DNA of 64,000 bases from Nocardia goodfellowii (GTDB lineage: Bacteria > Actinomycetota > Actinomycetes > Mycobacteriales > Mycobacteriaceae). The notes under the pieces were generated by a model. That model was not told the DNA's origin. It did not search any database and worked only from the letters and a program-made list of their open reading frames with translations. Where the stretch lies: NCBI RefSeq assembly GCF_017875645.1, contig NZ_JAGGMR010000001.1:6882001-6946000 (forward strand), written 5' to 3'. A program made the position numbers and the translations under genes. This document shows, piece after piece, positions 1 through 64,000 of the stretch (the stretch's first letter is position 1; every line of letters begins with the position of its first letter).

Positions 1-486
1 CTGGCCACCTCGGGGACCAACACCGGCATGGCGAGTAGATCCGGTGCGGACCAGCCGGTATCGACCGTGCTGTTCATCGACCTGGACGGATTCAAAGCGA
101 TCAACGACACCCTGGGCCACGCCATCGGCGACACCGTCCTGCAGATCGTGGCGCAGCGGCTGCAACGGGCCCTGCGCGGCAACGACGTGGTCGGACGGCT
201 CGGCGGCGACGAATTCCTGGTGTTGCTGGCCGGGCCCACCCTGCCCGAAGATCTGGAGGCCCTGGTCCAGCGGCTGCGCTCCACCATGTCCGAGCCGATC
301 GTCGCGCGCGGACACCGCATCGAGGTCAACGCCTCCATCGGTGTCACCGAACTGATCCAGGGTGACCACCGCACCCCGGAGGCGGTGCTGCACGACGCCG
401 ACGTGGCCATGTACCGAGCCAAGCCGGTCGGCGACCGCGAGGCCACCGTCAAGGGCCGCCGCCCCAACAACACCCACGCGTCATGA
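1..486 (+). CDS. GGDEF-domain protein (diguanylate cyclase), 3' part only
   Basis: The reading frame is open from the first base, so the N-terminus lies outside the window. The visible part is the C-terminal GGDEF domain, which makes cyclic di-GMP from two GTP. The active-site GGDEF sequence is intact at nt 202-216. Five residues before it stands RGND, matching the RxxD inhibitory I-site, so the enzyme is probably catalytically competent and feedback-inhibited by its product. The domain ends with the usual DADVAMYRAK segment. An internal ATG at 28 is not the likely start because it falls inside the domain. Sensory domains or an EAL domain cannot be excluded upstream; no EAL follows. Confidence 0.9.
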   Translation: MATSGTNTGMASRSGADQPVSTVLFIDLDGFKAINDTLGHAIGDTVLQIVAQRLQRALRGNDVVGRLGGDEFLVLLAGPTLPEDLEALVQRLRSTMSEPIVARGHRIEVNASIGVTELIQGDHRTPEAVLHDADVAMYRAKPVGDREATVKGRRPNNTHAS

Positions 487-593
487 TCGCCCCGGGCGGG
501 TCGGCACAGCGCGACCTGCGGTGGCGGCGAGGGCGGGAAAACCGCAGTAGACTCGACAACCTTGTTTTCACGCGGTGACCCAAGGAGTTCAGT

Positions 594-2864
594 TTGCCCG
601 ACCCCCGCGCTCAGGACCGCGAGATCGAACAGGAACAGGCCTACTTATCGGTCCTGTACGACCGGCTCGACGGTATGCGCGCCTACGCGAAGAAGCGACT
701 CGAGACCGTGCTGCTGGAGAGCGGCGGCACGCCGCAAGCCCGCAGTGAACGGGAGTCGTTCAGCCAGCTCTACCACGAGGACTTGGCCAAATATGATGCC
801 GCCGAGCACGGCTTGTGCTTCGGGCGGATCGACCTGACCGGTGACGAAGCCGCCCGCTACATCGGCCGGCTCGGCATCCTCGACGAGCAGGACGACTACG
901 AGACGCTGCTGCTGGACTGGCGCGCGCCGCTGGCGCGTCCCTTCTATCTGGCCACCACGGCCGCGCCGGACGGGGTGACCCGGCGCCGGCACCTCCGCAC
1001 ACGCAACCGGCGGGTCACCGCCGTCAACGACGAGTACCTGGATCTCGCCGCCGCCGAACGGGACGGCATGGTCGAGGGTGACGGTGGCGTGGGCAGCGAG
1101 AGCGCGCTGCTGGCGGCGTTGAACGCGGCGCGCACCGGGCACATGAACGACATCGTGGAGACGATCCAGTCCGAGCAGGACGCGATCATCCGCTCCGAGC
1201 ACAAGAGCGTGCTGGTGGTGCAGGGCGGGCCGGGCACCGGCAAGACCGCGGTCGCGCTGCATCGCGCGGCCTTCCTGCTCTATACCTATCGGCAGCAGCT
1301 GGCCAAGAGCGGCGTGCTGATCATCGGGCCGAACGCGACCTTCCTCGATTACATCGGGCAGGTGCTGCCCTCACTCGGCGAGACCGGTGTGCTGCTGTCC
1401 ACCGTCGGCGATCTGTACCCGGGCGTGAAGGCGACGCGGGAGGACTCACTGCGGGCCGGGGAGATCAAGGGTTCGCTGCGGATTCTCGAGGTGCTCAAGC
1501 AAGCGGTGCGGGATCGGCAGGAGGCGCCCGCCGAGCCGATCCAGCTCAGCTTCGACGGCTACCCCGTCACACTGGACCGCAAGATCGCCACCAAGGCCCG
1601 GGGCCGGGCCCGGTCCTCGCGGCGGCCGCACAACCTGGCCCGGCCGATCTTCGCGAGTTCGGTCATCGACGCGCTCACCGATCAGGTCGCCCAAACGATG
1701 GGCGCGGATCTCTCGGGCGGAAACAGCTTGCTCAGCCGCACGGATATCGCCGAGATCCGGGACGAGATGAAGTCCGATCCGGCGGTGCAGGCGGCCATCG
1801 CGAAGCTGTGGCCGATCCTGTCGCCGCAGGAGGTTCTCGGTGAGCTGCTGGCCGATCCGAAGCGACTGGAGCGGGTGGCGTCCGGTTTGTCCGCCGAGGA
1901 TCGGGCCGAATTGGTGCGACCGCACACCGGCGAGTTCAGCGCCGCCGACGCGCCTCTGCTGGACGAGCTGGCCGAACTGCTCGGCGTCGACGACAGCGAG
2001 GAACGCGAACGGGCGCGCCGCCGCCGGCACGCGCAGATCGCGGAGGCCCAGGAGGCTCTCGACATCCTGGCCGGTTCCGCCGCCGCCGAGGTGGAGGACG
2101 CGCTCGACGCCGACGAGATCCTGATGGCCTACGACCTGATCGACGCCTCCCAGCTCGCCGACCGGCAGGCCTACCGCACCAGCCAGACCACCGCCGAACG
2201 GGCGGCGGGCGACCGCACCTGGACCTACGGGCACGTCATTGTCGATGAGGCGCAAGAGCTTTCGGAGATGGCGTGGCGAATGGTGATGCGGCGCATCCCG
2301 AATCGATGGATCACCGTGGTCGGTGACGTCGCCCAGACCGGCGATCCGGCGGGCGCGTCCTCCTGGCAGCGGATGCTGGAACCCTATGTGGCACAGCGGT
2401 GGAAGCTGACCGAGCTGACGGTGAACTACCGCACCCCCGCGGAGATCATGGCGGTGGCCGCCGATGTGCTCGCCGCCATCGACCCGGCCGCGACGGTGCC
2501 GCGGTCGGTGCGCGACAGCGGGCATCCGCCCGCGGCGCACCATGTCTCGGCGGATGAACTGGTCGCCGCGGTGCGGGAAGCGGTGGCGCGGGAACAGGGT
2601 CCGGGCACCAGCGCGGTGATCGTGCCGCATGAGCTGCTCACCGAGTTGTCGGTACTAGCCGGCGAATCGGTGTCCGTGCTGACCGTGCACGACGTGAAGG
2701 GCCTGGAGTTCGACGCGGTGTTCCTGGTGCAACCGCAGGGGATCCTGGACGAGTCGCCGCGCGGGCTCAACGATCTCTACGTCGCGCTGACCCGCGCGAC
2801 ACAGCGGCTCACCGTGTTCCACACCGGGGAGCTGCCCGCGGTCCTGGGCGCACTGCACCGATAA
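594..2864 (+). CDS. helD: HelD-like superfamily 1 helicase / RNA polymerase recycling factor
   Basis: A 756-residue UvrD/Rep-like ATPase of the HelD family. In actinobacteria and Firmicutes HelD binds RNA polymerase and releases it from DNA in an ATP-dependent way. The N-terminus is helical, starting with a charged coiled-coil-like stretch, as in HelD. A Walker A motif GGPGTGKT lies near residue 210, the helicase motif VDEAQELSEM near 550, and the C-terminal VKGLEFD and YVALTRA motifs follow. The TTG start at 594 is chosen because AAGGAG lies just upstream (582-587). The gene stands alone, 107 bp after the GGDEF gene, and ends at a strong bidirectional hairpin. Confidence 0.85.
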   Translation: MPDPRAQDREIEQEQAYLSVLYDRLDGMRAYAKKRLETVLLESGGTPQARSERESFSQLYHEDLAKYDAAEHGLCFGRIDLTGDEAARYIGRLGILDEQDDYETLLLDWRAPLARPFYLATTAAPDGVTRRRHLRTRNRRVTAVNDEYLDLAAAERDGMVEGDGGVGSESALLAALNAARTGHMNDIVETIQSEQDAIIRSEHKSVLVVQGGPGTGKTAVALHRAAFLLYTYRQQLAKSGVLIIGPNATFLDYIGQVLPSLGETGVLLSTVGDLYPGVKATREDSLRAGEIKGSLRILEVLKQAVRDRQEAPAEPIQLSFDGYPVTLDRKIATKARGRARSSRRPHNLARPIFASSVIDALTDQVAQTMGADLSGGNSLLSRTDIAEIRDEMKSDPAVQAAIAKLWPILSPQEVLGELLADPKRLERVASGLSAEDRAELVRPHTGEFSAADAPLLDELAELLGVDDSEERERARRRRHAQIAEAQEALDILAGSAAAEVEDALDADEILMAYDLIDASQLADRQAYRTSQTTAERAAGDRTWTYGHVIVDEAQELSEMAWRMVMRRIPNRWITVVGDVAQTGDPAGASSWQRMLEPYVAQRWKLTELTVNYRTPAEIMAVAADVLAAIDPAATVPRSVRDSGHPPAAHHVSADELVAAVREAVAREQGPGTSAVIVPHELLTELSVLAGESVSVLTVHDVKGLEFDAVFLVQPQGILDESPRGLNDLYVALTRATQRLTVFHTGELPAVLGALHR

Positions 2865-2869
2865 CGCGC

Positions 2870-2913
2870 GAAAGCCCCGTCGCACACCGGTTTCCGGTGC
2901 GCTACGGGGCTTC
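2870..2913. terminator. bidirectional intrinsic terminator
   Basis: Long inverted repeat between two convergent genes (helD on plus, stress protein on minus). The arms GAAAGCCCCGT and ACGGGGCTTC plus an inner CACCGG/CCGGTG close on a TTT loop. It serves both strands. Confidence 0.85.
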
Positions 2914-2927
2914 GGCTACCGCCGTAC

Positions 2928-3380
2928 CTAGCGAACGGTGTGCACGATCAGCACATCGGAGCGCGACTTGCGGGCCACATCCGAGGGCACCGAGCCGAGC
3001 AGGCGACCGGCGAGGGTGTTGAGGCCGCGGTTACCCACCACGAGCAAGTCGGCGTCCACTTCGCGCACCAGGGTGAGCAGGGATTCGACCGGCTCGCCGA
3101 CGACGGCGCGCTCGACGATCTCCTTGGCGCCGGCCTCGGTGGCGCGGTCGCGGGCGACGCGCAGGATCTCGCTGGTCGGCGCGGAGCCGCGCACCTGGTA
3201 GGCCTCTTCCTTGAGCACGTCGGCGGCGGCGGCTACGTCGCGGTCGTCGGTCGGGTAATAGGCGCAGGCGACGATCAGCGTGGCATCGGCGGCGCCGGCC
3301 AGCGCGGCGGCCTTCTCGACGGCGACATACGACGAGTCCGAGCCATCGGTACCGACAACAATGGTCCGGTAGGCGGTCAT
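2928..3380 (-). CDS. universal stress protein (UspA family)
   Basis: A 150-residue single-domain Usp, begun at the ATG giving MTAYRTIVVGTDGS because a perfect GGAGG lies just upstream; a longer in-frame extension has no such site. The ATP-binding pattern G-x2-G-x9-G-S is visible near the C-terminus (GNRG, then nine residues, then GS), so this is the nucleotide-binding type rather than the UspA type that lacks it. Such proteins act in the cytoplasm under starvation or hypoxia. Its promoter lies in the roughly 300 bp upstream, where three CATCACA elements occur. I see no DosR-type box there. Confidence 0.9.
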   Translation of the reverse strand: MTAYRTIVVGTDGSDSSYVAVEKAAALAGAADATLIVACAYYPTDDRDVAAAADVLKEEAYQVRGSAPTSEILRVARDRATEAGAKEIVERAVVGEPVESLLTLVREVDADLLVVGNRGLNTLAGRLLGSVPSDVARKSRSDVLIVHTVR

Positions 3381-3675
3381 CTTTCCTCCAACGTGGGTCG
3401 GGTTGCCTACGTACGGCGCATCCGGACAAGTCGGAGCACCGTCGCGGCGACTGCGGTCGACCATAGCCGCAAATCGAGGGGAAATATCAGAAATCGCAAC
3501 ACATCACACTCGGCGGTGCCCGGCTTTCAGAGCACGTGCCGAGCGCGGGAATGGCGCCGGGGCCGAAGCTACCAGCGCCGATCCAATTCATCCCGGCCAT
3601 TTCTGTGACGCATCACAACTTCTCGCGAACGCGCTTGCCGCGCTGGGAGATTCATCACAACGCCATTCGGATGGG
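3381..3675. promoter_or_regulatory. non-coding region upstream of the universal stress gene
   Basis: About 295 bases without a supportable gene. They separate the stress-protein start from the DoxX stop and must hold the stress-gene promoter. The sequence CATCACA occurs at 3502, 3611 and 3653, and the second copy forms a short palindrome TGTGA-N4-TCACA at 3604-3617. I cannot place -10 and -35 boxes with confidence. Confidence 0.4.
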
Positions 3676-4101
3676 TCAGCCCCGATCGAAAAGGGGACCG
3701 GTCAGGGTGAGACCGAGTTCGGGCGTGCGGGCGAAGAAGGCGAACAACATCAGTGCCGCGCCGATCAGCGCGAGGTTCTTGTTGAACTGGATCATCTGCG
3801 TCTGCTTGGCCTCCGGATCGGTGTCCTTCCAGAACGCGTGCATCATGAAGGTGACCGGCAGCAGCACGATAGCCAGCAGGAGCATGCCCGCATCGGCCCA
3901 GATCCCGAGCAGCACCATCAGCGCGCCGAGCACCATCAGCGCGCCGGAAGCCAGCACACCGGCCTTGGGCGAGGGGACCCCTTGGCTCTGCGCGTATCCC
4001 GCCATCGCCTCGGTATTCGTGAAATGCCCCATTGCCGAACCCAGGAACAGCACCGAGAACAACACCCGGCCGATCAGCACTACTGCGTCCACAGTCAACA
4101 C
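3676..4101 (-). CDS. DoxX-family membrane protein
   Basis: About 140 residues with four predicted hydrophobic helices, the length and pattern of the DoxX/DoxD-like membrane family. The first helix carries RVLFSVLFLGSAMGHF, typical of the family. The start is uncertain: GTG at 4101 has GGAGAG only two bases away, whereas an in-frame GTG at 4092 would have better spacing. It follows the AraC-type regulator by 12 bp on the same strand, so the two are probably co-transcribed and the regulator may control this gene. The function of DoxX proteins is poorly defined; membrane redox roles have been proposed in mycobacteria. Confidence 0.75.
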   Translation of the reverse strand: MLTVDAVVLIGRVLFSVLFLGSAMGHFTNTEAMAGYAQSQGVPSPKAGVLASGALMVLGALMVLLGIWADAGMLLLAIVLLPVTFMMHAFWKDTDPEAKQTQMIQFNKNLALIGAALMLFAFFARTPELGLTLTGPLFDRG

Positions 4102-4113
4102 CTCTCCGAGTAT

Positions 4114-4962
4114 TTACCGAACTTCCTCGGCCGAGCGTAACGAATTGCGGGCATATTCCAGCGGAGGCATTCCGACCTCGGCGGCGAACTCTCGGGAGAA
4201 ATGCGCTTGGTCGAAATAACCGAGTTCCACGGCGAGTGCGGCCAAATCCGCGGTGCGCCCTTTGGCGAGCAGGTCGGCACCGTCCTGCAACCGGTAGCGG
4301 CGCAATACCCATTTCGGTGCGGCGCCCACATAGCGGCGGAACAGGCGCTGCAGGGTGCGGACCGGGATATCGAAGCGCTCGGTGACCTGGTCGACGCGGG
4401 TGAGGTCCGGATCCTCGGCCATGGCGGCGATGATCTGGAGCACCTGCCGGTAGGCCTGGTCGTCCTGGACGGCGCGCGGGGCCAGGTACTGCTCGACGAG
4501 CGCGCGGCGCTGTTCGTCGGTCGACGCGGCGAGCACCTGCTCGGTCAGCTCGGCGGCGTCGGGCAACACCTCGGTCAGGCCGACCACGCGGTCGCGCAGC
4601 GTGCCGACGTCCAACCCGGTGCAGGCGCCGAATCCGCCCGCGCGGAATCGGATCCCGAAAGTATCTCCAGCACCGGACAATTCGCGAATGTACTTGGTGG
4701 TGCAGACGCCGTTGACGAAACCGCCCACGCGCGCGCCGTCCCGTTCGAAGGTGACGTTCACACACGGGAAGGACAGCACCTCGGCGCGGTACGGCGGTTT
4801 CCCGCGCAGATCCCAGCGCACCGACCAATACCAGTCGACGAAAGACGCGACCGCCGGTCCGGCAGCCAACCGGTGCAAGGTCCGGTGCCGCGCTTGCTCA
4901 TCCGGGTGCAGGATGCCCTTGACGTCGTCGAGCGGTGCCGTCGCCGGCGTCCACTTCGGCAT
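4114..4962 (-). CDS. AraC-family transcriptional regulator
   Basis: 282 residues. The N-terminal half (about 1-170) is a ligand-sensing domain of the kind found in many actinobacterial AraC proteins. The C-terminal 100 residues are the double helix-turn-helix DNA-binding domain, with FDIPVRTLQRLFRRYVG and the conserved GYFDQAHFSREF segment of the second helix-turn-helix. It is divergent from the VOC-protein gene across 71 bp and is followed by doxX after 12 bp. Autoregulation and control of one or both neighbours is the usual arrangement. The effector cannot be told from sequence. Confidence 0.85.
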   Translation of the reverse strand: MPKWTPATAPLDDVKGILHPDEQARHRTLHRLAAGPAVASFVDWYWSVRWDLRGKPPYRAEVLSFPCVNVTFERDGARVGGFVNGVCTTKYIRELSGAGDTFGIRFRAGGFGACTGLDVGTLRDRVVGLTEVLPDAAELTEQVLAASTDEQRRALVEQYLAPRAVQDDQAYRQVLQIIAAMAEDPDLTRVDQVTERFDIPVRTLQRLFRRYVGAAPKWVLRRYRLQDGADLLAKGRTADLAALAVELGYFDQAHFSREFAAEVGMPPLEYARNSLRSAEEVR

Positions 4963-5033
4963 CAGCGCACCCGCCGGTCATGGTGTCGCGTTCTTACAAG
5001 ACCATTTCCGCGTCGCCGAGAAGACTTGTGCCC

Positions 5034-5504
5034 ATGACGAACACCGTGAATCCCATCCCCGCCGACTACCATTCGATCACCTGTTTCCTCGCGGTCGCCG
5101 ATGCGAACAAGGCCATCGAGTTCTATCGCGCAGTGTTCGGCGCCGAAGTCATCAGCCGCAATGATCTGCCCGACGGGCAAGCCGCCCACGCGGAGCTGAA
5201 GATCGGCGACTCCACACTGCAGATGGGCATGCCCATCCCCGACAACGGCGTCCAGGCCCCCAACGGCGAATGGGTGCACACTTCGATCGTGCACTACTGC
5301 CCCGACGTCGACGCCACCATCGCCCGCGCCCGCGAGCACGGCGCCCGGACCGCCGAGGACCCGCAAACCTTCGTCAACGGCGACCGTTTCGGGGTGGTCA
5401 TCGATCCGTTCGGCCATCGCTGGGCGGTCCTGACCCGCGTCGAGGACATCTCGCGCGAGGAAGCCGGGCGCCGGGTCAACGAGTGGATGGCCCAGCAGAA
5501 CTGA
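5034..5504 (+). CDS. VOC-superfamily (PhnB/glyoxalase-like) protein
   Basis: 156 residues of the vicinal oxygen chelate fold, PhnB-like subtype. Hallmarks are the opening SITCFLAVADANKAIEFY, the AHAELKIGDS strand and the closing DRFGVVIDPFGHRWAV. ATG at 5034 is taken because the family starts a few residues before this motif. These proteins bind a metal or small ligand, and many confer resistance or act on glyoxal-like compounds; no substrate can be assigned. It is divergent from the AraC regulator, which is the obvious candidate controller. A strong hairpin follows. Confidence 0.8.
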   Translation: MTNTVNPIPADYHSITCFLAVADANKAIEFYRAVFGAEVISRNDLPDGQAAHAELKIGDSTLQMGMPIPDNGVQAPNGEWVHTSIVHYCPDVDATIARAREHGARTAEDPQTFVNGDRFGVVIDPFGHRWAVLTRVEDISREEAGRRVNEWMAQQN

Positions 5505-5542
5505 GCGAGGTTGCGCGAATCCGCCCCGGCGGAGCGCACGAA

Positions 5543-5573
5543 CGGGCCCGATCCCGGACAGGGATCGGGCCCG
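5543..5573. terminator. bidirectional intrinsic terminator
   Basis: A perfect 13-bp stem, CGGGCCCGATCCC with its complement, around a GGACA loop, placed between convergent genes. Confidence 0.85.
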
Positions 5574-5586
5574 CTGGTGTCGGCGA

Positions 5587-5772
5587 TTACCGGCCGTCGG
5601 TGGGCGGCTGGGTGCCGAGCTGGTCATTGAGCTTCTGCTGAGCCGTGTCGACCTGGGCTCGATGTTTGTGCTGGGTCTTGGCATCGACAGCGTCGCCCGC
5701 TTTCTCGACACCCTGCCTCCCCTGATCCTCATGGCCCTTCAGCAAACCCTTGAGCTTGTCGAGCATGGACAT
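5587..5772 (-). CDS. small Rv0909-like protein (MT0933-type antitoxin family)
   Basis: 61 residues, start MSMLDKLKGLLKG. The pattern of a short amphipathic N-terminus followed by many charged residues (GRQGVEKAGDAVDAKTQHK) is that of the Rv0909/MT0933 family, annotated as putative antitoxins. No toxin partner is visible: the nearest gene on the same strand is uvrB, 78 bp upstream. A Crp-type palindrome lies 25 bp before the start codon, so expression probably depends on cAMP-Crp. An alternative start two codons later (MLDKLKG) is possible. The family's antitoxin role is not certain. Confidence 0.65.
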   Translation of the reverse strand: MSMLDKLKGLLKGHEDQGRQGVEKAGDAVDAKTQHKHRAQVDTAQQKLNDQLGTQPPTDGR

Positions 5773-5796
5773 AACCGCGCCTCTCGTCGAACTTGC

Positions 5797-5812
5797 TGTG
5801 ATCCAGATCACA
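5797..5812. promoter_or_regulatory. Crp-type operator
   Basis: TGTGATCCAGATCACA is a perfect palindrome matching TGTGA-N6-TCACA, the consensus of the cAMP receptor protein family including mycobacterial Crp. It lies 25 bp upstream of the small Rv0909-like gene, a position suited to repression or close activation. Confidence 0.7.
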
Positions 5813-5850
5813 TGCTACGCCGAGACCGCGCCGCGGGTGCGGGTCCCGGC

Positions 5851-8022
5851 TCAACTCAGGCCGGCGGCATCCATGCCGCGCAGTTCCTTCTTCAGATCGG
5901 CGATCTCGTCGCGGAGACGACCCGCCAACTCGAACTGCAACTCCCGCGCCGCGTTCATCATCTGGGCGGTGAGTTCCTTGACCAGATCCGCCAGTTCGGC
6001 ACGCGGCATCGACTTGATGTCGCGACCTTCGTAGACGCCGGCGCTGACGGCCCGGCCCGGCTCGCCTTGAGCGCGCCGACCGCGACTGGCATTGCGGCCC
6101 GAACCGCCGACGGCGACTTCGGAATCGTCGGCCTCCTGATACACCTGATCCAGGATGTCGGCGATCTTCTTACGCAGCGGCTGCGGGTCCAGCCCCATCT
6201 TCTCGTTGTAGGCGACCTGCTTGGCGCGGCGGCGATCGGTCTCCTCGATGGCGTGCTGCATCGAGTCGGTGATCTTGTCCGCGTACATATGGACCTCACC
6301 GGAGACGTTGCGCGCGGCGCGGCCGATGGTCTGGATCAGGCTGGTGCTGCTGCGCAGGAAGCCCTCCTTGTCGGCGTCGAGAATCGCCACCAGGGAGACC
6401 TCCGGCAGGTCGAGACCCTCACGCAGCAGGTTGATGCCGACCAGCACGTCGTATTCACCGAGGCGCAGCTGGCGCAGCAGTTCCACGCGGCGCAGCGTGT
6501 CGATCTCGGAGTGCAGGTAACGCACGCGCACACCGAGACCGAGCAGGTAGTCGGTGAGATCCTCGGACATCTTCTTGGTCAGCGTGGTGACGAGCACCCG
6601 TTCGTCGCGTTCGGTGCGCAGCCGGATCTCGTGCAGCAGGTCGTCGATCTGGCCCTTGGTGGGTTTGACGACGACCTTCGGATCGACCAGACCGGTCGGG
6701 CGGATGACCTGTTCGACGACCTCACCGGCGGCCTGGCCCAATTCGTAAGGACCGGGGGTGGCGGACAGGTACACCGTCTGCCCGATCCGGTCCGCGAATT
6801 CCTCCCAGGTGAGCGGGCGGTTGTCGATCGCGGACGGCAGCCGGAAGCCGTACTCGACCAGATTGCGCTTACGCGACATATCGCCCTCGTACATGCCGCC
6901 GATCTGCGGCACGGTGACGTGCGATTCGTCGATGACGAGCAGGAAGTCGTCGGGGAAGTAATCGAGCAGGGTGGCCGGCGCGGAACCGGCGGGGCGGCCG
7001 TCGATATGGCGGGAGTAGTTCTCGATGCCGGAGCAGAACCCGACCTGCCGGATCATCTCGATGTCGTACTGGGTGCGCATGCGCAATCGCTGCGCCTCCA
7101 GCAGCTTGCCCTGGCGCTCGAATTCGGCCAGGCGCTGCTCGAGTTCGGCCTCGATCTCCTTGACCGCGCGTTCCATCCGATCCGGACCCGCCACATAGTG
7201 GGTGGCCGGGAAGATGCGCAACCGATCGACCTGGCGCACCACATCGCCGGTGAGCGGGTGCAGATAATAGAGCGACTCGATCTCGTCGCCGAAGAACTCG
7301 ATGCGGATCGCGAGTTCCTCGTAGGACGGGATGATCTCGACCGTGTCGCCGCGCACCCGGAACGAGCCGCGCACGAAGGACATGTCGTTACGGGTGTACT
7401 GCACGTCGACCAGCAGCCGCAGCAGCGCGTCGCGATCGATCTCGTCGCCCACTTCCAGCGCGACGGACCGATCCAGGTAGGACTGCGGGGTACCGAGGCC
7501 GTAGATGCAGGACACGGAAGCGACCACCACCACATCGCGCCGCGACAGCAGGCTCGACGTGGCCGAGTGCCGCAGCCGCTCGACATCGTCGTTGATCGAG
7601 CTGTCCTTCTCGATATAGGTATCGGTCTGCGCGATGTACGCCTCTGGCTGGTAGTAGTCGTAGTACGAGACGAAGTACTCGACCGCGTTGTTCGGCAGCA
7701 TCTCCCGCAGCTCGTTCGCCAACTGCGCGGCCAGCGTCTTGTTCGGCGCCATCACCAGGGTGGGCCGCTGCAATTTCTCGATGAGCCAGGCCGTGGTGGC
7801 CGATTTACCGGTACCGGTGGCGCCGAGCAGCACCACATCGCGCTCGCCGGCGTTGACCCGCCGCTCCAGCTCGGCGATGGCGGCGGGCTGGTCACCGGCC
7901 GGTTTGTGCTCGCTGACCACCTGGAAACGCCCATCGGTGCGCTCGATCTCCCCGACCGGGCGGAATTCCGAATGCGCGAGCGGCGGCTGACCCTCAGCGG
8001 GGATCTCGGTAGCGAAAGCCAT
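5851..8022 (-). CDS. uvrB: excinuclease ABC subunit B
   Basis: 723 residues, the damage-verifying helicase of nucleotide excision repair; it works with UvrA and loads UvrC. The Walker A GATGTGKS is near residue 65, the beta-hairpin [11 protein letters not shown] near 120, the helicase motif QTIGRAARN near 570, and the UVR motif that binds UvrC is at the C-terminal end ([18 protein letters not shown]). The ATG at 8022 gives a protein near the usual length; an in-frame extension to 8244 would run through the oppositely oriented DUF402 gene and is unlikely. The gene is intact. Confidence 0.97.
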
Positions 8023-8173
8023 GTACCCAGCGTAAGCGCAGCCACCGACAAGTTTCGCGGCCGCGAGCGACGGCGCCCGGGCCACCGGCCACGGTCCGTA
8101 GGTCGCCGGCGGCAATCCAGCTAATTCCCGCGCTGGACTCGACGCCGCGCGCGTGACGGTAGATTCTGGGTGC

Positions 8174-8698
8174 ATGACACAGGCACCGGCAGTGGACTTG
8201 CACCCGCCCAAGGTCGAGTACTTCGATCTCGCGGGGCTGACCAATACGGACCCGAAGGGGTTCGTGCGCGAGGTCGACAGCTATCAGCTAGCGCCCTGGG
8301 GCCTGTACATGGCGCGTTCCTCGGATCACGTGGAGTTCCACTACATCGAGTCCTGGCTGCTGCCGGAACTGTCGTTGCGGGCTACCGTCTTCCACTTCAA
8401 CCCGGCGCACCGGCGTGATCAGGATTACTACCTGGATCTCGGCGAGTACAGCCAGGTGGGCGCGCAGCGCTGGAAGTCGATCGACCACTACCTCGACATC
8501 ACGGTGCGCACCGGGCGCGACAGTGAACTGCTCGACGTCGACGAACTACTGGCCGCGCATGCCGCGGGCTATCTGGGCCTGTCCGAGGCACAGGCGGCGA
8601 TCGAACACGCCGCCGTCACCATGGACGGCATCGCCGCCCATGGTTATTCGCTGGAACGCTGGCTGGCCACCAAGGGCATCGAGCTGACCTGGCGCTGA
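8174..8698 (+). CDS. DUF402-domain protein
   Basis: 174 residues with the DUF402 pattern: the central [17 protein letters not shown], then [13 protein letters not shown] and a helical tail that includes [13 protein letters not shown]402 proteins have a beta-barrel fold, and some are nucleoside phosphatases; the mycobacterial orthologue beside uvrB (Rv1632c-type) has no settled role. ATG at 8174 is preferred to an upstream GTG at 8153 because the shorter protein starts just before the conserved domain. It is divergent from uvrB and ends one base before the end of convergent coaE. Confidence 0.75.
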
Positions 8699-8699
8699 C

Positions 8700-9884
8700 T
8701 CAGCGCAGCCGGTCGTAAGCCGTGTCGAACCAGGGCTCCTTGACGCCGTAGTAGGCCTCGGCGGCCGCGGCGCCGGAGAGACCGGCGGCCGCGGCCTCGG
8801 CGTCGCGCTTCAGTCGCAGGTATTCGGCGCGGGCGGCGGCGTCCGAGCGCAGCCAATCCCGGAACTCCAGCGCGAACCGCTGACCGGGTGCGCCCGCGGC
8901 GCGCAGGTGCACGTTGGCCGGGCGGCCCGGGTCGGCGTTGCCGTGCAGCCGTTTGGACCACAGGTCGCGGTCCGTGCCCACCGGATCGGCCTCGGTCGGC
9001 TTCGGATTGTCGTAGGTGATGTGCTCTTTGCGCGGGAAACCGGCCTCCGCCAACGCATTCGCCAAGCCGTCGGCCGCGGCCATATCGGCCACGGTGATCT
9101 GGATATCGATGACGTCCTTGGCGTCCAGGCCGGGTACCGCGGTGGATCCGATGTGGTCGATTCGCGCGGCCGAGGCACCGCAGGCCACCCACAGTCGAGC
9201 GATGAGCCGCTGCGCCTGCGCGGCCCACTCCGGATCGGCGGGTACCAGCCGCAGCTCGCCCTTCGCCGATGTCCCGCCGCGCTTGTTCCGCTCGAACGGC
9301 ACCAGCCGCTCGTCCCACAGCCGATGCACGACGGCGTCGATCTCGCCGGGCGCACCGTTGTTGTCCAGCAGCACATCCGCGACCGCGCGCCGCTGCTCGT
9401 CGGTGGCCTGCGCCGAGATACGGGCGCGCGCATCGCTTTCGGAAACGCCGCGGAATTCGACCAGCCGGCGCACGCGCGTTTCGGCGTCGACATCGACTAC
9501 CAGAACCAGATTCATCAATGGCGCGAGACCATTCTCGACCAGCAATGGAATATCTTGCACCAGAATCGCATCCGCCGGCGCGGCGGCAATCAATTCGCCG
9601 GTTCGTTTACCCACCAATGGATGGGTGATGGAATTCAAAGTGGCGCGGGATTCGTCATCGGCGAACGCGCGCGCGGCCAGCGCCGGTCGGTCCAGACTGC
9701 CGTCGGAGGCGAGGATGTCCGGCCCGAATGCCGCCACCAGAGCGGCCAGCCCCGCCGTGCCGGGCGCCACCACTTCCCTGGCTATCACGTCGGAATCAAT
9801 GAGGACCGCGCCGCGTTCGACCAGAATCCGCGCCACCGTCGACTTGCCCGCTCCCATGCCTCCGGTGAGGCCGATCCGCAACAT
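8700..9884 (-). CDS. coaE: dephospho-CoA kinase fused to a GrpB-like (UPF0157) domain
   Basis: 394 residues. The N-terminal 200 residues are dephospho-CoA kinase, the last step of coenzyme A synthesis, with the P-loop GGMGAGKST at residues 7-15. From about residue 225 a GrpB/UPF0157 domain related to nucleotidyltransferases follows ([24 protein letters not shown]). This fusion is normal in mycobacteria and relatives, where the tail aids folding or regulation. ATG at 9884 starts directly at the P-loop strand; the 14-residue upstream extension is not conserved in character. In mycobacteria rpsA is next door; here about 8 kb of other genes lie between. Confidence 0.95.
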
Positions 9885-10362
9885 CCGATCAGTCTCGCAT
9901 CCACCGTCCCCATGGCCGCGCACCACCCGTCACCGGGTGCTCCGGTGGTGCTTATTACCCACCGCCGCAGGCGGATTCACCTCCCTGGCAAACCCTTGCC
10001 CGATCCGTGACGCCGCCGAGACCATTTCGCAACATTTTCGGCAGAAGTGGCCTCCGACCCGCGAACTTTCCGACACGCCACGCCAATTACTTCCGCAAAA
10101 TACTCTGCCCGAGCCATTTCTTCGGCTAATCTTCGGCGCAGGCGATCCAGGCCAGAGAACCAGCTAGCAAAGGAACACCATTGAGCACCAGAATCCACCC
10201 GACGGGTCGCCACCGTTTGGGTATGGCCGGGGGCGTGCATTGCACCCAGATCCCTGCCGTAGCGGCCGCGCTCGCCGAGCATCGCCGCTCATGGTTCACC
10301 GCATTGCTCAGTCCCGCCCGGCACAGCTTCGCCGCTATGCGCAAGCGTTCCACGGCGGCCGT
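9885..10362. other. intergenic stretch with no supportable gene
   Basis: Roughly 480 bases between the coaE start and the MATE stop. Short open frames exist on both strands (for example 9977-10282 minus) but none has a ribosome-binding site or recognisable domain, and the coding bias is poor. It presumably contains the coaE promoter. No clear hairpin terminator for the upstream metallophore operon was found. Confidence 0.4.
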
Positions 10363-11784
10363 CTATTGGGCTCCGGCGCCCGCTACCGCCGGCTGACCCG
10401 CCTTCGGCACACTGCGCAGAAAAGTGCGCCACACCAGCGCCGCGGTCGTGCCGAAGCCCAGACACAACCCGAGCCAGATGCCGGGCCCCCGCCAATCCAG
10501 CACATAGCCGAACAACCCCATGGCCGGAATTCCGACGGCGAAGTAGCCGATCAGCGTGTTGCGCAGTCCGGCTTTGGTATTCCCGATGCCGCGCAGCAGT
10601 CCGATGCACAGGTTCTGCGAACCTTTGCAGTACTGCTGCGCGATCGCGAACCACAGCAGCGCCGAGGCCGCGGTCACCACCGCGGTGTCGTCCTGGTGCG
10701 CACCGAGGAACGGGGCCAGCACCGTCCGCGGGAACAGCAGGTAGCAGGCGCCGACCACGGTCATGAAGCCGAATCCGAGGGCGAAGGTTCGCTGCGCGAC
10801 GCCGCGCACCCGCTCCCATTCCCCCTGGCCGATGGTCCGGCTGACCAGGATCGACGAGCCCTGGGACAGGCCGATATTCACCTGATAGACGATGTAGGCC
10901 AGCTGGTTCACGATATTGCTCGCCGCCAGGGCCACCGGTCCGAAGCCGCCCATCAGCAGGGTCGCGACCGAGGTGACGGCCGCTTCCGCGCCGTAGGTGA
11001 GCGAGATCGGCGTTCCCATCGCGACGATGCGGCGCATCAGGGCCCGGTCGGCCCGCCAGGCCTGTAGCGACAGCAGCGCGCCCAGCACCGGGTCGCGGCG
11101 CACGGTGGACAGGTAGGTGCCGAAGGTCCAGAGCTGAACCATGGTGGTGGACAATCCGATTCCGGCCAGGCCGAGCTCAGGCAGGCCGAACCAGCCGAAG
11201 ATGAACAGCGCGTTCAGCCCGGCGTTGACCGCGATGGACAACAACGTGACCCGGAGCAGTGATCCAGCCCGGCGCATCCCGACCGCGTACTGGCGCAGCA
11301 CGTTCAGCCACAGCATCGGAATCAGGCCCGGCGCCAGCGACCAGATGATCGGGCGGGCCAGCTCCAGCACGGCCGGATCCTGGCCGAGCCAGGCCAGCGC
11401 GAACCCGAGGCCGCTCAGGATCAGCGCGCCCGCCACGCCGGTCAGCGTCGCGACCGCGAGGGCCGCGCGCAGGTATCCGCGCACTTCCTCCCGTGCCTGC
11501 GCATCCAGTTCGGTTGTGCCCGTGCGCTTCTCGCCCCGGCCGACGGCCGCGGCCACCATATTGCCGACACCGGTGACCATGCCGACGCACATGGTGCGAA
11601 TCTGGTTGTAGAGCAACAGGGCCAGGCCGCCCGCCGCCACCGCGGCGATGCCGAGCAGACCCATCATGGCCAGATCCACGGTGGTCAGCGCCACCTGAGC
11701 GAGCTGAATACCGGCGATCGGCGCGGCCAGCGCGACGATCGCGCGATAGCCGCGGACGCGCTGTGCCGTCTGCGCGAGTGTCAT
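10363..11784 (-). CDS. MATE-family efflux transporter
   Basis: 473 residues with about twelve hydrophobic segments in two similar halves, the MATE (NorM/DinF) architecture. The first half shows ALTTVDLAMMGLLG, a typical first-helix region. MATE proteins export cationic or amphiphilic small molecules in exchange for protons or sodium. It is the last gene of the four-gene operon, starting 7 bp after the SbnA-like stop, so it is the natural exporter of the small molecule the three enzymes make. The ATG at 11784 is set by the upstream stop and the beginning of helix one. Confidence 0.85.
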   Translation of the reverse strand: MTLAQTAQRVRGYRAIVALAAPIAGIQLAQVALTTVDLAMMGLLGIAAVAAGGLALLLYNQIRTMCVGMVTGVGNMVAAAVGRGEKRTGTTELDAQAREEVRGYLRAALAVATLTGVAGALILSGLGFALAWLGQDPAVLELARPIIWSLAPGLIPMLWLNVLRQYAVGMRRAGSLLRVTLLSIAVNAGLNALFIFGWFGLPELGLAGIGLSTTMVQLWTFGTYLSTVRRDPVLGALLSLQAWRADRALMRRIVAMGTPISLTYGAEAAVTSVATLLMGGFGPVALAASNIVNQLAYIVYQVNIGLSQGSSILVSRTIGQGEWERVRGVAQRTFALGFGFMTVVGACYLLFPRTVLAPFLGAHQDDTAVVTAASALLWFAIAQQYCKGSQNLCIGLLRGIGNTKAGLRNTLIGYFAVGIPAMGLFGYVLDWRGPGIWLGLCLGFGTTAALVWRTFLRSVPKAGQPAVAGAGAQ

Positions 11785-11791
11785 GGTTCCC

Positions 11792-12889
11792 TCAGCTTCC
11801 CGTCTTGGCCAGCGCGCGGTCGTCGTCGAACTCGGCCCGCCGGGCATCGGCGGCCGCCAGTCGCAACGATGCGTCGTAGGCATCGAACAGCCGGTGAACA
11901 CGCTGTTGCGCCGCTTCGGAATACAGCCCGCGGGCCAGCAACCAGTCCTCGTCGTACACGGTGTCGAGGTACTTCTCCCCCGCATCGCAGACCAGCACCA
12001 CCGCGGTACTGCCCGCCGGCAACTGCACCAGCCGGCGCAAGGCCGCGAACACCGCCGCACCGGCGGTGCCGCCGATCAGGATGCCGATGCGCCGCGCCAC
12101 CACCCGTGCGGTGGCGAACGCGTCCACGTCACCGACCTGGCAGGCCTCGTCGATGGCGGCGTATTTCACGTTGCCGCCGACGGGGAACCCGGCGGGACTG
12201 CCCGCGCCGGTCTGCCAGTACCGGCCGGCCGGGCCGCCGAAGATGATCGATCCGACCGGTTCGATCGCGATCGCGCGCACCCTGGAACCGAGCCGGCGCA
12301 GCTCTTCGACTGTGCCGCAGAGGGATCCGCCGGTGCCGACCGCACCGAGCAGATAGTCGACGTCGGTGCTCAGGTCGGCGCGGAGTTCGCCCGCGAGTTC
12401 GCGGTATCCCGCGTTGTTGTGCGGATTGTTGTGCTGATCCGGACGGTAGGCGCCGGTGGCCGCGGCGATCTCCGCCGCGACCCGGCGGCGCTCGACTGTG
12501 CTCGGGACATCGGTATCGGCGCTGTCCACTCGAACCAGCTGTGCGCCCATGGCTTTCATGGCACGCACCTTGTCCTGTGCCGCGTGCCCGTCGACGACGG
12601 CGGTGAAGGTGTAGCCGCGTTCCAGCGCCATCAGCGCCAGGCCGGTCCCGGTATTGCCGGAGGTGGGTTCGACGATGTGCCCGCCGGGCCGCAGCGCACC
12701 GTCCCGTTCGGCCTGCAGCACCATTTCCCGCGCCATCCGCACCTTGGCCGAGCCGGTCGGGTTGAATTGCTCCAGCTTGAGCAGCAGCCTGCTGCCCGCA
12801 CCGGTGCGGGTGAGTTCGAGCAGCGGTGTGGCGCCGATCAATTCGGAGGCGTGCCGGACGACGTTCTCCCGGACCCCGAGCCGCGTCAC
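11792..12889 (-). CDS. sbnA: SbnA-like PLP synthase (cysteine synthase fold)
   Basis: 365 residues of the beta-replacement PLP family. The PLP lysine is K49 in NPTGSAK, the substrate loop is SGNTG at 77-81 and the phosphate-binding GTGGS lies near 186. The long C-terminal extension (YLDTVYDEDWLL and beyond) resembles SbnA, which joins O-phosphoserine with glutamate to give N-(2-amino-2-carboxyethyl)-glutamate, rather than plain CysK or CysM. The start overlaps the decarboxylase stop by 4 bases (ATGA). With the adjacent SbnB-like enzyme it should supply 2,3-diaminopropionate or a related adduct. A plain cysteine synthase is less likely given the neighbours. Confidence 0.75.
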   Translation of the reverse strand: MTRLGVRENVVRHASELIGATPLLELTRTGAGSRLLLKLEQFNPTGSAKVRMAREMVLQAERDGALRPGGHIVEPTSGNTGTGLALMALERGYTFTAVVDGHAAQDKVRAMKAMGAQLVRVDSADTDVPSTVERRRVAAEIAAATGAYRPDQHNNPHNNAGYRELAGELRADLSTDVDYLLGAVGTGGSLCGTVEELRRLGSRVRAIAIEPVGSIIFGGPAGRYWQTGAGSPAGFPVGGNVKYAAIDEACQVGDVDAFATARVVARRIGILIGGTAGAAVFAALRRLVQLPAGSTAVVLVCDAGEKYLDTVYDEDWLLARGLYSEAAQQRVHRLFDAYDASLRLAAADARRAEFDDDRALAKTGS

Positions 12890-14223
12890 CGGTCCAGCCT
12901 CCAGCTCAGCCGGTCGCCGTCGTCGGTGACCACCACTTTGGGCGGCAACGGCAATTGATGGAATTCGCTCTCGTTCTTGTCCATCTGATAGCCGGCGGTA
13001 TTCGGATACAGCAGCAAGTCACCGAATTGCGGAGGCTGCGGCAGGATGATCTTGCGCCAGGTGAGCACGTCGTATTCCATGCAACTCGAACCACCGACGC
13101 AGGAGGCGGTCGGTGCGGCGGCGGGATCGACGTTGCGGGGCAGCAGGATTGGATCCGGCAGGAATTCGCTGCCTTTCCATTGCTCGGACACGCTCATACT
13201 CAATCCCTGGACCGTGGTAATTCCGTAGTCGGCGTTGCGTTTGAAGCCGAGCACCGGGAAGGCGGTGAAACCGGCGTCGATGAGCAGCGCCCGGCCGGGC
13301 TCGAGGAATAGCTCGAGGTCGTTGGCGGGCAGATGTTCTGCCAGGGCGCGGCCGTCGAAGGCCGTGCTGAGGATCGCGTCGAGCATGGCCGCACCGTTGG
13401 GCCCCTGGGCGTAGGGATAGAACTTGTCGAATCGCTTGCCCGCGTGGAACAGCTCGTCGGTGCCGCGTTCGGTGAAGGCCGCCCAGTCCGCCGCACTCAG
13501 ATAACTGCAGGCGAAGCCGCCGCCGACCGAGATCGCAGAGATCGGGTGACCTTGCGCTTTAGCCTTGGCGCACAGAGTGATCAGGTCGTAGGCGAGTTCG
13601 GCGCGGGGCCGCACCTGATAGCCGTCGAGATGGAACGAGAAGCCGATCAGCTCGACCGACGCGAGTTGTCCGCACCTGGTGACGGCGTAGTCGAGGTCGG
13701 CCCCCGAAAGTCCGAACCGGCTGTCCGGTGCGTCGGTCGGCAAGCGCCGCAACAGGATTCGCACCCGTCCGGCAGTCGCGGCGATCTCGGCGAGCCGCTC
13801 GAGTTCGTCGAGGGCGTCGACCGCCACGACGCAGTCGTGCCGGGCCGCGAGCCGCAGCAGCTGAGCGCTCTTCGCGGCGCCGGTCACGCCGATGTCCCGG
13901 CCGCGCACCCCGTGGGCCAGGGCGTGCACCAGCTCCGGTTCGCTCGCCACGTCCACCGATCCGTCGTGATCGGCGATGACGTCGAGCCAGCAGCCTGCCT
14001 TGTTGGCCTTCTTGCCGTAGTAGACCCGACCCGAAACCCGGTGCGCGGCAAGCACCTCCTGGAAGGATCGCAGGTTCCGTTCGAACTGCCGCGGATACAC
14101 GACATGGAACGGCCCGCCGACAGCGTGCTGGATATCGAACAGGAAGCCCGGCTCGCAACGCACCCGCCGCTGCCACTCCCGCTCCAGCGCGGGCAGTTTC
14201 ACCAGTTCAGTGCTCAGGTCCAC
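12886..14223 (-). CDS. fold-type III PLP decarboxylase (SbnH/LysA-like, Y4yA-like)
   Basis: 445 residues: an alanine-racemase-fold barrel plus C-terminal beta domain. The PLP lysine is in YYGKKANK (69-75), the glycine-rich VGGGF near 235, EPGR near 308 and the catalytic-cysteine motif SSCMEYD near 379. Family members decarboxylate meso-diaminopimelate, ornithine or carboxy-diamines, and SbnH of staphyloferrin B acts on a citryl-diaminopropionate intermediate. The GTG start overlaps the preceding gene's end by 10 bases, showing translational coupling. No NIS siderophore synthetase is nearby, so the substrate here is probably not a citryl intermediate; a diaminopropionate adduct is my inference. 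Confidence 0.75.
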   Translation of the reverse strand: MDLSTELVKLPALEREWQRRVRCEPGFLFDIQHAVGGPFHVVYPRQFERNLRSFQEVLAAHRVSGRVYYGKKANKAGCWLDVIADHDGSVDVASEPELVHALAHGVRGRDIGVTGAAKSAQLLRLAARHDCVVAVDALDELERLAEIAATAGRVRILLRRLPTDAPDSRFGLSGADLDYAVTRCGQLASVELIGFSFHLDGYQVRPRAELAYDLITLCAKAKAQGHPISAISVGGGFACSYLSAADWAAFTERGTDELFHAGKRFDKFYPYAQGPNGAAMLDAILSTAFDGRALAEHLPANDLELFLEPGRALLIDAGFTAFPVLGFKRNADYGITTVQGLSMSVSEQWKGSEFLPDPILLPRNVDPAAAPTASCVGGSSCMEYDVLTWRKIILPQPPQFGDLLLYPNTAGYQMDKNESEFHQLPLPPKVVVTDDGDRLSWRLDR

Positions 14224-15191
14224 AGTTCCACCCGCTGTCCGCGTCCGGCCGCCACCGCGCGGGTGGCCAACGCGTGCGCCACCGGGATGTCGGTGATGAT
14301 CATCCCGCTGGAGAACGCGAAGACTCGCTCGTCCTCGGCCCGCCGCCCCGCCGCCCGGCCCGCGACCACCTCCGGTAGCTCGGCGTCGATCCGAACCTCC
14401 CCGTCCGGGCCCGCCAAACGCGTTCCGGTGACACCCAATTGGCCGGTGCTGGTCGCGATCGCGTAGTCGGCCTGCCGCAGCGCCCCGCTCTCCACGCCTT
14501 TGCTCGCCACCGAGATGAGCAGTCCACCGGGCGGCAGCCACTCGGTGCGCACCTTGGGATGCGCGGCCCGCCCGGAGGCGACCACGACGATATCGGACTC
14601 CGCCACCGCCGCGGGCACATCGTCGACCAGCTCGATCTCGCGATCCGGGAACCAGCGCCGCATGGTGGCGACGCTCTCGGCGATGCCGTCCGGATGCGTG
14701 CCGAACAAGCGCAGCCTGGCCAGCCCCGGCAACGCGGTCAGCAGGTAAGGCAGCGTGTTGCGCCCCTGCACGCCGGTACCGAGCATCAGCGCACTCGTCG
14801 CGCCTTCGCGCGCACAGTGTTTCGCGGTGATCGCCGTGGTCGCGGGCGTGCGGGACGCTCCGACCCGCTGGCAGTCCATGAACGCGAACGGCAGTCCGGT
14901 CACGTCGTCGTACAAACTGATGGTGGTGTAGTACTTCTCGGCGCTCTCGCTACCTTGCCGGTACGAGGTCTTGAATCCCACCTGCTCCAGCGAGCCGTCG
15001 TAGCCGAGCATCGAGTACGACACCGCGTCCCGCTCGGCCTTCGGAATCGGCATCATCAGCTTGACCGGGCAACGCGAATCCCCTTGCGCGAAGGCCAGAT
15101 AGGCCTCTTCCACCAGATCGATGACCTCGGCGGGGGTGAGTTCGACGTCGTCCAAATCGCTACGGGTGAGTACGTGCATGGCTTGGGTCAT
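14214..15191 (-). CDS. sbnB: SbnB-like dehydrogenase (ornithine cyclodeaminase family)
   Basis: 325 residues of the ornithine cyclodeaminase/mu-crystallin family. The Rossmann motif GTGVQGRN is at 138-145 and the nucleotide-proximal DCQRVGASRTPATTA precedes it. In staphyloferrin B synthesis SbnB oxidatively cleaves the SbnA product to 2,3-diaminopropionate and 2-oxoglutarate. Pairing with an SbnA-like gene two positions downstream favours that role over true ornithine cyclodeaminase. It is the first gene of the operon, with GGAG eight bases before ATG, a hairpin in the leader and a Zur-type box 65 bp upstream. Confidence 0.75.
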   Translation of the reverse strand: MTQAMHVLTRSDLDDVELTPAEVIDLVEEAYLAFAQGDSRCPVKLMMPIPKAERDAVSYSMLGYDGSLEQVGFKTSYRQGSESAEKYYTTISLYDDVTGLPFAFMDCQRVGASRTPATTAITAKHCAREGATSALMLGTGVQGRNTLPYLLTALPGLARLRLFGTHPDGIAESVATMRRWFPDREIELVDDVPAAVAESDIVVVASGRAAHPKVRTEWLPPGGLLISVASKGVESGALRQADYAIATSTGQLGVTGTRLAGPDGEVRIDAELPEVVAGRAAGRRAEDERVFAFSSGMIITDIPVAHALATRAVAAGRGQRVELWT

Positions 15192-15215
15192 GGAACTCCG
15201 ATGTCGTGCGGACGC

Positions 15216-15238
15216 ACGGCGGGCGAGCAGCCCGCCGT
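15216..15238 (-). promoter_or_regulatory. hairpin in the 5' leader of the metallophore operon
   Basis: A perfect 9-bp stem ACGGCGGGC / GCCCGCCGT with a 5-base loop, between the Zur-type box and the first start codon. It has no U-tract, so it is not a classical terminator; it may stabilise the leader or modulate translation. Confidence 0.45.
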
Positions 15239-15255
15239 CGCACCATCGTAGTTCT

Positions 15256-15276
15256 TACTGACAATGATTGTCAGTA
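15256..15276. promoter_or_regulatory. Zur-type operator upstream of the metallophore operon
   Basis: TACTGACAAT-G-ATTGTCAGTA is a perfect 10-1-10 inverted repeat. Its core TGACAATGATTGTCA fits the actinobacterial Zur (FurB) pattern TGAnAATnATTnTCA. It does not fit the IdeR box. On the minus strand a CTGACA hexamer inside it and TACGAT 18 bp further could be the -35 and -10 boxes, so bound Zur would block the promoter. The match is by eye; a Fur-type iron regulator with a similar box is the alternative. Confidence 0.75.
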
Positions 15277-15309
15277 CCATCGTGATCTACGGCATATGCC
15301 GCACCATGG

Positions 15310-16731
15310 CTACCCGGCCGATGTGTTCGTTCCGTTGGGCTCCGAACCCTTTGCCGCCGACCATGATTCGACGACAGCGCCGATCTGGGTGAGCAGCGCG
15401 GACACCGTCGAGAAGTCCCCGCCGATTTGATAGGACTTCAGTTCCGCGGGCTTGGGCAGCTTCGCGACGATGTCCGGGAGCCCGTCGACGAGTCGCGCCT
15501 GGAGGTTGGCCGCGTTCTGCGTGTTCGCGGTGTCCACCCGGACCCGTTCCCGCTCCAGGGCGAGCAGTTCCGCGTTGTGCCGGGCCTGCGATTCGGCCGC
15601 GGCACCGGCGAGCTTGCCGTCGAGCTCCTGACTCTGCAGTTCCAATCGCCGCCGCAGATTTTCGACTTTCTGGTCGTGCTGTTCACGCTCCAGGCGCAGC
15701 GCGTGCAGCGCCGTCTCCTGCGCGAGGTCGGCGATCGCGCGCTGATCGTCGTGTTCGCGGGTGGTCCGGCGCAACTGTTCGACGGTCTCGCGGTCGAACC
15801 GGGCGGCCTCGTTGCGCGCACGGAGCTCGGCGAGCTCGCGTTCGTTCTCGATGCGCCGCTCCTCGGCGGTCCGATTCGCGGCCGTTTCGCGCGCCGAAAT
15901 GACTTCTTGCGCGGCGAGTTCGGCGAGCCGGGCGACCTGGTTCTGCTCGCTGCGGTACGGCTTCTGCAGGTTCTCCCACAACGTGGACGAGCTGACCACC
16001 GCCTCCTTGATCTGCACGGTGACGATCCGCAACCCCAGACCCCGGTCGCCGTGCCCGGTGCCCGACGTCTCCGCGGAGCCCTCGGCGACAGCGCGCAGCC
16101 GCGCGGTGAGCTCCTCGATGATGGGCTGCTTGTCGCTGAGGACGTCGCGCACCCCCATCGTGGACACCTTGTCCTTGATCGCGGCCTCGGCCTGCTCGCG
16201 CAGCTGAATATTGACCAGCCGCATGGGATCTTCCGGGTCGGAGAAATCCAGCTTGCGGTACGCGGTGCCGAAATCCTCGATGATCCATTGCACGTACCCC
16301 TGCACCAACACCCCTTGCAGCTCACTGCAGATGCAGTAGGCGTTGATCAGGATGGTCTGCATCGCACCCGGGACCACCAGGTACGAATCGGTGGCCGGAT
16401 TGAACCCGAACGACACTCCCAGCCCGATATGCATCGGCTCGCTGCGACCCCGGCGGGTATGCACCACAAAGGCATTCGGCGGCACCAGCACCGTGCGCCA
16501 CCGCCAGAAGCCGGTCACCCGCACCTCCACCGGACCGGTGCCCGCACCCGGCGGCGTGGCCACCACCCGATCGGCCCGCTTGGCCAGCGCCCCGCGCGGT
16601 GCGGGCCCGCCCGGCGCGGCCATCGGCGCGGCCGCGGCCGCGGGCTTGCGCGTGCGCAGATCATCTTCGAGCGCCGCGGACTGCGCCACCACCTGGTCGA
16701 GATACGTATTCTTGCCCGGATTGCTCCCCAT
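15310..16731 (-). CDS. SPFH/Band 7 protein with long coiled coil
   Basis: 473 residues. An N-terminal Ala/Pro-rich tail is followed by an SPFH (stomatin/prohibitin/flotillin) domain at roughly 60-250, then a long charged coiled coil (about 250-415, rich in RE, EE and LR pairs) and a short C-terminal domain. The layout resembles flotillin-like scaffold proteins, although no clear transmembrane helix is seen at the N-terminus; FWRWRTVLVPPNAFVV may be membrane-associated. Flotillins organise membrane microdomains. The Zur box lies between its stop and the next operon, so it is not part of the metallophore operon. Confidence 0.7.
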   Translation of the reverse strand: MGSNPGKNTYLDQVVAQSAALEDDLRTRKPAAAAAPMAAPGGPAPRGALAKRADRVVATPPGAGTGPVEVRVTGFWRWRTVLVPPNAFVVHTRRGRSEPMHIGLGVSFGFNPATDSYLVVPGAMQTILINAYCICSELQGVLVQGYVQWIIEDFGTAYRKLDFSDPEDPMRLVNIQLREQAEAAIKDKVSTMGVRDVLSDKQPIIEELTARLRAVAEGSAETSGTGHGDRGLGLRIVTVQIKEAVVSSSTLWENLQKPYRSEQNQVARLAELAAQEVISARETAANRTAEERRIENERELAELRARNEAARFDRETVEQLRRTTREHDDQRAIADLAQETALHALRLEREQHDQKVENLRRRLELQSQELDGKLAGAAAESQARHNAELLALERERVRVDTANTQNAANLQARLVDGLPDIVAKLPKPAELKSYQIGGDFSTVSALLTQIGAVVESWSAAKGSEPNGTNTSAG

Positions 16732-16793
16732 GGCGGCACACTACCCGGCAAACAGCCCATGCCCCAGCGGATTTCACCGCTTCGCCGTACGGA

Positions 16794-17486
16794 TCAGAGC
16801 CCCAGCGAGCGCACCAGGTCCAGCATCTCGGCGTGGAAGAGCTTGGCCGGGTCCTGCGATTGCGGGCGCAGGTGGCCGTAGATCTCCAGGGCGACGAGTC
16901 CGTGCATGCGGCCCCACATGCGCAGAGCGAGCGCGAGACCAGCCGGTGGCAGATCCGGAAACTCTTGGCGCACATGGTCGGCCAGGCCCTGATCGAAGTC
17001 GGACCACTCGGCGTCGCCGATGGTCTGGAACTTCGCGGCGCGGGGCCACGCCGCGGCCGCCAAGCCGACCAGGCCGTTGCAGGCACGCATCTCCGCCGCG
17101 CGGGCCGGGCCGCCGGGCGGCGGCTGATAGCCGAGGACCGGGTCGCCGTAGATCAGGCGGAAGCCGGCCGGGTTCTCGATGGCCCACTCGCGCACCGTGG
17201 TGCCCCACGCGATGACGCGGGCCGCCGGATCAGCCGCGGGGATGGCGTCGCGCGCGGCCTCCACGCGCTCCACCAAGGCGGTGTAGACGTCCGAGATGAG
17301 AGTGGTGATCAGATCATCGCGGGTGGCGAAGTAGCCGTAGAGCGCGCCGGCGGTCATGCCCATTTCGCGCGCGATCGCACGCAAAGTGATTGCGTCGGGC
17401 CCGCTTTCGGCAAGCAGGCGCAGGGCGATCGCCTTGATCTCGGCCGTCGCTTCGACCCGGAGACGTTCCCGTCGACTCTGCACCAC
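16794..17486 (-). CDS. TetR-family regulator
   Basis: 230 residues. The N-terminal helix-turn-helix is clear: ITLRAIAREMGMTAGALYGYFATRDDLI. The C-terminal half has the TetR_C shape with ENPAGFRLIYGDPV, a segment seen in many actinobacterial regulators. The tandem GTG codons at 17486 and 17483 are the start candidates; either gives about ten residues before the HTH region. It is divergent from an NmrA-like gene across 90 bp that contains a 19-bp imperfect palindrome, the likely operator for both genes. Confidence 0.85.
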   Translation of the reverse strand: MVQSRRERLRVEATAEIKAIALRLLAESGPDAITLRAIAREMGMTAGALYGYFATRDDLITTLISDVYTALVERVEAARDAIPAADPAARVIAWGTTVREWAIENPAGFRLIYGDPVLGYQPPPGGPARAAEMRACNGLVGLAAAAWPRAAKFQTIGDAEWSDFDQGLADHVRQEFPDLPPAGLALALRMWGRMHGLVALEIYGHLRPQSQDPAKLFHAEMLDLVRSLGL

Positions 17487-17528
17487 GGTTGACACTCTAC
17501 AGCGTTTCGCTAGTATCAGCCTTGCAAA

Positions 17529-17547
17529 TACTGAACGCCGTGTAGTA
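17529..17547. promoter_or_regulatory. putative TetR operator between the tetR and NmrA-like genes
   Basis: TACTGAACGCCGTGTAGTA reads nearly the same on both strands (14 of 18 flanking positions symmetric about the central C). It lies 31 bp before the NmrA-like ATG and 42 bp before the regulator start. Confidence 0.5.
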
Positions 17548-17577
17548 AATGAACAGCATGCAGTACTAGGAGATTTC

Positions 17578-18261
17578 ATGAAGATCGGAGTATTCGGCGC
17601 GACGGGTGTCATCGGCACCCGGGTCGTTGCTGAGGCACAGCGCCGCGGGCATCGGGTCACCGCGTTCGCTCGCGATTCGGCCCGGTTCCCGGCCGCCGCT
17701 ACCGAAGCCGTCACCTGGCAGGTGGCGGATTGGCTCGACACCGACAGCATCACCGCCGCCATCACTGGACTGGATGTGGTGATCAGCGCTGTCAACGCGG
17801 GCCACGGCATCGAGGACACCATCGCCAAGGCCGAAAATTTTGTCGTCGGTGCGCGGGCCATGGTCGGCGCACTGGAACACCATCCCGAAATCCGGCTCAT
17901 CGCCGTCGGTGGCGGCGGCAGCCTGGAGATCGCGCCTGGCCGCCAATTGGTTGACACGGGAGCGGAATTCACCCAGCTGCTCACCGAAGTGCTCGGTGTG
18001 CCCGCCGAATATCGCACGGTGGTGCTCGCGCTGCGCGACGCGCTGAACGTCTACCGTCTGTCCAACCGCAACTGGACGTACCTCAGCCCGTCCGCGGGAC
18101 GGATCGACCCGGGCACGCGCACCGGGCGATACCGCCTCGGCGGTGATCAGATGCTGCCGGGCGAAGCGGATATCTCGGCGGAGGATCTCGCGGTCGCATT
18201 GGTCGACGAGGCCGAGCAGAACCGGTTCATCCAACGGCGGTTCACCGTGGCGGCAGCCTGA
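17578..18261 (+). CDS. NmrA/SDR-like NAD(P)-binding protein
   Basis: 227 residues of the atypical short-chain dehydrogenase (NAD(P)H-binding, YwnB-like) family. The N-terminus MKIGVFGATGVIGTRVV carries GATGxIG, the dinucleotide-binding loop. Such proteins act as flavin reductases, epimerases or redox sensors; no catalytic YxxxK is evident, so the reaction is unknown. ATG at 17578 has TAGGAGA upstream. It is divergent from the TetR gene, and de-repression by an inducer is the obvious control. It ends at a strong bidirectional terminator. Confidence 0.8.
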   Translation: MKIGVFGATGVIGTRVVAEAQRRGHRVTAFARDSARFPAAATEAVTWQVADWLDTDSITAAITGLDVVISAVNAGHGIEDTIAKAENFVVGARAMVGALEHHPEIRLIAVGGGGSLEIAPGRQLVDTGAEFTQLLTEVLGVPAEYRTVVLALRDALNVYRLSNRNWTYLSPSAGRIDPGTRTGRYRLGGDQMLPGEADISAEDLAVALVDEAEQNRFIQRRFTVAAA

Positions 18262-18274
18262 GGACCCACAAACG

Positions 18275-18312
18275 CCCGAAGGCCCCGATCCATTCGGATC
18301 GGGGCCTTCGGG
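18275..18312. terminator. strong bidirectional terminator between the NmrA-like gene and rpsA
   Basis: A perfect 17-bp stem beginning CCCGAAGGCC with an ATTC loop, followed by TTATTACTTA on the plus strand. It separates convergent genes. Confidence 0.92.
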
Positions 18313-18328
18313 TTATTACTTACTGAAC

Positions 18329-19804
18329 TCAGGCGTTGCCGGAGAGCTTCTCCCGCAGTGCCGCCAGCTGCGCGTCGCTGGCCAGCGAACCGCCGGCCGA
18401 CTCGGTGGAGCTGGACGAAGAGGAAGCAGCCTGCGAACCGCTCTCGGAGGAGTAGTTGCCCGCGGCGGTGCCGTTGGCAGCCTCGGCGGCGGCGTCGGCC
18501 GCCATCTTCTCCATCTGAGCGGTGTGCATCTTGTGGCGACGCTCGGCCTCGGCGTAGCGGCCTTCCCACTCTTCGCGCTGCTTGTCGAAGCCCTCGAGCC
18601 ACTCGTTGGTGTCGGGATCGAAGCCCTCGGGGAAGATGTAGTTGCCCTGCTCGTCGTAGCTGTCGGCCATGCCGTACTTCGACGGGTCGAACTCGGCGTG
18701 GTAATCCTCGTTCGCCTGCTTCAGCGACAGCGAGATCCGGCGACGCTCCAGGTCGATGTCGATGACCTTGACCATCGCGTCGTCGCCGACGGCGACAACC
18801 TGGTCCGGGACCTCCACGTGGCGCTCGGCCAGCTCGGAGATGTGCACCAGGCCCTCGATGCCCTCTTCGACACGCACGAACGCACCGAACGGAACCAGCT
18901 TGGTGACCTTGCCCGGGACGATCTGGCCGATCGCGTGGGTGCGGGCGAACTGACGCCACGGATCTTCCTGAGTCGCCTTGAGCGACAGGGAGACACGCTC
19001 GCGGTCCAGGTCGACGTCGAGGACCTCGACGGTGACCTCGGTGCCGACCTCGACGACCTCGGACGGGTGGTCGATGTGCTTCCAGGACAGCTCGGAGACG
19101 TGCACCAGGCCGTCGACGCCGCCCAGGTCCACGAAGGCACCGAAGTTGACGATCGAGGAGACCACACCCTTGCGGACCTGGCCCTTCTGCAGCTGGTGCA
19201 GGAACTCGCTGCGGACCTCGGACTGGGTCTGCTCGAGCCACGCACGGCGGGACAGGACCACGTTGTTGCGGTTCTTGTCCAGCTCGATGATCTTGGCCTC
19301 GATCTCCTTGCCGACGTACGGCTGGAGGTCGCGGACACGACGCATCTCGACGAGGGAGGCCGGGAGGAAGCCACGCAGGCCGATGTCCAGGATCAGGCCG
19401 CCCTTGACGACCTCGATGACGGTGCCCTTGACGGCCTCGTCCTTCTCCTTGAGCTCCTCGATGGTGCCCCACGCACGCTCGTACTGCGCCCGCTTCTTCG
19501 ACAGAATCAGGCGGCCTTCCTTGTCCTCCTTGGTGAGAACAAGCGCCTCGACCTCATCGCCCACGGAAACGACCTCGTTGGGGTCGACATCGTGCTTGAT
19601 GGAGAGCTCGCGGGAGGGGATGACGCCTTCGGTCTTGTAACCGATGTCGAGCAGGACCTCGTCGCGGTCGACCTTGACGATGGTTCCTTCGACGATGTCG
19701 CCGTCGTTGAAGTACTTGATCGTGGCGTCGATGGCGGCGAGGAAATCCTCGGCAGAGCCGATGTCATTGACGGCTACCTGCGGCGAGGTGACGGTGGTGG
19801 GCAT
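18329..19804 (-). CDS. rpsA: 30S ribosomal protein S1
   Basis: 491 residues with four S1 RNA-binding repeats, each with the G-x-V-x-F/V-x-x-G core (for example VDRDEVLLDIGYKTEGVIP and VNFGAFVDLGGVDGLVH). This is the actinobacterial length of about 480. S1 recruits and unwinds mRNA on the small subunit. After the repeats come an acidic segment, a Ser-rich low-complexity stretch and the conserved end LREKLSGNA. ATG at 19804 gives the normal N-terminus MPTTVTSPQVAVND; a 14-residue extension upstream is not expected. Confidence 0.97.
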   Translation of the reverse strand: MPTTVTSPQVAVNDIGSAEDFLAAIDATIKYFNDGDIVEGTIVKVDRDEVLLDIGYKTEGVIPSRELSIKHDVDPNEVVSVGDEVEALVLTKEDKEGRLILSKKRAQYERAWGTIEELKEKDEAVKGTVIEVVKGGLILDIGLRGFLPASLVEMRRVRDLQPYVGKEIEAKIIELDKNRNNVVLSRRAWLEQTQSEVRSEFLHQLQKGQVRKGVVSSIVNFGAFVDLGGVDGLVHVSELSWKHIDHPSEVVEVGTEVTVEVLDVDLDRERVSLSLKATQEDPWRQFARTHAIGQIVPGKVTKLVPFGAFVRVEEGIEGLVHISELAERHVEVPDQVVAVGDDAMVKVIDIDLERRRISLSLKQANEDYHAEFDPSKYGMADSYDEQGNYIFPEGFDPDTNEWLEGFDKQREEWEGRYAEAERRHKMHTAQMEKMAADAAAEAANGTAAGNYSSESGSQAASSSSSSTESAGGSLASDAQLAALREKLSGNA

Positions 19805-19946
19805 ATGTCGGTTTGCTCCGGACGGATTGTGGTCGGTTGCGGACATTGGAACTTTCGGTACGCTGCGTTCTCACCGCGACGATGCGACGACGGACACAAA
19901 GGAACGTACCGCAAACCCCACTCGTGAAACTCAGCACGGGCGCTCT

Positions 19947-19966
19947 GTTACTCAGTACTCTGTAAC
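19947..19966. repeat. 20-bp imperfect palindrome upstream of rpsA
   Basis: GTTAC-TCAGTACTCT-GTAAC has 16 of 20 symmetric positions and lies in the 289-bp divergent region between rpsA and the methyltransferase gene. It could be an operator; no regulator is suggested by its neighbours. Confidence 0.35.
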
Positions 19967-20093
19967 CGTCGGTGGATCGTTACTTCCGGACTGGCACACA
20001 GCAAGACACAAGGCACTCGCGACGTTCAGCGTACGCGACCTTGATGGGCGCGGGCAAACCGGCGCCCGCGCCACACCGCGATATGGTGACGGC

Positions 20094-20945
20094 GTGTCGG
20101 AAGATCGCCATGCGCAAGCAAACGCACTGCTAGGAACCACCGGAACCACGCGTACCCGAATCGGCTCGGCCGACAGTCAGCGGGCCAGCCGCCGATGGTG
20201 GGACGCCGACGCCGACCAGTACCACCAGACCCACGCCGACTTCCTCGGCGTCGACTCCCCCGGCGGCGAGTTCGTCTGGTGCCCGGAGGGGTTACACGAG
20301 GGGGACATGCGGTTGCTCGGCGAGATCGCGGGCAAGCGAATCCTGGAAATCGGCTGCGGCTCGGCGCCGTGTTCGCGGTGGCTGGCCGGTCAGGGCGCCT
20401 ACCCCGTCGGACTGGATCTCTCGGCCAAGATGCTCGGGCGCGGTGTGGCCGCCATGGCGGCGGGCGGGCCCCGCGTCCCGCTGGTGCAGGCGGGGGCCGA
20501 GGCGCTGCCTTTCGCGGGCGAGTCCTTCGATCTGGCCTGTTCCGCCTTCGGCGCGGTCCCCTTCGTCGCCGACTCCGCGCAGGTGATGCGCGAGGTCGCT
20601 CGCGTGCTGCGCCCCGGCGGCCGCTGGGTGTTCTCCGTCAATCATCCGATCCGCTGGATCTTCCCCGACGATCCCGGCTCCGCGGGCCTCACCGCGACCA
20701 TCCCCTATTTCGACCGCAGCCCTTATGTAGAGGTCGACGCGGACGGCGAACCCACCTACGTCGAGCACCACCGCACCATCGGCGACCGCGTCCGCGAGAT
20801 CGTCGCGGCGGGGCTGACGGTCACCGACATCATCGAACCCGACTGGCCGGAGTGGCTCGAGCGGGAGTGGGGTCAGTGGAGTCCGCTGCGCGGCGAACTC
20901 TTCCCCGGCACCGCCATCTTCGTCACCGAGAAACCGGCGGCCTGA
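20094..20945 (+). CDS. class I SAM-dependent methyltransferase
   Basis: 283 residues with a Rossmann-like methyltransferase core (Methyltransf_11 type). Motif I is ILEIGCGSAPCSRWLA, the acidic end of strand two is VGLDLS, and the post-II region AEALPFAGESFDLACSAFGAVPF is typical. After it comes VLRPGGRWVFSVNHP. The C-terminal NHPIRWIFPDDPG... EHHRTIGD region is shared with small-molecule methyltransferases of actinobacteria. GTG at 20094 is the best in-frame start. The substrate is unknown. It is divergent from rpsA, a position conserved in relatives as far as I recall. Confidence 0.8.
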   Translation: MSEDRHAQANALLGTTGTTRTRIGSADSQRASRRWWDADADQYHQTHADFLGVDSPGGEFVWCPEGLHEGDMRLLGEIAGKRILEIGCGSAPCSRWLAGQGAYPVGLDLSAKMLGRGVAAMAAGGPRVPLVQAGAEALPFAGESFDLACSAFGAVPFVADSAQVMREVARVLRPGGRWVFSVNHPIRWIFPDDPGSAGLTATIPYFDRSPYVEVDADGEPTYVEHHRTIGDRVREIVAAGLTVTDIIEPDWPEWLEREWGQWSPLRGELFPGTAIFVTEKPAA

Positions 20946-20964
20946 GCACGGCCGCCGGGCAACT

Positions 20965-21129
20965 TCATCGTTCGGATTTCGGTCCGCGCCCGGCCTGTTT
21001 CAGGGCTAGGCGCAGGGCGTATTCGATTTGGGCGTTGATGCTGCGGAGGTCGTCGGCCGCCCACTTGGCCAGGGCTTCGTGAACGGCCGGGTCGAGCCGC
21101 AGCAACAGCTTCTTGCGTTCGGCGGGCAT
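20965..21129 (-). CDS. Arc-type ribbon-helix-helix protein
   Basis: 54 residues with the RHH signature: a short basic strand (KKLLLRLDPAVHEAL) followed by two helices (LRSINAQIEYALRLALKQAG). Such small dimers bind palindromic operators. It begins 11 bp after the SPFH gene's stop, so the two form one operon, and it probably autoregulates that operon through the GTGATATCAC palindrome in front of the SPFH gene. It resembles antitoxins of HicB/CopG type, but the partner is an SPFH protein, not a recognisable toxin. Confidence 0.75.
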   Translation of the reverse strand: MPAERKKLLLRLDPAVHEALAKWAADDLRSINAQIEYALRLALKQAGRGPKSER

Positions 21130-21140
21130 CAGCCGGCCTC

Positions 21141-22022
21141 TTAGTTGTAGAGGGTGCCGGTATTGACGACAGGCTGGGTGGCTCGGTCGCTGCACAGCAC
21201 CACCAGCAGGTTGGACACCATGGCCGCCTTTCGCTCTTCGTCGAGTTCGACCAGGCCCTGCTCGGCGAGCCGATCGAGGGCGAGGCCGACCATGCCGACA
21301 GCGCCCTCGACGATACGAGCACGAGCGGCGACCACCTGGTTGGCCTGCTGACGGACCAGCATGGCCTGGGCGATCTCCGGCGCGTAGGCGAGGTGGGTGA
21401 TGCGCGCTTCCAGGACCTCGATGCCGGCCAGTTCGGTGCGGTCACGCAGTTCGACGGTGAGTTCCTCGGCGACCTCCGCGCCGTCGCGCAGGCTGGTGCG
21501 GGCGTCGTCGTGCGCGTCGTAGGGATGCGTGGTGGCGAGGTGACGCACGGCGGCCTCGGACTGGGTCTCGACGTACTCCTCGTAGTCGTCGACCGCGAAC
21601 GCGGCCTTGAAGCTGTCGAAGACGCGGTAGACGACCACGGCGGCGATCTCGACGGGATTGCCGTCGGCGTCGTTGACCTTCAGCTTCTGGGTCTCGAAGT
21701 TACGCACGCGCAGCGTGATGCTCTTGCGATCGGTGAGCGGGACGGTGGAGTAGAAGCCGGGTTCGCTGATCGAGCCGATGTAGCGGCCGAAGAACTGCAC
21801 CACCTTGGCTTCGTTCGGATTCACGATGGTGAGGCCGGTAGCGAGCAGCAACAGCACCGCGACCACGACGCAGGCCGCGATCGCCGCGATGAGCGCGGGC
21901 GGGTTCCCGTCCCCGGCGGCGATGAACCCGAACACGGCCACACCGCCGAAGAAGAGGGTGAGCACCAACCAGCCCAACAGCACCAGAAAGCCGTTGACGT
22001 GGAATGCGGACCTGAGCTTCAT
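21141..22022 (-). CDS. SPFH-domain membrane protein (stomatin/prohibitin-like)
   Basis: 293 residues. Two N-terminal transmembrane helices (about 10-35 and 45-65) lead into an SPFH/Band 7 domain opening with [20 protein letters not shown]. Helical segments with [19 protein letters not shown] follow, the oligomerisation region. Such proteins form membrane rings that regulate proteases or membrane order. ATG at 22022 begins directly at the basic N-terminus. It is co-transcribed with the small RHH gene. This combination recurs in actinobacteria, so the pair is probably functional. Confidence 0.8.
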
Positions 22023-22042
22023 GACATCCTCCGAGTATCAAA

Positions 22043-22052
22043 GTGATATCAC
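22043..22052. promoter_or_regulatory. palindrome in the SPFH-RHH promoter
   Basis: GTGATATCAC is a perfect 10-bp palindrome 20 bp upstream of the SPFH start, with a second TATCA just before it at 22036. It is a plausible operator for the RHH protein encoded downstream. Confidence 0.45.
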
Positions 22053-22094
22053 GAAGATAGCACAGCTCCGCTCCTCGAAAACAGCCTTCGACTT

Positions 22095-22871
22095 TCAGAT
22101 GTGCCGCGGCGGGGCCAGGTCCGGCGGTTCGTGCAGGGCGCCGGATGTCGCCGGATCCCTCGGCGAAGTACGTTGCGCGGCAATGATTTCGCGTGCGTGC
22201 GCGATGGGTGTGCGGCCGTGCGCGCGGGCCAGCCGGAGCAAACGTTCCCGCGCCTGCTCGATATCGGACTCGAAGTATTCCGCCAGGATGCCGACCGCGA
22301 TCGAGACCACGGTGGTGCCCCCGAGGACGGCGGCCATGGTTTCGGCGGCGCCGGCCCGGCGGCTCTCAGCCGCCCCCGAGGACAGCGCCACCGCCGCCAA
22401 GTCGGCGAGGATCTGCCCGAAATCGTTGGGCCGCAAGTCTCCCCACGGCTCCTCGGTGTGCACCACCAGCGAACCCAGCGGCGTATCGAAGGCCTGCACC
22501 GGGAACGCTCGGACGCCGTGCAACCCCGCCGCCAGCGCCCGCTGCCGGTACCGCGTCCAGCGGGGGTTCTCCTCGGCCGCGATGTCGCCGATCATGGTCA
22601 CCGCGCCGTCGCGGGCACTACTCGGACCGGGTCCGGTGCTGTGCAGCAGCGGGTCGGCCGGACCGCCCCCGCGCACGGACTCCGCGACGAGATGGACCGC
22701 CGGTTCGCCGGCGCCGCGCCGATCGAGCAACACCACGACCGCCGAGTACGCCTCGAATCCCGCACGGGCGTGCCGGGCGACCGACTGCAGCATCGTGAGC
22801 ACATCGAAATCGGTCGTCAGGGTCGCGGTCAGCTCCGCGACCGCGATCCGGGTCAGTGCGGTGTTGGTCAT
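22095..22871 (-). CDS. GAF-ANTAR RNA-binding regulator (second of a pair)
   Basis: 258 residues: an N-terminal GAF sensor domain (about 10-165) and a C-terminal ANTAR domain, recognisable by VSIAVGILAEYFESDIEQARERLLRLARAHG. ANTAR proteins bind twin hexanucleotide-loop RNA hairpins and act as antiterminators. The start overlaps the preceding GAF-ANTAR gene by 4 bases (ATGA), so the two are translated together. The ligand of the GAF domain is unknown. The tail after the ANTAR helices is Pro-rich and probably disordered. Confidence 0.8.
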   Translation of the reverse strand: MTNTALTRIAVAELTATLTTDFDVLTMLQSVARHARAGFEAYSAVVVLLDRRGAGEPAVHLVAESVRGGGPADPLLHSTGPGPSSARDGAVTMIGDIAAEENPRWTRYRQRALAAGLHGVRAFPVQAFDTPLGSLVVHTEEPWGDLRPNDFGQILADLAAVALSSGAAESRRAGAAETMAAVLGGTTVVSIAVGILAEYFESDIEQARERLLRLARAHGRTPIAHAREIIAAQRTSPRDPATSGALHEPPDLAPPRHI

Positions 22872-23674
22872 CCGTGCCCCTCGATGCTGTCGCGCTGGTC
22901 TCGCAAGGACAATCGCCGAGCGACAATATCCGCCGCTACCTCGACGATCGAACGACCCTGCGCATAGGAGTAGGCCCGCAACCGGTCCAGCCCCTCTTCG
23001 GCCGAGACGCCGAGTTGCACAGCCACCATGCCCGAAGCGACATACACCTCGGAGCGGGAGAACGATCCGGGCTCTTCGAAGCCCGGCTCCCGCAATTCCG
23101 AAAGCGCCACCGCGGATTCGACGCCGCCCGCGGCCAGCACCCGCTCGTGCCAGTTGGTCTGCAGAGCCTTTCCGATCGCGAACGCGCACCCGGCCGCCGA
23201 ATGCCGAGCCTCCGCGGTGAGCACACCGATCGTCTTCCGGTACAACTCCAGCACGCCGATGGGGCGGCGGGCGCCGGGGACCGGGAAGGCGAACGCCGCC
23301 CGAACACCGAGGGCCAGGATTTCCGGTGTGAAGGCGGGCCAGCGCTCCGCCGCGGGACCGGCGTCGAGCTCCGGCCACAGCTCCTCGTGGTTGTCGCGGT
23401 AGGCGGCCAGGCACGGCCCCTCCCCGATGACGAACTGCAACTCGTCGATCTGCTGCGCCACCGGGTCGGTGGCGTAAACCAGCTCACGGGTGCTGGTGTC
23501 GGCTGTCAGCACCGCGACCGCGGCACCGTCCGCGCCGGTCAACCGCACCGCGGCGGCGCACAGCGTGCTGATCCCGATGAACAGCGACGTTTCCGGCACA
23601 CGCCCGAAATCCGATTCGGCGAAGCGGTCGTGCCTGTCCGGAGAGCCGGACCGGCCGCCCGGTGACTCATCCAT
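22868..23674 (-). CDS. GAF-ANTAR RNA-binding regulator (first of a pair)
   Basis: 268 residues. The GAF domain covers about 25-180, with GEGPCLAAYRDNHEELWPEL, a segment frequent in mycobacterial GAF-ANTAR proteins. The ANTAR domain is at the C-terminal end (VASGMVAVQLGVSAEEGLDRLRAYSYAQG). ATG at 23674 starts the natural MDESPGG N-terminus. It is upstream of and overlaps the second GAF-ANTAR gene, suggesting that the two proteins heterodimerise or read two signals. No obvious target operon is nearby. Confidence 0.8.
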   Translation of the reverse strand: MDESPGGRSGSPDRHDRFAESDFGRVPETSLFIGISTLCAAAVRLTGADGAAVAVLTADTSTRELVYATDPVAQQIDELQFVIGEGPCLAAYRDNHEELWPELDAGPAAERWPAFTPEILALGVRAAFAFPVPGARRPIGVLELYRKTIGVLTAEARHSAAGCAFAIGKALQTNWHERVLAAGGVESAVALSELREPGFEEPGSFSRSEVYVASGMVAVQLGVSAEEGLDRLRAYSYAQGRSIVEVAADIVARRLSLRDQRDSIEGHG

Positions 23675-23756
23675 GAGTGCACACCCCTCTCCGTCTCGGG
23701 GGCAGTGCCGCGCGAATCGGACGTGCAACTCCGCCTGTGTTCTCACCGTACCGCCG

Positions 23757-24698
23757 CTATGCCCCCGAGTCAGCGACTCCCCGCCGGTAATCGCGACCGG
23801 ACCGGCCCCGACCGGCGGTGGCCAGCCGGCAGGCCTCGATATAGCCGCGCACCAGCGGACGAGTGTCGTCGCGACGCCAGGCGAGAGCGAGTTCGCTCGG
23901 GCTGACGCCCCGGACTTCGCGGACCACGACGCCGTCGTGCGCGACCAACGGCGCGTTGCCGCGCGCGAGCAGGACGACCCCGTCGCCGTTGAGAACGGCC
24001 TCGTAGGTTTCCTCGGTACTCGACACCACGCCGCCGATGATCGGCGGGCGGCCCGCGCGGGCGTCCAGAGCCAGCCAGTAGTCCCGGAGCACGCCCGCCG
24101 CTTCGGGCGCGGCGAGGAACGGTTCGTCGAGCAGGTCGGCGAAGTCGACGATCTCCTGCCCGGCGAGCCGATGGGTTTCCGGCAGGGCCACCAGGCGGGG
24201 TTCGCGCGCCACCACGATCCAGTGGTACCGCTCGCTGTCCGCGAACGGCAGCCAGACGAACGCGACATCGGCGCTCGCGTCGGCGAGGCCCGCCGTGGGG
24301 TCGAGCCAGCTGACTTGGCGCAGAACCGTTTTGGCCGCCGGAAAGGCCGCCGCGAAGCGCGACCGCACCGCGGGCAGCAGGCCGCGGCCGGGACTGGTGC
24401 TGATGCCGATCGTGAGCGTGGCTTCCTGCGCTACCTTCGCGGTCTCCACCGCCGAATGCGCTGCCGCCCACTCCGCGAGCACCCGGCGCGCGTGCGGCAG
24501 CAACGCCGCACCCACGGCGGTCAACTGGACCGAGCGGCCATCACGCACGAAAAGCTCGGCGCCCAAATGCTTTTCGAGCACGCGAAGCTGCTTGCTCAGG
24601 GCCGGCTGGGAGATGTACAGCCGTTCGGCGGCGCGCGTGAAGTTCAACTGTTCGGCGACCGCGACGAAATAGCGCAGATCCCGGCCGTGCACGTCCAT
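23757..24698 (-). CDS. LysR-family regulator
   Basis: 313 residues. The N-terminal winged helix is LRYFVAVAEQLNFTRAAERLYISQPALSKQLRVLEKHLGAELF, diagnostic for LysR. The rest is a periplasmic-binding-like effector domain. ATG at 24698 is preferred to a TTG two codons earlier. It is divergent from the SDR gene, and its start codon overlaps a 7-1-7 palindrome, so it probably represses itself and controls the SDR gene. The effector is unknown. Confidence 0.85.
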   Translation of the reverse strand: MDVHGRDLRYFVAVAEQLNFTRAAERLYISQPALSKQLRVLEKHLGAELFVRDGRSVQLTAVGAALLPHARRVLAEWAAAHSAVETAKVAQEATLTIGISTSPGRGLLPAVRSRFAAAFPAAKTVLRQVSWLDPTAGLADASADVAFVWLPFADSERYHWIVVAREPRLVALPETHRLAGQEIVDFADLLDEPFLAAPEAAGVLRDYWLALDARAGRPPIIGGVVSSTEETYEAVLNGDGVVLLARGNAPLVAHDGVVVREVRGVSPSELALAWRRDDTRPLVRGYIEACRLATAGRGRSGRDYRRGVADSGA

Positions 24699-24711
24699 AA
24701 CCAATGGTTAT
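24697..24711. promoter_or_regulatory. LysR-type palindrome overlapping the regulator start
   Basis: ATAACCA-A-TGGTTAT is a perfect 7-1-7 inverted repeat containing a T-N11-A motif, in the 89-bp gap between the divergent LysR and SDR genes. Confidence 0.6.
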
Positions 24712-24787
24712 CACAGGAGGTATTGGACGACAACCGTTTTCAACAGCGATGCTGATCCACGTAGCGGCGACAAGCGAGGAGAACCTG

Positions 24788-25630
24788 ATGAGCATCCCCA
24801 AGATCTGGCTGGTGACCGGTGCGAGCAGCGGTTTCGGCCGGGCGATCGCACAGGACGCGATCGACGCGGGCGACACCGTCATCGCGGTGGCGCGGCGCGC
24901 CGCCGCGCTCGACGATCTGGTCACCGCCCACCCGGATCAGATCGAGGCGATCAGCCTGGACGTCACCGACACCGCGCGGATCGAGGAGGTGGTCGCCGAT
25001 GTCGTCGCCCGGCACGGCCGGATCGACGTGCTGGTCAACAACGCGGGCCGGACCCAGGTGGGCGCGATCGAGGAAACCACCGAGGCCGAACTGCGTCAGC
25101 TGTTCGACCTGCACCTGTTCGGCCCCGCCGCGTTGACCAAGGCGGTACTGCCGCACATGCGGAAACAGCGCGGCGGCGCGATCGTCATGATGAGCAGCGT
25201 CGGCGGGCAGCTGTCCTTCGCGGGCTTCGGCGCTTACAGTGCGACGAAATTCGCGCTGGAGGGGCTCTCGGAGGCGCTCGCCGAGGAGGTGCGGCCGTTC
25301 GGCATCAAGGTACTGGTGGTCGAGCCGGGGGCGTTCCGGACCGGCCTGTTCGGCCCGGGGGCGGCGTACTTCAGCGACGAGATTCCCGCTTACGACGCGA
25401 CCGCGGGCGCAACCCGGCGGATGGTGCGGGGCGGCGACGGCACTCAGCCCGGCGATCCGGCCAAGGCCGCGGCGGCGATCCGGACCGCGCTCGACGCCGA
25501 GAACACGCCGTTGCGGTTGCCGCTCGGCGACGACTCGGTCGACGCCGTTCTGGGCCACCTCGACTCCGTCCGCGGCGAGTTGGCCGAGTGGGAGAAAGTC
25601 GCGCGCGCAACGGGTTTCGACCAGCAGTGA
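24788..25630 (+). CDS. short-chain dehydrogenase/reductase
   Basis: 280 residues of the classical SDR family. The cofactor motif is TGASSGFG (TGxxxGxG), the structural NNAG is present, and the catalytic serine with the YSATK pair (Y-x3-K) sits after MMSSVGG. The sequence resembles the oxidoreductases often annotated as retinol-dehydrogenase-like SDRs in actinobacteria. ATG at 24788 has GAGGAG ten bases upstream. It is divergent from a LysR gene that probably controls it. The substrate is not deducible. Confidence 0.88.
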   Translation: MSIPKIWLVTGASSGFGRAIAQDAIDAGDTVIAVARRAAALDDLVTAHPDQIEAISLDVTDTARIEEVVADVVARHGRIDVLVNNAGRTQVGAIEETTEAELRQLFDLHLFGPAALTKAVLPHMRKQRGGAIVMMSSVGGQLSFAGFGAYSATKFALEGLSEALAEEVRPFGIKVLVVEPGAFRTGLFGPGAAYFSDEIPAYDATAGATRRMVRGGDGTQPGDPAKAAAAIRTALDAENTPLRLPLGDDSVDAVLGHLDSVRGELAEWEKVARATGFDQQ

Positions 25631-25708
25631 CGCGGCCCGGCGACCGTCGCTACCGCCCGAATCGATGCACAGCCCCGCCTCGCGGCCGATCGAACAGCAG
25701 GAATACAC

Positions 25709-26341
25709 GTGATACCCACTAAGTTTCGCAGGCTTCTGCCGGTCGCACTGGTGACCGTCGCGCTCCTGGGGACGGCATGCGGCGCCGAAACCAGCTCCGC
25801 CGCACCGGCACCGGCGCCACCGCCGGCAAGCGAACCCGCACATCAGTTTCCGGGCCACGCCAGGCTCGATCGACTCGTCGGTGAATGGACCGCCGACAAG
25901 CAGACCTTCGTGGCGGGCGGAACCCCGGACAAACCACTGGTAGCGCGCGATCTCGTGTCGCGCTGGCGCTGGATCAGCGAGACCGGCAACAACTTCCTGC
26001 AGGAGGAAGTGGCGGGTACGCACGGCGACCGGCCCTATTACCGGCTCGGCCTGCTCGGCTACTCCCCCACCGACGACCGGTACGAATGGACGACGGTGGA
26101 CAGCGTGACGCCGATGATGATGAGCTATCGGGGCGCGAAAGCCAGTGCCGGTTCGGGCGAGATCACCATGACGGGCGACTTCACCGATCCGGGGATCGCC
26201 GGGCACCCCGGGGCGACGATCCCGATGCGGACGCTGATCGAGCTGGAGTCGCCCGACCGCACGGTCATGGAGATCTTCTTCACGCCGCCCGGGGAAACCG
26301 AGCGGCTGATCGACCGAGTCGTCCTCACCCGGCGGCGGTGA
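25709..26341 (+). CDS. DUF1579-like lipoprotein
   Basis: 210 residues with a lipoprotein signal: basic start, hydrophobic core LLPVALVTVALL and lipobox LGTAC at about 21-25, so it is lipid-anchored after export. An Ala/Pro-rich spacer follows, then a beta-rich domain with LDRLVGEWTAD and YRLGLLGYSPTDDRYEWTTVD, resembling the DUF1579 family. GTG at 25709 is the only start that keeps the signal intact. It is 78 bp downstream of the SDR gene on the same strand, possibly co-transcribed. No function is known. Confidence 0.7.
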   Translation: MIPTKFRRLLPVALVTVALLGTACGAETSSAAPAPAPPPASEPAHQFPGHARLDRLVGEWTADKQTFVAGGTPDKPLVARDLVSRWRWISETGNNFLQEEVAGTHGDRPYYRLGLLGYSPTDDRYEWTTVDSVTPMMMSYRGAKASAGSGEITMTGDFTDPGIAGHPGATIPMRTLIELESPDRTVMEIFFTPPGETERLIDRVVLTRRR

Positions 26342-26349
26342 AACGCGGG

Positions 26350-27705
26350 TCAGGCCGGCGGGATGTTGCGATTGAAGCGGAAGAGGTTGTCCGGGTCGTA
26401 CTTCCGCTTCAATTCGGCCAGCCGCACGTAGGTTTCCGGCGCGTACCCGGCGCGGGTCTGAGCTTCGCCGGCGGCCGCGGCGGCTCCGTAGAGGAAATTG
26501 AGGCTGTGCCCGATCGTCCACGGCGCCAACGCCGTACGGATCGCGGCGAGGCTCTCCGGCGACGCGGTGCCGTCGCTCATAGCGATCGCCCGCACCACGT
26601 AGGCAGCCTCGCGGTGGTCCACCACGGCGCCGTTGGGGCTGGGTTTGCCGAGGGCGCCACCCAGGTGCCGGATATCCAGCACCGCCCGCACCGGGCCGGT
26701 CGGCCCGGCCACGGAGAGCAGCGCGGACAACGTGTCGTCCGTCAATTTACCGAGCATCGCGTTGGTGGCCGCGTAGCCGTGCGGGTGATCCGGATCGCTG
26801 TGGATGGTGTGCGATTCGGTGTACGGCAGCTCGCGCAGGTCGTCCCGCAAGCGCTCACCTACCGCGCGGAGCGGGGCGGCCAACCGCTCGCCGTCTTCGC
26901 GGGAACCGCTGTACGCCAAGCGGATCGAGGCCACGAACCGGCCCCGCATCGGTTCCGGCACCTGCGGGACATCGGGTAGGGCGAGCATCGCGATGGTCGA
27001 GGTCAGCTCCTCGGGCACCGACGCCGTCCACTCCCGCCATGCCCGCAGCGCGGGTTCCACCAGGGGTGTGTCGAACATCAGTTGGCCGCCGTAGACCGTG
27101 GTGACCGGCACCAGGTCCAATTCCAGCGCCGTCACCACACCGAAATTGCCGCCGCTGCCCAGGACCGCGCCGAAGAGTTCGTCACCGGGTGTCAGCGTGC
27201 GCATGCGGCCGTCCGCGGTGACCAGTTCGATGCGCCGGACGTGGTCGGCGGCGTAGCCGAATTCCCTTGCCAGCAAACCGATCCCGCCACCAAGGCTGTA
27301 GCCGACGATGCCGACCGTCGGCGAGGACCCGTTCAACGGCGCGAACCCGTGTTCGGCGGCGGCGCGGATCAGTGCACCGGCCCGCACTCCCGCGGCGACG
27401 CGCGCGGTTCCGGCCTTGGGATCGATGCGGATCTCGGTCATCCGGCGGGTGCTGATCAGCACGCCGCCGCCGTCGGCCGGCACGGACAGCCCGTGCCCCG
27501 TGGCCTGCACCGCGACCGGAAGTCCGTGCCGCGCGGCGTATTCCACCGCGGCCCGGACATCCTCGGCGTGCCGGGCGGCGACCACGACGGCGGGCCGATG
27601 CGTGTAGGCGGTCTGAAAACCGGCGATCTCCTCGTCGTACCCGGCTTCGCCGAGGCGGAAGACCACACCGGCATCGGAGTCGATGAACTTCTTCGCGTTT
27701 CCCAT
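26350..27705 (-). CDS. FAD-linked oxidase, berberine-bridge-enzyme type
   Basis: 451 residues. The PCMH FAD-binding domain shows QATGHGLS, where the histidine is the usual covalent FAD attachment site, and GGGIGLLAREFG. The C-terminal BBE motif YDPDNLFRFNRNI is present. Such enzymes oxidise sugars, alkaloids or polyketides. No second attachment cysteine is evident, so the flavin is probably mono-covalent. ATG at 27705 has GGAGGAGG upstream. It is divergent from a LysR gene, which is the expected regulator. Confidence 0.85.
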   Translation of the reverse strand: MGNAKKFIDSDAGVVFRLGEAGYDEEIAGFQTAYTHRPAVVVAARHAEDVRAAVEYAARHGLPVAVQATGHGLSVPADGGGVLISTRRMTEIRIDPKAGTARVAAGVRAGALIRAAAEHGFAPLNGSSPTVGIVGYSLGGGIGLLAREFGYAADHVRRIELVTADGRMRTLTPGDELFGAVLGSGGNFGVVTALELDLVPVTTVYGGQLMFDTPLVEPALRAWREWTASVPEELTSTIAMLALPDVPQVPEPMRGRFVASIRLAYSGSREDGERLAAPLRAVGERLRDDLRELPYTESHTIHSDPDHPHGYAATNAMLGKLTDDTLSALLSVAGPTGPVRAVLDIRHLGGALGKPSPNGAVVDHREAAYVVRAIAMSDGTASPESLAAIRTALAPWTIGHSLNFLYGAAAAAGEAQTRAGYAPETYVRLAELKRKYDPDNLFRFNRNIPPA

Positions 27706-27776
27706 GCCTTCGACCCTCCTCCGCCACGAGCGAGAAGTACAACAGATAGTTATTATCAGAACTAGAATCATCAGTT

Positions 27777-28670
27777 ATGGAACTGCGTCAGCTCCGCTAC
27801 TTCGTCACGGTCGTGGAAGAAGCCAACTTCACCCGTGCCGCCGCGCGCCTGCACCTCGCCCAGCCGGGCCTCAGTGCGCAGATCCGGCAGCTGGAGCGCG
27901 AGCTGGGACAGCCGCTGCTGGAGCGCGGAGCCCGGTCGGTGACCCTCACGCCCGTCGGCGCGGCGGTGCTACCGCACGCCCGCGCCGCCCTGGCGGCGGT
28001 CGAACAGGTCACCCAGACCGTCGACGAATTCACCGGCCTGCTGCGCGGACAGGTCCGCCTCGGCTTCGTCTCCGGCATCGCGGGCGAGGATTTCGACCTC
28101 GCCGCCGTCCTCGCGGAATTCCACTCGGACCACCCGCAGGTCGGCATCAGTCTGAGCGAGCACACCTCCGAGGAAATGCTGGAAGCACTGCGGCACGGCG
28201 ATCTGGATATCGCGCTGGTCGGGCTGACAGGCGCGGATATCGACGCGACCCTGGGTGTCGATATCGTGCTGGACACCGCCGTCGTCGCCGCGGTGCCCGC
28301 GGCCGACGAGCCCGCCCGCACCCGAATCCCGCTGGCCGAGTTGGCCGGACGGCGACTCATCTGCCTACCGCGCGGCACCGGCCTGCGTGGCGTCCTGGAG
28401 CGCGCCTGCGCCGCGGCCGGACTCACACCCGAGATCGCCTTCGAGGCCGCCAACCCGGGCGTCCTGCTGCAACTCGCCGCGCACGGCCTCGGCACCGCGG
28501 TGGTCCCCGAACTCTCCGCGGCGGAAGCGGCCGAATTCGGTGTCCGGACAATGGAAATCACCGATCCGCGGCTGCGCGGTCAACTCGCGCTGGTCTGGCG
28601 ACGCGACCGCCCCGGCAATCCGGCGACGAAAGTCCTGCTGGGGCAACTACGCATCGCGCTGGGCCGATAA
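27777..28670 (+). CDS. LysR-family regulator
   Basis: 297 residues. The start MELRQLRYFVTVVEEANFTRAAARLHLAQPGLSAQIRQLE is a textbook LysR winged helix, followed by the effector-binding domain. It is divergent from the FAD-linked oxidase across 71 bp containing GATA-N5-TATC (27745-27757) and further AT-rich motifs, the likely operator. It ends at a strong hairpin before the convergent ABC-transporter operon. Control of the oxidase is inferred from arrangement only. Confidence 0.88.
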   Translation: MELRQLRYFVTVVEEANFTRAAARLHLAQPGLSAQIRQLERELGQPLLERGARSVTLTPVGAAVLPHARAALAAVEQVTQTVDEFTGLLRGQVRLGFVSGIAGEDFDLAAVLAEFHSDHPQVGISLSEHTSEEMLEALRHGDLDIALVGLTGADIDATLGVDIVLDTAVVAAVPAADEPARTRIPLAELAGRRLICLPRGTGLRGVLERACAAAGLTPEIAFEAANPGVLLQLAAHGLGTAVVPELSAAEAAEFGVRTMEITDPRLRGQLALVWRRDRPGNPATKVLLGQLRIALGR

Positions 28671-28674
28671 ACGA

Positions 28675-28708
28675 GTTGTGGACCGGCCCCAGGGGACCGG
28701 TCCACAAC
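28675..28708. terminator. bidirectional terminator
   Basis: Arms GTTGTGGACCGG and CCGGTCCACAAC, extended by CCCC/GGGG with a single bulged base, between the convergent lysR and ABC-transporter genes. Confidence 0.85.
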
Positions 28709-28726
28709 TGCCTACTCGAGTGGCGA

Positions 28727-29491
28727 CTACAGCAGCCGCGACAGGAACGACTTCGTGCGCTCATGTTTCGGGTCCGCCAGCAGCTCGCGCGGCACACCGG
28801 ATTCGACGACCACGCCCGCGTCCATGAACACCAGCTGATCGGCGACCTCCCGAGCGAAGCCCATCTCGTGGGTCACCACGACCATGGTCATGCCGTCGGC
28901 GGCGAGTTCCCGCATCACCTGCAGCACCTCACCCACGAGCTCCGGATCCAGCGCCGAGGTCGGCTCGTCGAACAGCATCAACTTCGGATCCATGGCCAGC
29001 GCCCGCGCGATGGCCACCCGCTGCTGCTGACCGCCGGAGAGCTGGGCCGGATAGGCATTCGCCTTGTCCGCCATGCCGACTCGGTCCAGCAGCTCCTTCG
29101 CCTTGGCGACCGCGTCGGCCTTCTTCAGTTTCTTCACCTGGGTCGGCGCTTCGATGATGTTCTCCAGCGCGGTGCGGTGCGGGAACAAATTGAAGTGCTG
29201 GAACACCATGCCGATATCGCGGCGCTGCTTGGCGGCCTCGCGCGGATGCAACTCGTAGAGCTTGTCGCCCTTCTGGCGATAACCGACGAGGTCGCCGTCG
29301 ACGTAGAGCCGCCCGGCGTTCACCTGCTCCAGATGATTGATGCACCGCAGGAAGGTGGACTTGCCCGAACCCGAGGGCCCGATCAGGCACAGCACCTCGC
29401 CCCGGCCGACTTCCAGCGAGATGCCCTTGAGCACCTGCAGCGCGCCGAAGTTCTTGCAGACACGGTCGGCGACGATCATGGGTTGGCTCAT
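28727..29491 (-). CDS. polar amino-acid ABC transporter, ATP-binding subunit
   Basis: 254 residues of the GlnQ/HisP family. Walker A GPSGSGKS, the signature [15 protein letters not shown] and Walker [15 protein letters not shown] are all present. It energises uptake by the permease encoded immediately upstream, whose stop its start overlaps by 4 bases. The order on the minus strand is binding protein, permease, ATPase. A glutamine/glutamate or other polar amino acid is the likely substrate class; the exact one is not determinable. Confidence 0.93.
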
Positions 29492-30444
29492 TTCGCCTTC
29501 ACCACCCCGCCCTGGGCGTCGGCCAGCTCCTGCAACTGCTTCGCGGTCAACTGCCGGGAGATCCCGCGCGAGTAGTACCGCTCCAGATAGAACTGCCCGA
29601 CCATCAGCACGCTGGTGATCGCCAGGTACCAGGCCGCGGTCACCAGCAGCAGCGGTACCGGCTGGGCGTTCACGCTGGAGATGTCGCGAGCCCGGCCGTA
29701 GAGGTCGGTGGTCAGCGGCAGCGCGGTGACCAGCGAGGTGGTCTTGAGCATGCCGATGAGCTCGTTGCCGGTGGGGGGAATGATGACGCGCATCGCCTGC
29801 GGCAGCACGGTGCGCCGCATGGTCTGGGTCCAGGACATGCCGAGCGCCACGGAGGCCTCGCGCTGCCCTTCACCGACCGAATTGATTCCGGCACGGACGA
29901 TTTCGGCCATGTACGCGGCCTCGTTCAGGCCCAGGCCGATGACCGCGAAAAGGAACGCGGCCTGCAACTCCTGCACATTGAAGTCGACGAACGACGGACC
30001 GAACGGCACACCGAGGACGAGGTGCTTGTACAGCGAGGGGAACAGGCCCCAGAACACCAGCTGCACGTACACCGGGGTGCCGCGGAAAATCCAGAGATAG
30101 ACCCAGGACACCGAACGGAGCACCGGATTCGGCGACAGCCGCATCACGGCGAGCACGATGCCCAAAATGATGGCCAGCGCCATCGCCAGCACAGTCAGTT
30201 CGAGGGTGACCAGCGCGCCGTTGAGGATGCGCTTATCGAAGAGGTACTTCCCGAAGGTCGCCCACTTGTATTCCTCTTTGGTGGCGGCGCCGTAGAGGAA
30301 GAGTCCGAGCAGAACGAGAATGAAGGCCGCGGCGATCCAACGGCCCGGCCGGCGCAGCGGAACCGCTTTGATCGGTTCCGGCTCGGCTAGGCCCCCACCG
30401 TGCCCGGGATCGCCGGGCGCGGTGTCGGTTTTCGGGTCGGACAT
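29488..30444 (-). CDS. polar amino-acid ABC transporter, permease subunit
   Basis: 318 residues with a hydrophilic N-terminal tail and five to six transmembrane helices of the HisM type. The EAA loop that contacts the ATPase is [20 protein letters not shown]. It begins 3 bp after the binding-protein stop and overlaps the ATPase gene. A single permease gene suggests a homodimeric channel. The long N-terminus (about 30 residues before helix one) is common in actinobacterial members. Confidence 0.92.
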
Positions 30445-30447
30445 GGA

Positions 30448-31347
30448 TCAGCTCACGGCTCCGTTGATACCGGCCTTGGTGATCGCGCCTTCCTGGACGC
30501 CCCAGTTCTCGCAGATCTTCTGGTACTGGCCGTTATCGATCAGGTGCTGCAGCGCCTTCTGCAGGACGCCCGCCAGGGGCGAGCCCTTGGCCACAGCCCA
30601 GCCGTAGGGCTGCGACTCGAAGACCGGGCCGGCTTGCTCGATCTTGCCTTCGCTCTGCTTGATCGCGTACGCGGTGACGGGCGAGTCGGCGGACATGCCG
30701 TCGACCTGGCCGAGGATCAGCGCGTTGGTCGCGGCGCTCTGTTCGTCGAAGGCCTTGATGTCGATCGGGGCCTTGCCCTCGGCGACGCACTTGGCGCTCT
30801 TGGCGGGCACTTCCTCGGTGTGCTCATACGTGGTGGCCTGCACCGCGACACGCTTGCCGCAAGCATTGTCCGGGTCGATCGCCTTACCCTTCTGCTGCGC
30901 CCACTGGACACCGGCAATGAAGTAGTTGGTGAAGTCGACCTGCTGCTCACGTTCCTTCGTATCGCTGATCGAGGACATCCCGAGGTCGTAGGTACCGGCC
31001 TGGGTTGCGGGGATGATCTTGTCGAAGGCGGACTCGACATAGTCGGCCTTCACACCCAGCACGGAAGCGATGGCGTCCATCAGGTCGACGTCGAAACCGA
31101 CGATCTTGTCGCCGTCCTTCCACTCGTTGGGCGGGTAGGGAATGTTCACTCCGACTACGAGCTTGCCGGAGGACTTGATCTTGTCGGGGAGCGTCGACGC
31201 GATCGAGTCGACCTTCTCCACCTTTTCCTTCGAGACCGCGGCTCCGGTCTCTTCGGTATTGGAACAACCCGTCAGGATCAGTGCGCCACCGGTGAGTACG
31301 CACATCACCTCCAACGCGCGCCTGCCAAGCACGGTACGAACAGACAC
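30448..31347 (-). CDS. polar amino-acid ABC transporter, substrate-binding lipoprotein
   Basis: 299 residues. GTG at 31347 is chosen because GGAGGG lies six bases upstream; an ATG 15 nt earlier has no such site. The signal MSVRTVLGRRALEV is followed by a hydrophobic run and the lipobox LTGC. The mature part is an SBP_bac_3 fold with KLVVGVNIPYPPNEW and GFDVDLMDAIASVLG. It captures the substrate at the outer membrane face and is the first gene of the three-gene operon. A paired Cys in DNACGKR and AKCVAEG may form a disulphide. Confidence 0.9.
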   Translation of the reverse strand: MSVRTVLGRRALEVMCVLTGGALILTGCSNTEETGAAVSKEKVEKVDSIASTLPDKIKSSGKLVVGVNIPYPPNEWKDGDKIVGFDVDLMDAIASVLGVKADYVESAFDKIIPATQAGTYDLGMSSISDTKEREQQVDFTNYFIAGVQWAQQKGKAIDPDNACGKRVAVQATTYEHTEEVPAKSAKCVAEGKAPIDIKAFDEQSAATNALILGQVDGMSADSPVTAYAIKQSEGKIEQAGPVFESQPYGWAVAKGSPLAGVLQKALQHLIDNGQYQKICENWGVQEGAITKAGINGAVS

Positions 31348-31487
31348 AGCAGCCCTCCACATTTCGGATACGTGAAACCCGGGTTTTACCACCCGTTTGG
31401 CAATCTAAGCGACCGAGACGCTTCGTGCTGGCAAGAAACGGAAGATTAACTCCGTCCTGTGCAGAACACTCCTACCCAGGCAAACGA

Positions 31488-32573
31488 CTACCGGCGGTGG
31501 ACCCTAGCACATATCTGTTCGGTGAATTCGCTGGTGGAGGCGATGCCGCCGAGGTCGGCGGTGGCGATCCCGGCCTCGAAGGCCGCGGCCACGGCATGCT
31601 CGATCCGCTCGCCCGCGTGGACCAGCGCGGCGTCGCCGTCGCGGGTACCCAGCCAGTTCAGCAACATCGCAGCAGACAGCTGGAGTGCGACCGGGTTGGC
31701 CCGGTTGTGCCCGGCCAGGCTCGGCGCGGCACCGTGCACCGCCTGCGCCATGGCCCGCGTCGCGGAGCAATTGAGCGAGGCGGCCATGCCGAGCGAGCCG
31801 CTGAGCTCGCCCGCGAGATCGGAAAGGATGTCGCCGAAGAGGTTTTCGGTGACCACGACGTCGAAGTCACCGGCGGCGCGGACCAGATGCGCGGCCATGG
31901 CGTCGACGTGCTCGTCGCCCACCTGCACGCCGGGATAGGAGTGCGCAATCTCATAGCAGACGTCGCGGAACAGACCCATGGTCATCGGCAGCACGTTGGC
32001 CTTGTGCACGATGGTGACTTTCTTGCGACGCGCCGAGGCGAGCCGGAAAGCTTCGTGTGCGATCAGCTCGCAAGCCCGTCTGGTGACGACGCCGATGGCC
32101 ATGGCGATGTCCGGGGTCGGCCGGAATTCTCCGGATCCGGCGAACATATTGCGGTCGGCGTAAAAGCCCTCGCTGTTCTCCCGGACGATCACGAGGTCGA
32201 TGTCGGGAGCGGTCGCGCGAACACCCCGGAAGGCTCGCGCCGGGCGGATATTGGCGTAGAGGCCGAAGTGCTTGCGGATGGCGCCGCCCGGAGCGACCTC
32301 GCGCCGATGTTCGGCGGCGTAGGCGGCGTTGTCGTGCGGGCCGAGAATCCAGGCGTCCAGATCTTCGAGAGCCTGCAAGGTCCGCTCGGGCAGCGGGGCC
32401 CCGAATTCCTCGATGGCGCGATGACCCATCAGCAGCGGCACCCAGTCGACGGGCGACGCGGCGGCGGCCGCGAGGGCCTCGTCCACTACCCGCCGGGTGG
32501 CCCGCACGACCTCGGGTCCGATGCCGTCACCCTCGATCAGGCCTAGTCGTAGCCGTTCCTTCGCTCTGCTCAC
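31488..32573 (-). CDS. isocitrate/isopropylmalate dehydrogenase-family enzyme
   Basis: 361 residues of the beta-decarboxylating dehydrogenase family. It has GDGIGPEV at the N-terminus, the substrate-loop RENSEGFY near 150, and the metal-binding segment ENLFGDILSDLAGELSGSLG. The residues differ from true LeuB (RELTGG) and from isocitrate dehydrogenase, and resemble tartrate/homoisocitrate-type members. GTG at 32573 is supported by GGAGGATAAGG upstream. It is a single gene between the transporter operon and thioredoxin. The substrate is a 2-hydroxy dicarboxylate by family rule; which one is unknown. Confidence 0.8.
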   Translation of the reverse strand: MSRAKERLRLGLIEGDGIGPEVVRATRRVVDEALAAAAASPVDWVPLLMGHRAIEEFGAPLPERTLQALEDLDAWILGPHDNAAYAAEHRREVAPGGAIRKHFGLYANIRPARAFRGVRATAPDIDLVIVRENSEGFYADRNMFAGSGEFRPTPDIAMAIGVVTRRACELIAHEAFRLASARRKKVTIVHKANVLPMTMGLFRDVCYEIAHSYPGVQVGDEHVDAMAAHLVRAAGDFDVVVTENLFGDILSDLAGELSGSLGMAASLNCSATRAMAQAVHGAAPSLAGHNRANPVALQLSAAMLLNWLGTRDGDAALVHAGERIEHAVAAAFEAGIATADLGGIASTSEFTEQICARVHRR

Positions 32574-32765
32574 GGCCTTATCCTCCCGCTCACCGCGCCC
32601 TCGGCGGTCCAGCGGGCCCCGGACACGCCGGTCGAGGTTGCGTCGCCGCCGGACTGGGTAATCGGCGCGGGAGATGGAACGCGTGGGCAGCCGTCCACCG
32701 TTGGCAGGGAAGATAGTGCTCGAGCCGGGCGTTATAGCTGGCGACAAACTAGACGAGAGGACGTC

Positions 32766-33137
32766 ATGGCCACCCAGACACTCACGCAGAAGAACTTCGA
32801 CGAGGTAGTCACCGGAAACGACGTGGTACTCGTCGACTTCTGGGCAGACTGGTGCGGACCGTGCAAGCAGTTCGCGCCGACCTTCGAGGCTTCCTCGGAG
32901 AAGTACCCCGACGTCGTCCACGGCAAGGTGGACACCGAGGCCGAGCAGACGCTGGCCGCGGCCGCGAACATCCGCTCGATCCCGACCATCATGGCGTTCC
33001 GCGAGGGCGTGCTGGTCTTCGCGCAGCCGGGCGCGCTGCCGCCGGCGGCGCTGGAGGATCTCGTCACGCAGGTCAAGGGCCTGGACATGGACGAGGTACG
33101 CAAGCAGCTGGCCGAGCAGCAGGCGACAGCCGAGTAG
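32766..33137 (+). CDS. thioredoxin
   Basis: 123 residues with the redox motif WCGPC at 29-33 and the cis-proline in RSIPTIMAF. It reduces protein disulphides using thioredoxin reductase. The C-terminal extension of about 15 residues (LDMDEVRKQLAEQQ) is a helix beyond the usual 105-110 residue fold, common in actinobacterial thioredoxins. It is transcribed alone and ends at a strong terminator. Confidence 0.93.
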   Translation: MATQTLTQKNFDEVVTGNDVVLVDFWADWCGPCKQFAPTFEASSEKYPDVVHGKVDTEAEQTLAAAANIRSIPTIMAFREGVLVFAQPGALPPAALEDLVTQVKGLDMDEVRKQLAEQQATAE

Positions 33138-33146
33138 GACCCCGGC

Positions 33147-33182
33147 AACGGGCCGTGCACCGATCCCGGTGCACGGCCCGTT
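33147..33182. terminator. bidirectional terminator after the thioredoxin gene
   Basis: A perfect 15-bp stem AACGGGCCGTGCACC with its complement and a six-base loop, between convergent genes. Confidence 0.9.
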
Positions 33183-33195
33183 GTGCTGTGCGGGG

Positions 33196-33630
33196 TTACG
33201 CGCCGAGGCGGTTGACGCCGGAAATCATTGCGCGCGCGGTGGATTCGGCGCTGTCGCCGGCGAGGGCCGCTCCCCAGCCGCGTCGCCCGTTGAACTCGCA
33301 CTGCACGAAGGTGGCGGTGCCGAGCTCGGTGCGGCGCTGATGGAATTGCAGGATCTCCACCGGGTAGCCCTCGTCGTAGAGCGCTGAGGTGAGCGCCGCC
33401 ACGGGGCTGCCGATGGCCGCGACGGACCGCAGGTGATCGGCGAATTCCAGGGTCGCGGTGAAGGCGGCCATCCGGCCGCCGGACGCGGCCCAGTCGCTGA
33501 TCCGGATCGGGCCGTCCTGCCCGCAGTACCGGTCGTAAAACTGTTCCGGTGTCATGCCGGCGCTTTCGGCCCGCAAGCCCTTGGGCGCGGCGGCGATGAA
33601 CATGTGTGTATCAAAAGTCAGTGTGGTCAT
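33196..33630 (-). CDS. stand-alone LeuA-type allosteric (dimer) domain protein
   Basis: 144 residues. The C-terminal two thirds resemble the leucine-binding regulatory domain of 2-isopropylmalate synthase: SPVAALTSALYDEGYPVEILQF, then FVQCEFNGRRGWGAALAGDS and the end AMISGVNRL. There is no catalytic TIM barrel. It may sense leucine or bind LeuA as a partner. Upstream is a short peptide gene with consecutive Leu and Val codons and a possible attenuator, so expression may respond to branched-chain amino acids. The domain assignment is by pattern and moderately sure; the role is unknown. Confidence 0.65.
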   Translation of the reverse strand: MTTLTFDTHMFIAAAPKGLRAESAGMTPEQFYDRYCGQDGPIRISDWAASGGRMAAFTATLEFADHLRSVAAIGSPVAALTSALYDEGYPVEILQFHQRRTELGTATFVQCEFNGRRGWGAALAGDSAESTARAMISGVNRLGA

Positions 33631-33714
33631 TGAGATTCAGGTCTTCCCGAAGAATGTCGGTGGAGGGGACCAGCTTCAACAATCAACAGCCCGCAGCGAG
33701 GGGGCCGGTCCGAA
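33631..33714 (-). promoter_or_regulatory. putative attenuator upstream of the LeuA-domain gene
   Basis: On the minus strand, CCCGC-CGTA-GCGGG at the end of the leader-peptide gene can form a hairpin, or can pair with the downstream CCCCTCGCTGCGGG. A second hairpin, GGACCGGC with GCTGGTCC (one G-U pair), follows. Mutually exclusive pairings are what attenuation needs. There is no strong U-tract, so the effect may be on translation. Confidence 0.4.
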
Positions 33715-33765
33715 TCAGACCCCGCTACGGCGGGTTACTACGAGAAGTCGCGCTTGCGCCACCAT
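33715..33765 (-). CDS. putative leader peptide with Leu-Leu-Val-Val codons
   Basis: Sixteen residues: MVAQARLLVVTRRSGV. Consecutive CTT CTC GTA GTA codons are rare in this GC-rich genome and resemble actinobacterial ilv/leu leader peptides. It lies 84 bp upstream of the LeuA-domain gene. The start could be further upstream because the frame is open to 33924, and no clear ribosome-binding site precedes the ATG. Confidence 0.5.
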   Translation of the reverse strand: MVAQARLLVVTRRSGV

Positions 33766-33856
33766 CGCGGTGAGCGGGAGCACAGCACTGAGGGCGTCGC
33801 GGGTCGCGACGGTCAGCACGATGCTGTGGCGGCAGGCGGGATTCGGCACGCGATCG

Positions 33857-33885
33857 ACAATAGGCACAACGTCGCGCAATAGCAA
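33857..33885 (-). promoter_or_regulatory. putative promoter of the leader/LeuA-domain unit
   Basis: On the minus strand TTGCTA (33880-33885) and TATTGT (33857-33862) are 17 bp apart, a reasonable -35/-10 pair about 90 bp before the leader peptide. Confidence 0.4.
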
Positions 33886-34030
33886 CCATATCGGGCAATG
33901 ATTTTCGCTACTCGCGAGTATCATCCGCGCAGCTCACAGCCAGGGCGGCAAGATCAGCGCGCGCTCGGTACGTTGGGCCCCATGGGTCTGATCGCCATGA
34001 CCAGGCAACCCGAATAGCTGGACCAGCCGC

Positions 34031-35323
34031 TCAGGAAGACAAGGCGGGTGTGCGAGCCGGTGCCGCGGCGGCGGATTCGGTGGCGGCGCGATGCAGGCCG
34101 CGGTGGTCGTAGCCGAAGGTCGCCGCCGCACCGAGGACCAGGCCGATCGCGAGGCCGAGCAGCGTCATCCAGATGCCTTGGGACAGACCGGCTTCGGCGC
34201 GGCCGTCGAAGAGCAGGATGGCACGCACGGCGAGATAGATCTGGTGCATGGGTTCGAAACGGGCCAGCGCCGCGATATAGCTCGGGACAGCTTCCAGGGG
34301 AACCGTGGCGGCCGAGGACGGCAACCCGAGGACCACGAACAGAACCAGGTTGATCATCAGACCCGCGGTGCCGAAGGTCGCCAGGACCGCTAGCGCCGTG
34401 CATCCGACGGCGATGATGGCGAGTGTGCCGTAGAGCCAGAGCAGCAGCGGACTGGACAGCGGCACGTCCAAAAGCTTTGCGGTGCCGAGGAATACGGCGG
34501 ACAGCACGGGCGCCGCGGCGCCGATGACGCCCCATTTGAGCAACAGGGTGCGCAAGCGGCTGATGCCGGTGGCGGGCGGATGAACGAACCAGGGCCCGTA
34601 TTCGGTGGGCATGAAACCGAGGGCCGAGTCGATCAGGGTGTGGATGATCATGGCGCCGGTGAACCCGGCGAGCAGCAGGATCAACGTATAGAAGAACGCG
34701 ACCAGGCCCTGTCCCGCGCCATCGGGCATGGGCCGAAACGGGACGTCGACGATATGCACGGGCTCGGCGATGGCGAGGCGCGCGGCACCGCTGATCTGCG
34801 CCGATCCCTGCGGCCCGACCGTGGTGTGCACGCGTTCCGCGAGATTTTCGCCGACGGTCTGCTGTACCTGCGCCAGGGCGCGGTCGGCGATGCGCGACAT
34901 GATGCCGGCGGTGTACGGACCGATGCGCGGGTTGCTCTGCACCGTGATGACCGGGCGTTCCACCTCACCGGGCACCACCGCCGCGGCGCCGAGGATGGCC
35001 AGCCGCTTGGTGAAGTCGGACGGGATGATGATCGCGCCGTAGACCTGGCCGTTCTCCAATTGCGCTCGGGCACTGGCGATTCCGACCACACGCAGATCGA
35101 CCTTGTCGGCCGGGATGCCCGCGATCAGACCTTCGGTGATCTGGGCGCCGATATTGGCCGGTGCGCCGTCGATCGTGTCGCCCAGGTCTTGATTGACCAG
35201 GGCGACCGGGAAGTCGTGCAGATTCTTCTCGGTATTGCTGGCATAGCCGAGGTACATGGTGCCGAGCAGTGCCGCGAACACCGTCAGCAGCGCGACCGGA
35301 GCGGTGAAGGTGCGAACCGTCAT
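34031..35323 (-). CDS. YhgE/Pip-like (DUF3533-type) membrane protein
   Basis: 430 residues. One N-terminal transmembrane helix, a large extracytoplasmic domain (about 30-210) with FPVALVNQDLGDTIDG, and about five C-terminal helices: the ABC-2-like layout of the YhgE/Pip and SNG1-type families. Members are linked to phage infection, ESX-like secretion or drug resistance. The soluble domain contains YGAIIIPSDFTKRL, typical of the family. It is divergent from a TetR gene and has two operator-like palindromes in front of its start, so it is probably the regulated efflux-like target. Confidence 0.75.
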   Translation of the reverse strand: MTVRTFTAPVALLTVFAALLGTMYLGYASNTEKNLHDFPVALVNQDLGDTIDGAPANIGAQITEGLIAGIPADKVDLRVVGIASARAQLENGQVYGAIIIPSDFTKRLAILGAAAVVPGEVERPVITVQSNPRIGPYTAGIMSRIADRALAQVQQTVGENLAERVHTTVGPQGSAQISGAARLAIAEPVHIVDVPFRPMPDGAGQGLVAFFYTLILLLAGFTGAMIIHTLIDSALGFMPTEYGPWFVHPPATGISRLRTLLLKWGVIGAAAPVLSAVFLGTAKLLDVPLSSPLLLWLYGTLAIIAVGCTALAVLATFGTAGLMINLVLFVVLGLPSSAATVPLEAVPSYIAALARFEPMHQIYLAVRAILLFDGRAEAGLSQGIWMTLLGLAIGLVLGAAATFGYDHRGLHRAATESAAAAPARTPALSS

Positions 35324-35331
35324 GTGTTGAA

Positions 35332-35366
35332 TGTAGGCAGCGCCTACAAAGTAGTCAACGCCTACA
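35332..35366. promoter_or_regulatory. tandem TetR operators
   Basis: The first site is the perfect TGTAGGC-AGC-GCCTACA (35332-35348). The second, 35350-35366, is AGTAGTC-AAC-GCCTACA, the same 7-3-7 layout with two mismatches. They are two turns apart, 9 bp before the membrane-protein start and 22 bp before the TetR start. Confidence 0.7.
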
Positions 35367-35387
35367 TTTTGTTATCCTGCACTCATC

Positions 35388-35984
35388 ATGACCGCAACCC
35401 GCGCACGCTCGTATCACCACGGCGACCTCCGCGCCGAGCTGTTGCAGCGCGCCGAAGCCACGCTGCGCGAATCCGGCGTCGACGGGTTGTCGCTGCGCCA
35501 GTTGGCGCGCGACACCGGAGTCAGCCACGGCGCGCCCACCCGCCACTTCCGCGACAAACAGGCGCTGCTCGACGCGCTCGCCGTCGCCGGATTCGAGCGC
35601 CTCGGCGCCGATTTCGAGAATCTCGCCGCCGCCGGGTCCACGACCGACCCGATGCGCGCGATGGCCCGCACCTACCTGCGCTTCGCCACCGAGAACTCGG
35701 CCCTGCTGGCCTTGATGTTCGCGCGCCGGCACAGCCCGGTGGCCGGGGACGTCATGTCACAGGCGGTCGACCGCGCGTTCGCGGTACCGATCAGCCTGAT
35801 CGCCGACGCGCAGAGCCGCGGGGAGATCATCCCCGACGACCCGCGCCGAATCGCCCTCACCGCAGTCGCCGCGCTCCAAGGTCTGGCGACTTTTCTGAGC
35901 TCCGGGCTCGTCGCCGCCGAAGCGGCGGAGGAGTGGCTCGACGGCCTGGTCAGCCACGTGATGCTGGGTCTGCGACCGCGCTGA
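35388..35984 (+). CDS. TetR-family regulator
   Basis: 198 residues. The N-terminal HTH is LSLRQLARDTGVSHGAPTRHFRDKQALLDAL. The C-terminal part (TYLRFATENSALLALMFARRH and following) is of the TetR_C_33-like class common in Nocardia. ATG at 35388. It is divergent from the YhgE/Pip-like gene and presumably binds the two tandem palindromes to repress both genes. The inducer is unknown. Confidence 0.88.
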   Translation: MTATRARSYHHGDLRAELLQRAEATLRESGVDGLSLRQLARDTGVSHGAPTRHFRDKQALLDALAVAGFERLGADFENLAAAGSTTDPMRAMARTYLRFATENSALLALMFARRHSPVAGDVMSQAVDRAFAVPISLIADAQSRGEIIPDDPRRIALTAVAALQGLATFLSSGLVAAEAAEEWLDGLVSHVMLGLRPR

Positions 35985-36062
35985 GGACGCTGCGAAAAGC
36001 GACCGCAGAGCCCATCGCCCTGGCGCCTCGGCCGCGCTGAAAGCGCGGTACCGGGCGTCGAC

Positions 36063-38807
36063 TCAGTGCGCGGCGGAATCCCAGCTGCGGCCGGTACCGA
36101 CGGAAACGTCGAGCGGCACCGAGAGCGCGATGGCCGAGGCCATGTTCTCCCGCGCGAGGGTTTCCAGTTGGTCGCGCTCGCCCTCGGCGACCTCGAAGAC
36201 GAGTTCGTCGTGGATCTGCAACAGCATCCGGGACCGCAGGCCCGCTTGCCGAATGGCCTTGTTCACGTTGATCATCGCCACCTTGATGATGTCGGCGGCG
36301 GTGCCCTGGATGGGGGCGTTGAGCGCCATGCGTTCGGCGGCCTCGCGGCGCTGGCGGTTACTGGAATCCAGGTCGGGCAGGTAGCGCCGGCGGCCGAAGA
36401 GAGTCTCGGTGTAGCCGACCTTGCGGGCCTGATCGACGACGTCCTGCAGGTAGTCGCGAATGCCGCCGAAACGCTCGAAGTAGATGTCCATCTGCTCCTT
36501 GGCCTCCTGCGTGCTGATCTTCAGCTGCGCGGACAGACCGAACGCGCTCAGACCGTAGGCGAGACCGTAGGACATGGCCTTGATGCGGCGGCGCATCTCC
36601 GGATGCACCTCCGAGAGCGGAATGTCGAAGGCCTTGGAGGCGACGAAGGTATGCAGATCCTCACCGGAGTTGAAGGCCTCGATCAAGCCTTCGTCGCCGG
36701 AAAGGTGGGCCATGATGCGCATTTCGATCTGGCTGTAATCGGCCGTCATCAGCTCGGCGTAGCCGGGGCCGACGACGAAGGTGTCGCGGATCTGGCGACC
36801 GGTGTCGGTGCGGATGGGGATGTTCTGCAGGTTCGGCTCGGTGGAGGAGAGCCGGCCGGTGGCGGCGATGGTCTGGTTGAAGGTGGTGTGGATGCGCCCG
36901 TCCTCGGCGACCGACTTGAGCAGTCCGTCGACGGTGACCTTCAACCGCGTCGCGTCGCGATGCTCGAGCAGATGCTGCAGGAAGGGGTGTTCCGTCTTCT
37001 CGTACAGCGATTCCAGCGCGTCGGCGTCGGTGGTGTAGCCGGTTTTGGTGCGCTTGGTCTTCGGCATGTCGAGCTCGTCGAACAACACCACCTGCAGCTG
37101 CTTGGGCGAGCCCAGATTGATCTGCTTGCCGATCACCTCGTAGGCGGCGTTGGCCGCTTCGCTGACCTTGTCGGCGAACTGGCGTTGCAGCAGTTCCAGC
37201 TGCTCGACATCGACGGCGATGCCCGCGTCCTCCAAGCGGCCGAGCACATCGAGCAGCGGCAGTTCCATATCGTCGAGCAGCGGCACGGATTCGATCTGCT
37301 CGAGCTCGGTGTCGAGCGCCGCGGCGAGATCGAGCACCGCGCGGGCGCGCAGCATCTCCGTCTGCGCGGCCTCGGCGTCGATCGTGTCGGCGTCGTCGAG
37401 CAGCGAAAGCTGTTGCGTGTCATCGGTTTCGGCGCGCAGCTCACGGCGCAGGTAGCGCAGCGAGAGATCGTCGAGATTGAAGCTGCGCTGGCCGGGACGG
37501 ACCAGGTAGGCGGCCAGCGCGGTGTCGCTGGTGAGCCCGCCCAAGGTCCAGCCGCGCCCGCGCAGCATGTGCATGGCCGACTTCGCCTCGTGCAGCGCCT
37601 TCGGCACCGCCGGGTCGGCCAGCCAGGCGCCCAGTGCCGCTTCGTCTTCCGGGGTGAGCACGGTGACATCGATGTAGCCACTCTGGTCGTCGGCGGCCGC
37701 GATGGCGAGCGCCTTCACGTCACCGTTGCCCGGGGTGCCGTTGCCGACGATGGAAACACCGTGGCGCACACCGGCCACGGCATGCTCGGCGAGCCAGGAC
37801 ACGACGCCGCCGATTTCCAGGGCGCCGCCGCTGATCTCGAAGCCGGACTCGGCCTCGGGCTCCTTCGGCGCGAGAGTTTCGAACAGCCGGTCGCGCAGCA
37901 CCCGGAATTCGAGGTCGTCGAAGAGTTGATGGATCTTGTTGCGATCCCACGGTTGCTGGGCCAGCTGATCCGGGGTGTAGGGCAGCGGGACATCGCGGAC
38001 CATCTCGGTGAGTTGCCGGTTGAGCACCACGCTGGACAGGTTGGCGCGCAGCGCGTCACCGACCTTGCCCTTCACCTCGTCGACCTTCTCCACCAAGGTG
38101 TTCAGATCCCCGTACTCGCGGATCCATTTGGCGGCGGTCTTCTCGCCCACGCCGGGGATGCCGGGCAGGTTGTCGCTCGGGTCGCCGCGCAGCGCCGCGT
38201 AATCCGGATACTGGGAGGGGGTGAGGCCGTACTTCGTCATCACCTCGTCGGGGGTGAAGCGCGTGAGATCCGAGACGCCCTTGCGCGGGTAGAGCACGGT
38301 GACATCGTCGGTGACCAGCTGGATGGCATCGCGGTCGCCGGAGACGATGAGCACCCGGAAGCCTTGGGCCGTGGCCTGGGTGGTGAGCGTGGCGATCAGA
38401 TCGTCGGCCTCGAACCCGTCGATCGCCATCACCGGAATGCCCATCGCGGCGAGCACGTCTTTGGTGAGCTCGACCTGGCCGCGGAACTCATCCGGGGTCT
38501 GGCTGCGGTTGGCCTTGTACTCCGGATACGCCTCGGTGCGGAAGGTTTTGCGGGACACGTCGAATGCGGCGGCCACATGGCTGGGCTTCTCGTCGCGCAG
38601 CAGGTTGATCAGCATGGCGGTGAATCCGTACACCGCGTTGGTGGTCTGCCCGGTGACGGTTTTGAAGTTCTCCGCGGGCAACGCGAAGAACGCGCGATAG
38701 GCCACGGAATGGCCATCCAGCAACAGCAGCGTCGGCCGCTCCCCCGGCGCTTCGACGGAGGTGCCGGCTGCGGAACTCGGACGCTGATCGGTGGTCGCTG
38801 GAGTCAC
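36063..38807 (-). CDS. polA: DNA polymerase I
   Basis: 914 residues, the usual mycobacterial/nocardial length. The N-terminal 5'-3' exonuclease domain opens with LLLLDGHSVAYRAFFAL. The middle 3'-5' exonuclease-like domain lacks the usual acidic DxE cluster as in other actinobacteria. The C-terminal polymerase has motif A DYSQIEMRI, the O-helix RRRIKAMSYGLAYG and motif C QIHDELVFEV. It fills gaps in excision repair and removes RNA primers. GTG at 38807 gives a short variable N-terminus. Confidence 0.97.
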   Translation of the reverse strand: MTPATTDQRPSSAAGTSVEAPGERPTLLLLDGHSVAYRAFFALPAENFKTVTGQTTNAVYGFTAMLINLLRDEKPSHVAAAFDVSRKTFRTEAYPEYKANRSQTPDEFRGQVELTKDVLAAMGIPVMAIDGFEADDLIATLTTQATAQGFRVLIVSGDRDAIQLVTDDVTVLYPRKGVSDLTRFTPDEVMTKYGLTPSQYPDYAALRGDPSDNLPGIPGVGEKTAAKWIREYGDLNTLVEKVDEVKGKVGDALRANLSSVVLNRQLTEMVRDVPLPYTPDQLAQQPWDRNKIHQLFDDLEFRVLRDRLFETLAPKEPEAESGFEISGGALEIGGVVSWLAEHAVAGVRHGVSIVGNGTPGNGDVKALAIAAADDQSGYIDVTVLTPEDEAALGAWLADPAVPKALHEAKSAMHMLRGRGWTLGGLTSDTALAAYLVRPGQRSFNLDDLSLRYLRRELRAETDDTQQLSLLDDADTIDAEAAQTEMLRARAVLDLAAALDTELEQIESVPLLDDMELPLLDVLGRLEDAGIAVDVEQLELLQRQFADKVSEAANAAYEVIGKQINLGSPKQLQVVLFDELDMPKTKRTKTGYTTDADALESLYEKTEHPFLQHLLEHRDATRLKVTVDGLLKSVAEDGRIHTTFNQTIAATGRLSSTEPNLQNIPIRTDTGRQIRDTFVVGPGYAELMTADYSQIEMRIMAHLSGDEGLIEAFNSGEDLHTFVASKAFDIPLSEVHPEMRRRIKAMSYGLAYGLSAFGLSAQLKISTQEAKEQMDIYFERFGGIRDYLQDVVDQARKVGYTETLFGRRRYLPDLDSSNRQRREAAERMALNAPIQGTAADIIKVAMINVNKAIRQAGLRSRMLLQIHDELVFEVAEGERDQLETLARENMASAIALSVPLDVSVGTGRSWDSAAH

Positions 38808-38863
38808 GTGTCAGAGTCTATTGAGACCCACCGACAAGTCCACGGCAGGGCGGGCATCACTGC

Positions 38864-39880
38864 TCACGCCACGTACGGTGCGGCCGAGTACCAGGTGTTG
38901 CACTCGGAGGTGTCGCCCAGATCGGCACCCCATTTCCACCAGCCCCACACATTGAAGTCGGTGCCGTGCAGCCGGGCGTAGCCGGGCCGGTCACCGGCCA
39001 CCCGGGTGACGCGCACCGCCTCGTCCCAGGTCTGCTGATCGATATCGGCGCGACCGTGATTACTGCCGAAGAACATTCCGGCGAAGCACGCGGCCTGCAG
39101 GTCCAGGCGACGGCTCTGTTCCTGGCCGGCTCCGGTATGCCAGCCGACCGCGGTGCGTTTGTCGAGATAGGCCCGCATGACGCCGATCAGCGATTGGATG
39201 TGGTGGCCGTACTCGTGGGCGAGCGCGGCCAGCTGGGCCCCGCGGCGAGAGCCGCTGGTCACCGTGCGTAACCCGTCGAGCGGCAGAATGATCGTCTCGT
39301 CGATCATGCAGTAGAGGGATTCGGCGGTGTCGCCGTCCTCGCGGGCGCACGGGCTGCTGAGCGTGCCGGGCTGCTCCGGCACGGCCAACCGCGGCGAGCG
39401 GAACGGCAGGCCCGCGCCGCGCAGTGTCGGCTCCCACGCGGCGTCCAGGCAGTCGATGGCGGCGAGATAGAACGCGCGGGCCGCGGTGGCGTCGGCGCCC
39501 CACCCGGGCAAGGTGCAGTCGACCCTGGTCAGCCCGACGTGCTGGGCGAACAACGGATGATCGGCCAGCGCCTGCACCTGCCGGCTGGACGGGAATTGCG
39601 CCGCACCGGATAGTCGCACCGGGTCCACCGGCGCGGCGGCATAACCTGCCGGTTTCGCGGGATCCGAGGGCGCGCCGGTGAATCCCGGCCCGGACGCGAG
39701 TCCCGCGCCGAGCGTCAGCCCGGCGGCCCGGTCGGTGGGGCGGGGCGCACCGGCGGGCCAGCCGGCCGCCACCACGAATCCGACCATCGCGATGATCGCG
39801 ATCGCACCGCAGATCGCGGTGATCGGGAGCCCGTGCCGGTTGCCGCCGGGTGGCCGGCGAGATGTCAACGGCTGGTTCAT
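38864..39880 (-). CDS. neutral zinc metallopeptidase (YpfJ-like), membrane-anchored
   Basis: 338 residues. One N-terminal transmembrane helix (about 18-45), then an extracytoplasmic domain with the zinc site HEYGHH near 222 and DLQAACFAGMFFG, the third-ligand region of the family. Four or more cysteines (VDCTLPG, AIDCLDA, SPCARED, LYCMIDE) suggest disulphides outside the cell. Family members are putative metalloproteases of unknown substrate. It stands alone between polA and the DUF885 gene. Confidence 0.82.
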   Translation of the reverse strand: MNQPLTSRRPPGGNRHGLPITAICGAIAIIAMVGFVVAAGWPAGAPRPTDRAAGLTLGAGLASGPGFTGAPSDPAKPAGYAAAPVDPVRLSGAAQFPSSRQVQALADHPLFAQHVGLTRVDCTLPGWGADATAARAFYLAAIDCLDAAWEPTLRGAGLPFRSPRLAVPEQPGTLSSPCAREDGDTAESLYCMIDETIILPLDGLRTVTSGSRRGAQLAALAHEYGHHIQSLIGVMRAYLDKRTAVGWHTGAGQEQSRRLDLQAACFAGMFFGSNHGRADIDQQTWDEAVRVTRVAGDRPGYARLHGTDFNVWGWWKWGADLGDTSECNTWYSAAPYVA

Positions 39881-39965
39881 GTTTCCCCCTGACCAAGGTC
39901 CGTCGACGCCCTTCTATGGAAGCCGACGAGACCGGGGCCTGCAACTCGGACAGGCCCGCTCCGGG

Positions 39966-41642
39966 TCACAGTGTGGCAACGAGTTCCCGCAGCACCGGCA
40001 GGCTCACCGATCCGGAGCCGAGCACGATGTCGTGGAAACTCTTGATATCGAAGGCGTTTCCGAGCTTCCGCTCGATATCGGCTCGCCGGGATCGGATTTC
40101 GATCTGTCCGACCTTGTACGCGACGGCCTGTCCGGGCATGGCGATATAGCGGTCGACCTCCATCCGGATGTGACCCTCACCCACCGGCGCATTGGCGATC
40201 ATGAAATCGACGGCCTGCTGACGCGTCCAGCCCAGGGCGTGGATACCGGTGTCGACAACCAACCGGCAGGACCGCCACGAGTCACCGGCGAGCATGCCCA
40301 GCCGTCCGAGATCGTCTGCGTACAAGCCCATTTCGTCGGCCAGCCGTTCTGCGTACAGCGCCCAGCCCTCGACGAACGCGGTATTGGCGAAGGACTGCCG
40401 CTGGAATCGCGGCAGGTGGTCGAGTTCGTTGGCGATGGCCAGTTGGAGGTGATGCCCCGGGATGGCCTCGTGGTAGGCGACCGAGGCGGTTTCGTAGCGC
40501 AGCTGCTCGGTCGGCTGGTAGCGGTTGACGAAATACGCGCCCGGACGAGAGCCGTCGGCCGGGGGCGGAAAGTAGTAGGCGGTAGGCGAATCCGCTTCCA
40601 GGAACTCCGGTACCGGCACGATGTCACAGGATTCCCTGGGCAGCCGCCCGAACCAGTTCTTCATCTCCGCGGTGGCCGCGGTCAGGGCGCTGCGCGCGTC
40701 GGTCATGATCTCGTCGGCGTCGCGGTAGCGCAGGTCCTGGTCGGTGCGCAGCCGGGTGAAGATCTCCGTGAGGTCGGCGGTACCGAATCGGCGCGCCCCG
40801 ATCTCCGCGTATTCCGCGCGCAGCGCCGCCAATTCGGCGAGGCCGGTGCGGTGGATCTCCTCGGCGCTCAGCTCGGGCAGCGTGGTGTGCTCGCGCAACA
40901 ACCGGGTGTAGATGTCCGCGCCGTCGTCACCGAGCCAGCACAGTCCCGCGCGCTCGTCCGGGCGCGCGACGGGCAGCAGTTCCTCGGCGAGCGCCTCCCG
41001 GTAGCGGCGGAAGCCCGGGCGGATGACTTCGGCTGCCACCTGGGCCAATTCGGCGCGCCAGGCTTCCTCGCCGTCCCAGTCCGGCGGACCGTCGAGGGTG
41101 ACGAACGCGTCACCGGTGAGATCGGAATCCAGGTAGCCGTCGAGCTGATTCAGCGATCGCCGCACGGTGATCAGCGCCGGCGCGCGCCCCGCGGCCAATC
41201 CGGCGCGGAAGCGTTCCACCGCCTGGTCCAGCATGGTGCCGATCTGGCGATGCCGTTGCACCAGCGCCGTCGCGTGCTCCGGTTTCAGCGCACTGATCTG
41301 CGGCGCCATGGTGAGCAGCTGCGCGTGCACGCCCGCCATCTGATCGGAGGCCATTTCCAATGGCCGCCAGGACAATTGGTCGATCGTGCCGGTCAACTCG
41401 GCGTGCAACAGGCTGCGCGTGATCCGGTCCTGCGCGCTCAGCGCCTCCGGATCCAGAGCGTCGACCCGGGCCAGCAGGTCGCGGTAGGTCGCGCTGATTC
41501 GCGCTTCGGCTTCGGCGGACAGGTCTTCGATGCGGTCGTCGAAGCGGTGGTCGCCGAGCAGCGTCGCGGCGGTGGGCGACGCTTCGAGCTTGCTGTCCCA
41601 GTATTGGTCGGCTAGGTCGATCAACTCTTCGCGGGAGTTCAT
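39966..41642 (-). CDS. DUF885 family protein (putative zinc peptidase)
   Basis: About 558 residues, almost wholly helical, with the metal-binding HEAIPGHH near 392 that defines DUF885 together with the downstream FVEGWALYAERLADEMG. These proteins resemble M32/M2-type carboxypeptidases in fold and are probably cytoplasmic here as no signal peptide is seen. The start is uncertain among ATG at 41642, 41651 and 41654; none has a convincing ribosome-binding site. It follows the liv operon terminator on the same strand. Confidence 0.8.
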   Translation of the reverse strand: MNSREELIDLADQYWDSKLEASPTAATLLGDHRFDDRIEDLSAEAEARISATYRDLLARVDALDPEALSAQDRITRSLLHAELTGTIDQLSWRPLEMASDQMAGVHAQLLTMAPQISALKPEHATALVQRHRQIGTMLDQAVERFRAGLAAGRAPALITVRRSLNQLDGYLDSDLTGDAFVTLDGPPDWDGEEAWRAELAQVAAEVIRPGFRRYREALAEELLPVARPDERAGLCWLGDDGADIYTRLLREHTTLPELSAEEIHRTGLAELAALRAEYAEIGARRFGTADLTEIFTRLRTDQDLRYRDADEIMTDARSALTAATAEMKNWFGRLPRESCDIVPVPEFLEADSPTAYYFPPPADGSRPGAYFVNRYQPTEQLRYETASVAYHEAIPGHHLQLAIANELDHLPRFQRQSFANTAFVEGWALYAERLADEMGLYADDLGRLGMLAGDSWRSCRLVVDTGIHALGWTRQQAVDFMIANAPVGEGHIRMEVDRYIAMPGQAVAYKVGQIEIRSRRADIERKLGNAFDIKSFHDIVLGSGSVSLPVLRELVATL

Positions 41643-41668
41643 GGAGGCCATCATGCCCGCAGGACAGC

Positions 41669-41698
41669 GGCGGCGCACCGGAAATCCGATGCGCCGCC
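41669..41698 (-). terminator. terminator downstream of the liv operon
   Basis: GGCGGCGCA / TGCGCCGCC arms extended inward by CGGA/TCCG, 17 bp after the end of the last liv gene. Confidence 0.7.
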
Positions 41699-41714
41699 GC
41701 TGCTCAGGCCGAAA

Positions 41715-43592
41715 CTAACCCACACCCAGATAGGCCGATTTCACCGCCGAATCGACCAGCAGATCGCCGCCCGTACCGGACTTGGTGACCTCGCCGGTCT
41801 CCAAAATGTAGGCACGGTCGCTGCGCACCAGGGCCTGCTGCGCGTTCTGTTCCACCATCAGCACGGTGGTGCCCTGCCGGTTGATCTCGCTGATGATCCG
41901 GAAGATCTGCTGGATCACCATGGGCGCCAACCCCATCGACGGCTCGTCGAGCAGCAGCAGCCGGGGCCGGGCCATCAGGGATCGTCCGATCGCCAGCATC
42001 TGCTGCTCACCGCCGGACAGCGTGCCGCCGACCTGCTTGCGGCGTTCGGACAGACGGGGGAAGAGCTCGAACACCCATTCGAGGGTCTGGTCGCACTCCG
42101 CCTTCACCTTGAAAGGCCGACCGTAGCAACCCATGTCGAGGTTTTCCTGCACCGTCATGCCGGGGAACACACCGCGGCCCTCCGGCGCCTGGATCAGCCC
42201 GTCGGTCACCCGTTCGTGCGCCTTCACACCGGTGATGTCGCGGCCCTGGAACAAGATCTTGCCGCGGGTCAGCGGCAAGAGCCCGGACAGCGCCCGCATG
42301 GTGGTCGTCTTGCCGGCGCCGTTGGCGCCGAGCAGCGTGACCAGCTCACCCTCCGCCACCTTCAGCGAAATGCCGTGCAGCGCTTGGATTCTGCCGTAGT
42401 TGACGACCATGTCCTGGACTTCGAGCAGCACCGGAGCGTCGCTGAAATCGCGATCCGGCGCGTCCTTGCCCGCCTTGCGCACCGACACCGGTTCCGGCCC
42501 GCGACCGGGCTCCGGGATCGGCAGCACCTGCGTCGGCGAATCCGCCGGATCCGTTGCGGGAGCATCGGTTCCGGCTTCCTCGCTGGGCGCGGATCCGGTA
42601 TCGGCGCTGGGGGCGGGTTCGGCTTCCGTGGCCCGGGCCTCGTCATCGGGCACACCCAGGTACGCCGCGATCACGTCCGGATTCTCGCGCACCTCCGCGG
42701 GCAGGCCGTCGGCGATCTTGCGCCCGAACTCCAGCACCACGATCCGGTCCGTCACACCCATGACCAGGCGCATATCGTGCTCGATGAGCAGCACGGTGAA
42801 CCCGTCGTCGCGGATCTTGCGGATCAGATCCATCAGCGCGGCCTTCTCCGCCGGGTTGAACCCGGCGGCCGGCTCGTCCAGGCACAGCAGCTTCGGCTCG
42901 GTGGCCAGGGCGCGCGCGATCTCGAGACGACGCTGATCGCCATAGGAGAGATTGCGTGCCTTCTCCACCGCGCGCGGTGCGATGCCGACGAATTCGAGCA
43001 GCGCCATGCCGCGCTCGATGGCGTCGCGCTCCTCGCGCCGATGCCGCGGCGTACGGATGATCGCGCCCGGCACCGAGGTCTTGTGCCGGGCGTCGGTGCC
43101 GACCACCACGTTCTCCAGCGCGGTCATCTCGTTGAACAACCGCACATTCTGGAACGTGCGTGCGATACCGAGCCGGGTGATCTCGTTGCGCTTGGACTTC
43201 GTGAGCGGCTTGCCATCGAAATACACGAGTCCCGACGCCGGCTTGTAGACACCGGTGATCGCGTTGAAGCAGGTCGTCTTACCGGCCCCGTTGGGTCCGA
43301 TGAGACCGAGGATCTCCCCGCGGCGGATCTCGAAATCCAACGAGTCCAGCGCGGTGAGACCACCGAATTTCACGGTAAGGCCCTCGGTACGCAGCAGTGG
43401 CGCGCCGACCTCGGTGTCGATTTCCCGGTGCGGCGCAACCACTTCGGCGACTGTTTCGGCATCACCGAGTTCCGGGATCACCGCGGTGAGGTCGACCTCG
43501 CCGGCGCTTTCCGCCGGCTCCGGCGGCGCGACATGACCGGCGGCCATGTCCTCGTTGTCGAACAGCGCGTCACCCGCGCCCGGGCCGGTCAT
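41715..43592 (-). CDS. livGF: fused branched-chain amino-acid ABC ATPases LivG-LivF
   Basis: 625 residues containing two complete ATPases. Residues about 65-320 are LivG-like (Walker A GPNGAGKTT at 99-107, LSYGDQRRLEIARAL). An acidic, Pro/Ala-rich linker of about 70 residues follows. Residues about 390-625 are LivF-like (Walker A GANGAGKTT near 424, LSGGEQQMLAIGRSL, LLLLDEPSMGL). A 60-residue N-terminal acidic tail is also unusual. Normally LivG and LivF are separate proteins of about 255 and 235 residues. The start overlaps livM by ATGA. The fusion fixes a 1:1 ATPase heterodimer. Confidence 0.93.
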   Translation of the reverse strand: MTGPGAGDALFDNEDMAAGHVAPPEPAESAGEVDLTAVIPELGDAETVAEVVAPHREIDTEVGAPLLRTEGLTVKFGGLTALDSLDFEIRRGEILGLIGPNGAGKTTCFNAITGVYKPASGLVYFDGKPLTKSKRNEITRLGIARTFQNVRLFNEMTALENVVVGTDARHKTSVPGAIIRTPRHRREERDAIERGMALLEFVGIAPRAVEKARNLSYGDQRRLEIARALATEPKLLCLDEPAAGFNPAEKAALMDLIRKIRDDGFTVLLIEHDMRLVMGVTDRIVVLEFGRKIADGLPAEVRENPDVIAAYLGVPDDEARATEAEPAPSADTGSAPSEEAGTDAPATDPADSPTQVLPIPEPGRGPEPVSVRKAGKDAPDRDFSDAPVLLEVQDMVVNYGRIQALHGISLKVAEGELVTLLGANGAGKTTTMRALSGLLPLTRGKILFQGRDITGVKAHERVTDGLIQAPEGRGVFPGMTVQENLDMGCYGRPFKVKAECDQTLEWVFELFPRLSERRKQVGGTLSGGEQQMLAIGRSLMARPRLLLLDEPSMGLAPMVIQQIFRIISEINRQGTTVLMVEQNAQQALVRSDRAYILETGEVTKSGTGGDLLVDSAVKSAYLGVG

Positions 43593-45022
43593 CGTCCCGC
43601 TCCGACCGTCTCGGGCTGGGCCGGGCGGCGCACCGCCTGGTAGACCTGCCGGCCGTAGGTGAGCAGTTTCTGCCGCACCGGGAACAGACCCTGTGGACGC
43701 AGAATCATCATCACCACCAACGCGATACCGAAGTACAGATATTTGAGGTCGCCGAGCGACTGCGCGCCGCCCGGCCGGAACAGCAGCACACTGCCTACCA
43801 GCAATGCGCCCATGACGCCGGTGAACACCATGCCGCTCACCACCAGCCGTTTCGGCCAGCCGCCCAGGTCTCGATTCTTCTGGGCCCACTTCCAGTACAG
43901 CGCCAAGGCGATGAACGCCGCCACATCGAGGATGAGCAACGTGTACCCGGTGGCCTCGTCGTTCACCATTCGCACCGACGCCAGCCGGTCCGGTAGATAG
44001 GCGATGATGAACGCGCCGGCCAATACGCCGAGTTTGTTGCCCTGGCCGCCGATCACGACCGCGCAGAGGAACAGCATCGAGTTCACGATGTCGAACCTGG
44101 TCGGGTTCACGAACTGCACCTGCCCGGCGTAGATCGCGCCCGAGATACCGCCGACCGCGGCGCCGATCATGAATGCCCACAGCTTGTATTTGTAGGTCTG
44201 CACGCCCATGATCTCGGCGACGTCCTCGTCCTCGCGGATCGCGACCCAGGCGCGGCCGACCCGGCTGCGTTCCAGGTTGCCGACGATCAGCAGCATGACG
44301 ATAATCAGCGCCATACCCAGCCAGTACCAATAGGTTCCATAGCTGGCGCGGTCGAGCAGATTCGACGAATCCGGGTCACCAACATTGCCCGCGGAGAACA
44401 CGCCGTTGGGCTTGGCCTCGGACTCACCGATGCGCGGGTACGCCACCTCGGACAGACCGAGGCTGCCGTTGGTGATCTCGCCGAGGTTGTCGGCGAGCAA
44501 GCGGACGATCTCACCGAAGCCCAGCGTCACGATGGCGAGGTAGTCACCGCGCAGCCGCAGCGTCGGTGACCCGAGTATCAGCCCGGAGAACGCGGTGACC
44601 AACGCGGCCAGCGGCAGACAGGCCAGCCAAGCCCATTTCGGGTCGAGCCAGCCGCCGTCGGTCTGATTCCACGGACTGTTCTTGGAGGTGAGCAGACCGA
44701 CGGTGTACGCACCGACTGCATAGAAACCGACATATCCGAGATCGAGCAAACCTGCCTGGCCGACAACGACATTGAGGCCGATCGCGATCAGGCAGAACAT
44801 CGCGACCTTGGCCATCACCAAGCCGAAGTTGTAGGCGGGGGTGTCCACCAGCGGTGGCGGGAACAGCGGCAGCAGCGCCAGCAGGATGATGAACGGCACG
44901 CCGACAGCCCACTGCCCGGGACGGCTGAGGCCATCCCACCAGGTGCGCAGGGCGTCGCCGATACCGCGACGTTCTTGCGGCGCGGGCGAATCCGGGCCCG
45001 CGGCTTTGGTCAGGTCCGTCAT
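43589..45022 (-). CDS. livM: branched-chain amino-acid ABC permease LivM
   Basis: 477 residues, longer than the typical LivM because of a 40-residue N-terminal tail, a loop insertion around residues 205-230 and C-terminal helices. The family sequence GLNVVVGQAGLLDLGYVGFYAVGAY is clear, as is the EAA-type ATPase contact near IREDEDVAEIMG. About ten transmembrane helices. It overlaps livH by ATGA (45019-45022) and livGF by ATGA, so the three are translationally coupled. Confidence 0.92.
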   Translation of the reverse strand: MTDLTKAAGPDSPAPQERRGIGDALRTWWDGLSRPGQWAVGVPFIILLALLPLFPPPLVDTPAYNFGLVMAKVAMFCLIAIGLNVVVGQAGLLDLGYVGFYAVGAYTVGLLTSKNSPWNQTDGGWLDPKWAWLACLPLAALVTAFSGLILGSPTLRLRGDYLAIVTLGFGEIVRLLADNLGEITNGSLGLSEVAYPRIGESEAKPNGVFSAGNVGDPDSSNLLDRASYGTYWYWLGMALIIVMLLIVGNLERSRVGRAWVAIREDEDVAEIMGVQTYKYKLWAFMIGAAVGGISGAIYAGQVQFVNPTRFDIVNSMLFLCAVVIGGQGNKLGVLAGAFIIAYLPDRLASVRMVNDEATGYTLLILDVAAFIALALYWKWAQKNRDLGGWPKRLVVSGMVFTGVMGALLVGSVLLFRPGGAQSLGDLKYLYFGIALVVMMILRPQGLFPVRQKLLTYGRQVYQAVRRPAQPETVGAGR

Positions 45023-46086
45023 GCCCGTGCCCTTCCGAGACTTTCGCCGAGGATGCCGGTCGGGCGCACCATCAGCACCAACACCAGCACCACGAACGCG
45101 ACCACGTCGCGCCACTGGGTGCCGAAGAACAACTGGCCGTACTGCTCCACCACGCCGAGGATCAGGCCGCCGAGCAGCGCGCCGCGCAGGTTGCCGATAC
45201 CGCCGAGCACCGCCGCGCTGAACGCCTTGATGCCGAGAATGAACCCGCCGGAGTAGATGATGCCGTTCGGAATCTTGATCGTGTACAGCAGCGCCGCCGC
45301 ACCGGCGAGCAGGCCGCCGATGAGGAAGGTCAGCATGATGACCCGTTCCCGGGACACGCCCATCAGGGTCGCGGTGTCCGGGTCCTGGGCCACGGCGCGA
45401 ATGCCGCGGCCGAATTTCGTTTGGTTGATCAGGTATTCGGTGCCGATCGCCAGCACCACCGCGGCGAGCACGATGATGATCATGATGTTGGTGACGGACG
45501 CGCCACCGAAGTCGAACAGATCGGTCTGCTCGACCAACTGAACACCCTGCTGGGCATTGGTGCCGCCCAGCGCGGTACTCCCGATCGGGCCCGCGCTCTC
45601 GGGCAACTTCATCTTCGGCAGGATGAAATGCACGAATTCTTGCAGCACGAACGACATGCCGATGGCGGTGATCAGGAAGCTCAGCGGTTTCGCGCCGCGG
45701 CGGCGCAGCGGGCGGTACGCGACGCGTTCCAAACCGACAGCGGCGCCGCCGGAGACCAGCGCGCCGATCAAGCCCGCACCGACCAGGAACACGATCGTCA
45801 GGGCAGCGCCCTGGGAATACACGTCGGGCGCCGGCGAGAACCCGAGAATCATCAAGCCGATCAGCTGCCCGAACAAGCCGAGCATGAACACTTCCGAGTG
45901 CGCGAAATTGATGAGCCGCAGCACGCCGTAGACCAAGGTATAGCCCACGGCGACCAGAGCGTAGATAGCGCCGTAGGTCACTCCGTCAACGGTCAGTTGC
46001 CAGAAGTTGTCGATGACCCCGTTGTAATTGAAGTCGATCGATCCGCCGAGGATTTGTACTCCCTCGGCCAATGCTGTTGATGTCAT
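45019..46086 (-). CDS. livH: branched-chain amino-acid ABC permease LivH
   Basis: 355 residues with about eight transmembrane helices. The family motif INFAHSEVFMLG and the ATPase-contact region FGRGIRAVAQDPDTATLMGV are present. An extracellular loop of about 50 residues (ESAGPIGSTALGG and following) is longer than in E. coli LivH. ATG at 46086 with GAGGGCG upstream; a 7-residue extension is possible. It follows livK after about 100 bp containing a strong hairpin, so it is probably expressed at a lower level than the binding protein. Confidence 0.92.
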   Translation of the reverse strand: MTSTALAEGVQILGGSIDFNYNGVIDNFWQLTVDGVTYGAIYALVAVGYTLVYGVLRLINFAHSEVFMLGLFGQLIGLMILGFSPAPDVYSQGAALTIVFLVGAGLIGALVSGGAAVGLERVAYRPLRRRGAKPLSFLITAIGMSFVLQEFVHFILPKMKLPESAGPIGSTALGGTNAQQGVQLVEQTDLFDFGGASVTNIMIIIVLAAVVLAIGTEYLINQTKFGRGIRAVAQDPDTATLMGVSRERVIMLTFLIGGLLAGAAALLYTIKIPNGIIYSGGFILGIKAFSAAVLGGIGNLRGALLGGLILGVVEQYGQLFFGTQWRDVVAFVVLVLVLMVRPTGILGESLGRARA

Positions 46087-46124
46087 GCGTATTTCGCCCT
46101 CATCCATTCGCCCGGGTCACGAAA

Positions 46125-46163
46125 GCAGCACGCATGGGTTCGCACGAACCCCATGCGTGCTGC
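46125..46163 (-). promoter_or_regulatory. intercistronic hairpin between livK and livH
   Basis: GCAGCACGCATGGGTTCG pairs with CGAACCCCATGCGTGCTGC (one bulge). With only TTTC after it, it is a weak terminator or an mRNA-stabilising structure that favours livK over livHM-livGF. Confidence 0.65.
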
Positions 46164-46188
46164 GCTGAAGTGCCCGCGGGCTACTCCA

Positions 46189-47427
46189 CTACTTGACCGT
46201 GTAAATCCAGATGAGCGCTTTGGACAGCTCGCCGTTCGGGCTCCACTTGTAGTGGCGGGCCAGGCCCTCACCGTCGTAGTTGCGCACGAACTCGAGCAGA
46301 TCCGGGCGAGTAACCTTGCCGCTGTCGATGCCCTTGAACAGGATCGTCGCCAGGTCATAGCCCTCGACCGAATACACGCCGGGCGCCTCGTTGTTGAGCG
46401 CCTGGTAATCCTTGGCGAACTTCTCCGGGGCCGGGCCACACGGGCAGGTGAGGGTGGCGCCCTTGGCCGCGTTACCGGCCTGCCTGATGAACTGCGGGTC
46501 GTTCACACCGTCCGGGCCGACGAAGATTGACTTCACACCGGCGGCCTTGAGCTGCGACGCGAACGGCGCGCCCTCGGCGTAGTAGCCGGCGTAGAAGACC
46601 GCGTCCGCGTTGGCCGCCTTGATCTTGGTGACGGTGGCGGAGAAGTCCTTGTCGCCGGCCTTGACGGCGGCGGCACAACTCGGGTCGGCGGCAGCGCCGA
46701 GGCCTTCCTTGATGCTCTTGGCCAGACCGGTGCCGTAGTCGCTGTTGTCCTCGACAACGCAGACCTTCTTGTAGCCGGCCGTGTTGACCAGGTACTTGCC
46801 CACCGACGGGCCCTGCACGTCGTCATTGGCCAAACCGCGGAAGAAGTGCGTCCAGCCGTTGCCCGTCAGACCCGCGTTGGTCGCCGAGGCCGTGGTCGCC
46901 ACCAGGCCCGCGTCGCTGAGGATCTTGCCGGTCGCCCTGGTCTCACCGGAGAACGTCGGGCCGACCAGGCCGATGATCGACTTGTCGTTGATGATCTGCG
47001 GAATCACCGAGGTGGCCTTCTGCGGATCACCCTCGGTGTCGAAGGCCTTGTACTCGATCTTGCACCCGGGGTTCGCGTCGTTGTGCGCCTTGAGCGCCAC
47101 CTTCACGCCGTAGTCGATATTGATGCCGAGCTGCGCGTTCGGGCCGGTCAACGGGCCGGCGAAGGCGATCGCCGTGCCCGCGGGGCAAGTCGCTTTGCCG
47201 TCACCGGCCGGGTCGACGGCCTTGGACTGCGACGACGCCGCCACTTCCTTGCCGTCGGTATCGACCTGCACGACCGGCGCGATGGTCAGAGCGCCGCCGT
47301 TCTCGGTCCCGGTCGCCTTCCCATCATCGGTCGACTTGTCACTGCATCCGGACAGCACCAGCGCGGCGGCAGCGCTGAAAACCAATGCGCCTCGCGTGGA
47401 ACGACTGCGCCATGTCGAACTAAGCAC
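46189..47427 (-). CDS. livK: branched-chain amino-acid binding lipoprotein LivK
   Basis: 412 residues. The signal RGALVFSAAAALVLSGC ends in the lipobox LSGC. A Thr/Gly/Asp-rich linker with a CPAGTAIAFAGPLTGPNAQLG entry leads into the type I periplasmic-binding fold (Peripla_BP_6). It presents leucine, isoleucine, valine or related ligands to LivHM. GTG at 47427 has GAGGTGAG close upstream. Two palindromes in the 207 bp upstream suggest regulation. Four or more cysteines in the mature domain may form disulphides. Confidence 0.9.
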   Translation of the reverse strand: MLSSTWRSRSTRGALVFSAAAALVLSGCSDKSTDDGKATGTENGGALTIAPVVQVDTDGKEVAASSQSKAVDPAGDGKATCPAGTAIAFAGPLTGPNAQLGINIDYGVKVALKAHNDANPGCKIEYKAFDTEGDPQKATSVIPQIINDKSIIGLVGPTFSGETRATGKILSDAGLVATTASATNAGLTGNGWTHFFRGLANDDVQGPSVGKYLVNTAGYKKVCVVEDNSDYGTGLAKSIKEGLGAAADPSCAAAVKAGDKDFSATVTKIKAANADAVFYAGYYAEGAPFASQLKAAGVKSIFVGPDGVNDPQFIRQAGNAAKGATLTCPCGPAPEKFAKDYQALNNEAPGVYSVEGYDLATILFKGIDSGKVTRPDLLEFVRNYDGEGLARHYKWSPNGELSKALIWIYTVK

Positions 47428-47468
47428 GTCTCACCTCTAAGTCCTGCTGAACCCCCGGCAACCCGAGG

Positions 47469-47487
47469 GGGCCGATCGCATCGGCCC
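47469..47487 (-). promoter_or_regulatory. hairpin in the livK leader
   Basis: GGGCCGAT-CGC-ATCGGCCC, a perfect 8-bp stem about 40 bp before the livK start codon. Confidence 0.5.
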
Positions 47488-47514
47488 GTCCAGAACATAG
47501 CGTTGGTACGTTAG

Positions 47515-47542
47515 ATCCGCATCACATTCGCGTGATGCGGAT
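47515..47542. promoter_or_regulatory. 28-bp palindrome upstream of livK
   Basis: ATCCGCATCAC-ATTCGC-GTGATGCGGAT is a perfect 11-6-11 inverted repeat about 90 bp upstream of livK. It is a good operator candidate for a regulator of branched-chain amino-acid uptake such as an Lrp or GntR type. Confidence 0.6.
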
Positions 47543-47634
47543 GACCTTATTTCGAAGGTTTTCGGAAGATCGTGTAACGACTGAGCAAATTTTCCAGCCC
47601 CCAGCGACCGAGGGCCGGAAACGACCGGCGCTGG

Positions 47635-48252
47635 TCACTTAGGCGTCAAGTTCTCCAGCACTACCTCGGCTACCGCCTTCATCGTAGTGCGGCGATCCAT
47701 CGCGGTTCGCTGAATCCACTTGAACGCCTGCGGTTCCGAGAGACCGTGCGTCTGCATCAGCACACCCTTGGCGCGCTCGACCAGCTTGCGGGTCTCCAGC
47801 CGGTCCGACAGATTGGCGACTTCGCTCTCCAGCGCGGTGATCTCGTGGAAGCGGCTGGCGGCCAATTCGATGGCGGGCACCAGATCCGATTTGGTGAACG
47901 GCTTCACCAGATAGGCCATGGCGCCGGCGTCGCGGGCCCGCTCCACCAGATCCCGCTGGCTGAACGCGGTCAGGATGACCACGGGCGCAACACGTCTGGA
48001 CGCGATCTCGGCGGCGGCGTCGATCCCGTCCCGGCGCGGCATCTTCACATCCATGATCACCAGATCCGGGCGATGCTCCACCGCCAGATCCACCGCCTGC
48101 TGGCCGTCACCGGCCTCACCGACGACCAGATAGCCCTCTTCGGTCAGCATCTCCACCAGATCCATCCGAATGAGCGCCTCATCTTCAGCAACGACGACTC
48201 GCTTCGCCCCGGCGTCGCGCTTCGCGCCGGCGCCCCCTGCTGTCTCACTCAT
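47635..48252 (-). CDS. pdtaR: response regulator with ANTAR output domain
   Basis: 205 residues, the exact size of mycobacterial PdtaR (Rv1626). The receiver domain has the acidic pair in VAEDEALIRMD, the phospho-acceptor D68 in LVIMDVKMP and the conserved K in YLVKPFTKS. The C-terminal ANTAR domain (KLVERAKGVLMQTHGLSEPQAFKWIQRTAM) binds RNA and prevents termination. The partner histidine kinase PdtaS is not in the window. ATG at 48252 gives the natural N-terminus. Confidence 0.95.
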   Translation of the reverse strand: MSETAGGAGAKRDAGAKRVVVAEDEALIRMDLVEMLTEEGYLVVGEAGDGQQAVDLAVEHRPDLVIMDVKMPRRDGIDAAAEIASRRVAPVVILTAFSQRDLVERARDAGAMAYLVKPFTKSDLVPAIELAASRFHEITALESEVANLSDRLETRKLVERAKGVLMQTHGLSEPQAFKWIQRTAMDRRTTMKAVAEVVLENLTPK

Positions 48253-48457
48253 AGGTAGACCCCTCTGGTTCCGATGCCTGTCCCAACGCACCGCACGGCA
48301 GCCGAGACCGATCTACCCAAGCCTCCGCCCGCCCGCCGCGGGCGTCGAGTGATGTAAAGAGTACCGTTCACCCGCGCTCAGACCGTATATACCCTGCGCA
48401 AACCGGGTGGCGGTGACACAAGTCGCAACCGGTTCGCGGTTTGGGCTCCCGACCCGC

Positions 48458-48463
48458 TATAGT
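48458..48463 (+). promoter_or_regulatory. candidate -10 box of the tRNA-Leu gene
   Basis: TATAGT lies 15 bp upstream of the mature tRNA 5' end. A convincing -35 could not be fixed. Confidence 0.4.
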
Positions 48464-48478
48464 TCTCTCCCGGTGCTA

Positions 48479-48562
48479 GCCGATGTGGCGGAACTGGCAG
48501 ACGCGACGGTCTCAAAAACCGTTATCCGAAAGGATGTGTGGGTTCGAGTCCCACCATCGGCA
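48479..48562 (+). tRNA. tRNA-Leu (anticodon CAA)
   Basis: An 84-nt class II tRNA. The acceptor arms GCCGATG and CATCGGC pair perfectly, with discriminator A48562; the 3' CCA is not encoded (CCG follows). The anticodon stem ACGGT/ACCGT encloses loop CTCAAAA, anticodon CAA, decoding UUG. The variable arm TTATCCGAAAGGATG forms the long leucine extra stem, and the T-arm holds GGTTCGAGTCC. Its 3' end is probably the attachment site of the adjacent element, whose integrase ends 46 bp further on. Confidence 0.95.
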
Positions 48563-48567
48563 CCGAG

Positions 48568-48595
48568 GTGGCGGCCCCTTTTTGGGAGCCGCCAC
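48568..48595. terminator. terminator after tRNA-Leu and after int
   Basis: GTGGCGGC / GCCGCCAC stem around a CCCCTTTTTGGGA loop, followed on the plus strand by TGGTCTTTCT. It can end both the tRNA transcript and the opposing integrase transcript. Confidence 0.75.
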
Positions 48596-48608
48596 TGGTC
48601 TTTCTCCC

Positions 48609-49898
48609 TCATGCAGTCCGCAATTGGTCCGCAGCAGCTTTCGCTCCGGCATCCATCCCGTCGGCCACGGTGTCGAGATCATCCGGGAACAGGTGCCCAT
48701 AGAGATCCAGGGTCAGCGTCGCCGTCTTGTGGCCCAGCATCTTCTGCACCACCTTGATGTTCGCCCCAGCGCTGATCGCCAGCGATGCGGCGGTGTGCCG
48801 AAGGCTATGTGGCACAACACCTTCCAAACCCACATCTTTCGCCGCCTGATCGAACACCCAGCGGAATTCCGTTGAGGTCAGGTGACCGCCCTTGTGGCTG
48901 CCGAATACGAACGCGTCGGGTCGGCGGCCGCTCAGCAGGCTTTTCAACTCCTCAGCGAGGACCCGCGGCACCGGCACCGATCGGGTCGTGTGGTTCTTCG
49001 TATCGGTCTCCACCATGCCTGCGCCGGTGACCCGGGTGGCCGAGCGGCTCACCCGGATTCGCCGGTTGTCCACGTCGACGTTTGCCACCCGCAAGGCAAT
49101 TGCTTCGCCGAACCGAATGCCGGTATAGGCCAGAGTCATTACCAGCGGCCGGAATCGGCCGGCGACCTGCGCCACTCGCATTACTTCGAGATGTGTCAGA
49201 TAACGCCGCTCCCCCGACAGCATCGACGGCAGATCGATATCCTCCGCTGGATTCACTGCCAGCCGCTTGGCCTTCACCGCGAACCGCAACACCTGGCCGA
49301 GGACCTGATAGGACTGGATTACCCGGGACGCCGACAGCCCGCGGCCCTCGAATCTCGAACTCCCCGACACCGAGAGGTTGACCACCCATTCCTGGATGTC
49401 CTCGAACTCGATTTCCCGCAGCGGCACCGCCCTCCACCGTGGCAGCACCACAGTGTCGAGCAGCGAGCGATATCCTGCCACGGTCTTCGGCTTCCGGAAC
49501 TTCTTGGTGGCGAACCATTTTTCGGCCACCACCTCGAAAAGCACACCACTACGATCCGGGTCGACCCAGGTGCCGGTGACCACCTTTGTGGTCACGTCGC
49601 TGTCGAGGAACTTCTTGGCATCGTTCTTCACGGTGAACGAACGGTGGCGTTCGATGCCGTTCGGATCGACGTAGCGGGCACGCCACCGCTTGCCTTTGCC
49701 GAACCGCTCCTCGGACTTGACCTTCTCCTTCTTTTTCTTGCCCGTGACGGGATCGACGACCACCACGGTGGGGAACCAACGGTCCTCGATGCCGACTCGT
49801 GGATTTCGGCGCGTGGGTGGCCGTCGGGATGTCTGCGGGCTGTCGCGGTCATCCGGCTCATCGTTTGTGCTGTCGCGGCGGTGGTCCGGGGCCCTCAC
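48609..49898 (-). CDS. int: tyrosine integrase
   Basis: 429 residues. An N-terminal basic region and an AP2-like/arm-binding segment with GKGKRWRARYVDPNGIERHRSF are followed by the core-binding SAM-like domain and the catalytic domain. The catalytic residues are visible: Arg in TGIRFGE near 262, HSLRH (H-x-x-R) near 363 and Tyr in LDLYGH near 398. GTG at 49898 overlaps the xis stop by 4 bases; a longer frame starting at 50063 would run across xis. It integrates and, with Xis, excises the element at tRNA-Leu. Confidence 0.93.
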   Translation of the reverse strand: MRAPDHRRDSTNDEPDDRDSPQTSRRPPTRRNPRVGIEDRWFPTVVVVDPVTGKKKKEKVKSEERFGKGKRWRARYVDPNGIERHRSFTVKNDAKKFLDSDVTTKVVTGTWVDPDRSGVLFEVVAEKWFATKKFRKPKTVAGYRSLLDTVVLPRWRAVPLREIEFEDIQEWVVNLSVSGSSRFEGRGLSASRVIQSYQVLGQVLRFAVKAKRLAVNPAEDIDLPSMLSGERRYLTHLEVMRVAQVAGRFRPLVMTLAYTGIRFGEAIALRVANVDVDNRRIRVSRSATRVTGAGMVETDTKNHTTRSVPVPRVLAEELKSLLSGRRPDAFVFGSHKGGHLTSTEFRWVFDQAAKDVGLEGVVPHSLRHTAASLAISAGANIKVVQKMLGHKTATLTLDLYGHLFPDDLDTVADGMDAGAKAAADQLRTA

Positions 49899-50128
49899 GC
49901 GACACCGCCCCGTGCCGTGAGCTGTTCCTGCTCGGCGACCCATCCTAGAATTGCTGATTCGCGCCATACTCGCCGACGCCCCAATTTGAAACTGGCTGGG
50001 CCGGAACCGATGTGGGCCCAGTAGCGCCACGTCGCGGCCGGAATGCCCGTCAGGGCTTCGCAATCCTTGGCCTGTAGCAATCGGTCCGGACTATCTGTGC
50101 CGAAAGGTGGTCGTTTGTCCTCGTTCAT
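49895..50128 (-). CDS. xis: excisionase-like helix-turn-helix protein
   Basis: 77 residues with a MerR/excisionase-type winged helix: LLQAKDCEALTGIPAATWRYWAHIGSGP, then FKLGRRRVWRESAILGWVAEQ. The size and position just before int are those of actinomycete element excisionases. ATG at 50128 overlaps the preceding gene by 4 bases and int follows with a 4-base overlap. It should direct Int towards excision. Confidence 0.82.
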   Translation of the reverse strand: MNEDKRPPFGTDSPDRLLQAKDCEALTGIPAATWRYWAHIGSGPASFKLGRRRVWRESAILGWVAEQEQLTARGGVA

Positions 50129-51042
50129 TCTGTACTCCTGTCTGTGGTGTATTCCTGAGCGGCGATGAGAGTGCGGGTCACCGTGGACGAGTTGAGTTCG
50201 ACTCGCTCCGCTATGCGAGCGTGCGACCAGCCTTCGTCGTGGCGGAGATGCAAGATCTCGGCGACCTTGCCCGGGTCGCGGCGGCCGGCGGGGTCCGCAC
50301 TGCACAACTGCTCCGCAACCGCAATCCACCGGTTGGGTAGTGCACTGGCCTCGATTTCGATGCGTGGCCCGGTTTCCAGGTCCGGATTCGTCGCCGCGGC
50401 GGTCAGTTCGGTGGACATGGACCGGGTTTCGGTTCGGGTCTCGCGCACCGAGACGGTGCGTACCGGTTCCGCGTTGTGCACCACCGGCTCTGGGTCGTGC
50501 ACGTCCGCCACCGACTGGTGCGCACCGTGGTGCTCGCGCAGGATCATGTGGGCCAAAGCAGCTCCCATACCGAGAACCACGACGGGCAGGCAGGCGACGA
50601 ACACAGTGAGCGGCCACGGCGCGCTGGTCACGTGCGCGGCTTTCATGAGGTGGTAGGCGGCCTGCCCGCCAGCGCCCAACGCGAGTGCCCCGAACGCCGA
50701 AACCTTCGCGTAGCTGCGGGTTCGGTCGGAACGGATGCGTCCGGACAACCACACGTAAAGGGCGAAGGAGGCGTACGCCTCCATCCCTATCGGAAGCGTG
50801 ATCGCGGTGTTGAGAGTGAAGTTGTCCACAATCCCGGGCAGCGGATGCACCGGCCCGAACCCGGTCAGCTGACCGAGCCCCACCCAGCCGGACCAGATCG
50901 CGACGAACGCCGGCAGGGCGAGCAGAATCACCGGCCATGCGCGGACAGGCCGCTGCGCACCATGTTGTGCACCAGAGGGTGCGCGCTGGTGCGCAGCGTG
51001 ATCGCTGCGCACCGCGTCTGCACCGGAGTGTGGTCCGGTCAC
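50125..51042 (-). CDS. DUF2637 membrane protein with C-terminal HTH
   Basis: 305 residues. Four transmembrane helices in the first 160 residues (LLALPAFVAIWSGWVGLG, TLPIGMEAYASFALYVWL and two more) match DUF2637, found in the spread/transfer genes (SpdB-like) of actinomycete plasmids. A Glu/Thr-rich linker leads to a C-terminal helix-turn-helix with VAEILHLRHDEGWSHARIAERVELNSSTVTRTL. GTG at 51042 overlaps the preceding gene. A role in transfer or intramycelial spread is an inference from the family. Confidence 0.7.
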   Translation of the reverse strand: MTGPHSGADAVRSDHAAHQRAPSGAQHGAQRPVRAWPVILLALPAFVAIWSGWVGLGQLTGFGPVHPLPGIVDNFTLNTAITLPIGMEAYASFALYVWLSGRIRSDRTRSYAKVSAFGALALGAGGQAAYHLMKAAHVTSAPWPLTVFVACLPVVVLGMGAALAHMILREHHGAHQSVADVHDPEPVVHNAEPVRTVSVRETRTETRSMSTELTAAATNPDLETGPRIEIEASALPNRWIAVAEQLCSADPAGRRDPGKVAEILHLRHDEGWSHARIAERVELNSSTVTRTLIAAQEYTTDRSTE

Positions 51043-51260
51043 GCTTCACCTGCTCGGCGGGGCGGGATCCTGTCGGCGTAATCGGGGGTGGTGAGCAGCT
51101 GGACGTGCGCACCGATGCCGTGGGTCATGTGGGTGATGAGGGCTTCGAGGTCATGGTCGTTGAGGTCGCGGATGATGTTGTCGAGGGCGGGGTGGCCGCC
51201 TGTCGCCAGCGCGGTGATGGCGGTGGCGACTAAGCGCAAGACGCGGCAGGGTTCGCTCAC
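51039..51260 (-). CDS. small protein of unknown function
   Basis: 73 residues, GTG start overlapping the preceding SLOG gene by 4 bases. Mostly helical with IIRDLNDHDLEALITHMTHGIGAHVQLL; no transmembrane helix or known motif recognised. Coding status rests on both ends being coupled: it ends within the start of the DUF2637 gene (GTGA). A longer frame up to 51734 overlaps the SLOG gene and is not used. Confidence 0.6.
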   Translation of the reverse strand: MSEPCRVLRLVATAITALATGGHPALDNIIRDLNDHDLEALITHMTHGIGAHVQLLTTPDYADRIPPRRAGEA

Positions 51261-51652
51261 CACAGGCCACCCTGCTCGCTCGGGCCACCCGGGGGCACGA
51301 TCCGTATGGGGATCCCTGCGGTTTTTGCGCGGTTGATGCAGTCGTGGGTGCCGCGGGAGCTCGGGAGTGGGAAGGCGAGGACGAGGTCGGCGCCGAGCTC
51401 GACCATGTGGGCGTTGCGGATCGGTCCGGCTGCCTTGCCGTGGCGTTCCCAGTCGGCGGGGTGACGTTCTTCGGTCACGTCGGTGTGACGGATGCACCAG
51501 TTTCGTGCGATGCGGTCTGCGCCGTGTGGGTTGTCGCCGTGGACAACGGTGAGCGCGATGTCTTGGTTGTGGTGTTCGGCCAGTGCCTGGTGGACGGTGG
51601 TGCGGTCGGTCCAGCTGCGGGAACCGGTGAGGAGAATGCGTAGCTTCTTCAT
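51257..51652 (-). CDS. SLOG-family protein (DUF2493/YspA-like)
   Basis: 131 residues. The opening LRILLTGSRSWTDRTTVHQAL, then VVHGDNPHGADRIARNW and DLVLAFPLPSSRGTHDCINRA, are the conserved blocks of the DUF2493/YspA branch of the SLOG superfamily, which binds nucleotides or nucleotide-derived ligands. Relatives occur in phages, mobile elements and defence loci. The ATG shares one base with the preceding stop (TGATG). Its ligand and role in the element are unknown. Confidence 0.75.
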   Translation of the reverse strand: MKKLRILLTGSRSWTDRTTVHQALAEHHNQDIALTVVHGDNPHGADRIARNWCIRHTDVTEERHPADWERHGKAAGPIRNAHMVELGADLVLAFPLPSSRGTHDCINRAKTAGIPIRIVPPGGPSEQGGLW

Positions 51653-52353
51653 CAGCAGGCCTCCTGGTCGATGGGTGGCTCGTAGGTGGCGCTGTAGAGC
51701 TTGGGGGCGGCGAAGTTCCGCGCCGGGGGTTCACCCAGGCCGTCGTAGCGGATGGTGCCTCGGCCGCCGACCTCGGGTTTGCGGGTGCCGGCGTCGAGGC
51801 AGGCGCCGATGAGGGCGTCGGCGATGCCGCTGCGGACCCACATCTTGCGCAGGCCGGGGCCGTAGGGCTTGGTGGTGCCGTCGGTTTGGATGATCAGGAT
51901 CGGCACCATGCGCGGGGTGCCGTCTTCGTTGAATTTCGTGGCCTTGGTGTGGAAGTCGCGGTCGGGCTCTTCCTCGATGGCGACGATGTAGAACTTGATT
52001 TCGGTGCCGGGTTCGCTGTTGCGTCCGAAAGCGGCGCGGGTGCGCGGGGTGAAGGCGTGGCGCATGGTGCCGTCGGTGGCCGGGCGGGTGGGCTTGGTGG
52101 TGGCGGTGTTGGGCATGGTCGTGGTTCTCCTCGGCGTCGTGGTGGTTTTCGTGGTGGCGGCGGTGGGCGTGACTTGGTCGTCGGGTCGTGGCGGTTGCGG
52201 TGTGGTTTGGGTTTGCGAGGTGAGCGGTAAGCCGTGCTGGCTGGCGAGTTCGTCAGCTTTGGCGTAGAAGAGGGCGGCTTCGGGGGTGCCGTCGACGCTG
52301 GCGGCGTGGGCGCGGAGTTTGGCGACCTTGTCGCGGGCTTGCGTGGGTGTCAC
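51652..52353 (-). CDS. unknown protein with DUF2786-like N-terminus
   Basis: 233 residues. Residues 1-42 (ARDKVAKLRAHAASVDGTPEAALFYAKADELASQHG) resemble the DUF2786 helical hairpin. A long Thr/Pro-rich linker (about 43-95) leads to an unrecognised domain with TEIKFYIVAIEEEPDRDF and MWVRSGIADALIGACLDAG. GTG overlaps the preceding stop by GTGA. The low-complexity linker suggests two independent domains. No function is suggested beyond element maintenance. Confidence 0.6.
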   Translation of the reverse strand: MTPTQARDKVAKLRAHAASVDGTPEAALFYAKADELASQHGLPLTSQTQTTPQPPRPDDQVTPTAATTKTTTTPRRTTTMPNTATTKPTRPATDGTMRHAFTPRTRAAFGRNSEPGTEIKFYIVAIEEEPDRDFHTKATKFNEDGTPRMVPILIIQTDGTTKPYGPGLRKMWVRSGIADALIGACLDAGTRKPEVGGRGTIRYDGLGEPPARNFAAPKLYSATYEPPIDQEAC

Positions 52354-52865
52354 CGATCCAGGCCCTCGATCTGTGGGCGGGAGTTGACCGGCACGGGGCG
52401 GGTTTCCGTCCGTTCCGGCAGCAAGGCCCCGCCGCGTTGATCTCCGGCACGGCGTGAATCCGAGACGACGTGCAGGCCATGGCCGGCGACCGACCGCAGT
52501 GGTGCGGCCGCTCGCCGATCCATTGCGGGGATCTCGGTGGATGCCAGTGGATCCGGTTCGGAGGTCGGGTCCGGGCGCGTCAGGTTCGTGGAGGTCATGT
52601 CGCGCTGATGGCGTCCGGCCCGTAGGCGCTCGTAGAGGTCGTCGGGGATCTCGGCGTACGGTTCGAGTGCCTCGATCGCGGCGTCGGGAGTCTCGATTTC
52701 GCCTGGCTCGTTGCCCAGGTCGACGGGCATGATCTCCTCGCCGTCGGCGTCGAGGCCGTCGAAGACCTGCGCGAAGTAGGTCTTCAGGGCTGGCTCGAAA
52801 CCGATGTAGACCTCGATTCCGCGGTCGGCGTGATCGTCGTTGGGTTGCAGGCGGATTCGGCTCAT
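52350..52865 (-). CDS. unknown element protein
   Basis: 171 residues. The acidic N-terminal 90 residues (IEVYIGFEPALKTYFAQVFDGLDADGEEI) look like a small globular domain; the rest is Arg/Pro-rich and probably disordered, ending IEGLDR, a weak form of the tail seen in other proteins of this element. ATG at 52865 overlaps the upstream stop. No family recognised. Confidence 0.55.
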   Translation of the reverse strand: MSRIRLQPNDDHADRGIEVYIGFEPALKTYFAQVFDGLDADGEEIMPVDLGNEPGEIETPDAAIEALEPYAEIPDDLYERLRAGRHQRDMTSTNLTRPDPTSEPDPLASTEIPAMDRRAAAPLRSVAGHGLHVVSDSRRAGDQRGGALLPERTETRPVPVNSRPQIEGLDR

Positions 52866-54610
52866 CGGTCCATCCCGTTCATCGCCGGCCGTGGGAGGAC
52901 GGGACCGTGGAAGATCGGGCGGGCCAGTTTCGGCCCGGGGGCGGGCATCGCGGGGGTGTGGGCCGGATGCTGTGCGTTGAGGTCGTGTTCGGCGAATTCG
53001 CGCACCAGGTTGGTGTTTTCGGTGCGCAGCTGGTCGTTCTCGGTATGGGCGGCGTGCAGTTCGGCGCGCAGTTGTTCCAGTTCGGCCAGCGGGGTGCGGT
53101 TGTGCTCGGTGCGGGCCTGGGAGACCTCGTCGGTGACCATGCCGCGCGGGCCGGCCGTGCTGAAGACCGGGAGTTCGTTGCCCGGCCGGTAGATACGAAC
53201 GGCGAGTTCGGCGTCGGCGGGCCAGCCTTGCTTGTCGTTGCCGATCTGGTCCAAGGCCCATCCGTAGCCGTCGGAGAGGGTGCTGACAGTGCCGCGGTCG
53301 ACCATCTCCGGGTGTTTGGTCACGAACTCTGTTGTGCCGACGACGACTTCGTAACCCGGATCCTGCTGGACCTGGTCCCGGCTGGCGGGTCGTTCCTGTT
53401 CGCTGCGGTCCCGGCCGGCCTCGCGCATGGCCGCGTACGTGGCGTGCACGGCGTCGGGTGCCGCTGCCGGCCTGGGCTCGGCAACGTCGTCGCGGGTCCG
53501 CTCAGGGGTCGGGCTTCGATCGGGTTGCGCGCCCAGCCGGTCGGTCAGCTCGCCGTTGATGTCGCGCAGGTCGTCTCGTTCGGCTGTCATCGCAGACAGT
53601 TGCCGGGCCAATCGCTCGTTCTGTTCGGCGAGGTTGCTTCGGCTCGGGTGAGCCGATTCGATGCCCTGCTCTTGCAGGAGCGCTTGGCCTTCGCGGCGGA
53701 TGCCATAGGCGAGGTCGATGTTGTTCAGGGCGGTGGCCATCAGTTCGGCGTGCACGGCACCCAGCTGGTGCGCATCGGCGATGAGCACATCGCGGTACTC
53801 GCTGGCGCGCCGGTCGTAGGCGGCCATGTCCTCGGGCGTGGGATCGCCGTGATCGGGGCCGAACCGCAGTTCGCTGTAGCGGCCGATCCGTTTGGACAAG
53901 TCCCGCAAGGTGATCGGGCGCGGGACGCCGCTGGCGGGGTCGCGGTGCAGGCCGGGGTAGTCGGCCGGCACGTAGGAGATCGGCTGGTTCGGGTCCGGGG
54001 TGAACAACCAGTCGGGCCGCTGCCGACGCTGCTCGGCCTGGGCGGCGCGTTCGGCGTGCAGCTCGTTCCACTGCTGCAATCGGCGCTGTTCAGCCGGGCC
54101 GGCCAGCCCGGCGCGCAGTCGGGTGATGCCGTCGGCCAGCTTGGCGCGCAGCGTGGTCAACCCGCTCGGTTTACCGAATATGTCTTTGATTGGCGCGTGG
54201 CGGTCGGCATGGATGCCGTCGATGGCCTGGCTGACTTGGCCTCGCTCGACTGCGGTCAAGTGTGCGGTGTTGTAGATGCTGGTGCGCAGGCGGTCGTGCG
54301 CGACGGCGAGTTCGCGACGGCGCTCGAACCAGGTTTCCTGGGTGTCCCAAGCGTGGACTGGGCTGTCCTGCACTCGTCTCCACCGGTATTCGATGACCGC
54401 GCGCTGCATCCGCGCCCGTTCGAGGGCGTGGGCGTGTTGCTGTTCCTTGGCGTCGGCCTTGACCGCCTGGTTGATCTCGCGGCGCACGCTGCGCGGCACC
54501 CGGGTAGCAGTCGGGTTCATGGTGCGCCAGGCGCTGATCAGATGGGTGATCTGGGTGCTGAGCCGGGATGTGCTGCGGGTGATTTCGTCCACCTCGTTGG
54601 TGTCAGGCAT
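52862..54610 (-). CDS. large helical/coiled-coil element protein
   Basis: 582 residues, mostly helical and charged, with repeated heptad-like stretches (LAEQNERLARQLSAMTAERDD, and ELEQLRAELHAAHTENDQLRTE near the C-terminus) and no transmembrane segment. The middle part contains GTTEFVTKHPEMVDRGTVSTLSDGYGWALDQI. It follows the membrane-protein and mini-ORF genes next to the coupling ATPase, so a transfer-related scaffold is possible. AAGGAG precedes the ATG at 54610. Not recognised as a known relaxase. It ends NGMDR, matching part of the shared junction module. Confidence 0.6.
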   Translation of the reverse strand: MPDTNEVDEITRSTSRLSTQITHLISAWRTMNPTATRVPRSVRREINQAVKADAKEQQHAHALERARMQRAVIEYRWRRVQDSPVHAWDTQETWFERRRELAVAHDRLRTSIYNTAHLTAVERGQVSQAIDGIHADRHAPIKDIFGKPSGLTTLRAKLADGITRLRAGLAGPAEQRRLQQWNELHAERAAQAEQRRQRPDWLFTPDPNQPISYVPADYPGLHRDPASGVPRPITLRDLSKRIGRYSELRFGPDHGDPTPEDMAAYDRRASEYRDVLIADAHQLGAVHAELMATALNNIDLAYGIRREGQALLQEQGIESAHPSRSNLAEQNERLARQLSAMTAERDDLRDINGELTDRLGAQPDRSPTPERTRDDVAEPRPAAAPDAVHATYAAMREAGRDRSEQERPASRDQVQQDPGYEVVVGTTEFVTKHPEMVDRGTVSTLSDGYGWALDQIGNDKQGWPADAELAVRIYRPGNELPVFSTAGPRGMVTDEVSQARTEHNRTPLAELEQLRAELHAAHTENDQLRTENTNLVREFAEHDLNAQHPAHTPAMPAPGPKLARPIFHGPVLPRPAMNGMDR

Positions 54611-54677
54611 GGGTATCGGTCTCCTTCGCTGTCGGTGGGTGGGATTGGTCGGTGGCGTGGTGGAGGGCGTTGGTCAT
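54603..54677 (-). CDS. 24-residue coupling mini-ORF
   Basis: MTNALHHATDQSHPPTAKETDTHA. Its ATG overlaps the preceding stop (ATGA, 54674-54677) and its stop overlaps the next start by eight bases. It contains the ribosome-binding site AAGGAG of the 582-residue gene. It may exist only to carry ribosomes between the two genes; a functional peptide cannot be excluded. Confidence 0.5.
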   Translation of the reverse strand: MTNALHHATDQSHPPTAKETDTHA

Positions 54678-55231
54678 CGGATGCCGCCGCGGCGCTGCTG
54701 GTAGATCTGGCGCATGCTGGGGCGGCCGTGGTTCTGCCAGATCGTGTAGGCGCTCCAGCCGGTGCCGTAGACGCACCAGGCGATGCCGATGGCGGCGCCT
54801 GCGGTGAGGAACGCGCACACCGCGATGACCACGACCACCGCGCCGGTGGCGGCCGGTCGCCACCAAAACACCAGCCAGGCGCGCAGCCGCAGAGCGGTAT
54901 CGAGCAGCGGGTCATCGAGGTCGTCCTCGATGGTGTTGCCGGGCAGGGTGGCCAGGTCGCTGGGGTCCGGGACCGCGGCGAGATGCCGACGCCGACGATC
55001 CGGCGTGTTGCGCGGGATCGCATCGGGGAACATCGCGAAAAGTTGTCCGGCACTGGGAGTTTCGACGTCGAGTCGGTCGGATTTGGGCGCTTCGAGCGCG
55101 CGGTCGGGGCCTGGTTGTTCGTCGGGGGTGAGGGGTTCGGGGGTGGTCATAGGTTTGTCCTCCTGGTCGTCGTCGTTGCTGTCGTCGGGGTTGTGGTTGT
55201 CGTCTGGGCGGCCGAAGTCGCGTTCGCTCAT
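54674..55231 (-). CDS. membrane protein of the transfer region
   Basis: 185 residues. A long acidic N-terminus (about 1-110, Asp/Pro-rich, disordered) precedes two transmembrane helices (TGAVVVVIAVCAFLTAGAAIG and the following WCVYGTGWSAYTIW) and a basic tail. It directly follows the coupling-ATPase gene with a 4-base overlap, so it probably works with it. No family recognised. Confidence 0.6.
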   Translation of the reverse strand: MSERDFGRPDDNHNPDDSNDDDQEDKPMTTPEPLTPDEQPGPDRALEAPKSDRLDVETPSAGQLFAMFPDAIPRNTPDRRRRHLAAVPDPSDLATLPGNTIEDDLDDPLLDTALRLRAWLVFWWRPAATGAVVVVIAVCAFLTAGAAIGIAWCVYGTGWSAYTIWQNHGRPSMRQIYQQRRGGIR

Positions 55232-57432
55232 GCGGGTGCTCCTTTGCCGTGGATGAGGGCGGAGCCGGCGCGCAGCCACCTCCCTCCCCGCGAGTTCGCC
55301 TGTCCGGGTACGGGTTCCATCGGGCGGAGCGCGATGTCGTCGGGGTTCAGCGGGGTGATGCGGCCCCAGGTGGCGGTGCCGGCGTGGACGTAGACGCAGT
55401 CACCGGGTTCGAGGCGCCGCAGCAGGTTCGGGTCGACCAGCAGCGCGTCCTGCATCCGGACCTGGCCTTCGTCACCGTGGCGGTCTTTGAGGGTGTGGCG
55501 TGACGGTTCCAGTGCGCGGCGGGTGCCGTAGAGGTTCACGATCTCGTCGGGGCCTTCCATCCCGAAGCACAGCAACCCACCCGACCACGCCTTCATCAGT
55601 TGTTTGGCGTCGCGGTCGGTTCCGGCCAGGGATTCGAAGGAGTGTGCGCCGACGATGCAGGCCACGCCCTGAGAGCGCAGGGCTTCGCAGGCGTCGGTGA
55701 GGCTGGCGCCTTCGGAGACGCGGCTGAATTCGTCGATGGTGAAGGTGATCTCGCAGCCGTGCGGGGTTGCGGCGACCTGTTCGACGAGTTTGATGACCGC
55801 TTTGGCCTGGGAGATCGCGACCGACTTCTGGGCGGTGCCGGGCACGGTGATGAACCAGTAGTCCTTGTCGAGCAGGTCGAACGGGCCGTCGAAGACGCCG
55901 TCGAGTTCACGGAACAGGTTGTCGAAGCGCGCGGTTTCGGCGGGCAGGACGGGCTGTTTGCCGTCGTTGGCGGCGATGATCGCGGTCAGTTCAGAGCGGT
56001 ACTCGGCGTCGGGTGGCATGACGAAGTGGCCCTTACCGTTGAACTCGCCACCCCAGGCATGCCACAACCAGGCCGCGTCGAAGCGGGCCATGAACTCCTT
56101 GGAGTTGCCGGGCGTGTTCTGCCCCGGTCCCTTGCCGGTCTCGGGGTCGGGGGCGTCGACGACCAAGTGCACCAGCGAGACGCGAAGTTCCTCGTAGAAC
56201 TTCTGTGCCGCGTCGCTGGCTTTCGCGGTCGGGGCGAGGTCTTCGATGACGTGGCGCATAGCAGCGGCGGCCAGCCCCCACAGTTTGAGCTTGTCCGCCG
56301 GGACCATCGCGATCCTCGACGGATGCACTCCGCCGGCCATCAGCGCGGCCTTCAGGTCGGCGTAGGTGACCAGGTCCTCGATGCCGCCCTTGCAGGACAG
56401 GAAGATCCCCACTGCACGTTTGGGCTTGATACCCAACGCTTTACGCACTGCGGTCGGCTTGGCCGCGGCAGCGAGATAGCGTTCGTGGGTGGCCATGTGC
56501 GCGGCCACGCTCAGCCGGCACTCCCCCGTGGTTTTGCCGGTGCCCGGCCCACCCAGGACACCGATGTGTTTGCGGACCGCGCTGTGCGGCAGCGTGAACA
56601 GCGTGTCGGTGGTCGAACCCAGTTCGCCGGCCACGGATTTGCGGTGCTGGGAAACCTGGAGGGCGCGACGTCCGAGGACGATCTGGCGTTTGCCCCGCCC
56701 GCGGCCGGTGACGATAGTCAATGGTGTGGCGCGGGTGGCGAGTTCACGGGCGGCGGCGAATTTGGCGTCGATCTGGTGGCGCTGGGCGCGTTCGGTGCGC
56801 GGTATGTCCTTCTTGCCGATGGTGTGCAGGCGGTGGCAGCGCTGTGCCCACCACCAGGTCGCGCACAGCAGCGACAGCGGCAGTCCGGCGACACTGAATT
56901 CGAGCAGTCCCGGAAGCCAGTCCCCATCGGCGACCAGCGAGCCACCATGAATGAACAGTTCCAGCGGCGTCCATGGTGAGCCGCTGACCGCAATGGTGGT
57001 GGCGGGCAGGATCAGGGATCCGGCGGCGTAGTTGCGGACGCGGGCCGGTTCGTACTCCTTGCGCCGGATCTGCCACGCGCAGGCAGCGAACGCGGCGCCG
57101 GTGAGCCCGGCCGCGGTTCCAGTGTCTGCCAGGAACGCACCAACCTGGGGCAGCCAGTCGGCGTCGGCGGAGGTGGCGGGGTCGTGATTGTCAAGGAACT
57201 GCAACCACTTCGGCTGCGGCGCACCCGAAACCGGATCTGGCGTGACCGCCTGCGGCTGCCCGCTCGGCGGCGTTGGCTGGGCTCCGCAGTCCTGTGGGGT
57301 GATCAGGGGTTTGCATTCATACACCGGTGCGCGAGCGGGAACTCGCGGGGCCGGCGCGACAGCGGTGGGTCCGCAGTCTTCTGCGGTGATGAGGGGTTTG
57401 CAGGCGGCGAGGAACTTTTCGAACGAAGTCAT
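55228..57432 (-). CDS. VirD4/TraG-like coupling ATPase
   Basis: 734 residues. Transmembrane helices lie at about 95-190, followed by an ATPase domain with Walker A GGPGTGKTT near 294 and Walker B TFTIDEFSR near 565. Sequences such as SQGVACIVGAHSFESLAGTDRDAKQLMKAW match the C-terminal part of type IV coupling proteins, which pump DNA to the recipient. The N-terminus contains two copies of CKPLITxxDCG about 30 residues apart, a local duplication. It is preceded by the replication-relaxation-like gene. The alternative, an FtsK/TraB translocase, is less likely from the motifs. Confidence 0.75.
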   Translation of the reverse strand: MTSFEKFLAACKPLITAEDCGPTAVAPAPRVPARAPVYECKPLITPQDCGAQPTPPSGQPQAVTPDPVSGAPQPKWLQFLDNHDPATSADADWLPQVGAFLADTGTAAGLTGAAFAACAWQIRRKEYEPARVRNYAAGSLILPATTIAVSGSPWTPLELFIHGGSLVADGDWLPGLLEFSVAGLPLSLLCATWWWAQRCHRLHTIGKKDIPRTERAQRHQIDAKFAAARELATRATPLTIVTGRGRGKRQIVLGRRALQVSQHRKSVAGELGSTTDTLFTLPHSAVRKHIGVLGGPGTGKTTGECRLSVAAHMATHERYLAAAAKPTAVRKALGIKPKRAVGIFLSCKGGIEDLVTYADLKAALMAGGVHPSRIAMVPADKLKLWGLAAAAMRHVIEDLAPTAKASDAAQKFYEELRVSLVHLVVDAPDPETGKGPGQNTPGNSKEFMARFDAAWLWHAWGGEFNGKGHFVMPPDAEYRSELTAIIAANDGKQPVLPAETARFDNLFRELDGVFDGPFDLLDKDYWFITVPGTAQKSVAISQAKAVIKLVEQVAATPHGCEITFTIDEFSRVSEGASLTDACEALRSQGVACIVGAHSFESLAGTDRDAKQLMKAWSGGLLCFGMEGPDEIVNLYGTRRALEPSRHTLKDRHGDEGQVRMQDALLVDPNLLRRLEPGDCVYVHAGTATWGRITPLNPDDIALRPMEPVPGQANSRGGRWLRAGSALIHGKGAPA
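57283..57315. repeat. direct repeat copy A inside the coupling-ATPase gene
   Basis: 33 bp, matching copy B at 57370-57402 in 29 of 33 positions; both encode CKPLITxxDCG (reading minus). Confidence 0.8.
57370..57402. repeat. direct repeat copy B inside the coupling-ATPase gene
   Basis: Partner of copy A, in the same reading frame, start-to-start distance 87 bp (29 codons). Confidence 0.8.
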
Positions 57433-58244
57433 CGGGCGCGGTCCTCCTTTCGGGTCGGCGCGGTCGGCAAGTCAATGGAGCGGTCCTCGATCACCCGAGT
57501 AAGCGACCGCAGCCGGATGTCCGGTTCGGCCCCGATGCGTCCGGGCTTGATGAGGTCGTCGACGACGACGCGTTCCAGGGCGTCGCCGATGCGCTTGCTG
57601 CCGTAGAGGTAGAGCAGCCCGTCCCCGAACTGTCGGGCGCGCTGGTAGGCGTTGAACACGCTGTCGGCCAGCCGTTTTCGTGAGGGACGCTTCAGGGTCA
57701 GTTCGACCTCGACCGATAGCCATTGCCCGCGGTAGCGGTAGCGTCCGTCGTGGACGTGCCCGCGGGCGATGCCCTGCTTGGTCGCAGCCACGGTGTCGGC
57801 GCGGTCGGCGAGGATCGGTGCGCCGGGGCGTTGCCCGGCCGCGATCGCGGCGTCGCGCAACAGCTTTCGTTCCGGCACCCACAACCCGGTCTCCAGCCCG
57901 CACAGTGCGGCGCGCACCTTGGCGACGGCGAGTTTGTGGGCCAAATTGCTGCTGGTCGGCTTCCAGCTCGACACCGGATACCCGAGCCGTTCAGCGGCCA
58001 CAGCCGGACGCGGCCACACCACGGTCACTTCGCGCTCGGCGTTGTCGAGGAAGATGGAAACCGAACGCAGCACGGCGAATTCGTCGCGCCAGCGTTCGAT
58101 AAGTTCGTAGGTGCGGCGCCGGCCAGTCCCACACAGCAGGCTGACGGTGGCGAAATCCAGCACCCACTGCTCGGCGGCGAACACGGTCACCTGCTCGTCA
58201 CGCTCGGTCCACCGCGAACGCGAATTCGGTCGGGAACGGTTCAT
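57429..58244 (-). CDS. replication-relaxation-like protein
   Basis: 271 residues. An N-terminal winged-helix-like part (FATVSLLCGTGRRRTYELIERW) is followed by a domain with DGRYRYRGQWLSVEVELTLKRPSRKRLADSV, the acidic VEVELT motif of the Replic_Relax family found with coupling ATPases in actinobacterial and Firmicute elements. These proteins are thought to process the transfer origin. It lies immediately upstream of the coupling ATPase with a 4-base overlap, which supports that role. The assignment is by motif and context only. Confidence 0.55.
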   Translation of the reverse strand: MNRSRPNSRSRWTERDEQVTVFAAEQWVLDFATVSLLCGTGRRRTYELIERWRDEFAVLRSVSIFLDNAEREVTVVWPRPAVAAERLGYPVSSWKPTSSNLAHKLAVAKVRAALCGLETGLWVPERKLLRDAAIAAGQRPGAPILADRADTVAATKQGIARGHVHDGRYRYRGQWLSVEVELTLKRPSRKRLADSVFNAYQRARQFGDGLLYLYGSKRIGDALERVVVDDLIKPGRIGAEPDIRLRSLTRVIEDRSIDLPTAPTRKEDRAR

Positions 58245-58267
58245 CGATCCAGCCCCCAATCCTGTTC
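58241..58267 (-). repeat. DWGLxR junction module, copy 1
   Basis: Minus-strand GATTGGGGGCTGGATCGATGA at the HTH-gene end and replication-relaxation-gene start. The 27-bp string is identical to the copy at 60872. It encodes QDWGLDR and supplies a G-rich ribosome-binding site. Confidence 0.85.
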
Positions 58268-59104
58268 TAGCCGTTGCGGTGTGGCGACCGTGCTGCGCTG
58301 ACGCTGGCGGACCACTGAGCGTTCGGTAATGCCGAGCTGGTCGGCGATCTGCCACGCCGGTGCCCCGCTGGTGGTCAGCTGCTGGATCCGTTCGTGGCGT
58401 TCAGCGCGTGCCGACGCCGGGGTCCAGCGGGCACGCACTGGCTTCGCGGTGGGGTCGTCGATGCTGTCTTCGTCCCATTCGAACGGCAGCGGCCAGCGGT
58501 GAGCGCGGCCGTGAGCACGCGCCCGATCCGACGGTCCCGGAATCATTTGCAGCCGTTCGAACAACGCTTTGACGGCCCGTTCTCGTGCGGCACTGATCGT
58601 TTCGCCGGTGCAGCCGCCGGCGGTGTTCGGTCGTCCGACCAGGCCGCTCATGGTGGCACTGGCGGGACTGATGCCGAGTTCACGTGCCAGATGGGCTTGC
58701 GGGTAGCCGTGGGCGACGAGCGCCTGGACACGCCGCTGGGCACCCAGGCTCGGCACGAGGGCGTTGTCGGCGACGACGTCAGCGGCCCGCTCGGGCACGG
58801 GCACCGCCAGGATCGCCTGTTCGACCTCGCTGGAGACCCGTTCCCAGTCCGGGCGTGCCGCGTTGGCGATCGTGACCCGATCTACCCCGGCCAGCGCCTC
58901 CAGCTGATGCGGTCGAATTCCTGCCGCTTTCAGGCGCTCGATATGGGCACGGACCTTGTCGGCGGGCACCCGGGGCTGCCAGCGCCCGTAGGCCTGTTCG
59001 CGGCGGCGGAACCGTTGATAGCTGGCCTGGCACATACCGCGGCTGTAGTCGCCAGGGCCACCGCAGCCACACGAGCACATCGGGTGACGGTCCGAAGCGG
59101 TCAT
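58241..59104 (-). CDS. helix-turn-helix protein with Cys-rich N-terminus
   Basis: 287 residues. The N-terminus CSCGCGGPGDYSRGMCQASYQRF could bind zinc. Two or three HTH-like regions follow: RPHQLEALAGVDRVTIANAA, YPQAHLARELGISPASATMSGLVGRP and APAWQIADQLGITERSVVRQRQR. It ends with the shared tail DWGLDR. The gene is bounded by two copies of the junction module. A DNA-binding regulator of the element is the simplest reading. Confidence 0.65.
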   Translation of the reverse strand: MTASDRHPMCSCGCGGPGDYSRGMCQASYQRFRRREQAYGRWQPRVPADKVRAHIERLKAAGIRPHQLEALAGVDRVTIANAARPDWERVSSEVEQAILAVPVPERAADVVADNALVPSLGAQRRVQALVAHGYPQAHLARELGISPASATMSGLVGRPNTAGGCTGETISAARERAVKALFERLQMIPGPSDRARAHGRAHRWPLPFEWDEDSIDDPTAKPVRARWTPASARAERHERIQQLTTSGAPAWQIADQLGITERSVVRQRQRSTVATPQRLEQDWGLDR

Positions 59105-59122
59105 CGGTCCAACCCCCAATCC
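59101..59122 (-). repeat. DWGLxR junction module, copy 2
   Basis: Minus-strand GGATTGGGGGTTGGACCGAT then GA, differing from copy 1 in two bases. It joins the primase-like gene to the HTH gene. Confidence 0.8.
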
Positions 59123-60141
59123 AGATCCTGGCGCCCCGGCCACCCGGCCCGCTCACGGTGCGGCATGTCGGTGGGCCGTCGCGGTCCGGTGCCACCTGGT
59201 GCGGGGTCTTGGCGGACGAAGTTCAGCTGGTCGGGCCGGATCAGGCGCAGGTCGTTGATGTCGTGGCCGGCTTCGAGGTGGTCGAACAGGTCTTTGCCGG
59301 ACGCCGTGTGCATGACGTCGATGTGGCGCGCCAGCCCTTGCAGGCGGTCGTAGACCTGGGCGGCGTGCTGGAACCCGGGCAGATCCCGGTCGGCGACGAT
59401 CACCACATGCGAAGCACCGCGCAGCTGTTCGGCGTGCTCGGGACGGAACTTGCCCGCGCCCGCGGCGTTGCAGGTCGCGGGATAACCGGCAGCGATGGCA
59501 CGGTCGACGTCCTTTTCCCCCTCGCACACCAGGATCGGGTGGCCTTCGGCGATGGCCCAGGCCACGATCGGCGCCTGGTACAGCACGGGCGCGAACCCAC
59601 CGGGAACCCACCCTTGGCGCTCGGGGTCCCAGCGGCGTTGGCTGAAGTCTTTCGCGGTGCCGTGCTCGTGCGGAGTGGCGTAGCGAATCACCTGGCCGAC
59701 AGGATCTTTCGCGGCGGTGGTGTAGGTGTATGTCGCGACCCGCCGCCGCGGCCCGGTGACCGCACCCAAGTCATCGACCGGAGTGGTCACGCCGGGCTGC
59801 GCCGCCGGGGTCGGCTGTACGGGCGTGTGTCGGGGTCCGGGCCGGTAGTTGCTCTGAGTGCGGTCGGGCAGGCGGTCGAACAGGTCCCGCACGCGCAGGC
59901 CGGCCACGCTGAGGACGTCGTCCTGGTCGCAGCGGCTAAAGCAGGTGACGATGGTCTTTTCCCGGCGCGGGTCGTATTTCACTCCGAGGGACGGGTTTCG
60001 GTCGCCGCGGCCCTTGCCGTGGGTCGGTACCGGGCAGTGGAATTTGGTCCATTCGCCGGATTGCCTGGTGGCTTCGGCGGTCACTTGCCGTAGGCCGTCG
60101 ACGACCCGGTCGTAGGAGGGTCCGTACAGGTGTCCGGTCAT
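59101..60141 (-). CDS. CHC2/TOPRIM primase-like protein
   Basis: 346 residues. The N-terminal zinc-finger-like part (CPVPTH at about 36 and CFSRC near 69) resembles the CHC2 primase zinc-binding module. A TOPRIM domain follows: ILVCEGEKDVDRA near 207 and VVIVADRDLPG near 248, giving the Glu and DxD metal ligands. It is a TOPRIM-type primase for element replication rather than an archaeo-eukaryotic primase-polymerase. No helicase domain is present, so it is not a full DnaG/T7 gp4. It ends with the shared tail DWGLDR. Confidence 0.78.
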   Translation of the reverse strand: MTGHLYGPSYDRVVDGLRQVTAEATRQSGEWTKFHCPVPTHGKGRGDRNPSLGVKYDPRREKTIVTCFSRCDQDDVLSVAGLRVRDLFDRLPDRTQSNYRPGPRHTPVQPTPAAQPGVTTPVDDLGAVTGPRRRVATYTYTTAAKDPVGQVIRYATPHEHGTAKDFSQRRWDPERQGWVPGGFAPVLYQAPIVAWAIAEGHPILVCEGEKDVDRAIAAGYPATCNAAGAGKFRPEHAEQLRGASHVVIVADRDLPGFQHAAQVYDRLQGLARHIDVMHTASGKDLFDHLEAGHDINDLRLIRPDQLNFVRQDPAPGGTGPRRPTDMPHRERAGWPGRQDLDWGLDR

Positions 60142-60875
60142 GCGCCGCTCACCGCCTGCCCGAAGGCGGCGTGGTCGAGCAGGTGCTTGCCGATCGAGCG
60201 GGTGAAGGCCGGCGGGATCGCTTCGCGCAGGCCGTCGCGGCTCATCCAGTCGATGCCCATGGCTTGGCGGGCTTGGCTGACGCCGGAGAAGTTACCGACC
60301 ACGTGCATGAACTCGCCCGGCTCCGGTGGCCGCCCCATCTTCCGCAGCGGGGCGGTGTGGCGGGGGTGTTCCGGCTGCCGGAGCACGATGTTCGACTCGA
60401 AGATCCGGTGCCGGTAGACGCGCAGGCCCTCGAACATGGTGCCGCACAACATGACCGGGTTCCGCAGTGGTGCGCCAGGGACGTTCTCGATCACCCACGG
60501 CTTGGCGCCCGCCAAGCGGAGGAAGGCGTCGCGGACCGGGCCGATGAGATCGGGGTGTGTGCGGGCGCGCAGGCGATGCGCGAGGGTGTAGAGCTGGCAG
60601 GGCGGGGAGGCGTGGTAGGCGTCGAACTCGCTGGCATGGTCGTCCAAGAAGGCCAGGGCCTCGGCCTGGTGGAACTCGAACGGATACCGGGGCTGCGGCT
60701 CGACATCGACCCCGACGACATCGAATCCGGCCCGGTAGTAACCCATTCCTGCGCCACCCTGCTTGCAGAACAGATCGAGCAGCCGCGGCTTGTGCACCCC
60801 GATCGTTGGGAGCGGCGCCGGGCTGGCGGGGCTCGGGAACGGCATATTCGGGGACCCGGGAATCGGGATGCTCAT
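60138..60875 (-). CDS. DNA (cytosine-5) methyltransferase, solitary
   Basis: 245 residues. Motif I DLFCKQGGAGMGY is at 34-46, motif II (GVDVEPQP) near 55-62, the catalytic cysteine in SPPCQ at 90-94 and motif VI ENV at 130-132. The protein is shorter than standard C5 enzymes, with a reduced target-recognition region, as in phage and mobile-element methylases. No restriction enzyme gene is adjacent, so it is probably an orphan, perhaps protecting the element on entry into a new host. The start overlaps a junction module. Confidence 0.82.
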   Translation of the reverse strand: MSIPIPGSPNMPFPSPASPAPLPTIGVHKPRLLDLFCKQGGAGMGYYRAGFDVVGVDVEPQPRYPFEFHQAEALAFLDDHASEFDAYHASPPCQLYTLAHRLRARTHPDLIGPVRDAFLRLAGAKPWVIENVPGAPLRNPVMLCGTMFEGLRVYRHRIFESNIVLRQPEHPRHTAPLRKMGRPPEPGEFMHVVGNFSGVSQARQAMGIDWMSRDGLREAIPPAFTRSIGKHLLDHAAFGQAVSGA

Positions 60876-60898
60876 CGATCCAGCCCCCAATCCTGTTC
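60872..60898 (-). repeat. DWGLxR junction module, copy 3
   Basis: 27 bases identical to copy 1 (58241). It forms the end of the RRQL gene and the start of the methyltransferase gene. Confidence 0.85.
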
Positions 60899-61303
60899 CG
60901 GAAAAGCGGATTCCGGTTCGATGCTGGCGAACCATTGCGATCCGGGGTCCCCGATCTGCCCGATCTCGCGGCGGTCGAATCCGCGGCGTTCCCACGCCCG
61001 CGCTTGGCGTTCCCGGGTCGCTTTGGCCAGGGCTTCTCGCTGCGCCGGGGTGGCGTCACGCTTGGGTGCGGCCTGATCGACGCGGTACAGGTAGGCGGTG
61101 TTGCGGGGCCGGCCGCCACCGGCGGCGGGGGCGACGATCTGGGCGGCGATGTCTTGGCCGTTGGGCCTCAGCTGCTGCGCGCGGAGTTGCCGCCGGGTGG
61201 CCAAACCTGGTGGGGCGGTGCGCCATTCGTAGGTCGGTAGCCCGAACCGGGCGCCGGTGGGGTCGGGCAGGTCGCGGCGATGGACGTTCTGAGGGCCGGT
61301 CAT
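60872..61303 (-). CDS. RRQL-motif protein without cysteines
   Basis: 143 residues with YEWRTAPPGLATRRQLRAQQLRPNGQDIAAQI and AYLYRVDQAAPKRDATPAQREAL, the layout of the actinobacterial family called RRQL motif-containing zinc-binding protein. The family's usual C-terminal cysteines are absent: there is no cysteine in the whole protein. It ends with the shared tail EQDWGLDR. Function unknown; its position between methyltransferase and unknown genes gives no clue. Confidence 0.55.
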   Translation of the reverse strand: MTGPQNVHRRDLPDPTGARFGLPTYEWRTAPPGLATRRQLRAQQLRPNGQDIAAQIVAPAAGGGRPRNTAYLYRVDQAAPKRDATPAQREALAKATRERQARAWERRGFDRREIGQIGDPGSQWFASIEPESAFPEQDWGLDR

Positions 61304-61812
61304 CGCTGCACCTCGCGATCCAGGAATTCTCCCGACAACAGCCACTGGCCCGGGACGCGGCCAGGTGTGCGCACGACCGGCGGTTTCGGGGCGTCGACGT
61401 GGAACACTCTGTCGCGCAGTGCGGGCCGGTCCGGGAGGTGTATGGCGAGGTGCGGGATCTGTTCAGCGGGGGTCGCGATGGATTTCTGGTGTTCGCGTTG
61501 TTCGAGGTCGCGGATGTGTTCGACGGCGGCGCGCGGGTCGACGCCGAGGTGGCGGGCGAGGCGGCGGATGGCGGGCCAGTCGCCGCAGGCGAGGGCCGGA
61601 ATGCGGTGGCTGTGGGACAGTTTTGCGATCAGCATCGCGTCGTGGGCCTGGTCGAGGGTGAGGTCGTTGCGGCCGGGCATCCAGGACACCTGCCAGCCGG
61701 TCTGGTGCAGGTGGGCGGTGTGGGGTAGTTCGTCGAACCACATACGGTGCTCGGTGCGGCGGATGCCGACAGTGTCGGGGTAGCTGTCGCGTGGGATGGG
61801 GTGCAGGGTCAT
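61300..61812 (-). CDS. unknown element protein
   Basis: 170 residues, ATG overlapping the preceding stop (ATGA). The sequence DWPAIRRLARHLGVDPRAAVEHIRDLEQRE suggests a helical segment, possibly HTH-like, but no family is recognised and no membrane segment is present. Both ends are coupled to neighbours, which supports coding. Confidence 0.55.
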   Translation of the reverse strand: MTLHPIPRDSYPDTVGIRRTEHRMWFDELPHTAHLHQTGWQVSWMPGRNDLTLDQAHDAMLIAKLSHSHRIPALACGDWPAIRRLARHLGVDPRAAVEHIRDLEQREHQKSIATPAEQIPHLAIHLPDRPALRDRVFHVDAPKPPVVRTPGRVPGQWLLSGEFLDREVQR

Positions 61813-62663
61813 CTGGGCTCCGGGAAGTTGTCGGGTGTCCAGCCGCCTTTGGGGCGCTGCAGTTTCGATACGTGCTTGCCGCGGCGCCACAGGTTCCAGG
61901 CGTGGACGATGAGCCCGATCTGGTCGCGGTCGCTAACGCGGGTGCGGGCGGAGCGGTGCAGGTCGAGGCGCTCACGCAGGGCCAGGATCGGGGAACCGGC
62001 GGCGAGTCCGGCGCCGCAGTCCCATGAGTGCACGAACTCGCTGGCGGCCTCGGGGTCGATTTCGGTGAGCCGGATCGCGACCGCGCACGCGACCGCGGGC
62101 CGGGCTTTGAGGCGTGCGGCGATGCTGGTGAACTGTTCGGAGATGGCGACCAATTCTGGGTAGGCGCTGGCGAATTCGACGATGCGCGTGGTGGAGATTC
62201 CGCCGCCGCGGACTTGGGCACCGAACAGGTTGCCTTCCATCCAGGTCATGTAGACGCGCAGTGCGGCAGCGACGAGGGTGGTGTTGTGCCCGGTGACGCC
62301 GGTGAGGGTGAGCTGGTCGCCGGCGGTGCGCCGGGCCCCTTGGTCCATGGTGATCTGGGTGTCGGCGGCCAGTCCGCGCACGACGAGCAGCGGCAGGCGC
62401 AGATCGGTCGTGCGGGCCAGTGCGTGCAGACGATGCTGCCCGTCCAGCAGGTCACCATCGGCGGAGAACTTGATCGTCTCGCCGTTGAAATGCCAACGGC
62501 CGCAGACAATGTCGTCGTGGTACTGCTTGACCCGGGATTCCCGGACCGGCCGGTTGTTGGTGTTGCGCTCCAGCCAGCGGCGCGCGGTCGGTGCGTCCAC
62601 CATCACGATCACGGTGGTGCCGGGCACTGGAGAGTGGTCAGGGTTGACGAGGTGCATGGTCAT
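61809..62663 (-). CDS. ParB/Srx-fold-like protein
   Basis: 284 residues. The N-terminal third holds ESRVKQYHDDIVCGRWHFNGETIKFSADGDLLDGQHRLHALA, the DGQHRL motif typical of ParB N-terminal (Srx-like) domains, also found in CTP-binding or nuclease-like proteins of phages. The C-terminal part is helical. There is no ParA partner in the window, and the next gene upstream is an HTH protein, so a partition or regulatory role is possible. ATG at 62663 overlaps the preceding stop. Confidence 0.65.
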   Translation of the reverse strand: MTMHLVNPDHSPVPGTTVIVMVDAPTARRWLERNTNNRPVRESRVKQYHDDIVCGRWHFNGETIKFSADGDLLDGQHRLHALARTTDLRLPLLVVRGLAADTQITMDQGARRTAGDQLTLTGVTGHNTTLVAAALRVYMTWMEGNLFGAQVRGGGISTTRIVEFASAYPELVAISEQFTSIAARLKARPAVACAVAIRLTEIDPEAASEFVHSWDCGAGLAAGSPILALRERLDLHRSARTRVSDRDQIGLIVHAWNLWRRGKHVSKLQRPKGGWTPDNFPEPR

Positions 62664-63385
62664 CCTTCGGAGGGGGTGGTGTGGGGAAGCCGGTCGATGA
62701 CGGCTTGCAGGGCATCACGTGCGCGGGTCAGGTCCGCGCGATGCTGTTGCGCCAACTGGGTGGCGTATCGATCGAAGCGGTCGTCGTCCACCAGTCGCTG
62801 CAGGCGTTTGGTGTCCTGCAACAGCTCCCGGCGCGCCTCGTCGAACGACTCGGTGATCGGCGACCGCTTCCGCGTCGCCGCCTGCGCCTGCCCGGCATCG
62901 GCCTCGGCTGGTCCGGATCCGAAGGGGAACTCATCCGAAGCGGCGCGTCCCGCCGCGCCGGATGAACTCTGCTGAGCGGCAAGCGGTTTCGGTGGGTAGC
63001 TCTTCCCATCACGCCCGGTTACTGGCGCATATGGATCAGGTGCGAGGTTTCTCGCACCTGCGAGGTCCTGGCGAACGGTGTAGTCGCTGACACCGGTGGC
63101 GACGGCGATGGCACGCGTGCTCATCCCGATTTCACGCAAGGAGGCAACGACTTCCGCGCGCTCCTCCCGCGGTACCCGGATCCGGGCTCGATCGAATTCC
63201 TGCGCGCAGTACTCGTCCCAGGAGTCGTAGCCGAGCGCCGCCCAGGCCCGAGTGAGATAGGCCTGCTGAATGAGCTCCCACGCAGTTTCCACATGCGCGC
63301 GAATACGGTCGGTCAGCTCCCGTGCGACCTCGCTGGTAACGGTTTCGCCGGTGGCAAGGATCTCGGCGCTGGGCAACTCGCTCAT
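62660..63385 (-). CDS. helix-turn-helix DNA-binding protein
   Basis: 241 residues. An N-terminal helical part with ELTDRIRAHVETAWELIQQAYLTRAWAALGYDSWDEYCAQEF, then an HTH EIGMSTRAIAVATGVSDYTVRQDL at about 90-112 and a helical C-terminus rich in charged residues. It resembles KorB/ParB-type HTH proteins of elements and is next to the DGQHRL protein, suggesting a two-part partition-like or control system. The start lies in a junction module. Confidence 0.65.
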   Translation of the reverse strand: MSELPSAEILATGETVTSEVARELTDRIRAHVETAWELIQQAYLTRAWAALGYDSWDEYCAQEFDRARIRVPREERAEVVASLREIGMSTRAIAVATGVSDYTVRQDLAGARNLAPDPYAPVTGRDGKSYPPKPLAAQQSSSGAAGRAASDEFPFGSGPAEADAGQAQAATRKRSPITESFDEARRELLQDTKRLQRLVDDDRFDRYATQLAQQHRADLTRARDALQAVIDRLPHTTPSEG

Positions 63386-63403
63386 CGAGCCAGCCCCCAA
63401 TCC
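63382..63403 (-). repeat. DWGLxR junction module, copy 4
   Basis: Minus-strand GGATTGGGGGCTGGCTCGAT then GA, one base different from copies 1 and 3. It joins this gene to the HTH gene. Confidence 0.8.
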
Positions 63404-63741
63404 CGGTCCAGCTCAGTCGGTTCGGCGGATTCTTCGATCGTCGGCGTGGCGGCATTGATCAGCCCTCGCGCCTCGTTGATTGTCAGGCCGAGCGATTTCG
63501 CCCACCCCTCGGCTTCGAGCCGGTCTGGTGCGACCGCCAGCCGCATCCCGGCCTTGGCCTGGTCGGAGGTGAACTGGCGGCCAGGCAGCCCGGTGAACAC
63601 CCAATGGCCGTCCCCAACATCCAGCGCCTGGTGCTGGGTCGCGTCCGAGCACATGACGCCGTGGTCGACCACGATGGACGGGATCGCCGGCGCCGCGGCG
63701 CGGGCCCATTCAGCTCTGCCCCACTTCTCGGGAAGCTTCAT
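63382..63741 (-). CDS. unknown element protein ending DWGLAR
   Basis: 119 residues. ATG at 63741 overlaps the preceding stop (ATGA). The body DVGDGHWVFTGLPGRQFTSDQAKAG and WAKSLGLTINEARGLINAA suggests a small alpha/beta domain with a C-terminal helix; no family recognised. It ends LDRDWGLAR, a one-residue variant of the shared tail. Confidence 0.55.
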   Translation of the reverse strand: MKLPEKWGRAEWARAAAPAIPSIVVDHGVMCSDATQHQALDVGDGHWVFTGLPGRQFTSDQAKAGMRLAVAPDRLEAEGWAKSLGLTINEARGLINAATPTIEESAEPTELDRDWGLAR

Positions 63742-63983
63742 CGGGTCCCCACCCCCGGTTGGCCGCATTCGGCCGGAACCGCTGCGGCGGGTGGAGATCC
63801 GGGCGCGGGGCAATAGACGATGTCGGGGGTGTGGCTGGGGCGCCCGCTGAACAGCAGCGCTCCGGCGTACAGGCCCGTGGCGAACACCAGAGCGAACACG
63901 AGAATGATCCCGCGCCGTTCCGGTGCCGCCGACCCCAGCGTCTCCCCCACCAACGCGGAGGAATCGAAGGCACGGCCACCCAT
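63738..63983 (-). CDS. small single-pass membrane protein
   Basis: 81 residues. One transmembrane helix (about 28-48, IILVFALVFATGLYAGALLF), then a short extracytoplasmic Pro-rich tail with two cysteines (VYCPAPG and AECGQPG) that could pair. ATG at 63983 is preferred to a TTG three codons earlier. It is the most upstream visible gene of the chain, and its own upstream region lies at or past the window edge. Role unknown. Confidence 0.5.
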   Translation of the reverse strand: MGGRAFDSSALVGETLGSAAPERRGIILVFALVFATGLYAGALLFSGRPSHTPDIVYCPAPGSPPAAAVPAECGQPGVGTR

Positions 63984-64000
63984 GGCATGCAAGGCGTAAT

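Follow-up and report, generated by a model that had tools for sequence, protein, structure and literature searches.

In the reading that we somewhat favour, a 22-bp repeat at four gene junctions of an integrative element in Nocardia goodfellowii encodes a C-terminal peptide tag that is overlaid with the translation start of the next gene and docks the proteins bearing it on a common partner. The core of the tag would be a hydrophobic-[D/E]-R motif at or near the C-terminus (DWGL[DA]R in the window, the whole 64,000-nt stretch of DNA analysed here), carried by a subset of the replication and regulatory proteins of the element, with the ribosome-binding site and ATGA overlap of the following gene written in the tag codons. 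Such a tag would end a flexible, disordered arm and would dock its proteins onto one common partner, encoded by the element or supplied by the host, and the docked proteins would then act or travel together.

The element measures 43.9 kb, and the window carries its part 48507-64000. Among the traits of an integrative conjugative element, the integrase and a 58-bp tRNA repeat are clear, the latter with an exact second copy outside the window at G000:C1:6974375-6974432; matches to HTH_17 and TrwB_AAD_bind fall under the cut-offs, the weak TrwB_AAD_bind match of W11 lying slightly under that of Pfam. Gene calls were made by simple ORF chaining, and the features discussed below are the following.

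63382..63741, minus strand: W2, 119 aa, tail LDRDWGLAR; a DWGL[ADG]R tail is present in 5/5 elements compared
63382..63403, minus strand: module copy 4, with tail codons, GGGGG ribosome-binding site and ATGA overlap
62660..63385, minus strand: W3, 241 aa, weak HTH_23, no tail
61809..62657, minus strand: W4, 282 aa, no tail (FPEPR), moves together with W3
61300..61812, minus strand: W5, 170 aa, weak HTH_36, ends LDREVQR
60872..61303, minus strand: W6, 143 aa, RRQRL motif zinc-binding protein (NF041638), tail PEQDWGLDR
60872..60893, minus strand: module copy 3, exact match to GGATTGGGGGYTGGNNCGATGA
60138..60875, minus strand: W7, 245 aa, untailed in the window; DWGVDR in L096
59101..60141, minus strand: W8, 346 aa, primase-like (Toprim), tail DLDWGLDR
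59101..59122, minus strand: module copy 2, exact match to GGATTGGGGGYTGGNNCGATGA
58241..59104, minus strand: W9, 287 aa, helix-turn-helix protein, tail LEQDWGLDR
58241..58262, minus strand: module copy 1, exact match to GGATTGGGGGYTGGNNCGATGA
57429..58244, minus strand: W10, 271 aa, ends EDRAR in the window; relatives have TA, HS or EAS-type ends
55228..57432, minus strand: W11, 734 aa, TraG/VirD4-like ATPase, no tail in any locus
52862..54610, minus strand: W13, 582 aa, coiled-coil-like by eye, weak tail NGMDR
52350..52865, minus strand: W14, 171 aa, weak tail EGLDR
48609..49898, minus strand: tyrosine integrase of the element, untailed
48507..48564, strand not given: attachment repeat in tRNA-Leu(CAA)

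As the preliminary description had proposed, GGATTGGGGGYTGGNNCGATGA is present in four exact 22-bp copies on the minus strand (58241-58262, 59101-59122, 60872-60893 and 63382-63403), and these are also the only matches in the window when up to 3 mismatches are allowed (0.02 expected; 0/100 shuffles gave 4). Every copy ends one ORF and starts the next with its ATGA, overlapping by 4 nt, and the tail (DWGLAR on W2; DWGLDR on W6, W8 and W9), the G-rich ribosome-binding site and the overlapping ATGA that had been reported are seen at all four. Copies 1 and 3 are indeed the same over 27 bp (GAACAGGATTGGGGGCTGGATCGATGA), and the weaker GLDR and GMDR forms noted at 52350 (GATCGAGGGCCTGGATCGGTGA) and 52862 (ending in GGGATGGACCGATGA) read as EGLDR and NGMDR. 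The 14-bp core GGATTGGGGGYTGG occurs 5 times in the 7.98-Mb genome, in the four window copies and once elsewhere, there without CGATGA after it. The surrounding genes had been called unrelated, in line with the lack of mutual BLAST similarity (E up to 0.05) among the seven window genes with the tail pattern (W10, with EDRAR, counted in) once their final 10 residues are cut off.

In the window element and four related elements, each of the 24 tails shares 4 nt with the start that follows, which supports the module as a predicted coupling junction, a 4-nt stop/start overlap with a Shine-Dalgarno word; this part of the earlier reading of the repeat as a connector at the DNA level stands. A tail that is just a by-product of such a module is not supported, as set out below. 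The GGG codon is present in 24/24 copies and codon 1 is GAT in 20/24 (24% expected), and therefore the bases matter beyond the peptide, the GAT bias reflecting either base-level constraint or copying. Scanning 150 genomes for the peptide DWGL[DE]R* gave 11 matches, all of them coupled and all with GAT, GGG, YTG and [AG]TGA; no uncoupled tail of the window's own family was found among the 24 copies or these 11 matches. The predicted pairing to an assumed 16S 3' end is -12 to -15 kcal/mol. Ordinary ATGA coupling likewise has the 4-nt stop/start overlap and a Shine-Dalgarno word upstream, but it comes without a common peptide, as 0/45 chromosomal genes with such overlaps end in G-[ILVMW]-[DE]-R.

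These regularities are what would be expected if a translation module at the nucleotide level (Shine-Dalgarno, spacer and ATGA in fixed phase) were kept or copied within the element and the tail were a by-product, much like the start-associated sequences (SAS) of cluster K mycobacteriophages. The accessible part of the SAS report (PMC3203893) describes a short repeat at the starts of some non-structural genes, mostly 3-7 bp upstream, which contains a Shine-Dalgarno word, is conserved beyond it, may hold the upstream stop codon and is of unknown function. The Nocardia repeat is similar in having one orientation, a position near the starts of a gene subset and an internal Shine-Dalgarno; it differs in being read in one frame that gives a shared C-terminus, whereas that part of the SAS report mentions no common tail, and in having relatives that keep the tail without the translation signal. 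The 13-bp GGGATAGGAGCCC-like repeat of SAS, with 2 mismatches, gave 4 matches in the window against 2.06 expected, none of them in the element part 48507-64000. We consider the purely nucleotide-level reading unlikely, since ER-type loci keep their tails without coupling or an SD-like word, the W10 and W11 families are coupled yet untailed, and several of the same families are tailed across element types.

Evidence for a role of the peptide comes from other Nocardia elements, in which several of the same families (primase-like, HTH, RRQRL zinc protein and W13) bear a different shared tail, mostly [IV]ER[TSG]R or RTR[ST]R. The counts given here come from 60 of about 130 listed matches, picked by hand, and, in one further set, from 30 loci out of roughly 90 matches; related loci among them are not independent. 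W6 ends in DWGLDR in the window and L095 and in RER[TS]R-like residues in ten ER-type loci; W8 in DWGLDR in five elements and R[STAIG]R in 31 loci, 24 of those with R[ST]R; W9 in DWGL[DS]R in five and [IVRL]ERTR, PIQRGR or AIVRGR in ten; and W13 in NG[ML]DR in four and NGIERSR or DPIERSR in three, its relatives including the ends NGLDR and RNGIERSR. The same holds for fam36, a 131-aa gene that ends in DWGLDR in L095 and whose relatives end in RER[TSG]R or RRTR; a Pfam search with it gave no match, and our by-eye call of a GIY-YIG-like protein was dropped. Because some of these proteins change their tail from one related element to another, the tail resembles a functional tag that doubles as the start of the next gene, and this tag probably docks its bearers on one shared partner.

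Tails are concentrated in certain families (fam5 25/28, fam14 9/11, W9 12/15) and mostly missing from others (W11 0/31, W18 0/28, W15 0/23, W10 1/28, the sole tailed W10 being the window's own EDRAR). W5, which ends in LDREVQR in the window, has counterparts with D[RW]G[MVW]DR ends in the other four elements. W6 relatives were taken as the best 120 of 826, and 19/30 W6 loci end in G-hydrophobic-[DE]-R with the hydrophobic codons ATG, CTG, TTC, TGG, ATA, GTG and TAC, 3 of the 19 having no overlap (TAG then ATG); part of this pattern could be nucleotide-level, because T is the second base of most codons for hydrophobic residues. There are exceptions, among them P0162, a W6 relative at 83% identity that ends in LPDRGL.

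The ER-type tails vary with the distance to the next start. Tails more than 20 nt away have T as the third residue in 12/15 and an SD-like word in 0/15, and those with the next start at -1 to +4 have T in 4/54 and an SD-like word in 49/54 (Fisher 8e-8); at a 4-nt overlap the counts are 15/31 and 19/31. Thirteen of the 15 uncoupled ERxR tails belong to one family, with one from another family and one stray ORF, so the independent uncoupled cases are few. Further uncoupled cases with variant tails are W8, whose next start lies 25-47 nt away in 27/31 loci, and two W9 relatives. A tail that is different, shared by several of the same families and also found uncoupled and without an SD word speaks against the tail being just a by-product.

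Ends of the form [ILVM][DE]R occur in 1/345 chromosomal genes against 25/108 in the five elements, and [DE]R[TSG]R ends in 0/345 against 102/401 in ER-type loci. Residues to the left of the core are also more alike within an element than between elements (similarity 10.35 vs 2.01; 0/1000 shuffles), and control windows in the same shuffle test gave 100, 125 and 564 of 1000. Tailed genes lack mutual BLAST matches in the window (7 genes) and in L202 (5 genes); some tailed genes match each other in ELEG, L062, L095, L096, L133, L191, L197, L210 and L211, and related tailed genes inside one element include W2 and W5 in ELEG, L096 and L062 and three genes in L133. Across the loci compared, tails are shared within an element, different between element types, placed on several of the same families and, in another tail type, kept uncoupled.

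The SSB tail and encapsulin cargo peptides are C-terminal short linear motifs, a few residues that end a disordered arm. The Nocardia tail resembles them in comprising a few end residues on a predicted disordered arm of several proteins, judged here on two of these, W8 and W9: residues 273-287 of the W9 model, which include DWGLDR, are under pLDDT 50, as are residues 314-339 and 343-346 of the W8 model, whose tail lies at the low-confidence end. It also has the trait of such motifs that the same residues stand on non-homologous proteins (7 genes in the window, 5 in L202), but it differs in that the motif varies by element type and changes on several proteins together. A limited literature search found no paper that describes a common tail among the proteins of a mobile element. 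An extension, possible though on the unlikely side, is that the tag marks element identity: a type-specific peptide on a defined protein set would match an element-encoded receptor, co-resident elements would be kept apart, and a captured gene would be tagged and coupled in one step.

The preliminary description further proposed that recombination between copies of the repeat would add, remove or swap whole genes. On the sequences compared, gene content is different at the tailed borders: W3-W4 is absent from the stretch in 2/5 elements and lies behind another tailed gene in one more (W3 being missing or placed elsewhere in 3/4 related elements), and W6 follows W2 in G131 and W5 in the window. 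That the repeat causes these changes, as a connector at which homologous exchange would bring in, remove or replace genes and keep the frame, is improbable to us. For it speak the 27 bp over which copies 1 and 3 agree, the two module copies that flank W6 in L095, where its neighbours differ from those in the window, and a variable successor gene at 5/7 tailed against 2/10 other junctions, a comparison in which element pairs reuse elements, gene lists were compiled by hand, two L062 genes were paired according to their position, and the accessory nature of the tailed genes is a confounder. Breakpoints would however lie at gene borders in any case, W3-W4 moved with a module at just one of its ends, and 5/5 elements have the same tailed W8|W9 junction.

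T4SS substrates are known to carry Arg-rich C-terminal signals, and the tail could be a substrate signal for W11, with the tailed proteins entering the recipient along with the DNA; we hold this to be just as doubtful as the connector. The likeness lies in a C-terminal, partly Arg-rich signal on replication and DNA-handling proteins, and W11, itself untailed, is present alongside both tail types. The accessible part of a study of the F-plasmid system reports that ParA, ParB, SSB and Psi proteins are moved into recipients (PMC8406263). Against this, DWGLDR is acidic-aromatic and not Arg-rich, the identity of W11 is weak, and no secretion apparatus genes were recognised when the ORFs of the remaining part of the element were judged by eye. 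Least probable is a role in protein stability, as degron or protection, by which the tail would give element regulators a common half-life under host proteolysis: it would account for tails on regulators and replication proteins and not on the ATPase or integrase, but host proteolysis should read one signal, the tail differs between element types of the same genus, and a charged C-terminal Arg is not a known feature of ClpXP tags.

If the docking tag is real, element proteins without an assigned function could be grouped by their tails, a short peptide could fish out the shared partner, and the parallel tails of the element types would form a natural experiment on receptor-tag specificity. The repeat would in addition clearly illustrate how a single sequence can act as peptide motif, ribosome-binding site and start codon at the same time, with a visible trade-off in the ER tail, where the choice among T, S and G goes with the distance to the next start.

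Searches with the individual proteins and in wider collections yielded few leads. W2 matched no family in family searches, PDB sequence searches with W8 and W11 gave no match, and a fold search with W9 returned nothing at E 0.001 or better. Two patterns found no match in viral contigs, and a genus scan with 3 mismatches, in which 116/150 genomes match and a reversed-pattern control matches often too, was rejected as mostly noise among the matches listed. Single near-matches were rejected in G171 (ending in WDWGRDR, in a context that is chromosomal by eye) and in G012 (DCGLGR within ten codons past an in-frame stop); another, in G427, was set aside, and there was also a hit in Nitrospira. Relatives of W8 in plasmid and phage records, of which two Nocardia plasmids were examined, are below 60% identity.

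Four exact copies of GGATTGGGGGYTGGNNCGATGA, all on the - strand, each close one gene and open the next within the window (G000:C1:6882001-6946000, in a 7.98-Mb genome of two contigs), upholding the preliminary description of a repeat at four junctions that supplies the end of the upstream gene and the start of the downstream one. They sit in an integrated element of ~43.9 kb (G000:C1:6930507-6974432, window 48507 onward; loci L046 and L188), whose gene set includes an integrase, a primase-like protein, a weak excisionase-like helix-turn-helix match and a weak TrwB/VirD4-type ATPase match. The following feature bears on its borders:

48479-48564, tRNA-Leu(CAA), last 58 bp repeated exactly at G000:C1:6974375-6974432

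By eye, the right half of the element holds nuclease-like and helicase-like genes and other possible defence cargo; L046:7890-8495 is a long tandem run of short ~36 bp units that translate as VTAVPMTTFTSP in a single frame and as GTAVTGEVKVVI from the opposite strand.

An exact module scan of GTDB genomes returned three stretches, two from Nocardia elegans and one from a Nitrospira MAG. Allowing up to one mismatch, 5 of 401 genomes of the family matched, counting the window genome, with three copies in G163, from a different genus, and one apiece in the remaining three. Two further elements, in G131 and G123, were reached through homologues of the primase-like protein W8. Across the resulting five elements (the window's and four relatives), 24 genes end in D[WR]G[LMVW]xR, every one overlapping the next start by 4 nt.

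Gene order from W2 to W10 in the five elements (plus sign, tailed; F24 and u-numbers, neighbouring genes)
Window: W2+ W3 W4 W5 W6+ W7 W8+ W9+ W10
N. elegans: W2+ W5+ F24 W8+ W9+ W10
G163: W2+ W3 W4 W5+ u92+ W8+ W9+ W10
G131: W2+ W6+ u95 W5+ W3 W4 u96 W8+ W9+ u131+ u257 W10
G123: W2+ W5+ F24 W7+ W8+ W9+ W10

Junctions at tailed genes were variable in 5/7 cases, against 2/10 for the others; pairwise the figures are 27/48 against 3/62, drawing repeatedly on the same elements. Gene gain and loss at module borders, previously predicted to arise by recombination between copies, therefore holds as a pattern and not as a mechanism, since the pairwise comparison reuses elements, it is the accessory genes that carry tails, and the W3-W4 pair moved with a module on one side only. 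W5 in the window ends LDREVQR (61300-61320), without the tail, exactly where intact-tailed W6 comes next; W5 relatives in the four other elements each retain one.

Tails recur on homologues in element-specific forms. The closest relatives of W8 all end in [DE]WGL[DE]R (19/19), while the next 45 listed (P0020-P0064) end in R[ST]R in 31 cases, G-x-[EA]-[PL] in six, and otherwise in the rest. Among relatives of the helix-turn-helix protein W9, 17/54 end in D[WR]G[LV]xR or -Q; RERTR or similar ends mark another group. These alternatives travel together: L105, L106, L107, L116 and L142 pair a W8 ending R[ST]R with a W9 ending ERTR, and W6, the RRQRL zinc-binding protein, ends ERTR, ERSR or GRTR in ten ER-type loci (those with [DE]RxR tails). 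W6 relatives at eight further loci depart from this with different ends, as do the W13 relatives of L118, L144 and L150. Among the W6 matches listed (NF041638), 55/120 end in G-hydrophobic-[DE]-R; most Streptomyces-labelled matches have other ends, but WDGFDR closes P0175 (labelled S. gardneri), and P0162, which shares 83% identity with W6, lacks a G-hydrophobic-[DE]-R end. When families were clustered with the last 12 residues clipped and tails scored by a strict pattern, some were mostly tailed (fam5 25/28, fam14 9/11, W9 12/15), others untailed (W11 0/31, W18 0/28, W15 0/23, W10 1/28) or, under that pattern, mixed (fam1 31/57, fam6 15/28); the largest cluster (40/95) says little, as fused genes merge W5, W6, W8 and W16.

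Five adjacent genes in L202 end WQGFDR, WDEVDR, WKGFDR, WQGFDR and WEGFDR with no mutual similarity, and tails in L191 and L217 read WEGF[DE]R or WDGFER, with one weak local match between genes in L191. Tailed neighbours in L197, L210 and L211 have a short similar stretch in common, making local duplication possible there. For 78 tailed genes from 28 W6 loci and the five elements, picked on their last three residues, similarity at residues -8 to -4 scored 10.35 within elements (118 pairs without BLAST similarity) against 2.01 between them, a value reached in 0/1000 shuffles; for control windows further upstream, 100, 125 and 564 of 1000 shuffles reached the observed score. [DE]R[TSG]R ends occur on 102/401 genes of ER-type loci and [ILVM][DE]R on 25/108 genes of the five elements; a chromosomal control of 345 ORF-called genes gave 0 and 1, respectively, as did its 45 genes with 4-nt overlaps.

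The spacing of the next gene bears on whether peptide or DNA is conserved. Near W8 in 28 ER-type loci, 106 genes end in [DE]RxR. Where over 20 nt separate the tail from the next start, the third tail residue is T in 12/15 and an SD-like word lies inside the tail in 0/15; for starts at -1 to +4, S or G predominates at that residue (T in 4/54) and the word is present in 49/54; at 4-nt overlaps the counts are 15/31 and 19/31. The 15 uncoupled tails comprise 13 from fam6, one from fam1 and one stray ORF. Variant tails are also found uncoupled: W8 ends R[STAIG]R in 31 loci, with the next start 25-47 nt off in 27, and two W9 relatives, in L136 and L138, still end PIQRGR with 55 and 48 nt to the following start. 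Judged by sequence, ER-type tails retain the peptide while their codons are tuned, although most of the uncoupled cases come from one family. A purely peptide-level explanation is weakened by the window's own family, where constraint on the DNA is plain: GGG occurs in 24/24 tails, GAT in 20/24 against 24% expected (p 1e-9), and all 11 peptide-level matches in 150 genomes are coupled.

The simplest account of all these data is a C-terminal peptide tag overlaid with the ribosome-binding site of the next gene. Its hydrophobic-acidic-Arg core would be borne on flexible arms by a fixed set of proteins, with the site written over it, and we infer that tagged proteins dock on one common partner. In AlphaFold models the tail falls in low-confidence ends (W9 273-287; W8 314-339 and 343-346); the W8 model resembles the DnaG primase catalytic domain (Foldseek E 1.6e-4), and a fold search with the W9 model gave no confident match. 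A role for the tail as a translocation signal for W11, the TraG/VirD4-like ATPase, is no more than a lead: plasmid proteins are moved by an F-plasmid system (PMC8406263), but a by-eye reading noticed no secretion channel in the element. At the DNA level, the nearest analogue comes from cluster K phages: their SAS repeat (PMC3203893), whose sequence is absent from the window's part of the element.

Further tails were seen in oriented loci. Neighbouring genes of L144 (11641-14372) and L150 (~12679) carry a third common tail, DDGLDL, GDGLDI or DDGLEL, at gaps of 14 to 81 nt, again without overlap. Long fused primase-like proteins in L127, L140, L151 and L153 end E[QKR]GLGR or EDGVGR, and the RRQRL-type proteins that follow end TPGVER, TPEVGR, SPEVGR or EPDMGR. 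L153 (G000:C2:15654-16535) is a second, distant W8 relative on the small contig of the window genome with its own tail, EDGVGR, so that two element types reside within one cell.
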